Of a stretch of 35,997 nt of DNA, positions 1 through 35,997 are shown one piece after another. The translations under genes were made by a program, and so were the position numbers. Within the stretch, counting starts at the first letter, position 1; every line of letters starts with the position of its first letter. The notes under the pieces were generated by a model. It ran no database searches, was not told the DNA's origin, and saw nothing but the letters and a program-made list of their open reading frames with translations. Origin of the DNA: Deltaproteobacteria bacterium (GTDB lineage: Bacteria; Desulfobacterota; Binatia; Binatales; Binataceae); contig JAJZAI010000037.1 in the NCBI GenBank assembly GCA_021799495.1, positions 1-35,997 of the forward strand, read 5' to 3'.

Positions 1-934
1 CGCCGGAGCGATACAGCTCGCGCTGCGCGAGCGAGAAAATCTCTTCCATCCGCGGTTCGATGATTTCGCCGAGCAGCCGGCGCGGAATCACCCGCGGCTC
101 GCGTCCGCCGACGCCCGGAACCTGCACCGTTTCTTCCCGCCCGACGATCAGATTCGTGGCCGCGCCGTGGCTCATTTTGAGCCGTTCGGCGTCGGTCAGC
201 GGCGTGCGCAGCCCGGCGGCGACGTCGCTGGTGATATGGCTGCCGCCGATCGGCAACACCGCCGTATGCATCACGGCGCCGTTCAGATAAACGACCACGT
301 CGGTCGTGCCGCCGCCGATATCGATCAGCGCGACGCCCAATTCACGCTCTTCGGGAAACAACGCGGCGTCCGCCGACGCGAGCGGCTCGAAGACCATCGC
401 GGACGACGTGACGTTGGCGCGCTCGCAGCACTTGGCGAGATTCTGTCCGTAGCTCTGCGCCGCGGTCACGATATGAATCCGCGCTTCCAGCCGCACCCCC
501 GCCATGCCCACCGGATCGCGCACGCCCTCCTGCTCGTCCACCGCGAATTGCTGCGGCAAAATATGCAGCACTTGGCGATCGAGCGGGATCGCGACCGCGC
601 GCGCCGCGTCGATTACCCGTTCGACGTCGCGCCCACCCACTTCGCCGCCGCGCACCGCGACGATTCCGTGGCTGTTGAGGCCGCGCACATGCGCCCCGGA
701 GACGCCCACGACCGCCGTCCCGATCCGGGCGCCGGCGGCGGCCTCGGCCTGATCGATCGCCGCGCGGATCGCTTCGACCGTCGCCTCGATATTGACCACG
801 ACGCCCTTGCGCAATCCGGCGCACGGCGCTACGCCGTAGCCGATAACTTCAATGCCGCCGTCCGCTCCCGTATCGGCGAGCAGCGCGCAAACCTTGCTCG
901 TGCCGACGTCGAGTCCCGCCAGAGCGTTCCTCAT
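1..934 (-). CDS. ftsA: Cell division protein FtsA (3' end beyond window)
   Basis: FtsA is the actin-like ATPase that tethers FtsZ to the membrane and recruits later divisome proteins. Only the first 311 codons are here; the gene runs off the left edge. The N-terminus reads LDVGTSKVCALL (phosphate 1 loop) and, about 200 residues in, IDIGGGTTDVVVY (phosphate 2 loop), both typical of the actin/FtsA fold; the stretch between them fits the FtsA-specific 1C subdomain. The ATG at 934 overlaps the ftsQ stop by four bases (ATGA), so translation is probably coupled to ftsQ. The C-terminal amphipathic membrane helix and, presumably, ftsZ lie outside the window. Confidence 0.96.
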   Translation of the reverse strand, partial: MRNALAGLDVGTSKVCALLADTGADGGIEVIGYGVAPCAGLRKGVVVNIEATVEAIRAAIDQAEAAAGARIGTAVVGVSGAHVRGLNSHGIVAVRGGEVGGRDVERVIDAARAVAIPLDRQVLHILPQQFAVDEQEGVRDPVGMAGVRLEARIHIVTAAQSYGQNLAKCCERANVTSSAMVFEPLASADAALFPEERELGVALIDIGGGTTDVVVYLNGAVMHTAVLPIGGSHITSDVAAGLRTPLTDAERLKMSHGAATNLIVGREETVQVPGVGGREPRVIPRRLLGEIIEPRMEEIFSLAQRELYRSG

Positions 935-1695
935 CGGCTGGCCCCCGTACGCGGCGTTTGCCGTTCCGGCGCGACATACGCGACCCGGCGCGCGTCCGCA
1001 AGCCGGCGCGCGCCGTCCGTTCCGCCGCGCCGGATCCGCACCACCGCGGCGTCGTCTTCGGTCAAATCGATCGCCGCGAGCATCCGTTCGTGGCCGCGCC
1101 ACAGGCCGATAATCCGCACCGCGCGGCGGAGCTCGACGCCGGTCCGGTCAAAGTCGAACGAAATCTCCATCGGCTCGCGTTCGAGATAAAGCGTCGCCAC
1201 GCCGTCGCCATCGACGCGCATCTCGGAAACGACTTCGTTCAGATCGGCCTCGGCCCGCACCAGCATCGCGGCGTCTTCCAGCAAGGCGTCCGGAGCGGCG
1301 CCAGCGACTCCAGGGCCGGAAAGAATCGGCAGGTCGCCTTGCGCGGCCGGCGCGACCGGGCCGCGCAGGGCGCCGCGGCCGTCGAGCACGTAAAATCCAT
1401 CGGCGCGCCGCGCCAGAGCGATCGGATTCGCCGGCCCGAGCGGCGCCACGGCCGCCGGCGGCGCGACCATCGCGCCATGCGCGAACAGCGCCGGCAAAAT
1501 TCCCGATCGCCCGAGTAGGGAATGCGGCTCAAACCATCCCTCGACGCGCGCCGCGAGCGCGCGGCCGGGCTTGCTCAGGCCGGTCATCACGCCGAGCGCG
1601 AAAAACAGGCACAACGCCACGCCCGCAAGCCGCATCCCCCAATGGCTCGCCGGCGCCTTGCCGGTTCGTTTTCGTTTTGCCGCCGCCACCGCCAT
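931..1695 (-). CDS. ftsQ: FtsQ-like cell division protein without a visible POTRA domain
   Basis: Position between murB and ftsA, a basic cytoplasmic tail (KRKRTGK), one transmembrane helix at about residues 20-42 and a C-terminal beta-domain with the FtsQ pattern (FYVLDGRGAL, then DLPILSGPGV, then VSEMRVDGDG and AAIDL) identify FtsQ, a scaffold that links FtsL/FtsB to FtsA and FtsI. Between the helix and the beta-domain only about 60 residues rich in Ala and Pro are found, where FtsQ normally has a POTRA domain of about 70 residues with a V.V.G motif; I cannot see one. The start is taken as ATG at 1695 (254 residues), 9 bases after the murB stop; an in-frame GTG at 1701 is possible. Confidence 0.8.
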   Translation of the reverse strand: MAVAAAKRKRTGKAPASHWGMRLAGVALCLFFALGVMTGLSKPGRALAARVEGWFEPHSLLGRSGILPALFAHGAMVAPPAAVAPLGPANPIALARRADGFYVLDGRGALRGPVAPAAQGDLPILSGPGVAGAAPDALLEDAAMLVRAEADLNEVVSEMRVDGDGVATLYLEREPMEISFDFDRTGVELRRAVRIIGLWRGHERMLAAIDLTEDDAAVVRIRRGGTDGARRLADARRVAYVAPERQTPRTGASR

Positions 1696-1704
1696 CCCCA
1701 CCCG

Positions 1705-2607
1705 TCACCACTCGCCGACGAATCTGACCTCCGGCTCCAACCAGACGCCGCTGTTTTCCCTGACGCGATTTCGCGCCATCTCGATCAAGGCCCGCACCTC
1801 GTCCGCGCGCGCGCCGCCCAGGTTCACGATGAAGTTCGCATGCTGGCCGGAGAACGCCGCGCCGCCCATCCGCGCTCCCTTGAGTCCGGCGCTTTCCAGC
1901 AACCGCCCCGCGAATGCGCCGGGCGGGTTTTTGAAGATCGATCCGGCGTTGGGCAAGCCGCGCGGCTGACGCGCGGCGCGCTTCGCACGCAGCTCGGCGA
2001 CGCGCCCGCGCAGAGCGTCGCGATCGCCCCATTCGAGATCAAAATCGACGCGCGTAATCACGAATCCCGCCGGGAGCCTGGTGCGCCGATAGGCGAAGCC
2101 AACTTCGTCCTTCGAGAACGCGCGGATTTCGCCGACTCCGGTGACGCCGTGCACGGCGGTCACGACGCGCGCCATCTCGCCGCCGAAAGCGCCCGCGTTC
2201 ATCACCAATCCGCCGCCAACGCTGCCGGGTATGCCTTCGCCGAATTCGAGACCCGCAAGCCCGCGCTCGACCACTGATTCAACCAGCGCGCCAAACGCCA
2301 TCGCCGCGCCCGCCTCGACCCTGGTCCGCTCGATTCGGCAGTAATTGAAGCTTTCGCCCAGCTTGACCACGAGTCCCCGCACGCCGCGATCGCTGATCAG
2401 AAGATTCGTGCCCGCGCCTAGGCACATCGCGGGCGCGCGATTGCGCGCCGCCGCGGCGAGCGCCGCCGCCAGCTCTTCCGCGGTCGCGACAGTCACGAAC
2501 AGATCGGCCGGCCCGCCGATCTGAAACGACGTTAAATCGGCCAGCGTCCGGCCGCGCCCGACGCGATCGCCAAAACGCGCCGTCAATTCCTGTTCAAGCG
2601 CGCTCAT
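1705..2607 (-). CDS. murB: UDP-N-acetylmuramate dehydrogenase MurB
   Basis: MurB reduces UDP-GlcNAc-enolpyruvate to UDP-MurNAc with NADPH and FAD in the cytoplasm. Visible motifs are FQIGGPADLF and the FAD-site sequence GIPGSVGGGLVMNAG, the catalytic serine in NAGSIFKNP, and GGAAFSGQHANFIVN near the end. The protein is 300 residues from ATG 2607 (SALEQEL...), the usual size. An upstream in-frame start at 2652 would only extend the protein into murC and was not chosen; with ATG 2607 the overlap with murC is 14 bases. The next gene is ftsQ, with no ddl in between. Confidence 0.97.
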   Translation of the reverse strand: MSALEQELTARFGDRVGRGRTLADLTSFQIGGPADLFVTVATAEELAAALAAAARNRAPAMCLGAGTNLLISDRGVRGLVVKLGESFNYCRIERTRVEAGAAMAFGALVESVVERGLAGLEFGEGIPGSVGGGLVMNAGAFGGEMARVVTAVHGVTGVGEIRAFSKDEVGFAYRRTRLPAGFVITRVDFDLEWGDRDALRGRVAELRAKRAARQPRGLPNAGSIFKNPPGAFAGRLLESAGLKGARMGGAAFSGQHANFIVNLGGARADEVRALIEMARNRVRENSGVWLEPEVRFVGEW

Positions 2608-4021
2608 CGGAACTCGCCGCCTCGCCCAACTCCGCCAGCAAACGCTCGCCAATCCGGTAAACGTCGCCGGCGCCGGCGGTGATCACAAGATCGCCTGCCG
2701 CCGTTTCCGCGGCCAGCCGCCGCTCCGGCGCGCTCTCGCCGCCGATAAACCGCACGTCCAGATGGCCGCGCGCGCGCAGCGTTTCGCAAAGCCGCCGCGA
2801 CGTCACGTCGGCAATCGGCTCCTCTCCCGCGGTATAGACGTCGTCGAGATAAAGCACGTCGGCGTCATCGAAAGCCTCCAGAAAGTCGTCGAACAAATCC
2901 CGCAGGCGCGTGTACCGATGCGGCTGAAAGAGCACGACGATCCGGCGCTTGAACGCGGCGCGCGCGGCGGCCAGCGTCGCCCGGACTTCCGCCGGATGAT
3001 GCGCATAGTCGTCGAGCACGAGCCGGCCCGCGGCCTCGCCCTTGATTTCGAAACGGCGCGAGATTCCCGAAAACGACTCGAGCGCGCGCGCCGCCGTCGC
3101 GAATGGAATTCCCAGTTCGAGCGCGACCGCGATCGCCGCCAGTCCGTTCAGCGCGATATGACGGCCCGGCGATGGAATCGCGACCGCGCCCAACGCGACT
3201 CCGCGCCGCAGCACGTCGAAGCGCGTGGCGAGGCCGTCGATAATGATATTTTCGGCGCGCAGGTCCGCGTCGGCGGCGACGCCGTAGGTCACCACCGGCT
3301 TGCGCGCGGAATCGAGCAGTCCGCGAACGTTGACGCTGTCGATACCCAGCACGGCCGCGCCGTAGAACGGCAGCCGGTTGATAAAATTCAGATACGCTTC
3401 GCGCACCCGCTCCATCGCGCCGTAATGGTCCAGATGCTCGGGATCGATATTCGTCACCACCGCGAGCGTGGGCATCAGCAGCAAAAACGACGCGTCGCTC
3501 TCGTCGGCCTCGGCGACCATATACTCGCCATGCCCGAGCCGAACATTGGAGCCGCGCGCGCGGAGATTTCCGCCGATCGCGACCGTGGGATCGAGGCCGG
3601 CTTCTTCCAGAATCAACCCGACCAGCGAGGTCGTCGTGGTCTTGCCATGCGTACCTGCGATCGCAATGCCGACGCGGGCGAGGCGCAGCAATTCGCCCAG
3701 CATCTCGGCGCGCGCGATCACCGGAATCTTCAGCGCGCGGGCGGCGGCGACCTCCGGATTCGAGAATTTCACCGCCGAAGAAATCACGACCGCGTCCAGG
3801 TCGTGGCCGAGATGGCCCGGATGATGGCCGCGCGCGATTTTGACGCCTAGCCGATCCAGCCGCGCGGTCGTGGCGCTTTCGCGCAGGTCGCATCCGCTGA
3901 CCTCGAAGCCGAGGCGCCGGCACAACTCGGCGATTCCGCTCATCCCGGCGCCGCCCACGCCGATAAAATGCAGCCGCCGCGGCCGAGTCATCAGACCCGA
4001 TGCGATTCCTTCCCGACTCAT
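2594..4021 (-). CDS. murC: UDP-N-acetylmuramate--L-alanine ligase MurC
   Basis: MurC adds the first peptide residue, L-Ala, to UDP-MurNAc using ATP. The 475-residue protein has the UDP-binding start FIGVGGAGMSGIAE, the ATP loop GTHGKTTTTS, EADESDASF, TNIDPEHLDHYG, the carbamate-region YAHHPAEVRATL and FQPHRYTR, all standard for MurC. ATG 4021 overlaps the murG stop by four bases (ATGA). A second ATG ten codons in (before TRPRRLHFIG) is an alternative start. Confidence 0.98.
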   Translation of the reverse strand: MSREGIASGLMTRPRRLHFIGVGGAGMSGIAELCRRLGFEVSGCDLRESATTARLDRLGVKIARGHHPGHLGHDLDAVVISSAVKFSNPEVAAARALKIPVIARAEMLGELLRLARVGIAIAGTHGKTTTTSLVGLILEEAGLDPTVAIGGNLRARGSNVRLGHGEYMVAEADESDASFLLLMPTLAVVTNIDPEHLDHYGAMERVREAYLNFINRLPFYGAAVLGIDSVNVRGLLDSARKPVVTYGVAADADLRAENIIIDGLATRFDVLRRGVALGAVAIPSPGRHIALNGLAAIAVALELGIPFATAARALESFSGISRRFEIKGEAAGRLVLDDYAHHPAEVRATLAAARAAFKRRIVVLFQPHRYTRLRDLFDDFLEAFDDADVLYLDDVYTAGEEPIADVTSRRLCETLRARGHLDVRFIGGESAPERRLAAETAAGDLVITAGAGDVYRIGERLLAELGEAASSDERA

Positions 4022-5106
4022 GCGGCCGCGCGTTCCCCTCCGGCAATTTCGAAACAGATACGACTGATGCGCGCGGCGGCGTCGGGATAAGCGGCCGCGC
4101 GCGCCCGCTCGCCCATCGCGATCAGGCGCGACGGTTCGGCGGCAATTTCACGCAGATGGGCAGCAAGGTTCTCTCCCAAGCGATCGTCGTCCATAACAAT
4201 TAAAGCCCCGCCAAGACGCTCGATCACGCGTGCATTTAATTCCTGTTGACGATCACGATGGAACGGATACGGCACGAACAGCGCGGGTCGGCCGGCCAGC
4301 GCCAGTTCCGAAACCGTCATGGCGCCCGCGCGCGCGATTACCAATTCGGCGCGGTCGAGCGCCAACGCCATGTCGTCGATAAATGGCGTCACCTCGGCGG
4401 CAACCCCCAAATCACGATATCGTGCCGCGACCAATTCCGCGTCCGCGCCTCCTGTTTGATGCGTGACTTTGAATTTTATAACATCATTATCAAGAATATT
4501 CAAAGCCTTTAGTACGCCAAGATTAAGTCGATGGGCTCCGCTCGAACCGCCTAAAACAAGGATTTGAATTGGGTAGGAGATTTTCAGAAGCCGCCCCGGG
4601 ATGAACCTCAGGCGCACCGGATTCCCCGTTACGGAGGCCCGGCCGGTCGGGAAACACGCCGCCGTATCGGCAAAGCCTGCGCAAACTTGCCGCGCGAAGC
4701 GCCATAGAATTCTATTCGACAATCCAGGCCGCGTATTTTGCTCCATTAGCAAGAGCGGTATGCGTCCGACGATCGCCGCGACCGCGGTCGGCGCCGATGC
4801 GTACCCACCGGCGCTCACGACGAGGTCGGCGCCGAACGCTTTGAGCGTTTCGCGCGCCCGTCCGATCGCTGCGAAAAATTCGCCCAGCGCGCGCATCCGC
4901 GAGAGCGGATTCTTGCCGCGCAGCCCATGGACGGGAAACAGCTCGTAGCGCAAGCCGCTCTTGGGCAGCCACGACGCCTCGAGGCCATTGCTGGTTCCGA
5001 TATGCAAAATCTCCACGTCGGGCCGCAGGCGGCGCATCGCTTCGCCCAGCGCGACGGCGGGGAACAGATGGCCGCCGGTGCCGCCGCCCGCGATCGCCAC
5101 TTTCAT
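4018..5106 (-). CDS. murG: MurG, lipid II-forming GlcNAc transferase
   Basis: MurG transfers GlcNAc from UDP-GlcNAc onto lipid I at the inner face of the cytoplasmic membrane. The 362-residue protein has GGGTGGHLFPA at the N-terminus, LMEQNTRPGLSNR, the third glycine loop as GGSSGAHRLN (usual GGSQGA), and the sugar-nucleotide site RAGAMTVSELALAGRPALFVPYP. It overlaps ftsW by ATGA. Codons for about residues 182-222 (linker and start of the C-terminal domain) are markedly AT-rich: bases 4441-4560 count to 52 G+C of 120 (43%), far below the flanks, although the reading frame is intact and family motifs continue. Confidence 0.97.
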   Translation of the reverse strand: MKVAIAGGGTGGHLFPAVALGEAMRRLRPDVEILHIGTSNGLEASWLPKSGLRYELFPVHGLRGKNPLSRMRALGEFFAAIGRARETLKAFGADLVVSAGGYASAPTAVAAIVGRIPLLLMEQNTRPGLSNRILWRFARQVCAGFADTAACFPTGRASVTGNPVRLRFIPGRLLKISYPIQILVLGGSSGAHRLNLGVLKALNILDNDVIKFKVTHQTGGADAELVAARYRDLGVAAEVTPFIDDMALALDRAELVIARAGAMTVSELALAGRPALFVPYPFHRDRQQELNARVIERLGGALIVMDDDRLGENLAAHLREIAAEPSRLIAMGERARAAAYPDAAARISRICFEIAGGERAAA

Positions 5107-6251
5107 CGCACCGCCGGTCTGCGCGCGAGCGCAAGCAGCGCGCCGAGCGCCGCCATCGCCATCAAGACGGAAGTTCCGCCGTAGCTGACGAACGGCAGCG
5201 GCAATCCCTTGGTCGGCGCGAGTCCGATCACCACGGCGATATTGACCAGCGCCTGCAACGTGATCATCGTGGTCAGCCCGACCGCGAGCAGACTGGCGAA
5301 CGGCTCCGGCTCTTCATGCGCGATCCGCAGTCCGCGGAACAGAATCGCGCAAAACAGGGCGAACACGGCCAACGCTCCGGCCAGACCGAATTCCTCGGTG
5401 ATTACGGCAAAGACGAAGTCGGTATGCGCCTGCGGAAGATAGAACATTTTCTGCCGGCCAGCGCCGAGTCCGGCGCCCCACCCGCCGCCTTCGCCGAGCG
5501 CGATCAAAGATTGAATGAGCTGGAATCCCGCGCCGCGCGCGGTCCGCCACGGATCGGCGAACGTCACCAGCCGCTTGATTCTATATGGTTTCGCGACCGC
5601 CTGCAGCGCCAGGACCGCGGCCGCACACGCGCCCGTGCGGCCCAAGTCCATCAATCGCGCGCCGCCTGCGAACAGCATCACGAACAGGATCGCCGCAAGC
5701 ATCACCGTGGTCCCGAAATCGGGTTGCTTGAGCACCGGTATCGCAATCAGCCCGACGACGATCATCGCGGGCAACGGGCCGCGCTTGAAGTCCGCCATCC
5801 GCTCCCGCCGGCGCGCGAGATAATCGGCAAGAAAAAATACCACAGCGAACTTCGCCAGTTCCGACGGTTCGGCCAGCAGCGGGCCAAGCCGCACCCAGCG
5901 CCGCGCGCCGCCGCGCGTCACGCCGAGACCGGGAATCCAGATCAGCGCCAGCAGGACGACCGATATGATCATCAGCGGCTTGGTCAAGCGTCTGAGACCG
6001 GCGAGCGAGAGTTGCGAAAGCGCGAACATCACCGCCAACCCGGCCGCGATATGAATCAGATGGAGCTTGAAGAAGTGGAAAGCGTCACCGGTTTTTTCCT
6101 GGCCCAGAAAATAGGTCGTGTTCAGGACCATCAGCAGGCCGAGCGCGACCAGCGTCGCGGCCGGGGCCAATAGCCACGGATCGGGACGCTCGGGCGCGAC
6201 CGCCTCAAAGCGCCCGAACCAGCTCCTGAAATACGCGCCCGCGCTCCGCAT
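5103..6251 (-). CDS. ftsW: FtsW, septal SEDS glycosyltransferase
   Basis: FtsW polymerises lipid II into glycan strands at the septum, together with FtsI. The 382-residue protein is almost wholly hydrophobic with about ten membrane segments, and ends with the SEDS signature APTKGLPLPFVSYGG followed by TSVLMAMAALGALL. AVITEEFGLAGAL, typical of FtsW/RodA, lies upstream of it. Its start at ATG 6251 lies 47 bases inside the end of murD; no later Met occurs before the first helix. Placement in dcw between murD and murG favours FtsW over RodA. Confidence 0.96.
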   Translation of the reverse strand: MRSAGAYFRSWFGRFEAVAPERPDPWLLAPAATLVALGLLMVLNTTYFLGQEKTGDAFHFFKLHLIHIAAGLAVMFALSQLSLAGLRRLTKPLMIISVVLLALIWIPGLGVTRGGARRWVRLGPLLAEPSELAKFAVVFFLADYLARRRERMADFKRGPLPAMIVVGLIAIPVLKQPDFGTTVMLAAILFVMLFAGGARLMDLGRTGACAAAVLALQAVAKPYRIKRLVTFADPWRTARGAGFQLIQSLIALGEGGGWGAGLGAGRQKMFYLPQAHTDFVFAVITEEFGLAGALAVFALFCAILFRGLRIAHEEPEPFASLLAVGLTTMITLQALVNIAVVIGLAPTKGLPLPFVSYGGTSVLMAMAALGALLALARRPAVR

Positions 6252-7530
6252 AATCCCTGAATTGGTCGAAACTCGAGCAGGCCGGCGACAGCAGCACCGT
6301 ATCGCCCGGACACGCCCGCCGCGCCGCGATTCGCACCGCCTCGCCCATCGTCGGGGCCGCTTCGATCGCCGCCGCTCCGGCCAGCGCCGCGCGCATTTTT
6401 TCGCGCGCCGCGCCGTTCAAAATCACCAGCCGCGCCCGTTCCCGGACGGCGGCCCGCAGCGGGGCGTAATCGCCGCCCTTGTCGACGCCGCCGGCAATCA
6501 GGATTACCGGAGGCACCATCGCATGCAGCGCCTCGACCGCGGCCCCGACGTTGGTGCCCTTGGAATCATCGACGTAGCGCACGCCGCGCTTTTCCGCGAC
6601 AAATTCGAGGCGATGCTTCAGTCCCCTGAAATCCGCCAGCGCCGTCTCGATCGCCGCCGGGCCGGCGCCCATCGCCAGCGCCGCGGCCGCGGCCGCCATC
6701 GCATTCGCCAGGTTGTGCCGGCCGCCGAGCGTGAAACGCCGCAAATCAATTTCACCTTCGCCGCCGCGAAACCGCCACGCCAGCGCGCCGCGTCCGGGCC
6801 AGATCGCGTCGCCGGAAGGCGGCGGCGCCTGAAGGCCGAAACTGAAGACGCGGCCCCGCGAGGACGCGGCCAGCCGCCAGACGTTCGGATCGTCGCGATT
6901 CAGCACGGCGCAGTCGGTCGCGTCCTGATTTTCAAAAATCCGCGCCTTGGCGCGGCCGTATTCGGCAAAGTCGCGATAGCGATCGAGATGGTCGTCGGAA
7001 AGATTCAGATGGACCGCGACGCGCGGATGGAACCGCTCGACAAGTTCAAGCTGATAGCTCGACGCCTCGATCACCGCCGCGTCGAACTCGCCAGCCGCCG
7101 CCTCGGCGATCGGCGTGCCGAGATTTCCGCCGACAAAGACGCGCAGGTGCGCCGCGCGCAGCATCGCGCCGATCATCATGGTCACGGTGCTCTTGCCGTT
7201 GGTTCCGGTGACGGCGGCGATCGGCGCGGCGAAGAAGCGCGCGCCAAATTCCAGTTCGCCAATTAGCGGAATTCCGGCCGCGACCGCCGCGCGCATCAGC
7301 GGCGACGTTGGCGGCACGCCCGGGCTCGCGATCGCCAAATCTACGCCGCCAAGCGACGCCGGAGCCTCCGCGCCGAGCCGCAGTTCGCCGTCGGGAAGCC
7401 CTTCCCGCGCGATATCGGCACGCGCGTCGGCCAACACCAGCCGCGCGCCGCACGCGGCTGCAAGGCGCGCGGCGGCGCGGCCGCTCACGCCCAGCCCAAT
7501 CACCAGCACGCGTTTTCCCGCAAGTTCCAT
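6205..7530 (-). CDS. murD: UDP-MurNAc-L-alanine--D-glutamate ligase MurD
   Basis: MurD adds D-Glu to UDP-MurNAc-L-Ala. Motifs: VIGLGVSGRAAARL (UDP site), ASPGVPP, VTGTNGKSTVTMMIG (ATP loop), GNLGTPI, EASSYQLE, LNLSDDHLDRY, GLKHRLEFVAEKRGVRYVDD followed by SKGTN, IAGGVDKGGDY and LSPACSSFDQF. Start ATG 7530 gives 441 residues and leaves 14 bases after the mraY stop; an ORF start at 7632 would read through the end of mraY and was rejected. Confidence 0.98.
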   Translation of the reverse strand: MELAGKRVLVIGLGVSGRAAARLAAACGARLVLADARADIAREGLPDGELRLGAEAPASLGGVDLAIASPGVPPTSPLMRAAVAAGIPLIGELEFGARFFAAPIAAVTGTNGKSTVTMMIGAMLRAAHLRVFVGGNLGTPIAEAAAGEFDAAVIEASSYQLELVERFHPRVAVHLNLSDDHLDRYRDFAEYGRAKARIFENQDATDCAVLNRDDPNVWRLAASSRGRVFSFGLQAPPPSGDAIWPGRGALAWRFRGGEGEIDLRRFTLGGRHNLANAMAAAAAALAMGAGPAAIETALADFRGLKHRLEFVAEKRGVRYVDDSKGTNVGAAVEALHAMVPPVILIAGGVDKGGDYAPLRAAVRERARLVILNGAAREKMRAALAGAAAIEAAPTMGEAVRIAARRACPGDTVLLSPACSSFDQFRDYAERGRVFQELVRAL

Positions 7531-7544
7531 CGCCAGGCGCGCCG

Positions 7545-8624
7545 CTAGCGCAGTTTGAGCGTGCTGATCGCCACCAGCGCGCATACGATCGAGATAATCC
7601 AGAAGCGCGTCACCACCACCGTTTCCGGCCATCCGCCGAGCTCAAAATGATGATGCAGCGGGGCCATCCGGAAAATCCGCCGATGGGTCATCTTGTAATA
7701 GTAGCGCTGCATGATCACCGATACCGCTTCGAGCACGAACACTCCGCCCGCGATCGGCAAGACCAATTCCTGTTTGGCGAGCACCGCGACCGCGCCGAGC
7801 GCGCCGCCGAGCGAAAGCGCGCCGACATCGCCCATCATCATCGAAGCGGGATAGGCGTTATACCAGAGGAAGCCGAGCGACGCGGCGATCAGCGCGGCGC
7901 AAAAGATCGCGAGTTCGCCCGAGCCCTCGACGTGCGGCACGTCCAGATAGCGCGCGAACTTGATATTGCCCGCGACGTAGGTGAATAGCCAATAGCAAAA
8001 GCCGGTGGTCATCACCGGGCCGATCGCAAGGCCGTCGAGGCCGTCGGTCAGATTGACCGCATTCGAGCAGCCGACGATCACCAGCATCGCGAACGGCGTG
8101 TACAGCCACCAATGCAGGTTCGGATGGAGCCGCTTCAGGAACGGAAACGTCAGGTGCGTATCGAAGCGCAGGAATGCGAACAGCGTAATGGCCGCGACGA
8201 ATGCGCAGGCGAATTGCCAGAACAATTTCTGCGGGCCGCTCAGTCCCATTCCCCTGCCGCGCCTGAGCTTGAGATAATCGTCGCAGAAACCGATCACGCC
8301 GAAGCCGACCATCACGAACAGCGCAATCCATACGTATGGATCGCCCGGATCGGCGAGCAGCAGCGTCGCCGCCAGCGACGACGCCAGAATCAGCAGGCCG
8401 CCCATCGTCGGCGTGCCGGCTTTCTTCTGATGCGCCGCGGGAACTTCCTCGCGGATCGTCTGCCCGATATGCGCGGCGCGAAAGCGCTGGATCAACAGCG
8501 GTCCCAGCGTCAGCGACAACGCCAGCGACAGCAGTCCCGCCAGCACCGAGCGGAAGGTTTCGTAGCGTAGGACATTGAGTACCGGGTAACGCGTATGAAG
8601 GGAAAATAAAGCCAGATAGAGCAT
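7545..8624 (-). CDS. mraY: Phospho-MurNAc-pentapeptide transferase MraY
   Basis: MraY makes lipid I by moving phospho-MurNAc-pentapeptide onto undecaprenyl phosphate. The 359-residue integral membrane protein has KKAGTPTMGGLLI, the aspartate-rich FCDDYLK, NLTDGLDGLAIG, MMGDVGALSLGG and HHHFELGGWPE, covering the known Mg2+ and nucleotide sites. A purine-rich GGGG sits just before the ATG. Upstream of this gene, where murF is expected, is a 358-base stretch with no recognised gene. Confidence 0.98.
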   Translation of the reverse strand: MLYLALFSLHTRYPVLNVLRYETFRSVLAGLLSLALSLTLGPLLIQRFRAAHIGQTIREEVPAAHQKKAGTPTMGGLLILASSLAATLLLADPGDPYVWIALFVMVGFGVIGFCDDYLKLRRGRGMGLSGPQKLFWQFACAFVAAITLFAFLRFDTHLTFPFLKRLHPNLHWWLYTPFAMLVIVGCSNAVNLTDGLDGLAIGPVMTTGFCYWLFTYVAGNIKFARYLDVPHVEGSGELAIFCAALIAASLGFLWYNAYPASMMMGDVGALSLGGALGAVAVLAKQELVLPIAGGVFVLEAVSVIMQRYYYKMTHRRIFRMAPLHHHFELGGWPETVVVTRFWIISIVCALVAISTLKLR

Positions 8625-8982
8625 TGCCCCAGTTAGACTCTCCGCTTATCGGCCGCCGCGCAAGCATCCCGCAGCGCCGCGCCGCCGCTGACCCAACCGT
8701 CCTCGTCCGCGCCTCTGAATACGCCGGGTTCATCGTCGCCGCGCAACCGCGCTCCGACAATCCGAGGCAAGCCTTATGCCGCCATCCGTCCGCCACCGCA
8801 TTCCCGCCCATCGGCGCGAAGGCTTCCCCAAGCTTGTCGTTCGCTGCCGGAGCGACCTCCCTCACCCGCAGTCCGTGCGCCCTCGGGCGCGCCGATTCCG
8901 GGCATGCGTCCGCCATCCCGCGCGCAAGCCGCGGCAACCGCCCATCGAGCAAAATTTTTTCCCGCCATTCAGCGCGCCGCCG
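8625..8982. other. 358 bp gap at the usual murF position, no recognisable gene
   Basis: Between the murE stop and the mraY start, where many bacteria have murF (about 1.35 kb), I find only short open frames. One minus-strand frame runs from 8952 through the gap into mraY out of frame; another is 64 codons (8774-8968). Neither shows the MurF motifs (the DSR...GDLF N-terminal pattern, a TGS/TGTxGKT ATP loop or the LGDMxELG C-terminal motif). No hairpin terminator with a T tract is visible. It may be the scar of a deletion, a relic too eroded to recognise, or an assembly artefact. Confidence 0.6.
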
Positions 8983-10527
8983 TCAATTTCGCGACGGCGG
9001 CTCCGTCTCGCCCATCGAGGCGGCAATTTCCCGCACCACGACGCGGTCGTCGAAATCCAGCCGCCGGCCTGCGATGAGCTGATAATCTTCGTGACCCTTG
9101 CCGGCGACCACAACGATGTCGCCGGGCCGCGCGATCCTGAGCGCGAGCGCGATCGCGCCACGCCGGTCGGGTTCGACGACGTAGCCGCGTTCGCCATGCG
9201 CCGCGCGCGCCTGGCTGATGCGCTCGAGGCCGCGTTCGGCGAGGCCCGCCTCGACCTGGGCGATAATCGCGAGCGGATCTTCGCTGCGCGGATTGTCGGA
9301 GGTCAGCACCGCGGTATCCGCGAGCCGCCCGGCGATCGCTCCCATGATTGGCCGCTTGCCGCGATCGCGATCGCCGCCGCATCCGAACACGCAAATCAGC
9401 CGGCGCGGCTCCAGCGCGCGCAACGCGCCCAAAACCGCCTCCAACGCGTCGGGTTTGTGGGCGTAATCCACCAGCACTTTGACGCCCTGCGGTCCCGCGA
9501 CCGCCTCCAGCCTGCCGGGGGCCCCCGGACACCGCCGCACCCCCTCCGCCACCGCCTCAGGTTCGATGCCGAGGGCCGCCGACACGGCGGAGGCCCCGAG
9601 AATGTTCAACAGATTGATCTCGCCAAGCATCGGCGAACTTATTTCGCGCCGCCGGCCCATCAGGTTGAGCGTCGCGCGGATTCCATCGACGTCCGTGCGA
9701 TAGCTTTCCGGATAGACGTCGAGCGCGCGATCGAGGCCGAAGCTGACCTTGCCGCCGCGGCATGCCGCCAGCACGCGCGCGCCGTAAGGATCGTCGCCGC
9801 GCGCAACCGCGACCGCGCCGCCGGGCCGGGCGCTGTGCGGCAAAATCTCTGTGAAGAGCCGCAGCTTGGCGTCGAAGTAGGCTTCGATCGTGCCGTGGTA
9901 ATCGAGATGGTCGCGGCCGAGATTGGTGAACAGGCAGGCCGCGAACGACAACTGATCGGCGCGGCGCTCGGCGATTCCGATCGACGATATTTCGGCGGCG
10001 GCGGCGGTCACGCCCTCGCCATCCATCGCCGCCAGCGCCGATTCGAAATCGATCGATTCAGGCGTGGTCAGGCCGCTCTGGAGTTTTCGGCCGCGCGCGA
10101 ATATGCCGAGCGTTCCGATCAGGCCGCAGGGACGACCGGCCGCCTCGAAGATCGACGCCAGCAGCCAGGTTGAAGTGGTCTTGCCGCTGGTGCCGGTGAC
10201 TCCGATCAGATCGAGCTTGCGGCTGGGCGCGCCAAAAAAACGCGACGCGGCGATCGCCATCACCGCGCGCGGCTCGGCGCATTCGAGAATGGTAAACGCG
10301 GGGCGCGCTTCCTCAACCGCCCCCTCGCGCGCCGCCACCGCGCGCGCCCCGCGCCGCAATGCTTCGCCAATATGCGCGCGCCTTGCGGCCTGATCGCGCG
10401 CGGTCGCAAAAAACAGATCGCCGGAGCGGACCTTGCGCGAATCGTAGGCAAGGCCCGAGATTTCCGCGTCCAGCCCGCCCTGGATTCGCGCCACCGGCGC
10501 GCCGGCGATCAATTCCGCGAGTCTCAT
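8983..10527 (-). CDS. murE: MurE, meso-diaminopimelate-adding ligase
   Basis: MurE adds the third residue of the stem peptide. The 514-residue protein has an N-terminal Mur domain (YDSRKVRSGDLFFA), the ATP loop GVTGTSGKTTS, TTPESID, TNLGRDHLDYHGT, a binding domain with CPGAPGRLEAV and VLVDYAHKPDALE, and the pocket motif SDNPRSEDP. DNPR in this pocket is the established mark of meso-diaminopimelate ligases, so the wall is predicted to be DAP-type. The usual EVSSHAL is EISSIGI here, losing the histidine, and the loop has Ser in place of the common Asn (TGTNGKT). ATG 10527 overlaps the ftsI stop by four bases. Confidence 0.97.
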   Translation of the reverse strand: MRLAELIAGAPVARIQGGLDAEISGLAYDSRKVRSGDLFFATARDQAARRAHIGEALRRGARAVAAREGAVEEARPAFTILECAEPRAVMAIAASRFFGAPSRKLDLIGVTGTSGKTTSTWLLASIFEAAGRPCGLIGTLGIFARGRKLQSGLTTPESIDFESALAAMDGEGVTAAAAEISSIGIAERRADQLSFAACLFTNLGRDHLDYHGTIEAYFDAKLRLFTEILPHSARPGGAVAVARGDDPYGARVLAACRGGKVSFGLDRALDVYPESYRTDVDGIRATLNLMGRRREISSPMLGEINLLNILGASAVSAALGIEPEAVAEGVRRCPGAPGRLEAVAGPQGVKVLVDYAHKPDALEAVLGALRALEPRRLICVFGCGGDRDRGKRPIMGAIAGRLADTAVLTSDNPRSEDPLAIIAQVEAGLAERGLERISQARAAHGERGYVVEPDRRGAIALALRIARPGDIVVVAGKGHEDYQLIAGRRLDFDDRVVVREIAASMGETEPPSRN

Positions 10528-12590
10528 CGCCGCATCCGCCGCGCAAAGCGCGATACGAACCGGTTTGCGCGCCGCGCCGGATGCGCCCGCTGCGGCAAGT
10601 CCGCGCCGGCGACGCCGGCCGGATCGTCCGCCAGGGTCAATCGCACGCTGGCGACGGCGCTGTTCCGGCCGGGAACGGGCGATTGCGCGACGACATAACC
10701 ATGGCCCTCGATCTCCAGAGTCAGGCCGCGCGCGCGGGCCAGCGCCAGCGCGTCGCGCATGCTCGCGCCGAGGAAATCGGGAATGCCGCCGCCTTGTTCC
10801 GGCACGAGTTCCGCGGGCGAATCCGCGACTGGCGCCGCTACCGGCGCCGGAGCATCGTCGGCGCCGAAAGGCAGCAGGCTCGCGGTGTCGTACGAGGGCG
10901 GCGCCTGCGGCGGCGCCACGCCCAGCCGGTCGAGCGCCGTCGCGGCGATCTCGCTGAACACGGGCGCCGCGTACAATCCGCCGAAATGGCCGTGCGCAAC
11001 GTCGTAGAGCACCACCAAAATCACCAGCCGCGGATCGTCGGCCGGCACGAATCCGACAAAAGACGCGACCAGGCGCCCCTGGTAATAACCGCCGGTCGCG
11101 GGATTCACCATCTGCGCCGTTCCGGTCTTGCCGGCCACGGTGAAATCAGCCACTTGCGCGAGCCGCGCGGTGCCGTCTTTGCCGCTGACCACATTGCGCA
11201 GCAGCAGGTTCATCTGATGCGCGACGGCGGGCGGAATCGCGCGCCTGACCGCCTGCGGCTGATGACTCAGGATTTCGTCGCCCGCGCTGTCGTATGCGGC
11301 TTTGACGACATACGGACGCATCAGCATGCCGCCGTTGGCGATCGCGGCGTAGGCGACCGCAAGCTGGATCGGAGTGACCGCGACGCCCTGGCCGAAACCG
11401 TGGTCGGCGAGCTCGATCGGCTTCCATTGCGACGGCGGCCGGATAATGCCGGCCGCTTCGCCGGGCAGATCGATACCGGTGCGCTGGCCGAGGCCGAAAG
11501 CCGCCATCCCCGCGCCGAAGCGCCGCGCGCCCAGCGCGAGGGCGATCTTCGCCGCGCCGATATTGGACGAGACTTCGATAATCCCGCCAAGGTTCATCCA
11601 TCCGTTACGATCGTCGTCGTGTATCAGGCGGCCTGCGAAGCGCCACTGGCCGTCCTCGCAATAAATCATCCGCGAAGGCCCGATCACGTGGTCGGCGAGC
11701 GCGATCGACCCCAGCAGGCCCTTCATCGTCGAGCCCGGCTCGAAGGCGTCCTGCACCGCCGTATCGTGCAGGCGCTCGTCGCCCTTCACGCCCGCGCCGG
11801 CGGCGTTGGCCAGCGCCAGAATTTCGCCGGTGAACGGATCGAGCACGATCGCGGTTCCGCGCCGCGCCCCGCTTTTCGCGACCTCGGCGGCAAGGTAATG
11901 CTCGGCCGTGGCCTGAATTGACGAATCGATGGTCAATTCCAGCCGCGCCCCCGGTTCGGCCGCGCGCAGCGCGAGCGGCGAATCGAGAATCGGATGGCCG
12001 AGCGCGTCATGGTAAAATTCGAGCTCGACCGGCTGGCCGCGCACCAGCCGATCGTATTGCAGTTCCACCCCGGAGAGCCCCTGGCCATCCATCCCAGCCA
12101 ACCCTGTCACCGCCGCCGCCAGGTTGCTCTCCGGGTAATATCTTTTGTACTCGCTGATCGCGCCGACTCCGTCGAGGCCAAGCCCGGCGACGACGCGGGC
12201 GCGGGCGGGCGGCAGATGGCGCGCCAGCCATACGAACGGCTCGCCGCGATCCAGCCGCGCTTCCAGCTCCGCGTCCGTGAGGCCGAGCGCCGCCGCCAGC
12301 CGAGCGCGATCCGCGGCGGTGGAATGACGCATCAGCCGCCGCGGCCGCGCATAAATCGAGCGCGTCTCGGCCGACAACGCGAGCGGCGCGCCGTTGCGAT
12401 CGACGATCGGCCCACGCACCGGCGCCAGCGTCATGACCGCGGTATGTTCGCTGCGCGCGATTCCCGCCAGCCGCGGACCGTCAACCAGCACGACTATCGC
12501 CAGACGCGCCGCCGCCACCGCGAAGAGCGTCGCGAGCGCCACGGTAAGCACGCCAATCCGCATCCGGCGCCGCCGAAACGGCTCGTTCAC
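10524..12590 (-). CDS. ftsI: FtsI, septal transpeptidase (PBP) with C-terminal PASTA domain
   Basis: FtsI cross-links septal peptidoglycan in the periplasm. The 688-residue class B PBP has one N-terminal membrane helix (about residues 11-36), a dimerisation region beginning APVRGPIVDRNG, and the three catalytic motifs: S287-T-M-K290, SSN at 341-343 and KTG at 488-490. A single PASTA-like domain follows at about 598-652 (IPDFLGASMRDALALARARG), then an Arg-rich tail. PASTA in an FtsI of Gram-negative type is common in delta-group bacteria. The GTG at 12590 overlaps the ftsL stop (GTGA); an ATG at 12563 is a possible shorter start. Confidence 0.96.
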   Translation of the reverse strand: MNEPFRRRRMRIGVLTVALATLFAVAAARLAIVVLVDGPRLAGIARSEHTAVMTLAPVRGPIVDRNGAPLALSAETRSIYARPRRLMRHSTAADRARLAAALGLTDAELEARLDRGEPFVWLARHLPPARARVVAGLGLDGVGAISEYKRYYPESNLAAAVTGLAGMDGQGLSGVELQYDRLVRGQPVELEFYHDALGHPILDSPLALRAAEPGARLELTIDSSIQATAEHYLAAEVAKSGARRGTAIVLDPFTGEILALANAAGAGVKGDERLHDTAVQDAFEPGSTMKGLLGSIALADHVIGPSRMIYCEDGQWRFAGRLIHDDDRNGWMNLGGIIEVSSNIGAAKIALALGARRFGAGMAAFGLGQRTGIDLPGEAAGIIRPPSQWKPIELADHGFGQGVAVTPIQLAVAYAAIANGGMLMRPYVVKAAYDSAGDEILSHQPQAVRRAIPPAVAHQMNLLLRNVVSGKDGTARLAQVADFTVAGKTGTAQMVNPATGGYYQGRLVASFVGFVPADDPRLVILVVLYDVAHGHFGGLYAAPVFSEIAATALDRLGVAPPQAPPSYDTASLLPFGADDAPAPVAAPVADSPAELVPEQGGGIPDFLGASMRDALALARARGLTLEIEGHGYVVAQSPVPGRNSAVASVRLTLADDPAGVAGADLPQRAHPARRANRFVSRFARRMRR

Positions 12591-12877
12591 GGCATCACCA
12601 CCACTTGCGCCGGCGAGGCGGGCGCAAGGCCGTACCTGGGCGCGAGCGCGCGCAGGCGCGGACGCGATTCAAGTTCCGCCAATTCAAGCCGCAGCTGCTG
12701 ATTGCGGTTTTCGAGATCGCGAATCCGCAGCCGCAGCGTGGACAGGCGGTAACCCTCCTGCGTTATCTCGAGCCGGATCATCAGCGTGACAAAGCCGGCC
12801 ACGACGATCGCGGCGGCAAGGATCGCGGACGCGAGCCGCGACGGATGCGCCGACGGCCTTGTGCGGCGGCGGCTCAT
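12587..12877 (-). CDS. ftsL: FtsL, divisome bitopic protein
   Basis: FtsL forms the FtsQLB complex that switches on FtsWI. This 96-residue protein has a basic N-terminal tail (SRRRTRPSAH), one membrane helix (LASAILAAAIVVAGFVTLM) and a periplasmic coiled coil (LSTLRLRIRDLENRNQQL, LRLELAELESRPRLRALA), followed by the YGLAPASPAQVV end typical of FtsL. Identification rests on architecture and position between rsmH and ftsI, since FtsL diverges quickly. ATG 12877 overlaps the rsmH stop by ATGA; a GTG at 12886 also exists but lacks that coupling. Confidence 0.93.
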   Translation of the reverse strand: MSRRRTRPSAHPSRLASAILAAAIVVAGFVTLMIRLEITQEGYRLSTLRLRIRDLENRNQQLRLELAELESRPRLRALAPRYGLAPASPAQVVVMP

Positions 12878-13794
12878 GACGCGCACCGCTCGAGGCAGCG
12901 CAGACGCGCGCTGCGCGCCCGCGGATTCGACGCGACCTCTTCTGGCGACGGCCGCAGCGCCTTGCGCGTCACGAGCGAAAAGCCTCCGCCCTGCGCCAGT
13001 TCGCGAAAACGCCGCTTGACCGGCCGGTCTTCCAGCGAATGGTAAGCGAGGATTACGAGCCGGCCGCCGGCGGCTAAACGATGCGGGGCGCGGTCGAGCA
13101 AGGCGTTGAGGCTTTCAAGTTCGCGATTCACGGCGATGCGAAGCGCCTGGAAGACGCGCGTCGCCGGATTGATTCCGCCGACCCGAACATGGCCGGCGAC
13201 GCCCTCGACCAGCAGGCGCAGGTCGGTGGTGGTTTCGAGCGGACGGCGCCGCCGGGCCGCGACGATCGCGCGCGCAATCCGCCGGGAGCCGCGCTCTTCG
13301 CCGTATTCGTAAAAGATGCGGGCGAGTTCCTCTTCGCTTTCCTCGTTGACGAGATCGTAGGCGGTCAATGGTTCGCGCCGATCCATCCGCATATCGAGCG
13401 GCCCGTCGAACCTGAAACTGAAACCGCGCGCGGGATCGTCGAGCGCGTAGCTGGACATCCCGAGATCGGCCAGAACCGCGCCGACGCAAGGGATGCCGCA
13501 TTCGTCGAGCACTTCGTCGAGCGAACGGAAGTCGGCCTGCCGCAGCGTCACGCGCGAGCCGAAACGGGCAAGATTGTCCGCAGCGGCCTCGAGCGCGGCG
13601 GAGTCGCGATCGAGGCCGAGCAGATGCGCGTTGGTCGCCTCGAGAATCGCCGCCGCGTGGCCGCCAAGCCCGACCGTCGCGTCGACGATGACGAGCGGGT
13701 TCGGAGCGCGGACGAGCGCCGTCGCCTCATCCACCATCACCGCCACATGCTGGCGGCTCGCCGCGCTCCGCCCCTTGTCTTCGCCCAGGCGCAT
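12874..13794 (-). CDS. rsmH: 16S rRNA (cytosine1402-N4)-methyltransferase RsmH
   Basis: RsmH (formerly MraW) methylates C1402 in the 16S decoding centre with S-adenosylmethionine. The sequence has HVAVMVDEA, the SAM loop DATVGLGGHAAAIL, LGLDRD, DLGMSSYALDDPARGFSF, GGINPATRVFQALRIAVN and YHSLEDRPVKRRF, all characteristic. From ATG 13794 it has 306 residues. A TTG three codons earlier (13803) is nearer to the TAAGG at the mraZ stop and cannot be ruled out. It lies just behind mraZ as in most dcw clusters. Confidence 0.97.
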   Translation of the reverse strand: MRLGEDKGRSAASRQHVAVMVDEATALVRAPNPLVIVDATVGLGGHAAAILEATNAHLLGLDRDSAALEAAADNLARFGSRVTLRQADFRSLDEVLDECGIPCVGAVLADLGMSSYALDDPARGFSFRFDGPLDMRMDRREPLTAYDLVNEESEEELARIFYEYGEERGSRRIARAIVAARRRRPLETTTDLRLLVEGVAGHVRVGGINPATRVFQALRIAVNRELESLNALLDRAPHRLAAGGRLVILAYHSLEDRPVKRRFRELAQGGGFSLVTRKALRPSPEEVASNPRARSARLRCLERCAS

Positions 13795-13808
13795 GGCCCC
13801 CAAAAACC

Positions 13809-14267
13809 TTAAAGTACGATGCCGATCTTGTTCAGGAATTCCGGATCCTGAACCAATTGCTCCTCAGCCGCATGGAGAATCTGACCAAGCCGCGCCCGCT
13901 CCCATAGCTGGAACCGGTTGTGCTTGGCCGAAAACGTCACCTCGTGCCCAAGTCCCGCGAAATCGCGCAGCTTGGGCGGAATCAGAATGCGGCCTTGCCG
14001 GTCCACCGGAACTTCATAGGCGCCGCCGACGTAAAACGTTTCAAACAACTGGGATGCGCGGTCGCTCGAACGGCGCTCCTCAAACTTCCCTATTACCCGC
14101 TCCCATTCCGCCGGAGGATAAAGATCGAGACATCGCTGCGAGTCTTCGATGAAATTGGTGATATAAAGACGGTCGTGGTTCTGACGCTGCAAGACCTCGC
14201 GAAAACGCGCCGGGATGCTTACCCTCCCTTTTTCGTCGATCGTGTGGTCGTAGCGACCGCTGAACAC
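13809..14267 (-). CDS. mraZ: Transcriptional regulator MraZ (GTG start)
   Basis: MraZ is a ring-forming DNA-binding protein with two AbrB/SpoVT-like halves that represses the dcw operon through TGGGN boxes. Both half-motifs are clear: YDHTIDEKGRVSIPARFRE and YEVPVDRQGRILIPPKLR, with LWERARL in the C-terminal part. The start is placed at GTG 14267 because the family begins with (M)F.GRY and because AAGGGG lies 7 bases before it; the frame is open further upstream to 14300, but that would translate the operator itself. The protein has 152 residues. First gene of the cluster; the MraZ boxes lie directly upstream. Confidence 0.96.
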   Translation of the reverse strand: MFSGRYDHTIDEKGRVSIPARFREVLQRQNHDRLYITNFIEDSQRCLDLYPPAEWERVIGKFEERRSSDRASQLFETFYVGGAYEVPVDRQGRILIPPKLRDFAGLGHEVTFSAKHNRFQLWERARLGQILHAAEEQLVQDPEFLNKIGIVL

Positions 14268-14274
14268 CGCTTTT

Positions 14275-14309
14275 CCCCTTGGTGCCCCACAATCTCCCAC
14301 TCGCCCCCA
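14275..14309 (-). promoter_or_regulatory. MraZ operator: three TGGGN boxes with 10 bp period
   Basis: On the minus strand, TGGGG (14309-14305), TGGGA (14299-14295) and TGGGG (14289-14285) follow at exact 10-base steps with 5-base spacers, the arrangement known for E. coli MraZ binding sites. A fourth element at the same phase, AGGGG (14279-14275), is part of the mraZ ribosome binding site. A TTGACT at 14319-14314 could be a -35 box, but no good -10 is seen at the right distance; the promoter may lie further upstream in the AT-rich stretch. Box match is direct; autoregulation is inferred from the family. Confidence 0.88.
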
Positions 14310-14577
14310 TTCCAGTCAAGCCAACTCTTGCACGCGATCAATTATTTTTGTTAGCCAATGAAGGCGAAATTAAATCGAAATCACATAATACGCCAAAGTG
14401 CTTGAGGATTTATGCGTATATCAATTTGCGCGAAAGTGATTGGCCGGCGCGCGGCGTTTAAGGGTGCTATCGGCGGTTCGGCTCCGACGCGAGTCCAGTC
14501 ATCGGCGCCGGTGATAATCATGGGCTGACGCCCCACCGCCGGCCCATTGCGCGCGCGCCGCGCGGCCTCTATTCTCG
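14310..14577. other. Divergent intergenic region between mraZ and a small ORF
   Basis: Together with the operator this leaves about 310 bases without a gene. Bases 14330-14450 are much richer in A+T than the surroundings (AATTATTTTTGTTAG, AAATTAAATCGAAATCAC) and are the likely place for the dcw promoter on the minus strand, though no single -35/-10 pair stands out. The plus-strand promoter proposed for the small ORF lies at its right end. No tRNA, terminator hairpin or riboswitch was recognised. Confidence 0.6.
14547..14575 (+). promoter_or_regulatory. Possible promoter of the small ORF at 14578
   Basis: TTGCGC (14547-14552) and TATTCT (14570-14575) are separated by exactly 17 bases, a sigma70-type arrangement. 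The -10 ends only two bases before ATG 14578 and eleven before ATG 14587, so a transcript would have a very short leader or none; this favours the second ATG. The match to consensus is moderate and the area is GC-rich, so chance is possible. Confidence 0.35.
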
Positions 14578-14877
14578 ATGACAACAATGGAAGACGAAGC
14601 GAAAAAGACCGCAGTTCAAGAATCAATCGAACCGAGTACGCATCCGGCGGACGAACCCTTGGTGATACGGCAACTTACGCCGCTCGGCGTTGCGCACTAT
14701 ATCTTGCACGGTATCGGGGTCACGCTCGGGATGACCCTGCTTTGGTCGATGGAGGCCGTGCGAAATTCTTATTTTCGCATGCTCGACCGCATGAACATCA
14801 AGGCGCGTACGCGCCGGGCGAGCGCATTCCCACCGGGTCCGGCGTCCAGCCGCAACCTCGCGCACGCGCGACGCTGA
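14578..14877 (+). CDS. Small putative membrane-associated protein, function unknown
   Basis: A 99-residue ORF divergent from mraZ. The first 35 residues are acidic and polar; residues about 38-65 form one hydrophobic stretch (YILHGIGVTLGMTLLWSM) followed by an amphipathic basic helix (EAVRNSYFRMLDRMNIKART), then a Pro/Arg-rich tail. I do not recognise a family. Support: promoter-like boxes just upstream, a start near an AT-rich regulatory region, and a helix pattern unlike the usual antisense shadow ORFs. The first ATG (14578) or the second (14587) may be used. The opposite strand also has an open frame of 93 codons, which looks spurious. Confidence 0.5.
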   Translation: MTTMEDEAKKTAVQESIEPSTHPADEPLVIRQLTPLGVAHYILHGIGVTLGMTLLWSMEAVRNSYFRMLDRMNIKARTRRASAFPPGPASSRNLAHARR

Positions 14878-14958
14878 ACGATCGGCGATCGTTCTCTTCC
14901 ACACGCCGATTGCGGTTTAATCGGCATCGTCAGTTCGCGCGGATTCAAATGAATCCGC
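14876..14958. repeat. Three consecutive inverted repeats
   Basis: Within 83 bases are three perfect dyads: GAACGATCG-G-CGATCGTTC (14876-14894), GCCGATT-7-AATCGGC (14905-14925) and GCGGATTCA-AA-TGAATCCGC (14939-14958). They fill the space between the end of the small ORF and the end of the ATPase gene, which converge here. The middle one can form a 7 bp hairpin; the outer two have almost no loop and look more like protein-binding palindromes. None is followed by a T tract, so they are not standard intrinsic terminators. Confidence 0.75.
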
Positions 14959-14979
14959 CAATCCGTCAAATTTTTCCTG

Positions 14980-17439
14980 CTATTGCCGATGAGGGCCGCG
15001 CGGCGTTTTCGCCGGCCGATTGGCGCCGCTGAGCTTGCTATCGTGCAGCGACGTTGACGGCAAGGCCCGCATCACTCGCCGCGGCGGTCCAACCTCCGAT
15101 GCGGTTTCAAAATCGTCCTCGCCGGCGGCGTCATCGATAAGACGGGCAAGGTAACGCGCCAGTTTTTCGTCCAGCACGCGCACCAGCGCATCGGTTTGAG
15201 CGGCCTGGATAATCTTGAGAAAACCTTCCAGCCGATGATTGTGGTCGTGCGCGCGAATCAGCCGGTAAATGGCGTCGCGCGACAGCGCCGCAAGCTTCGA
15301 CTGCAGCGCGCGGCCCAAACGATCGAACAGATCGGCCAACTCTTCGCGCGGCGAATTCGCGCCCAACGCGAAGTCGCATCGCGGGCAGCACGGCGTGGTT
15401 TCGGGCGCGAGCTGTTCGGCCCCGTCGCATCGACGCACCCGCTCTTCGAGCGGCGCCAGCAGCGCCGCCAGCGCCGCGCCTTCGGCCGGCCCGAGCGACC
15501 CAATCGCATTCAGTCGGCGCAGCGCTTCGAGGCGCCGCCGGACGTCGTCAAGCAGCGGCGCGAGCCGATCCATCTCGATGCGCCACTGTTCGTGCGCCAC
15601 GCGGTAATGCTGAACGTAAGTCCACTTGAATTTCTGAAAGCGCGCTTCGAGCGTATCAAGGCTCCGGCCCGCGCCGGCCAGCACCGCCGGATTCACAGCG
15701 ATCGCCAGCAACTGGCACTCCGTTTCCAGCAGGGCCAGCGCGCGATCGCGCGACGGATCGTCGCCCAGTCCGGCGTGCATCCGCGTCGCTTCCAGGTACT
15801 GCCGCATCATCCGCAGCCGCGGCGCCGCGCTGGCGATGAGGGCCAGCTTTTCGTAAGCCGCGATCGCTCCAAGCGCGCTCTGCCGGCGGACGTCGTCGGC
15901 GCCCGCGGCGACGATTCCGGCGGCGCCGGATTCTGCCAGTTCAATAAAGCGCTCGAAGGCCGCGCGATGGTCGTCGGACATGCGGGCGTTGGCGCCGCGC
16001 ATCGCGGCCGCCAACAAATCACGGCTGCGATGCGCCCCTTCGAGCGCGCTCGCGATCGCCTCTTCAAGGCGTATCAACCGCGACTCCAGTTCCGACTTGT
16101 CGCGGGCTTCGCCAAGCGTCGAATCGAAACGGCGAATCAGCGGCAGGGCGGCGTTGAAAGCCGCCACTTCGGGCACGCCGGCGCCGCGCGGATCGAACGA
16201 CGCCGCGCGGCGCGCGGCGTCGTAAACGATCGCTCCGCGGCTTCGTGACGCCAGCGCGGCTAGGGATTCCGCGAGCGTCATATTCTCAGCGCCGCGCTCA
16301 TCAACGTTGAATTCGCGCGGCAGGCGCGATCGGAGTTCGTTTATTTCCAGGGCGGCGCCATCCGCGGCAAGATGATTCGCCACGAGCGTTTTGACGGCCA
16401 TGCGCAGCGTCCGATCGTCGCGCCCAAGCCCGCCCGCGGCGAGCTCGGCGATTTGAACCGCCGCGCGCCCGGCTTCGCCGAGCCTTTCCCGCGCCGCGTG
16501 CTCGATCGCGGGCAGCGCCATCAACTCGGCGGGCGTGATCGGCCGCGGCGCGTCGCGCCGTTCCATCCAGGCTTCGAGCGCCGCGCGCGCCATTCGGGCG
16601 AGGCCGGCCACCCCATGCGCCGGATCGCGCAGGGCCGCAATCAGATCGGCCGCGGCGGGATGGAACGGATAGATGTCCGACGGAGCGAAAGCTCCGAGGC
16701 CGGCCTTGCGATAGAGCGTCTCGGCCGCGCGCGCTCCCGCATCTTCGAGCCGGCGCGCGCGGCCGATTGCGACGCGCATCTCCTCCGACGGGCCGGGCGC
16801 GACTTCGAAGCCGCGGGCGGCGCGCGGCGGCGCGCCGCGGCCGGCGGCGATCGCTATCAACCGCAACGCGCGCGAAGATTTTGCGAGTTCCGCGAGCGCC
16901 GCCAAAGTCCCGTGCGCCGGACCCGCGTCGTCGCCGCCGAAATCGATCGCCAGCGTTATGCCGCGCACTCCTTGGCGCCGCGCGCTATCGATCGCGATCG
17001 CCAGCGCTTCCGCGCCGGCCATCCGCCGCCACAGGGCCGCGCCGCGATTGTCTCCAGCCAACTCATGCGCGATCAGTTCAAGAATTTTCCGATCGATCGC
17101 GGCGGGCGCGAGTCCGCCGTCGAGATCGAGTTTGAGCGCCAGATGGCGTCCCGCGTCGGCAACGATCGCGCCGGCTCTCTCCGCCAGCGCCATCGCATAC
17201 GTAAGGAAATGGGTTTTGCCGGCGCCGCGCGGACCGTGAATCCAGAACAGCGCTCCGAATGGACTTACAAGTTGACTATTGATCGCTTCCCATGCGGCGC
17301 TTGCGCCGCAGGTCAGCACATAGCATCCGATCAATTCCTCGCGCGCCGGTCCATCGAGGGCGATTCGATCAGGCGCTTCGACGCCAAGCGCGATCAGCTC
17401 ATCGGGTGTCAGTTCTTTCAACTTCCGCTGGACCCGCAT
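14980..17439 (-). CDS. Large P-loop ATPase, DUF6079/BREX (PglY/BrxC)-like
   Basis: An 819-residue protein with Walker A GPRGAGKT at residues 69-76 (preceded by FWIH), a Walker B-like strand ITLAIDFGGDD at 161-171, an all-helical middle, and a Cys cluster at about 670-689 (CDGAEQ...CCPRC) like a small zinc ribbon. YPFHPAAADLIAALRD in the AAA lid region and the Cys pair recall the DUF6079 proteins and the BREX ATPases PglY/BrxC, which are normally about 1200 residues; this is judged by eye and unverified. It is a single gene with no methyltransferase, PglZ or nuclease beside it. AAGAGAAG before ATG 17439 is a fair ribosome binding site. Function is unknown; defence or chromosome-associated roles are possible. 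Confidence 0.6.
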   Translation of the reverse strand: MRVQRKLKELTPDELIALGVEAPDRIALDGPAREELIGCYVLTCGASAAWEAINSQLVSPFGALFWIHGPRGAGKTHFLTYAMALAERAGAIVADAGRHLALKLDLDGGLAPAAIDRKILELIAHELAGDNRGAALWRRMAGAEALAIAIDSARRQGVRGITLAIDFGGDDAGPAHGTLAALAELAKSSRALRLIAIAAGRGAPPRAARGFEVAPGPSEEMRVAIGRARRLEDAGARAAETLYRKAGLGAFAPSDIYPFHPAAADLIAALRDPAHGVAGLARMARAALEAWMERRDAPRPITPAELMALPAIEHAARERLGEAGRAAVQIAELAAGGLGRDDRTLRMAVKTLVANHLAADGAALEINELRSRLPREFNVDERGAENMTLAESLAALASRSRGAIVYDAARRAASFDPRGAGVPEVAAFNAALPLIRRFDSTLGEARDKSELESRLIRLEEAIASALEGAHRSRDLLAAAMRGANARMSDDHRAAFERFIELAESGAAGIVAAGADDVRRQSALGAIAAYEKLALIASAAPRLRMMRQYLEATRMHAGLGDDPSRDRALALLETECQLLAIAVNPAVLAGAGRSLDTLEARFQKFKWTYVQHYRVAHEQWRIEMDRLAPLLDDVRRRLEALRRLNAIGSLGPAEGAALAALLAPLEERVRRCDGAEQLAPETTPCCPRCDFALGANSPREELADLFDRLGRALQSKLAALSRDAIYRLIRAHDHNHRLEGFLKIIQAAQTDALVRVLDEKLARYLARLIDDAAGEDDFETASEVGPPRRVMRALPSTSLHDSKLSGANRPAKTPRGPHRQ

Positions 17440-17698
17440 ATAGCTTCTCTTACTGCGAAAGAGAGGCGTAATCCAGACGCGCCGTTTGACTCGCTTATTT
17501 CTTTAGGCGCCTTTTTCAATCACTACTGAAAATATTGAATCGGCAAATAATAAATTCAAGCTCCGATTCACCAAATCGTCTATTCGCGGCAAGCACGGCG
17601 AACCATTGATGAGAAATTCGCCGTATAGACATGGCAATCGCGCGAATGGCCGGCGTACCCTGCGATAGGCCGCGTTTATACACGAAGTTTAATTCGCG
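17440..17698. other. AT-rich intergenic region upstream of the ATPase gene
   Basis: 259 bases clearly poorer in G+C than the flanking genes. It holds the putative ATPase promoter (17531-17559) and an 8 bp stem ACGGCGAA/TTCGCCGT (17595-17602 and 17617-17624, 14-base loop) that could end transcription from the CoA-transferase operon, though without a T tract. No gene is evident. Confidence 0.5.
17531..17559 (-). promoter_or_regulatory. Possible promoter of the P-loop ATPase gene
   Basis: On the minus strand TTGAAT (17559-17554) and AATATT (17536-17531) are 17 bases apart, each matching four of six sigma70 consensus positions, about 92 bases before the ATPase start. The AT-rich context raises the chance of a random match. 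Confidence 0.35.
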
Positions 17699-18883
17699 CT
17701 ACAAAATGGCGTCGGCCTTCAATTCCGCGATCGTCGCGGCATCGACGCCCAGCGCGGACAAGACCTCGTCGGTATCCGCGCCGAGCCGAGGCGGCGGCTC
17801 GACCGCGCCGCCGTCGCCGATCGTTCCGAGCTTGAGCGGCGTGCCCATGACTTTGATTTTCCCGCGCGTCGGATAGTCGCTGTCGATCAGCATCCGCCGC
17901 CGCGCCACGTCTGGGTCGGCGGCCACTTCGCCCACATCGCGGACAGGAGCGCACGGCAATCCGCGTTCGAGCAGAAGATTCACGAGCGCGTCGCGCCGGA
18001 ACGTCCGCGTCCATTCAGCGACCGCCGCGTCCACTTCGTCCGCGATTGCGAAGCGGGAGGCGTGATCGGCGTAACGCGGATCGTCGAGCAGATCCATGCG
18101 TCCCATCAGGCGCGCGAACTCCCGCCAGTGCGCTTCGGTCAGGCAGAATATCAGCACCTCGCCGTCGCTCGCCGGATAGACATTGGACGGGCAGGCGTTG
18201 CGATGCCGGTTGCCCATCCGCCGGTACGGCTTGCCTTCCAGTTCGTTGGCCACCAAGCCCGTCATCGCGGCGACGCATACGTCGTGCATCGCGACCTCGA
18301 TCCGCTGCCCGCGGCCAGTGCGGCCGCGCTGGATCAAGGCCGCCAGAATCGCGCTCACCAGATGGCTGCCCGCGCCCATATCAATAAATGTCGCCGGCGA
18401 GCGCATGCCCGGACCGCCGGCCATCCCGGTCACGCTGATCAGACCGCATGCGGCCTGCAGCGTACTGTCCATCGCGCCAAGTTTCGCCCACGGCCCGTCC
18501 GAGCCGTAACCCTTGATCGAAGCGTAAATCAGGCGCGGAAACCGCTGGGCCAGTTCGTCGTAGCCGAGGCCCAGCGATTCCATCACGCCGGCGGAATAGT
18601 TCTCGGTCAGGATGTCCGCGGTTTCGAGCAGGCGCAGCAGGAGCTCGCGGCCGCGCGGATTTTTCAGGTTCAGCGTCACCGACTTTTTATTCGCGTTCAG
18701 CATCAGGAAGGAATAGCTGACGCCGCCCGGCGAGGCGGCCGGCCGGCGCAAATTTTCGCCGGTTCCGGGCGGTTCGATTTTGATTACCTCCGCGCCCAAA
18801 TAAGCCAACTGCAGCGTGCAATATGGCACGGCGAATATCTGGCCAAGGTCAACGACGCGAATTCCGGCAAGCGGCCGATCCAT
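17699..18883 (-). CDS. Class III (CaiB/BaiF family) acyl-CoA transferase 1
   Basis: Family III CoA-transferases move CoA between carboxylic acids through an enzyme-bound aspartyl intermediate. The 394-residue protein starts PLAGIRVVDLGQIFAVPYC, has GAEVIKIEPPGTGENLR, LNLKNPRGRELLLRL, YASIKGYGSDGPW, and the catalytic Asp in ATFIDMGAGSHLVSAILAAL, then RTGRGQRIEVAM. Start ATG 18883 has GAAAGGA about 10 bases upstream; a TTG at 18892 is too near that site. It is the second gene after the acyl-CoA dehydrogenase (32-base gap), so the pair probably activates and oxidises one carboxylic acid. The substrate cannot be read from sequence. Confidence 0.93.
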   Translation of the reverse strand: MDRPLAGIRVVDLGQIFAVPYCTLQLAYLGAEVIKIEPPGTGENLRRPAASPGGVSYSFLMLNANKKSVTLNLKNPRGRELLLRLLETADILTENYSAGVMESLGLGYDELAQRFPRLIYASIKGYGSDGPWAKLGAMDSTLQAACGLISVTGMAGGPGMRSPATFIDMGAGSHLVSAILAALIQRGRTGRGQRIEVAMHDVCVAAMTGLVANELEGKPYRRMGNRHRNACPSNVYPASDGEVLIFCLTEAHWREFARLMGRMDLLDDPRYADHASRFAIADEVDAAVAEWTRTFRRDALVNLLLERGLPCAPVRDVGEVAADPDVARRRMLIDSDYPTRGKIKVMGTPLKLGTIGDGGAVEPPPRLGADTDEVLSALGVDAATIAELKADAIL

Positions 18884-18915
18884 GCGAACCAAATCCTTTC
18901 AACGGCGCGGCGACG

Positions 18916-20079
18916 TCAGCGCAGCAGATTGCGCGCGATCACCATCCGATGCACTTCCGAGGGTCCTTCGCCGATGCGGCGGATGCGCGCTTCGCGATAC
19001 CAGCGCTCAAGCGGAAATTCCTTGCTGACGCCGTAGCCGCCGTGAATCTGCACGGCGCGATCGATAACGCGGCCAAGCGTTTCGCTCGAATAGAGCTTCG
19101 CGACCGACGCCTCCATCCGCGCATCCTCGCCGCGGTCGGATTTCCACGCGCCGTCCCAAATCAGCCAGCGCGCGGCGCGCAATTCCACCTCGGAGTCCGC
19201 GAGCATCCACTGGATGGCCTGCCGGCGCGACAGCAACTCGCCGAAAGTCTTGCGCTGTTTGGCGTGCTCGACCGCCATCCGGAGCGCGGCGACGGCGACG
19301 CCGACATTGCAGGCCGAATAAGGAAAGCGCAGTCCCGTGAGCAGCCCGAGGCACAAGTTCAGTCCTCCACCTTCGGGGCCAAGCCGTTGCGCGACCGGGA
19401 TGCGGCAATCCTCGAAATGGACGACGTTGGGCAACGCGGCCGTGCGCAAGGTGCGGAACGGCTTGGCGGTGAAGCCCGGAGTGTTCTTCTCGACGATAAA
19501 GGCGGTGATTCCGCCGCGGCCGGCCGAAGGATCGGTGCGGGTGAAGACGACGCCCCATTCGGCTTCGTGCGCGTGCGAGGTGAAAATTTTCTGTCCGTTG
19601 AGAACGTAATGGTCGCCGTCGCGCACCGCGCGGCACTGGATCGCGCCGGCGGGGTCGGAGCCGCCGGACGGTTCGGTGATCGCGAAAAACGTGTACCAGG
19701 CGTTTTTCAGCGTCGGCACGGCGTATTTCTGAATCTGCTCCTCAGAGCCGCCCCAGATTACAGGCGGGGGCGTACGGCCGAAGACGCCGGCGCCCGGATT
19801 GTAGAGACCGCCGCGATGCTGGCACATCTCCTCCATCAGCACGCACATCTCAAACAGGCTCAGCCCGCCGCCGCCGTACCGTTGCGGCGAGCCCATGCAC
19901 CACATCCCGGCGGCCTGCACCTTTCGCGCGATTCGCCAATAGTCCTCTTCGAGAATTTCGGCGGCGTCGGGATCAACGCGCGCTTCGGCGGGAATGATTT
20001 CTTCCTTGATGATCCGGCGCACGTTGTCGCGCAGCGCGATCAATTCAGCCGGCAGTTGGTACCCGTTTCCGTTCTCCAT
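18916..20079 (-). CDS. Acyl-CoA dehydrogenase
   Basis: FAD-dependent alpha,beta-dehydrogenation of an acyl-CoA. The 387-residue protein is full-length with FFAITEPSGGSDPAGAIQ (FAD/substrate region), YVLNGQKIFTSHAHEAEWG, FRTLRTAALPNVVHFEDCR, KQRKTFGELLSRRQAIQWML, IHGGYGVSKEFPLERWYREA and RRIGEGPSEVHRMVIAR, where the Glu of the EGPSE segment is in the place of the usual catalytic base. A strong GGAGG lies 7 bases before ATG 20079. It leads a two-gene operon with the CoA-transferase. Chain length or branching specificity is not evident. Confidence 0.95.
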   Translation of the reverse strand: MENGNGYQLPAELIALRDNVRRIIKEEIIPAEARVDPDAAEILEEDYWRIARKVQAAGMWCMGSPQRYGGGGLSLFEMCVLMEEMCQHRGGLYNPGAGVFGRTPPPVIWGGSEEQIQKYAVPTLKNAWYTFFAITEPSGGSDPAGAIQCRAVRDGDHYVLNGQKIFTSHAHEAEWGVVFTRTDPSAGRGGITAFIVEKNTPGFTAKPFRTLRTAALPNVVHFEDCRIPVAQRLGPEGGGLNLCLGLLTGLRFPYSACNVGVAVAALRMAVEHAKQRKTFGELLSRRQAIQWMLADSEVELRAARWLIWDGAWKSDRGEDARMEASVAKLYSSETLGRVIDRAVQIHGGYGVSKEFPLERWYREARIRRIGEGPSEVHRMVIARNLLR

Positions 20080-20135
20080 CGATTAGCCTCCACTGACGGC
20101 CGCGGCGCGCGCCAAAATTGAATTACACCCGCAAC

Positions 20136-21932
20136 TCACAGATTGCGGCGCATCGCGGCCAGCCATTTTTCGCGCGCCCACTCGAAATCGTGCGCGCCCC
20201 AGGTTCCTTTGTAGCGCCCGTCGATTTCGCGCACGTGACGCGCGGCGCCGGCGATACGTGCGATGGCGGCTTCGCCGCGCCGTGCGCGTTCGGGCGCGCT
20301 CTCGCTGGCCGCCGCAAGATACTCAGCAAGTCCCTGTACAACTTCCCGGCTGTAATGCCAAACGGCGCGCGCGGCGGCGCCGAAACGATCCGCAAGCGCC
20401 GCGGAGATCGCGTCCGCGGCGCCGATCGCCCGCTCGATTCGGCGCGCGGCGGACGTTAGCGCGGCGGCTCTCGCCGATGCTCCGGCGGCGTCGATTTGCG
20501 GGCGCATCACCGGCCCGCCGCCGTCAAGCAGCAGCGCCGCCGCGTCCGCCAACGCGCGGTACGCCGCGGTCATCGCGCTCGCGCACGCGGGATGGGACGC
20601 GGCGGCGACGTCGGCAAAAACTTCCTCGGGCGCGTATTCGGGCGACCGGGCGCATCGCGCAAAAGTTTCCAGATTCACCGGGTATGCGAGCAGGCTGTAA
20701 GCGCCGAAGGTCAGGCACGAGATTTCGCGAACGCCTACGGCGCGGTAGGCGCGCAGGTCGCGCGCGATCACGGCCGGCGTCGCGATTGCGAGTCCGCCGA
20801 ACAGGATTGCGTCCGCGTAATACTCGAAGACGCGCATCCGGCCGCCGAACAGGTCGAAATACCGCTTAAGTGAATCGAAGTAGCGGCGGTTGGCGCCGCA
20901 GGCGGCATCGTCGATCGCGTGGCTGTAGCAACGTTCGCGCGGCGCCCACTCGACGAAAACGTTTGCGCGCGGCACCAGCGCTAAATCGGGTTCGAGCGTG
21001 TCGTGATAGGCGAGATAAGCGACCGGAATCGCGATTCCGCGCGCGGCGAGCGCGTCCGCGACGGCATTGACCACGGCCAGGTACTGGCGATGGGGGCCGA
21101 GCGCCGCGCAACCGGCGCATCGGCACCACGCGCCGCCATGCACGTCGGCGCCCCATACGTGCAGCATCGCGCAGTCCGGATTCGCCCCGGCCCATGCGAG
21201 CGCCGCGTCGCGCACGATCGCGAGCGCGGCCGCGTTCGACGCGCACAAGTTCCCGCGCCGATTGCGCGCGCCGTCCGCGCCCAGTGGGAAATACTCGGGA
21301 TGCGACCCGTATGCGTCACGCGGCATCAGCAATTGCAACACGTGTCCACCGTACTCGGGCGAAATTCCGCGCGCGCGCATCGCGGGCAGAAGCTCCTCGA
21401 TTTTCAGGCGCGAATCGCGTTCGTGCCGAATCCATGAAAAGGCGTTGATCCCGCGCGCGGCCATCCACCGAACGAATTCGCGATCGTGCTCCAGATGCGC
21501 GGCGAACCGCTCCGGATGTTCGTAATGCCACGTCATGATGTCGGCGGCGAACGCGCGCCGGACGAAAGCGGGCGCCGTCACCGGCGGCGACACCGCGAAC
21601 AGCCGCTCCGCATCGATGCGCGGCAGGCGCGGCGGCCGGCCGGCCGGGAGCTGCGCGCCGAGTCGCTCGAGAAATTCCCAGACGGCGTTAAGCAGGTTCA
21701 TTCCGGACGGCGCTGCGATATCGATCGGCGCGCGATCGCCAAACTCCGCCGGCGCGGCGATCCGCAGCGCGGCGCGCGGCGCATTTTCCGACGGCGCCAT
21801 GACGCAGCGGCGATCGAGCATCGCCGCCAGCGCTTCGGCGAGATCGCGCGCGGCGGCCATCGCCACTTGATCCGCGTCGGACGCGCACACGACTCGAAAT
21901 TCAGCCGCATTCGCCGCCGTTTTGCCCGCCAT
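20136..21932 (-). CDS. DUF4838 domain protein, putative carbohydrate-active enzyme
   Basis: A 598-residue cytoplasmic-looking protein (no signal peptide). The N-terminal 130 residues resemble the alpha-glucuronidase-type N domain (GMNLLNAVWEFLERLGAQ). The central part has the DUF4838 pattern: SHPEYFPLGADGARNRRGN, then LCASNAAALAIV, MLHVWGADVHGGAWCRCAGC and RQYLAVVNAVADALAARG, then EWAPRERCYSHAI and FEYYADAILFGG. The C-terminal 170 residues are helical and Ala-rich. DUF4838 proteins are commonly near glycoside hydrolases; activity is not established. Start ATG 21932 is chosen over 22046, which would run into the divergent apbC gene. No other sugar catabolism genes are adjacent, so its role stays open. 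Confidence 0.8.
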   Translation of the reverse strand: MAGKTAANAAEFRVVCASDADQVAMAAARDLAEALAAMLDRRCVMAPSENAPRAALRIAAPAEFGDRAPIDIAAPSGMNLLNAVWEFLERLGAQLPAGRPPRLPRIDAERLFAVSPPVTAPAFVRRAFAADIMTWHYEHPERFAAHLEHDREFVRWMAARGINAFSWIRHERDSRLKIEELLPAMRARGISPEYGGHVLQLLMPRDAYGSHPEYFPLGADGARNRRGNLCASNAAALAIVRDAALAWAGANPDCAMLHVWGADVHGGAWCRCAGCAALGPHRQYLAVVNAVADALAARGIAIPVAYLAYHDTLEPDLALVPRANVFVEWAPRERCYSHAIDDAACGANRRYFDSLKRYFDLFGGRMRVFEYYADAILFGGLAIATPAVIARDLRAYRAVGVREISCLTFGAYSLLAYPVNLETFARCARSPEYAPEEVFADVAAASHPACASAMTAAYRALADAAALLLDGGGPVMRPQIDAAGASARAAALTSAARRIERAIGAADAISAALADRFGAAARAVWHYSREVVQGLAEYLAAASESAPERARRGEAAIARIAGAARHVREIDGRYKGTWGAHDFEWAREKWLAAMRRNL

Positions 21933-21938
21933 CCGGCA

Positions 21939-21947
21939 ATGATACCA
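21939..21947 (-). promoter_or_regulatory. Extended -10 of the DUF4838 gene, possibly leaderless
   Basis: Minus-strand TGGTATCAT reads as an extended -10 (TG-n-TATCAT) ending 6 bases before ATG 21932. Transcription would begin at about the start codon itself, and no Shine-Dalgarno is visible, which fits a leaderless mRNA. No good -35 is present, as is allowed for extended -10 promoters. Confidence 0.4.
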
Positions 21948-22002
21948 TCGTTGACGATAGCGGCGCGTCTCGCGGCGCGGCCGTCGAAGCCACAGGAAAC
22001 GC

Positions 22003-23058
22003 ATGCCGAGTCCGCAGGAAATTCTCAACGAACTGAAGAAAATCAAATACCCCGGCTACAGCCGCGACATCGTATCCTTCGGGATGATCAAGGATATCGA
22101 GGTCGCGAGCGCCGGGGTCACGGTAATTCTCACCGCGCCCGCGGCGAAGCCGGAAGTAATCGACGAAATCGCCGAGGAGATTCGCCGGACGGTCGCGGCG
22201 ATGCCGGGCGCGCCGGCGGTGCGGATGCAGATCGATCAGGCGCCGCCGCCGCGCGTCGCGCAATCGCTGCCGCGCAAACCGATTCCGGGCGTGAAACATG
22301 TAATCGCCGTCGCGAGCGGCAAGGGCGGCGTCGGGAAATCGACCGTCGCCGTCAATCTGACGCTGGCGATGCGGGCGCTCGGATGGAGCGTCGGTCTGAT
22401 GGACGCCGACGTGTATGGACCCAGCGTCGCGATGATGGTGGGCGCGGATGGACGCGCGGGCCTGACCAGCGAGCGGCGGATTCTGCCGCTGGAACGTTTC
22501 GGCGTCCGCTACATCTCGATGGCGATGTTTATCGGCGACGACACGCCGATTATCTGGCGCGGCCCGATGATCACGAAGCTCGAAAGCGAGTTTCTGTTCA
22601 ACGTCGAATGGGGCGAGCTGGATTGCCTGATAATCGATCTTCCGCCCGGAACCGGCGACGCGCAGTTGACGATTACGCAGCGGGCCGCGCTCGACGGCGG
22701 CGTGATCGTCACCACTCCGCAGGAAATCGCGCTGCTCGACGTCAAACGAGGCGTCGCGATGTTCAACGAAGTCGAAGTTCCGGTGCTCGGCGTGATCGAG
22801 AACATGAGCTACCATCTCTGCGGCAAGTGCGGCCATCGTCACGAGATTTTCGCGCACGGCGGCGGCCAGCGCTTCGCCAAAGAGCTCGGCGTGCCCTTCC
22901 TTGGCGAACTTCCGATTACGCGCGAATTACGCGAGGGCGGCGATCATGCGCAGCCGATCGTGGCGGCCCATCCTGAACATCCCGTGAGCGGCGCTTTCAG
23001 ATCGGTCGCGGCCAACGTGATCGCTCATCTGACGCGCGTCGAACGCCCGGCCGGTTGA
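22003..23058 (+). CDS. apbC: Mrp/ApbC-family iron-sulfur cluster carrier ATPase
   Basis: Mrp/ApbC proteins bind and deliver Fe-S clusters to apoproteins in the cytoplasm. The 351-residue protein has an N-terminal MIP18/DUF59 domain (about 1-80), the deviant Walker A ASGKGGVGKST near residues 104-114, LMDADVYGPS, VEWGELDCLIIDLPPGTGD, and the cluster-ligating C273-x-x-C276 pair (LCGKCGH). AGGA lies 6 bases before ATG 22003. It is followed after two bases by a glycosyltransferase gene; the two are probably co-transcribed without an obvious functional tie. Confidence 0.97.
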   Translation: MPSPQEILNELKKIKYPGYSRDIVSFGMIKDIEVASAGVTVILTAPAAKPEVIDEIAEEIRRTVAAMPGAPAVRMQIDQAPPPRVAQSLPRKPIPGVKHVIAVASGKGGVGKSTVAVNLTLAMRALGWSVGLMDADVYGPSVAMMVGADGRAGLTSERRILPLERFGVRYISMAMFIGDDTPIIWRGPMITKLESEFLFNVEWGELDCLIIDLPPGTGDAQLTITQRAALDGGVIVTTPQEIALLDVKRGVAMFNEVEVPVLGVIENMSYHLCGKCGHRHEIFAHGGGQRFAKELGVPFLGELPITRELREGGDHAQPIVAAHPEHPVSGAFRSVAANVIAHLTRVERPAG

Positions 23059-23060
23059 CG

Positions 23061-23822
23061 ATGTCCGACCGGCCCACCATCTCGCTCATCGTAATCACGC
23101 GCGACGAGGAAGAGCTTATCGGGCAGTGCCTGAAGAGCGCCTGGTTTTGCGACGAGCTGATTGTCGTCGATTCCCATTCGAGCGATCGCACGGTCGAAAT
23201 CGCGCGCGCTCTCGGCGCCGTCGTGATCGAGCACGAGTTCACCAACTACGTCCGGCAGAAGCAGATTGCGCTCGATCACGCGACTGCGGAGTGGGTGCTG
23301 CTGCTCGACGCGGACGAGCAGGCGACCTACGGCCTTGGCTGCGAAATCCGCAAGGCCGTCGCGCGCCCGGATGCGCCCGGCGGATTCCGCATCCGCCGCG
23401 TCCTCTACCATCTGGGTCATTACTACACGCGGCCGATTTACCGCGATCGTCCGGTGCGGCTGTTCCGCCGCGCGCTGGGCCATATCGGCGGAGTCGATCC
23501 GCACGACAAAGTGGTCGTGAATGGACGAATCGATCAGTTAGCGGCGCCCATCCTTCATTTCAGCTACCGCGATATCGCCGACCACGTCGCTACCATCAAC
23601 CGCTTCAGCACCCGCGGCGCCGCCGAAATCGAACCGTCGGGCTTCGCGGCGGCGCGGATGTTCACCCATTCCGTCTGGCGGTTCTTCAATTTCTATATCC
23701 TGCGCGGCGGCTTCCTCGACGGCGGGCGCGGCCTGTACGCGGCGATGACGGCGGCGTTTTACGTCTTTCTGAAATACGCCAAGGTCTATGAACGCCGGCT
23801 GCGCACGCTCCATCCGCGTTGA
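23061..23822 (+). CDS. Family 2 glycosyltransferase, WaaE/KdtX-like
   Basis: A 253-residue GT-A enzyme with ISLIVITRDEEELIGQCLKS at the start, VVDSHSSDRT, and the metal-binding DxD at D83-A-D85 (LLLDADEQ). The RQKQIALDHATAEW stretch and the C-terminal half (RPVRLFRR, DPHDKVVV, FNFYILRGGFLDGGRGL) are those of the WaaE/KdtX group, which adds a beta-glucose to the lipopolysaccharide inner core. A transfer to an envelope glycolipid on the inner membrane face is therefore likely. ATG 23061 is preferred over an overlapping TTG at 23055. The ABC exporter genes follow 64 bases downstream. Confidence 0.9.
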   Translation: MSDRPTISLIVITRDEEELIGQCLKSAWFCDELIVVDSHSSDRTVEIARALGAVVIEHEFTNYVRQKQIALDHATAEWVLLLDADEQATYGLGCEIRKAVARPDAPGGFRIRRVLYHLGHYYTRPIYRDRPVRLFRRALGHIGGVDPHDKVVVNGRIDQLAAPILHFSYRDIADHVATINRFSTRGAAEIEPSGFAAARMFTHSVWRFFNFYILRGGFLDGGRGLYAAMTAAFYVFLKYAKVYERRLRTLHPR

Positions 23823-23886
23823 TGCGGCACGCAACGCCGGGCCGCGGGATTTTCCGCACGCGCTCTGATAACCTCCACTGGCCGGC

Positions 23887-25674
23887 ATGAAGCGCCTTTT
23901 TGGTTATATCCGCCGCTACTGGATGCGCTACGCGTTCGGCAGCGCCTGCACTATCGCGACCGCGATATTGCTGACCTTCATTCCGCGCTTGAGCGGCCAG
24001 GCGGTCAACGCGATCACCCGCGGCGATCATTCCGCCCTCGTCCGCATCACCGAAGAGATGATCGCCGCCGCGCTGCTGATGGGCGTCGCGCGATGGTTCT
24101 CGCGCTTCGTGATTTTCAATTGCGGGCGCGACGTCGAATACACCCTGCGCAACGATCTTTTCGCCCATCTCTGCCGGCTCGATTCCGGCTTCTATCAGCG
24201 GCTCAAGACCGGCGACCTGATGTCGCGCATGATCAACGACCTCAGCGCCGTGCGGATGATGGTCGGAATCGGCGTGCTCAGCTTCACCAACACTCCCGTC
24301 ACTTTCGCCTTCGCGCTCGCGTTCATGCTCGCGCTGAGCCCGCGCCTGACCTTCGCCGCGATGATTCCTTACGGCGCGCTGTTCTTCGAGATGCGCTGGC
24401 TGACGCGCACGCTGATGGCGCGCAGCCTGGGCGTGCAGGAGGGACTCGCCGCGATCGGCGCGAAGGTGCAGGAGAGCCTGTCCGGAATCCATGTGGTCAA
24501 GGCCTATTCGCTCGAAAGCCACGAGGCCGGCCGCTTCCGCACGGTCAACGACGCCTACAACGAACAGGGCCTTGCGCTGGCGCGCGTGCGCGGCGCGATG
24601 ATGCCGATGATCAAAGGCACGGTGGGCGCGTCCGTGATGATCGTGCTGATCTACGGCGGCACGCTCGTGCGCGCGCGGATTGTCTCGCTGGGCGATATCG
24701 TCGCCTTCATGGGATTCCTCGGCCAGCTCGCATGGCCGACCGTCTCGCTCGGATGGACGCTGTCGATTTATCAGCGCGGACGCGCCGCGATGAAGCGGCT
24801 CGAAGAGCTGTTCAACGCCGCGCCGACTCCGTCGATCGCCGGCGCGGAAACGCGCCTGGAAATTGACGGCGCGGTCGAATGGCGCAACGTATCGTTCAGT
24901 TACTTCGGCGATCGTCATGATCGCCGCGAGACCGCCGCCGCCCAGAACGGCGGCGGCGGTCTCGCGAACGACAATCATTGGGCGCTGCGCGATATCGACG
25001 TGCGCATTCCCGCCGGCGCGAAGCTGGCGATCGTCGGACGCACCGGCGCGGGCAAATCGACGATGGTCCGGCTGCTCGCGCGGATGCTGGAACCGACGCG
25101 CGGCCGCGTCACCCTGGACGGGCGCGATCTTCGCGACTTGCCGCTCGGCGCGCTGCGGCGCACGGTCGGGATGGTGCCGCAGGAGCCGGTTCTGTTCACC
25201 GACACGATCGCGCGCAATATCTCGTTCGGGCGGACCGGCGCGCCGCTGGAAGAAATCGCGGCGGCGGCGCGCGTCGCGGGCCTCGACGGGGATATCGCCG
25301 TGATGCCGCGCGGGCTCGACACGGTCGTCGGCGAACGCGGCATGGCGCTTTCGGGCGGACAGAAGCAGCGCGTCACGATCGCGCGGCTGCTGACTTACGA
25401 TCCGCGCGTCGTGGTGCTCGACGACGCGCTATCCAGCGTCGACACGGAAACCGAAAAAGCGGTCCTGCACAGCCTCGAGGAATCGGTGCGCGGCCGCACC
25501 ACGATCGTCGTGGCGCATCGCGCATCGACCGTCCGCGACGCCGACGAAATCATCGTGCTCGACCGCGGCCGCATCGCCGAGCGCGGTTCGCACGAACAAC
25601 TGATGGCGCGGCGCGGCCTGTACGCCGAATTGTTCCGCCGCCAGCTGCTCGAGGAGGAGCTCGCCCGCTACTAG
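23887..25674 (+). CDS. ABC exporter half-transporter A, degenerate Walker B site
   Basis: A 595-residue MsbA/MDR-type exporter: six membrane helices in about residues 1-310, then a nucleotide-binding domain with Walker A GRTGAGKST (about 383-391), signature LSGGQKQR (about 488) and Walker B VVVLDDALSSVD. The catalytic Glu after the Walker B Asp is replaced by Asp513, as in the degenerate site of heterodimeric exporters such as TM287/288 or BmrCD. A roughly 20-residue insertion (residues about 341-362, Gly- and Asn-rich) interrupts the first NBD strand region; its DNA is an 18 bp perfect inverted repeat. Five bases separate it from the partner gene. Confidence 0.95.
   Translation: MKRLFGYIRRYWMRYAFGSACTIATAILLTFIPRLSGQAVNAITRGDHSALVRITEEMIAAALLMGVARWFSRFVIFNCGRDVEYTLRNDLFAHLCRLDSGFYQRLKTGDLMSRMINDLSAVRMMVGIGVLSFTNTPVTFAFALAFMLALSPRLTFAAMIPYGALFFEMRWLTRTLMARSLGVQEGLAAIGAKVQESLSGIHVVKAYSLESHEAGRFRTVNDAYNEQGLALARVRGAMMPMIKGTVGASVMIVLIYGGTLVRARIVSLGDIVAFMGFLGQLAWPTVSLGWTLSIYQRGRAAMKRLEELFNAAPTPSIAGAETRLEIDGAVEWRNVSFSYFGDRHDRRETAAAQNGGGGLANDNHWALRDIDVRIPAGAKLAIVGRTGAGKSTMVRLLARMLEPTRGRVTLDGRDLRDLPLGALRRTVGMVPQEPVLFTDTIARNISFGRTGAPLEEIAAAARVAGLDGDIAVMPRGLDTVVGERGMALSGGQKQRVTIARLLTYDPRVVVLDDALSSVDTETEKAVLHSLEESVRGRTTIVVAHRASTVRDADEIIVLDRGRIAERGSHEQLMARRGLYAELFRRQLLEEELARY
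24925..24966 (+). repeat. 18 bp perfect inverted repeat inside ABC exporter A gene
   Basis: The left arm 24925-24942 begins CGCGAGACCGCCGCC and the right arm 24949-24966 is its exact reverse complement, with a six-base loop CAGAAC. It is in frame within the nucleotide-binding domain and encodes a segment absent from typical family members. It looks like an inserted palindromic element tolerated in a surface loop. Confidence 0.85.
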
Positions 25675-25679
25675 GCGCG

Positions 25680-27518
25680 ATGCAGGTCGAAGCGGAAGAA
25701 AAAGTCGAGCAGGTTTACGACACGCGGCTGCTGCGTTTCGTCTGGTCCTTCGTGCGGCCCTACCGGCGGCTGTTCTGGACCTCGGCGCTGCTGATGCCGC
25801 TCAATTCGATCTTTGCGCTGCTGCAGCCGTATCTGATCAAAATCACGATCGACGTTTATCTAGCGCACCGCCGCGCGGCTCCGCCGAAGTGGGCGGCGCC
25901 GCTCATCGACGCCGCCGGACGCCACGGGATGCTCGCGCTGGGCGGCCTCTATCTGACGCTGCTGGCCGGAGAATTCGCGACCTTTTACGGCCAGTACTAC
26001 CTGACCATGATGGTCGCGCAGTACAGCCTGTCGGATTTGCGGCTCGCGCTGTTCTCCCACGTCGAGCGATTGCCGATGGCGTTTTTCGATCGCACGCCGG
26101 TGGGCCGGTTGGTCAGCCGGATGACCACCGACATCGACGCGATCAACGAAATGTTCAGCGCCGGCTCGCTCACGCTTTTCGTCGATCTGGTCACGCTCGG
26201 CGGAATCGTCGCAATCCTGTTCTGGCAGAACGCCCATCTGGCGCTCTGGGCGCTTTGCGCGATTCCGCCGCTGCTGCTGATTATCAATTTCTTCCGCGTC
26301 CGCTCGCGCGCCGTTTACCGGGAAATCCGCGAGCGCTTCGCCGCGCTCAACGCCTACCTTTCCGAGGCGCTGAGCGGGATGGCCGTGATCCAGCTCTTCA
26401 CCCGCGAGCGTGAAACGCGGCGCGAGTTCGATCAGCTCAACGCCAAAAGCCGCGACGCGCAGATGATGGCGAACGTTTATGAAGCGGGCCAGTTCTCGGC
26501 GGTCGAAGCGCTCAGCTCGTTCACGGTCGCGATTATCCTGTGGGTGGGCGGCGGAGAAGCGATTCATCATCTGATTGGACTCGGCACGCTGGTCGCGTTC
26601 GTCCAATACGCGCAGATGTTTTTCACTCCGCTGCGCGACGTCTCCTCGAAATACACGACGCTGCAATCGGCGCTCGCGGCGCTCGAACGGCTGGAAGCGC
26701 TGATGGACACGCCGGAGGCGATCGCCAGCCCGCCCGCGCCGCGCGTCCCGGCCGCCGGACGCGGCGAAATCGTTTTCGACCGCGTCAGCTTCGAGTATCG
26801 CGCCGGCGAGCCGGTGCTGCGCGATTTGAGCTTTCGCGTCGCGCCGGGCGAAAAAATTGCCATCGTCGGCCCCACCGGCTCCGGCAAGACCACGATCATC
26901 AAGCTGCTCAATCGTTTTTACGACGTGACTTCCGGCCGCGTCATGGTCGATGGCGTGGACGTGCGCGATTGGGACCTGACCGCCCTCCGGCGCGCGATCG
27001 GCCTGGTTCAGCAGGACGTTTTCCTTTTCGCCGGCGACGTTCTGGAAAACGTCCGGCTCGGCCGCGAAGATCTCCCGGAAATCGCGGTGATGGACGCCCT
27101 GCGGCGCGCGCAGGCGCTTTCGTTCGTCGAGCGGCTGCCGGGCGGATTGCACGAAGAAATCCGCGAGCGCGGCGCCAATCTTTCCACCGGAGAACGCCAA
27201 CTGCTGTCGTTCGCCCGCGCGCTGGCCTATGACCCGCGCGTGCTCGTGATGGACGAGGCGACTTCGAGCGTTGACAGCGAAACCGAGCGGCTGATTCAGG
27301 CGGCCCTGGCCGAATTGCTCGCGGGACGCACCGCGCTCGTGATCGCGCATCGCCTCTCCACGATCGAAAAAGCCGACCGCATCATGGTGCTCAGCAACGG
27401 CGTGTTGCGGGAAAGCGGAACGCATCAGGAGCTGCTCCGGCGCCCCGGCCTCTATCGACGCCTCTTCGAGCTTCAATATTCTGCCGGCGGCGCCGACGCG
27501 CGCGACGCGGTTGATTGA
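25680..27518 (+). CDS. ABC exporter half-transporter B, canonical ATP site
   Basis: A 612-residue half-transporter starting MQVEAEEKVEQVYD at ATG 25680 (the frame is open far upstream, inside gene A, without meaning). Six membrane helices precede the nucleotide-binding domain: Walker A GPTGSGKTT (397-405), signature LSTGERQ (501-507, a change from LSGGQ) and Walker B VLVMDEATSSVD with the catalytic Glu526. Paired with protein A, one composite site (A Walker motifs plus LSTGE of B) would be impaired and the other (B Walker motifs plus LSGGQ of A) fully active, the known asymmetric exporter design. Lipid, glycolipid or drug export is likely; substrate unknown. Confidence 0.96.
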   Translation: MQVEAEEKVEQVYDTRLLRFVWSFVRPYRRLFWTSALLMPLNSIFALLQPYLIKITIDVYLAHRRAAPPKWAAPLIDAAGRHGMLALGGLYLTLLAGEFATFYGQYYLTMMVAQYSLSDLRLALFSHVERLPMAFFDRTPVGRLVSRMTTDIDAINEMFSAGSLTLFVDLVTLGGIVAILFWQNAHLALWALCAIPPLLLIINFFRVRSRAVYREIRERFAALNAYLSEALSGMAVIQLFTRERETRREFDQLNAKSRDAQMMANVYEAGQFSAVEALSSFTVAIILWVGGGEAIHHLIGLGTLVAFVQYAQMFFTPLRDVSSKYTTLQSALAALERLEALMDTPEAIASPPAPRVPAAGRGEIVFDRVSFEYRAGEPVLRDLSFRVAPGEKIAIVGPTGSGKTTIIKLLNRFYDVTSGRVMVDGVDVRDWDLTALRRAIGLVQQDVFLFAGDVLENVRLGREDLPEIAVMDALRRAQALSFVERLPGGLHEEIRERGANLSTGERQLLSFARALAYDPRVLVMDEATSSVDSETERLIQAALAELLAGRTALVIAHRLSTIEKADRIMVLSNGVLRESGTHQELLRRPGLYRRLFELQYSAGGADARDAVD

Positions 27519-27536
27519 ATTCGCCCGCGCGAAAAA

Positions 27537-28637
27537 ATGGCTGTCATGAAAGTTCGCCGATGGTTGCCGCGCGCGATCGCGCTGGCTCTGGCATTCTGTC
27601 TTTCCGGATGCGACATCGGCTATATCTCGCGCGCCGCGTATGAAGAGATGCGGCTCCTGTGGAATCGCAAGCCGATCGCCGCGGTGCTTGAAAAAAAGGA
27701 CCTGCCGGCCGATATCCGCGCGCGGCTCGAAACCGTGCTCGCGGTGCGTGGCTTCGCCGCCGGCAAGCTCGGCCTCGAGGTCGGCGGCGCGTACCGCACC
27801 GTCACCAACGTCGACTCGGGCGCGATCGTATGGGTCGTGATGGCGGCGCCGCGCGACTCGCTCAAACCGTACACATGGTGGTTTCCGATCGTGGGCGACG
27901 TTCCCTATCGCGGTTATTTCAGCCGCGACGACGCGAACGCCGAGGCCGCAAAACTCGAGGCGCGCGGGCTCGACACTTACGTGCGGCCGGCGGTCGCATT
28001 TTCCAGCCTCGGATTTTTCAACGATCCCCTGCTCTCGAACCTGCTGGCCGTGCCGCGCGTCGAGCTTGCCGGCATAATTACCCACGAGCTGTTCCATCGC
28101 ACCTATTTTCTGGCGAGCAACGTCATGTTCGACGAATCGGCGGCGACCTTCGTCGGCGGACGCGGCGCGATCGCGTTTTACTCCGCCTCCGAAGGTCCAA
28201 ATTCCGCCGATGCATTGGCGGCGCGCGGAATTTTCGAAAGCGACCTTAAATTTTCGCTCTTTCTGTTGCAGGAAGAAGCCCAGCTGCTGCGGCTATATCG
28301 GAGTGGACTGCCGGAAGCTGAAATTCTGAAGCGGCGCCAGCTGATTTTCAAAGCGATCGCGTCCGATTATGGCAAGCTCAAGCCCACTCTGTCCGGACTC
28401 GAACGGTTCGATTTGGACAAAGAGAAGGTCAACAACGCCGTCTTGCTGAATTATCTGATCTACTTTCATGATTTGCGCAATTTCGACGCGCTGTACCGGC
28501 TCAATCACGGCGACCTGCGCGCGACCATCGCGCGGATAATCGCGCTCGCGAAAGGCTCGCCCGACGACCCGTTCGGCGCGATCTGGCGCGCCTCCCGCAA
28601 CGCGCCGCCGGCCGCGCCGGAGCGCGTCGCCAGATAA
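27537..28637 (+). CDS. Putative lipoprotein aminopeptidase (PF10023/COG4324-like)
   Basis: A 366-residue predicted aminopeptidase. The N-terminus is a lipoprotein signal: RRWLP, hydrophobic ALALAF and the lipobox LSGC with Cys25 as the lipidated residue, so the protein should be anchored to a membrane facing the periplasm. The zinc motif HELFH is at 183-187, and an FDESAATF segment 15 residues later could give the third ligand. WFPIVGDVPYRGYF is typical of this family. It begins 18 bases after the ABC exporter gene and may be in the same operon. ATG 27537 or 27546 may be the start. Physiological substrate unknown. Confidence 0.88.
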   Translation: MAVMKVRRWLPRAIALALAFCLSGCDIGYISRAAYEEMRLLWNRKPIAAVLEKKDLPADIRARLETVLAVRGFAAGKLGLEVGGAYRTVTNVDSGAIVWVVMAAPRDSLKPYTWWFPIVGDVPYRGYFSRDDANAEAAKLEARGLDTYVRPAVAFSSLGFFNDPLLSNLLAVPRVELAGIITHELFHRTYFLASNVMFDESAATFVGGRGAIAFYSASEGPNSADALAARGIFESDLKFSLFLLQEEAQLLRLYRSGLPEAEILKRRQLIFKAIASDYGKLKPTLSGLERFDLDKEKVNNAVLLNYLIYFHDLRNFDALYRLNHGDLRATIARIIALAKGSPDDPFGAIWRASRNAPPAAPERVAR

Positions 28638-28675
28638 AGCGATCGGCGTGCGCCGGAACGCGCGGCCCAACCTAA

Positions 28676-28811
28676 GGAAGCTCCGCAAAAGGTCCATCCC
28701 GTCATTCTGAGCGCAGCGAAGAATCCCGGGATTCCCTTCGTGAGACTCAGGGCAAGCTTTCACTCCGCTGCGCTCCGTTCAGAATGACAAACCGGATTGC
28801 GCGGAGCTTCC
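28676..28811. repeat. Nested inverted-repeat (REP/MITE-like) element
   Basis: Outer arms GGAAGCTCCGC (28676-28686) and GCGGAGCTTCC (28801-28811) are perfect complements; inside, GTCATTCTGA (28701-28710) pairs with TCAGAATGAC (28779-28788), and CGCAGCG with CGCTGCG. GTCATTCTGAGCGCAGCGAA resembles, from memory, a dispersed repeat seen in many unrelated bacterial genomes. It fills the space between two converging genes and ends at the stop codon of the hydrolase, so it could also work as a two-way terminator. Confidence 0.8.
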
Positions 28812-29441
28812 CTAAAGCGCCGCCAGCATCGCCTCGATTCCACTCTGCAATTCGGGCTCGAAGCCGCCGAAAAAATGATCCGCGCCCGCGACGATGCGCA
28901 TCTGTCCGCGCGCGCCCAGATGTTCATGCAATGCTTTAAGTTTTGACGCCGGACAGTAGCCGTCCTGGTCGCCCGCGATGAGCATCACGGCCCCGCCGAA
29001 GCGATCCAACCCCGCCGGCTCCATCATTCCGATCGGCAGCGCAATGAGCACGAGCGCCGTCAGATCGGATATCTTCGGCGCCGCCGCCGCGGCCGCCATC
29101 GCGCCAAAAGAATATCCCGTCAGCACGGCGCCCTGCGCAGCCACTCCTGGCTGGGCGGTCAGCCATTTGATCGCCGCCGCGGCGTCGCCGGCCTCGCCAC
29201 GGCCGCCGTCGTGCTCGCCTTCGCTTTGACCGACGCCGCGGAAATTAAACCGCAGTGTCGCCCAGCCTTTCGACCACATCGCCGCCAGCGCCGCATCCAC
29301 GACGTTGTTGTACATCGTGCCGCCGTACAGCGGATGGGGGTGACAGACCACGCATCCGCAGGCGCCAGGATTCGCCGGCGGCGCGTACAACCCTTCGAGC
29401 GTCAATCCGTCCGAATCGAAACTAACCGGCTGTTCGCGCAT
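28812..29441 (-). CDS. Alpha/beta hydrolase (COG2945-like)
   Basis: A 209-residue serine hydrolase of the small dienelactone-hydrolase-like type. The oxyanion region CHPHPLYGGTMYNNV, FNFRGVGQSEG, the nucleophile elbow GYSFG (Ser111), the acid in AGDQDGYC (Asp158 or Asp160) and His189 (GADHFFGG) complete a triad. It has no signal peptide. GGGGG lies before ATG 29441. It is divergent from the Mut7-C gene. Natural substrate is unknown; an ester or thioester hydrolase is likely. Confidence 0.92.
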   Translation of the reverse strand: MREQPVSFDSDGLTLEGLYAPPANPGACGCVVCHPHPLYGGTMYNNVVDAALAAMWSKGWATLRFNFRGVGQSEGEHDGGRGEAGDAAAAIKWLTAQPGVAAQGAVLTGYSFGAMAAAAAAPKISDLTALVLIALPIGMMEPAGLDRFGGAVMLIAGDQDGYCPASKLKALHEHLGARGQMRIVAGADHFFGGFEPELQSGIEAMLAAL

Positions 29442-29508
29442 CTTGCCCCCGCATAAAATTAAAGCATCGCTTTAGTTTTCCGAAAATCCGACAACCGTTG
29501 TCCGGCCT

Positions 29509-29517
29509 TGCTATACT
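29509..29517 (+). promoter_or_regulatory. Extended -10 promoter upstream of the Mut7-C gene
   Basis: TGCTATACT is an extended -10 (TG-n-TATACT). CCGACA at 29488-29493, 18 bases upstream, could be a weak -35. The -10 ends 13 bases before ATG 29531. It probably drives the Mut7-C and O-methyltransferase genes. Confidence 0.5.
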
Positions 29518-29530
29518 ATGAGAGCCGGCT

Positions 29531-30037
29531 ATGAGGGAACCTTGCCCATCGCGCCGCTTCGCCGCCGATCGGACGCTTGGCCGCTTGGCCAAATGGCTCC
29601 GGTTGCTCGGCGCCGACGTGCTCTGCGATCCGTCTCTGGACGCCGCACAACTGCTGCGCCGGGCGCGCGCTGAAGAACGCACGCTGCTCACGCGCGACAA
29701 GCGGCTGCGCACCGCCGACGACGCTTATTATGTCGCGAGCAACGATTTTCGCGCACAATTGCGCGACGTAATGGCGCGCTTCCCTCTCGATTCCCGGCCG
29801 GCGATGCTTTCCCGATGTTCCCGCTGCAATGGCGAATTGCGCAAGGCGGATCGCGACGCCGTGCGCCGGCGCGTGCCGCCTTTCGTTTATGCGAGCCAGA
29901 ATGAATTCGGGGCGTGCGACCGATGCGGCCATATCTATTGGAACGCCACGCATCCTGAACGCATCCTGCGCGAACTCAACGCGGTCCTTTCCGGAGGCCG
30001 TCCTGGTCGCGGTTTGGAGCGGCCATCCGAGGAGTAA
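29531..30037 (+). CDS. Mut7-C RNase domain protein with zinc ribbon
   Basis: A 168-residue PIN-like protein (PF01927, Mut7-C). RFAADRTLGRLAKWLRLLGA with its Asp and LLTRDKRLR with a second Asp are the conserved acidic core; the C-terminal half has two Cys pairs (CSRCNG and CDRCGHIYW) forming the expected zinc ribbon. The family is predicted to cleave RNA, with little experimental work. It is followed 12 bases later by the O-methyltransferase gene. Confidence 0.93.
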   Translation: MREPCPSRRFAADRTLGRLAKWLRLLGADVLCDPSLDAAQLLRRARAEERTLLTRDKRLRTADDAYYVASNDFRAQLRDVMARFPLDSRPAMLSRCSRCNGELRKADRDAVRRRVPPFVYASQNEFGACDRCGHIYWNATHPERILRELNAVLSGGRPGRGLERPSEE

Positions 30038-30049
30038 TAGGCTCAGGGT

Positions 30050-30715
30050 ATGACTTCCGACGGAAAATTTCTCAAGCTCGATGCCGGACTTTACGACTAT
30101 CTCGTGAATCACGGCCACAATGGCGATCCACTCTTGCGCGAGCTCGCCGAAGAAACCGCGCGCAAGCTCGGCCGGATGAGCACGATGCAAATCGCGCCTG
30201 AGCAGGGCGTTCTGATGACCATCCTGGCGCGCGCGACCGGCGCGCGTTCGGCGATCGAGATTGGCACTTTCACGGGCTACAGCTCGATATGCATCGCGCG
30301 CGGATTGCCACCAGACGGCCATCTCTTGTGCTGCGACGTGAGCGAGGAATGGACCGCGGTGGCGCGCAAATACTGGGAACTGGCGGGAGTGACGGGCCAA
30401 ATCACGCTCCGGATCGGGCCGGCGCTAGAGACCCTGCGCGCGCTGCCGGCCGGCGAATCGTTTGATTTCGCCTTTATCGACGCCGACAAGACCAATTACC
30501 AGAATTATTACGAAGAAGCGCTCGCGCGGATGCGTCCGAACGGGCTCATCCTGATCGACAACGTGCTGTGGAACGGCGCGGTCGTGAATCCGCGCAGCCA
30601 GACCGACGACACCCGCGCGATTCGCGCGCTCAATGATTTTATCGCGGCCGATCGGCGCGTCGATGCGGTCATGATTCCGGTGTCTGACGGACTCACAATC
30701 TGCCGCAAACGCTGA
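30050..30715 (+). CDS. SAM-dependent O-methyltransferase (CCoAOMT/COMT type)
   Basis: A 221-residue class I methyltransferase of the PF01596 group. The SAM motif is EIGTFTGYSS, the metal-site motifs are FIDADKTNY and LIDNVLWNGAV, and the end is VSDGLTICRKR, all typical. Enzymes of this type methylate catechol-like hydroxyls in a metal-dependent way; bacterial substrates are mostly unknown. It is between the Mut7-C gene and the BKACE gene (35 bases), on the same strand. Confidence 0.95.
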   Translation: MTSDGKFLKLDAGLYDYLVNHGHNGDPLLRELAEETARKLGRMSTMQIAPEQGVLMTILARATGARSAIEIGTFTGYSSICIARGLPPDGHLLCCDVSEEWTAVARKYWELAGVTGQITLRIGPALETLRALPAGESFDFAFIDADKTNYQNYYEEALARMRPNGLILIDNVLWNGAVVNPRSQTDDTRAIRALNDFIAADRRVDAVMIPVSDGLTICRKR

Positions 30716-30750
30716 CGCGCACGGGTTTTGCGCCTTGCCGGGGTTTCGCG

Positions 30751-31629
30751 ATGGACAAATTGATAATCGAAGTGCGGATCAACGAATACGCGTCGCGCCG
30801 CCGCAACCCTCACGTACCCTTCAGTCCGGATGAGATCGCCGCCGACGCGCTTGAATGCCTCAACGCGGGAGCCGCGATTATCCATTATCACGCGCGCGAT
30901 CCCATTTCCGGCGCGCCGTCGGCCCGCGCCGAGGACTACGCCGCGACCGCGCGCAAAATCAAGGCCACCAGCGATCTTCTGATCATGCCCACGCTCGGAG
31001 CGTGGACGTTGCCGTCGCCCGAGGCGCGGATGAGCCATATCGTCGCGATGGCGAAAGATCCGGCGACGCGGCCCGATTTCGCGCCGATCGACATGGGCAC
31101 CAGCAACGTCGACGCCTACGACGCGCGCGGCCGCCGGTTCACGTCCGACGAAACCGTTTACCTGAACACGACGCGCACGCTGCAATATTTCGCCCGCACG
31201 ATCCGCGCATCAGGCGTGAGGCCGGTCGCGGTATGGTGGAACGTCAGCGCGATCCGCACGACCGCCGCTTTCGTCGATGCGGGATTGTTCGAGCAGCCGG
31301 TCTATGGGCAAATCGTGCTGACCGAAGGCGGGCTTTTCGCGGGAAACCCCGGCACGGTGCGCGGCATGCAAGCGATGGCCGACTTTATTCCGCATCCGCT
31401 CAGGACGCCATGGTCGGTGATGTGCGTGGGCGGAAATCTGTTCCCCGTCGCCGGCGCCGCTATCGAGCGCGGCGGCCATATCGCGATCGGACTTGGCGAC
31501 TGCGCCTATGCTGAGTTAGGCCAGCCGTCGAACGCGGTGCTGGTCGAACGGATTGCGGCTTTGGCGCGGGCTTGTGGACGCGAACCGGCGTCGCCCGCCG
31601 AAGCGCGCGCTATTCTCGCCGCCGGTTAG
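30751..31629 (+). CDS. BKACE (DUF849) beta-keto acid cleavage enzyme
   Basis: BKACE enzymes cleave a beta-keto acid with acetyl-CoA to give acetoacetate and a new acyl-CoA; the founding member Kce acts on 3-keto-5-aminohexanoate in lysine fermentation. The 292-residue TIM-barrel protein has EVRINEYASRRRNPHVPFSP, the Zn-binding HYHARD (His45, His47), DMGTSNVD and VCVGGNLFP, and ends in the GLGDCAYAELGQPSNA stretch where the family has its usual EDN-type site. The specific keto acid is unknown. A CoA-transferase gene follows 61 bases downstream, after a possible promoter. Confidence 0.93.
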   Translation: MDKLIIEVRINEYASRRRNPHVPFSPDEIAADALECLNAGAAIIHYHARDPISGAPSARAEDYAATARKIKATSDLLIMPTLGAWTLPSPEARMSHIVAMAKDPATRPDFAPIDMGTSNVDAYDARGRRFTSDETVYLNTTRTLQYFARTIRASGVRPVAVWWNVSAIRTTAAFVDAGLFEQPVYGQIVLTEGGLFAGNPGTVRGMQAMADFIPHPLRTPWSVMCVGGNLFPVAGAAIERGGHIAIGLGDCAYAELGQPSNAVLVERIAALARACGREPASPAEARAILAAG

Positions 31630-31646
31630 CGCTTCCGGACGGCGTT

Positions 31647-31655
31647 TGCTATACA
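31647..31655 (+). promoter_or_regulatory. Possible extended -10 before CoA-transferase 2
   Basis: TGCTATACA (TG-n-TATACA) lies 35 bases before ATG 31691. It shares TTTGCTATAC/TTGCTATAC with the extended -10 at 29509. No clear -35 was found. Confidence 0.35.
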
Positions 31656-31690
31656 GCCCGAATCCATTTTCACAAAGGTCCGTTATCAGC

Positions 31691-32911
31691 ATGTCGAATC
31701 CGCATGAACACGTTTTAACGGGGCTGCGAGTGCTCGATCTGACGCGCGCGCTGGCCGGTCCCACCTGCACCCGGATGCTCGCCGAAATGGGCGCCGAGGT
31801 GATCAAGGTCGAATCCGCGCCCGGCGGCGATCTCGTCCGCAATATCTCCAAGATGCGCAACGAGCGCAGCCTCTATTACGTTCAGCAGAATCTCGGCAAA
31901 AAAAGCGTCTGCGTCAATCTGCGCGATCCGCGCGGGATGGCGCTGGTGGCGTCGCTAGTCGCCAAGGTCGACGTCGTGGTCGAGAACTTCAAGCCCGGCA
32001 CCATGGACGAGATGGGGTTAAGCTACGAGCGCCTCAAGGAGATCAAACCCGACATCATTCTCTGTTCGATTTCGGCGCTCGGTCAAAGCGGGCCGCTGTC
32101 GCACCTGCCGGGCTACGATTTTATCGCGCAGGCCTACGCCGGCGTCACTTCGATGATCGGCGAGAATAACGGCCAGCCCTACATCCCGCTGGTGGCGCTC
32201 GGCGACGTCAGCACGGGCGTGCATGGCGCGCTCGCGATTCTGGCCGCGCTGCGTTATCGCGATCGCACCGGCCAGGGCCAGCATATCGACGCCGCCCTGC
32301 TCGACGCCTACTACCATTGCAACGAAGTCAGCGTGCATCAGTACAGCGGCAGCGACGGCGCCTTCAAACCGACCCGCGCGGGCGCCCATCTGAGCTACAT
32401 CTGCCCGGCGGGAGTTTTCAAAGGCAACGGCGGATGGATCGTCGTAATGGCGTTCCTCCATCATTGGAAAGATTTGTGCGCGGCGATGGGCCGTCCGGAA
32501 TTGGCCAACGACGAACGGCTCGGCACGGACGCGGGCCGGCTCGCGAATCGCGCCGAAGTCGTGAAAATGATCGAGGACTGGCTCGCGACTTTTCCCGATC
32601 GCGACAGCGCCGTCGCGCACATGCAGAAGCATCGCGTGCCCTGCGCGCCCGTGCTCTCGATCGAGGAAACCGTCAATCATCCGCATCACCGCGCGCGCGG
32701 CACGGTGCGCACCGTCGATGACCGGATCGCGGGCAAGTTCGATATCCCCGGATTTCCGCTCAAGTTCTCGGCGTTTCCCAAGGATCTTCCGCTCGACGCC
32801 GCCACGCTGGGCCAGCACAATGATGAGGTGCTGCGCGAGGTGCTCGGCCGCGACGCGAAGGATATCGCCGAACTCCGCGCCGCCGGCGTCCTCGTCGAAG
32901 GAAAATACTAG
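31691..32911 (+). CDS. Class III (CaiB/BaiF family) acyl-CoA transferase 2
   Basis: A 406-residue family III CoA-transferase. LTGLRVLDLTRALAGPTCTR and GAEVIKVESAPGGDLVR start the protein; VCVNLRDPRGMALV and CSISALGQSGPLSHLPGYDF follow; the nucleophilic Asp is in LVALGDVSTGVHGALAILAAL, then RTGQGQHIDAALLDAYY. The start is ATG 31691 because the upstream extension has no family resemblance. Behind the BKACE gene it may handle the acyl-CoA or acetoacetate partner of that reaction, an inference from position. Confidence 0.94.
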   Translation: MSNPHEHVLTGLRVLDLTRALAGPTCTRMLAEMGAEVIKVESAPGGDLVRNISKMRNERSLYYVQQNLGKKSVCVNLRDPRGMALVASLVAKVDVVVENFKPGTMDEMGLSYERLKEIKPDIILCSISALGQSGPLSHLPGYDFIAQAYAGVTSMIGENNGQPYIPLVALGDVSTGVHGALAILAALRYRDRTGQGQHIDAALLDAYYHCNEVSVHQYSGSDGAFKPTRAGAHLSYICPAGVFKGNGGWIVVMAFLHHWKDLCAAMGRPELANDERLGTDAGRLANRAEVVKMIEDWLATFPDRDSAVAHMQKHRVPCAPVLSIEETVNHPHHRARGTVRTVDDRIAGKFDIPGFPLKFSAFPKDLPLDAATLGQHNDEVLREVLGRDAKDIAELRAAGVLVEGKY

Positions 32912-32935
32912 CGCGGCGCTACTGCGAATCTGACG

Positions 32936-34120
32936 TCAACCGACAACCGCCGCCGAACGCAGCGAGGCGATTTCGGCGGCGGAAACGCCCAGCTCGCCGA
33001 GGACTTCGTCGGTGTTTTCGCCGAGCACGGGCGCATAGCGGCGCAATTCCGCCGGCGTCTCCGCGAAGCGCGCGGCCGGACGCGGCTGCCGCATCGGCCC
33101 GCCGATCGGATGCTCGCCCGCGACGATCAGTTCGTTGGCAGCGACCTGCGGATCTTCCAAAAGCTGCTCGCGTGTCAGAATCGGCGCGCAAGGAACTTCG
33201 GCGGCGTCGAACGCGGCCAGCCATTCCGATGCGGTTTTGGTCTGGATTATCTCCGCCGTCAAATCGAGCCGGACGTCGGCGTTGCGAATGCGATCGGCGG
33301 GCGTGCGAAAGCGCGCATCTTCGATCCATTCCGGACGGCCGATCGTCGCCGCCAATCCGCGCCATTCGGCGTCCGAGTTGGCCGCGACCGTGATGTAGCC
33401 GCCGTCCGCGGTCTGAAAGATGAGATCGCGCGTGCCGGGCGGGCGCACCGCGTGCGGCGCCGAATCGATGAAAGTATACGCCGGCATCGACTCCGGCCAG
33501 ATAAACGCGACCACCGCGTCAAGCATCGCAAGCCGCACATGCTGCCCCTTGCCGGTCCGCTCGCGCGCGAAAAGCGCGGCCGTCATCGCCTGCGCAGCGG
33601 TGAGCGCCGTGACCTTGTCGGGCACGATCACGCGGATCATCCGCGGCCGGCCGGTTTCGTCGGCCTGAATCGAGGGCAGCGCGCTGTATGCCTGGATCAC
33701 CGGATCGTAGGTGCGCTTGTGAACGTACGGTCCGCGTTCGCCGAAACCGCTGATCGAGACATAGACGAGATCGGGACGAACGGTCTTGAGCGTGTCGTAA
33801 CCGATACCGATCCGCTCCGCCGCGCCCGGCCGGAAATTCTGGACAAACAGGTCGGCGTGGGCGACGAGGCGCTTGAGCAGTTCGACGCCGCGCGCATTCT
33901 TCAGATCGATCGCGACCGAGCGCTTGTTGCGATTCGCCACGGCGAAGGTCGGCGCGATACCCCGTTTGCGGCCGCCCATCGCGCGCGTCAGGTCGCCGGT
34001 TCCCGGCGGTTCGATTTTGATTACGTCGGCGCCCTGATCGGCGAGCATCATCGTCGCCATCGGACCCGAGATCATCTGCGTGACATCGATTACGCGAACG
34101 CCCGCCAGCGGACCAGCCAT
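32936..34120 (-). CDS. Class III (CaiB/BaiF family) acyl-CoA transferase 3
   Basis: A 394-residue member starting GPLAGVRVIDVTQMISGPMA, with GADVIKIEPPGTGDLTR, AIDLKNARGVELLKRL, VSISGFGERGPYVHKRTYDP, the catalytic Asp in RVIVPDKVTALTAAQAMTAAL and RTGKGQHVRLAMLDAV. GGGAGGG before ATG 34120 is a strong ribosome site. It converges with CoA-transferase 2 (24 bases between the stop codons, no terminator visible) and is clearly different from it, so it is not a recent duplicate. Confidence 0.94.
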   Translation of the reverse strand: MAGPLAGVRVIDVTQMISGPMATMMLADQGADVIKIEPPGTGDLTRAMGGRKRGIAPTFAVANRNKRSVAIDLKNARGVELLKRLVAHADLFVQNFRPGAAERIGIGYDTLKTVRPDLVYVSISGFGERGPYVHKRTYDPVIQAYSALPSIQADETGRPRMIRVIVPDKVTALTAAQAMTAALFARERTGKGQHVRLAMLDAVVAFIWPESMPAYTFIDSAPHAVRPPGTRDLIFQTADGGYITVAANSDAEWRGLAATIGRPEWIEDARFRTPADRIRNADVRLDLTAEIIQTKTASEWLAAFDAAEVPCAPILTREQLLEDPQVAANELIVAGEHPIGGPMRQPRPAARFAETPAELRRYAPVLGENTDEVLGELGVSAAEIASLRSAAVVG

Positions 34121-34212
34121 CGCCTTGGCCCTCCCGCCAGCGAGCGTAACAAGCTGAGGCTAAGGATTACAGCGCCGGCCGGGCGGCGCCGCGCGCAGAA
34201 TCGGCGGAGCCG

Positions 34213-34896
34213 TCAGCCCCAATGGCGAACGCGGCCGGTATCGACGTGGACGAAATCCGACTGCGGATAGTAGCCGACTCCGCCGAAGCGCAGCGCCAGC
34301 GCGATCCGATGGAGCAGCGAGAGCTGCCGTCCGGGCAGGTTGATATCGGCCGCCCGTCCCTCGATATGCATGCTGTGGCGCGCGACGCCTTCGTAACGCG
34401 CCGCGAGCATCGCATTGGTCTGCGGCGTTCGATAGCCGGAAATCAGATTGAACGGCTTGCCCGAATCGCTCATCTGATGAATCGCGTGGAGCAGATCGAG
34501 CAAGCGCGGATCGATCGGCTTGACCTGGTTCATCCGGAAATCGCGGAAGAAATAGTTAACTTCGCGCAGTGCGCCCGGATCGTAAGCGCCATTTTCGGCA
34601 TAGGTGACGTTAAGCTTTTCGTCGGTATGGAGATTGTACATGCGCAGGGTTTTGCCCGCGCCGTCGTCGGCGATCGGCGGCGTATAGCGCGCGTTCTGAA
34701 TCTCCCCGCCCGATCCATGCCGCGAATGCTTCGAATTTCTCCGCCAATAGAGCGCCGTCGCCGGATAGACGCGCATCCATTCATCCGCCAGCGCCAATCC
34801 CGGCGCGGCGAGCGTCGCGACGGCCGCGGCGCCCAAGCCAAGCATCCGCCGCCGGCTGATAATCCGATCTTTCTCTTCGCGGTTTTCGGCGCTCAT
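34213..34896 (-). CDS. Tat-exported DUF882 peptidase, MepK/YcbK-like
   Basis: A 227-residue protein with a twin-arginine signal: SRRRMLGL at 14-21, a hydrophobic stretch (AAAVATLAAPGLALA) and probable cleavage near residue 38. The mature part is a DUF882/M15-like metallopeptidase: REVNYFFRDFR, LISGYRTPQTNAML, then the zinc-site sequences HSMHIEGRAADI and SDFVHVDTGRVRHW. E. coli MepK (YcbK) of this family cuts DAP-DAP cross-links in peptidoglycan, consistent with the DAP-type MurE here. A strong GGAGGAA lies 6 bases before ATG 34896, which rules against the upstream start at 34998. The next 350 bases lead to the rRNA operon terminator. Confidence 0.94.
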   Translation of the reverse strand: MSAENREEKDRIISRRRMLGLGAAAVATLAAPGLALADEWMRVYPATALYWRRNSKHSRHGSGGEIQNARYTPPIADDGAGKTLRMYNLHTDEKLNVTYAENGAYDPGALREVNYFFRDFRMNQVKPIDPRLLDLLHAIHQMSDSGKPFNLISGYRTPQTNAMLAARYEGVARHSMHIEGRAADINLPGRQLSLLHRIALALRFGGVGYYPQSDFVHVDTGRVRHWG

Positions 34897-35246
34897 CTCG
34901 ACTTCCTCCGGAACTGGATAAGCTTGGGGAAATGCGATTCCGAATAGTGAATCACACTCTCCACGGGATGGGAAGGCGGGTATCGAGCTGAAACCCACGC
35001 GCCGACGGCATAGTCGCCGAAATTACGCCAGCCGCTCAGCGGAGCGGCTGGCGTGAATCGGCGGTCAGGGACATTTTCCGCTTCCGCATGAACGAAGTTC
35101 AGAATCTTCAATAATTTGCCGTCCGCCGCCAGCCCATCGCATGCAGCACGTTGAAGCCGGCCGTCCGTTTGTACCAGTCTCGCTCCAAATATCCAGCGCC
35201 GCCGGATCCTGATCGCCCGGGCTGCAATAGACAAAACGTCAACCTA
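34897..35246. other. Intergenic region between the DUF882 gene and the rRNA operon
   Basis: About 350 bases without a convincing gene. It contains the perfect 13 bp hairpin at 35025-35054. A minus-strand open frame (34893-35234, starting TTG) of 113 codons shows no known motif. The promoter of the DUF882 gene should be here, but I cannot pick it out. Confidence 0.5.
35025..35054 (-). terminator. Perfect 13 bp hairpin, possible second terminator
   Basis: ACGCCAGCCGCTC and GAGCGGCTGGCGT form a perfect 13 bp stem with loop AGCG. On the minus strand it is followed by AATTTC, a weak T-containing tail. It lies about 200 bases downstream of the rRNA terminator and could be a back-up terminator or an unrelated palindrome. 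Confidence 0.45.
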
Positions 35247-35280
35247 ATAAAAACGGCGGAGCCGGTTGGCTCCGCCGTTA
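35247..35280 (-). terminator. Intrinsic terminator of the rRNA operon
   Basis: AACGGCGGAGCC (35252-35263) pairs with GGCTCCGCCGTT (35268-35279), a perfect 12 bp stem with a four-base loop. On the minus strand it is followed directly by TTTTTATTA. It lies a few bases past the 3' end of the 5S gene. Confidence 0.92.
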
Positions 35281-35285
35281 TGTTC

Positions 35286-35402
35286 CCCGGCCGCGTCCTA
35301 CTCTCCCGTGACGCCGTCGGTCACAGTACCATCGGCGCTGAAGGGCTTAACTGCCGTGTTCGGGATGGGAACGGGTGTTGCCCCTTCGCTATGGCGACCG
35401 GA
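35286..35402 (-). rRNA. rrf: 5S ribosomal RNA
   Basis: The reverse complement contains CACCCGTTCCCATCCCGAAC, then ACGGCAGTTAAGCCCTTCAG, CGCCGATGGTACTG and GGGAGAGTAGGACGC, the universal 5S core. About 117 bases; ends are set by the terminal stem (CCGGTCGC with GCGGCCGG) and may be off by a few bases. Confidence 0.95.
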
Positions 35403-35596
35403 AACTTGCCGCGCGCCACGAAGCGCGGCGCGCCGAATTTCCGACTAACTGATAGTAGGGTATTTTCAAGCGTGGCCGTCCAAACCATGCATGCAATCAG
35501 ACCTCGGCCGGGCGCAATCGGCTAGCGATATGAAATCCGAAAGCGTCCTCGGCCAGTATTTCCGCCGCGCCGATCGCTCGGCGATTGGAAATACAT
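35403..35596 (-). other. 23S-5S rRNA spacer, no tRNA
   Basis: About 194 bases between the 23S and 5S genes. No tRNA was found; tRNAs in bacterial rRNA operons are more usual between 16S and 23S. Confidence 0.7.

Positions 35597-35997
<401 letters not shown>

Follow-up and report, generated by a model that had tools for sequence, protein, structure and literature searches.

A short, lone BrxC-like ATPase of Binataceae without the Walker B glutamate, tentatively a domesticated scaffold

Introduction

BrxC, also named PglY, is an AAA+ scaffold ATPase of the DUF6079 family and a central, incompletely understood part of BREX. The domain description used here follows PMC12839542, in which BrxC has a length of 1200–1300 residues and carries an alpha+beta domain and a second winged helix. 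For Acinetobacter BrxC, PMC13326643 reports that the alpha+beta domain (551–746) and the second winged helix support DNA binding, that a piece comprising residues 1–551 bound no DNA although longer pieces did, that dimerisation is promoted by the last 80 residues, and that the Walker B substitution E269Q stabilises the ATP-dependent dimer. No description of a short stand-alone BrxC was found in the literature searched; in PMC9009780, which names BrxC and BREX, the term 'dominant negative' occurs in the reference list alone.

Here we analyse one gene in a window of DNA from the family Binataceae (the window being the whole stretch that was analysed, 35,997 nucleotides), which was recognised from the ORF list, Pfam, PADLOC and a structure match:

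14980..17439, minus strand: mini-BrxC, a stand-alone BrxC/DUF6079-like protein of 819 residues

The protein is a shortened relative of BrxC/PglY. Its novelty lies in being a BrxC-like protein that is conserved, short and alone and lacks the catalytic glutamate; within a known protein family it is an uncommon variant, though one that can be understood. Our tentative reading, to which we give a probability of a little under one half (about 0.48), is that mini-BrxC is a domesticated short BrxC acting as a host scaffold and not as a phage-restriction system that is sufficient on its own. A family of this kind, in which evolution has left the ATP-gated head, a single winged helix and the C-terminus, with neither catalytic Glu nor partners, would let those parts of BrxC be tested alone, and mini-BrxC would exemplify a defence ATPase that has become a resident gene.

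Results

Gene and family assignment

The open reading frame starts with ATG, its GC content is 0.76 at third positions against 0.53 at position 2, and it is conserved across Binataceae. Mini-BrxC is under purifying selection, with dN/dS values of 0.217, 0.261, 0.393 and 0.276 in four comparisons with relatives, which are higher than those of most of the 11 neighbours compared, yet far below 1 (the comparison with L031 gave 1.47 for the gene at 20136, which was taken for a mis-framed pairing and left out). By composition, conservation and selection, the frame of the 819-residue protein proposed in the preliminary description of this DNA is therefore a real coding sequence, on the minus strand. 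The AT-rich promoter region that it was said to possess is AT-rich indeed (the upstream gap of 259 nt has 53% AT against approximately 35% for the window), but a scan of the region returned no promoter-like site.

Profile searches place the C-terminal part of the protein close to DUF6079. The Pfam model reaches 22.3 bits in the single protein against a cut-off of 23 (E 2.7e-5) and 23.2 bits, just above that cut-off, in a six-frame search of the genome; six mini-BrxCs exceed the cut-off, and for 17 of the 21 aligned members a match with an E of at most 0.01 is obtained. The PADLOC model of BrxC also matches the C-terminal part of the 819-residue protein (E 3.1e-5), and 12 of the 21 members at E 0.01 or better, while some members weakly match the PADLOC models SspC (3/21) and MkoC (2/21).

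The N-terminal part is placed by structure. An AlphaFold2 model (mean pLDDT 78.4, pTM 0.54, 12 sequences) was aligned with 964 chains, the matches listed lying mainly in its N-terminal part. Among the best 50 of the 964, the first two are Acinetobacter BrxC chains (9zll_C, Z 17.6, rmsd 4.5 over 381 residues; 9zdx_C, Z 16.9, rmsd 4.2 over 377 residues), and ORC/Cdc6 proteins rank below both at Z 14.4 and less. The 50 Foldseek matches listed comprised ORC, Cdc6 and other proteins and no BrxC, which surfaced on re-alignment, and the family profile, when compared with the sequences of solved structures, met BrxC chains only at E 1.1 and 1.6 (9zll, 9zn5). In profile comparisons, the C-terminal 334 columns align with P0002, a full-length DUF6079 protein of genome G002, with a probability of 98.9, and the N-terminal profiles align over 383 columns with a probability of 98.0. 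Since a search with the family profile at E 1e-3 does not reach L159, the type I BrxC also encoded by G002, the sequence link runs via P0002-like DUF6079 proteins. The link to BrxC is thus made by structure for the AAA+ domain and first winged helix, the combination of ORC/Cdc6-type AAA+ and winged helix that characterises the BrxC fold being present, and by sequence for the C-terminal helices with their Cys knuckle. The earlier view of a BREX/DUF6079-like ATPase shorter than BrxC is borne out. Membership of a known housekeeping AAA+ family, which would have spoken against that view, was considered and rejected, as the sole matches of this kind, to generic AAA, Hda and RecA, are weak.

The protein is divided as follows:

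16435..17439, minus strand: ORC/Cdc6-type AAA+ domain, residues ~1–335 (AlphaFold2 model; the VIA-align matches listed fall mainly here)
17212..17235, minus strand: Walker A GPRGAGKT, residues 69–76 (K75, T76 and H77 invariant in 21/21)
16939..16953, minus strand: degenerate Walker B LAIDF, residues 163–167 (Asp retained, catalytic Glu absent)
16180..16434, minus strand: putative winged-helix region, residues ~336–420 (modelled as helices with two strands)
15430..16152, minus strand: long helical, coiled-coil-like region, residues ~430–670 (AlphaFold2 model)
15376..15429, minus strand: three-Cys knuckle C671...C685xxC688 (invariant in 21/21 aligned members)
15118..15348, minus strand: conserved C-terminal helices, residues 698–774 (sequence match to the C-terminus of P0002; helices in the model)

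In the structure alignment, BrxC chains follow mini-BrxC as far as residue 415–417, and the name that we give to residues ~336–420 is a reading of the model by position. The C-terminal Cys cluster seen earlier is real, C671, C685 and C688 being present in every aligned member, and a similar C...CxxC occurs in the full-length proteins L050, L164 and L165. Residues 698–774 probably correspond to the dimerisation end of BrxC, in a part of the model where confidence becomes low past about residue 730.

Active site and missing middle

Both Walker motifs had been claimed for this protein. Walker A (GPRGAGKTH) is intact, and of Walker B only half is present: D166 is invariant in 21/21 mini-BrxCs, but position 167 is occupied by F (15 members), L (4) or C (2) and never by Glu. 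By comparison, all eight comparators read have Asp-Glu (L159, L050, L161, L164, L165, L166, L167 and L168), including L161, whose N-terminus sits in a separate frame, and L168, whose LIAIDE was read by eye outside the Walker pattern search. As assigned from our alignment, the sensor-1 position is Gly in 14/21 members, an Arg-finger-like Arg is found in 8/21 and a sensor-2-like Arg in 19/21.

With full-length L050, the 1323-residue reading of P0002, the family profile aligns as three segments in co-linear order, at E 4.3e-50 within a small set of candidate ORFs. Profile positions 168–362 and 397–789 correspond to L050 residues 259–478 and 917–1306, and L050 residues ~478–917 (~440) have no counterpart in mini-BrxC. 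By its position in the sequence, the missing part would be the alpha+beta domain and second winged helix of BrxC, that is, its DNA-binding part. Mini-BrxC therefore keeps both ends of BrxC and Walker A and is without the middle and the Walker B glutamate, and neither feature of BrxC as it occurs in BREX, full length with both middle domains and a Walker B Asp-Glu, is found in it.

With BrxC (PglY) of type I BREX (PDB 9zll, 9zdx; PMC13326643), mini-BrxC has in common the ORC/Cdc6-type AAA+ head, Walker A, the first winged helix and a helical C-terminal end; it differs in having 819 rather than 1200–1300 residues, in lacking the alpha+beta domain, second winged helix and Walker B Glu, and in that no BREX neighbours were found. 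P0002 has co-linear ends and a similar C...CxxC knuckle, but it is 1320 residues long, its Walker B reads VVDEF, and its neighbours are, in our reading, transposase-like and recombinase-like. BrxB of BREX, an inactive STAND NTPase according to PMC12839542, is likewise an ATPase relative without a working site, but it belongs to a different protein family and has no match in the genome of mini-BrxC. DUF499 ATPases of BREX-related systems have a similar N-terminal layout of AAA+ plus winged helix (same source), whereas the C-terminus of mini-BrxC is of DUF6079 type, and the neighbours scanned include neither a helicase nor an N6-methyltransferase.

Genomic neighbourhood

Neighbours were recounted in 29 genomes, with G075 left out. 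The position beside the dcw cluster noticed earlier is common, as mraZ lies within 2 kb of mini-BrxC in 19 of the 22 genomes that could be judged (7 further genomes are cut too short); since there is no mraZ within 8–10 kb in G012, G026 and G031, the chromosomal place is not wholly fixed. The adjoining mraZ, and the fact that mini-BrxC lies on the same strand as dcw in the window, could point to a partner of cell-wall synthesis or division. We consider this very unlikely: a convergent gene separates mini-BrxC from mraZ, so that the two do not form one simple operon, three genomes have mini-BrxC away from mraZ, and genomes without mini-BrxC retain the mraZ-dcw genes, where read. The upstream side also argues against such a role, a CoA transferase gene being present in 18/29 genomes at a distance of 0.2–4 kb and missing from the 5.8–8.3 kb upstream in 8 genomes. 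The seven upstream neighbours in the window (CoA transferase, acyl-CoA dehydrogenase, DUF4838, Mrp-type ATPase, glycosyltransferase, ABC transporter and one without match) are mostly household genes, and a conserved operon partner upstream was rejected in view of lineage-specific inserts.

Two features lie downstream:

14578..14877, plus strand: conserved convergent small ORF of 99 residues, adjoining the ATPase gene and not specific to it
14876–14894, 14905–14925 and 14939–14958, no strand assigned: three hairpins (sequence, folding, alignment)

The small ORF adjoins mini-BrxC in all 25 genomes with more than 1 kb of downstream DNA. It is present, however, in 40/41 Binataceae genomes, among them each of the 9 that gave no match to the ATPase; in three of the genomes that lack mini-BrxC (G014, G007, G022) the CoA transferase gene meets the small ORF directly, and in another (G008) the DUF4838 gene does so. 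The hairpins sit in the 102-nt gap between the two convergent genes and recur in the nearest relative (L031) and partly in the second (L032), the folds covering the three hairpins of the window; in other relatives with a gap, its sequence and length (29–255 nt) differ. The palindrome array described at the 3' end thus exists as three small hairpins, conserved just in nearest relatives, and they probably act as a terminator between convergent genes, although a terminator scan of the region found 5 against 5.5 expected from shuffles and did not flag them. A specific partnership of the ATPase with either the small ORF or the palindromes, which the preliminary description had proposed to look for, is accordingly rejected on the genome counts and the gap comparison.

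The small ORF itself is uncharacterised and commoner in Binataceae than the ATPase; it has no Pfam or PADLOC match and, in our reading, one hydrophobic stretch.

Distribution and history

With a threshold of E 1e-8, mini-BrxC is present, at least in part, in 32/41 Binataceae genomes, and a relative in 0/107 other genomes of the class. In a phylum sample of 395 genomes there are seven matches outside Binataceae, all of them open frames of 1072–1714 residues. A contig scan by exact peptide patterns returned 14 loci (Candidatus Binataceae, Candidatus Binatus soli, Deltaproteobacteria bacterium and uncultured proteobacterium/bacterium), and searches of plasmids, phages and viral contigs found no relative.

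The 32 carriers comprise 24 near full-length genes, 4 contig-end pieces (G001, G005, G011, G032), 2 frames broken in two (G020, G030) and 2 short remnants (G025, G034), the latter at the same place as the gene elsewhere. Five of the 24 have one stop inside the match, each at the end of the gene, and one (G028) runs off the end of its contig and continues on a second one. Among the nine genomes with no match is G029, whose contig stops at the small ORF, so that its absence call is not established. We read mini-BrxC as a resident gene; it is found mostly at one chromosomal place in one bacterial family and absent or broken in some members.

A quick tree of concatenated proteins, covering 29 of the 41 genomes with a weak backbone and G029 not counted, requires 5 changes of presence and absence; the change count cannot separate gain from loss, and we read the changes as losses because of the common place and the remnants. 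The gene tree reproduces close groups of the species tree, and in a tree with full-length comparators, where branches are very long, mini-BrxCs form one group against P0002 in 2% of bootstraps. Taken together, mini-BrxC appears to be vertically inherited and dispensable.

The remnants, the broken frames and the nine genomes without a match might suggest that mini-BrxC is left over, without function, from an ancestral BREX locus. This is highly improbable: near full-length frames occur in 24/41 genomes, K75, T76, H77, D166 and the Cys triad do not vary even among members as low as 32% identity, and the selection data, with dN/dS well below 1, speak strongly against it.

BREX and defence context

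The genome of mini-BrxC (98% complete, 89 contigs) was searched with models of PglZ, BrxB, DUF6079 and Eco57I, and contained no match to PglZ or BrxB and no second DUF6079 match. Two Eco57I-type methyltransferases were found, both on other contigs; they score best with type II models (1.8e-46 and 8e-141), and PglX models match the same two enzymes far more weakly (E 7.8e-15 and 4.7e-5). Among the ten neighbours scanned with PADLOC there is no PglX match, and the sole matches (mad2/mad3/mad8) fall on MraW and the ABC transporter, mad2 being matched by MraW, which is a methyltransferase; these are taken as unspecific. The absence of PglZ, PglX and BrxB beside the gene, as described earlier, therefore holds in the neighbour scans, and genome-wide for PglZ and BrxB. 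A defence island was considered as a setting and rejected, given the household neighbours and these PADLOC matches. Across the 41 Binataceae genomes, PglZ occurs in 2 (G002, G032) and BrxB in 2 (G002, G017).

The suggestion of a single-gene or minimal system is not supported, in view of the household neighbours, the place beside mraZ in most genomes that could be judged, the rarity of PglZ and BrxB and the lack of mobile relatives. The opposite outcome, which the preliminary description had envisaged as a scattered neighbourhood with no link to defence islands, holds in its second part, no such link having been found; the neighbourhood is mostly constant and not scattered.

Mini-BrxC might still be a defence component whose partners are encoded elsewhere in the genome, as in a split or reduced BREX-like system. 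BrxC ancestry, the absences in part of Binataceae, evolution faster than most neighbours and the two methyltransferases would agree with this, and yet we regard it as unlikely: PglZ and BrxB are rare in the family and missing from this genome, both methyltransferases resemble type II enzymes, PADLOC found only unspecific matches beside the gene, and Vibrio BrxC needed its Walker B Glu for defence according to PMC11580459.

The same source bears on a further possibility. When Vibrio BrxC with a Walker B Glu-to-Ala change was present beside wild type, plaquing was restored and BREX defence abolished, and the mutant still interacts with BrxC. Mini-BrxC, in which the corresponding Glu is absent from all 21 members and the AAA+ and C-terminal ends are kept, could be a natural dominant-negative decoy that, locked with ATP and without a grip on DNA, enters the dimers or rings of incoming BrxC and puts the BREX of mobile elements out of action. 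If true, it would be a natural version of the laboratory mutant, poisoning mobile-element BREX, and the scarcity of PglZ in Binataceae would be in keeping with it. We nevertheless hold this to be quite unlikely, as G002 carries mini-BrxC together with a BREX locus comprising BrxL, PglZ, BrxB and BrxC, G032 has both PglZ and pieces of mini-BrxC, and similarity to type I BrxC lies below profile match, which makes mixed dimers doubtful.

Discussion

Of three conceivable roles (host scaffold, work with a defence partner encoded at another locus, disturbance of foreign BREX), the first is our choice, and a defence claim for mini-BrxC is not supported. The scaffold role is modelled on the anatomy of BrxC and would work as follows. 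Mini-BrxC may bind ATP without efficient turnover; it would dimerise through its C-terminal end, with the AAA+ heads closed by ATP, and would not grip DNA as BrxC does. With Walker A, the C-terminal end and the first winged helix kept, and the Glu and DNA-binding middle gone, the heads should close and stay closed, although a catalytic residue elsewhere could restore hydrolysis. The protein would then be a nucleotide-gated scaffold for host proteins encoded elsewhere. Its absence from some genomes and its evolution, faster than that of most neighbours, would also be compatible with a role in defence.

Some further observations were made on the loci compared. In G002, which belongs to the same genus, L159 carries at 435–13933 a type I-like BREX locus with BrxL, PglZ, methyltransferase-like ORFs and a BrxC of 1187 residues, and the BrxB match lies just beyond it. 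P0002 is the second, full-length DUF6079 protein of this genome and occupies positions 111–4082 of L050, close to a contig end; besides the transposase-like and recombinase-like ORFs, it adjoins a 289-residue ORF without Pfam or PADLOC match. In G032, a BrxC-like protein at the contig end (L168, 14761–17886, 1041 residues read) shares its contig with the PglZ match, a possible BREX-related locus. In L034, mini-BrxC and the small ORF are separated by 255 nt (12458–12712), and this gap contains an inverted repeat (GGAACCTCTGC / GCAGAGGTTCC) that may be a small repeat element. A 5S rRNA gene and part of a 23S rRNA gene lie on the minus strand at 35285–35997, where the window ends on the right.
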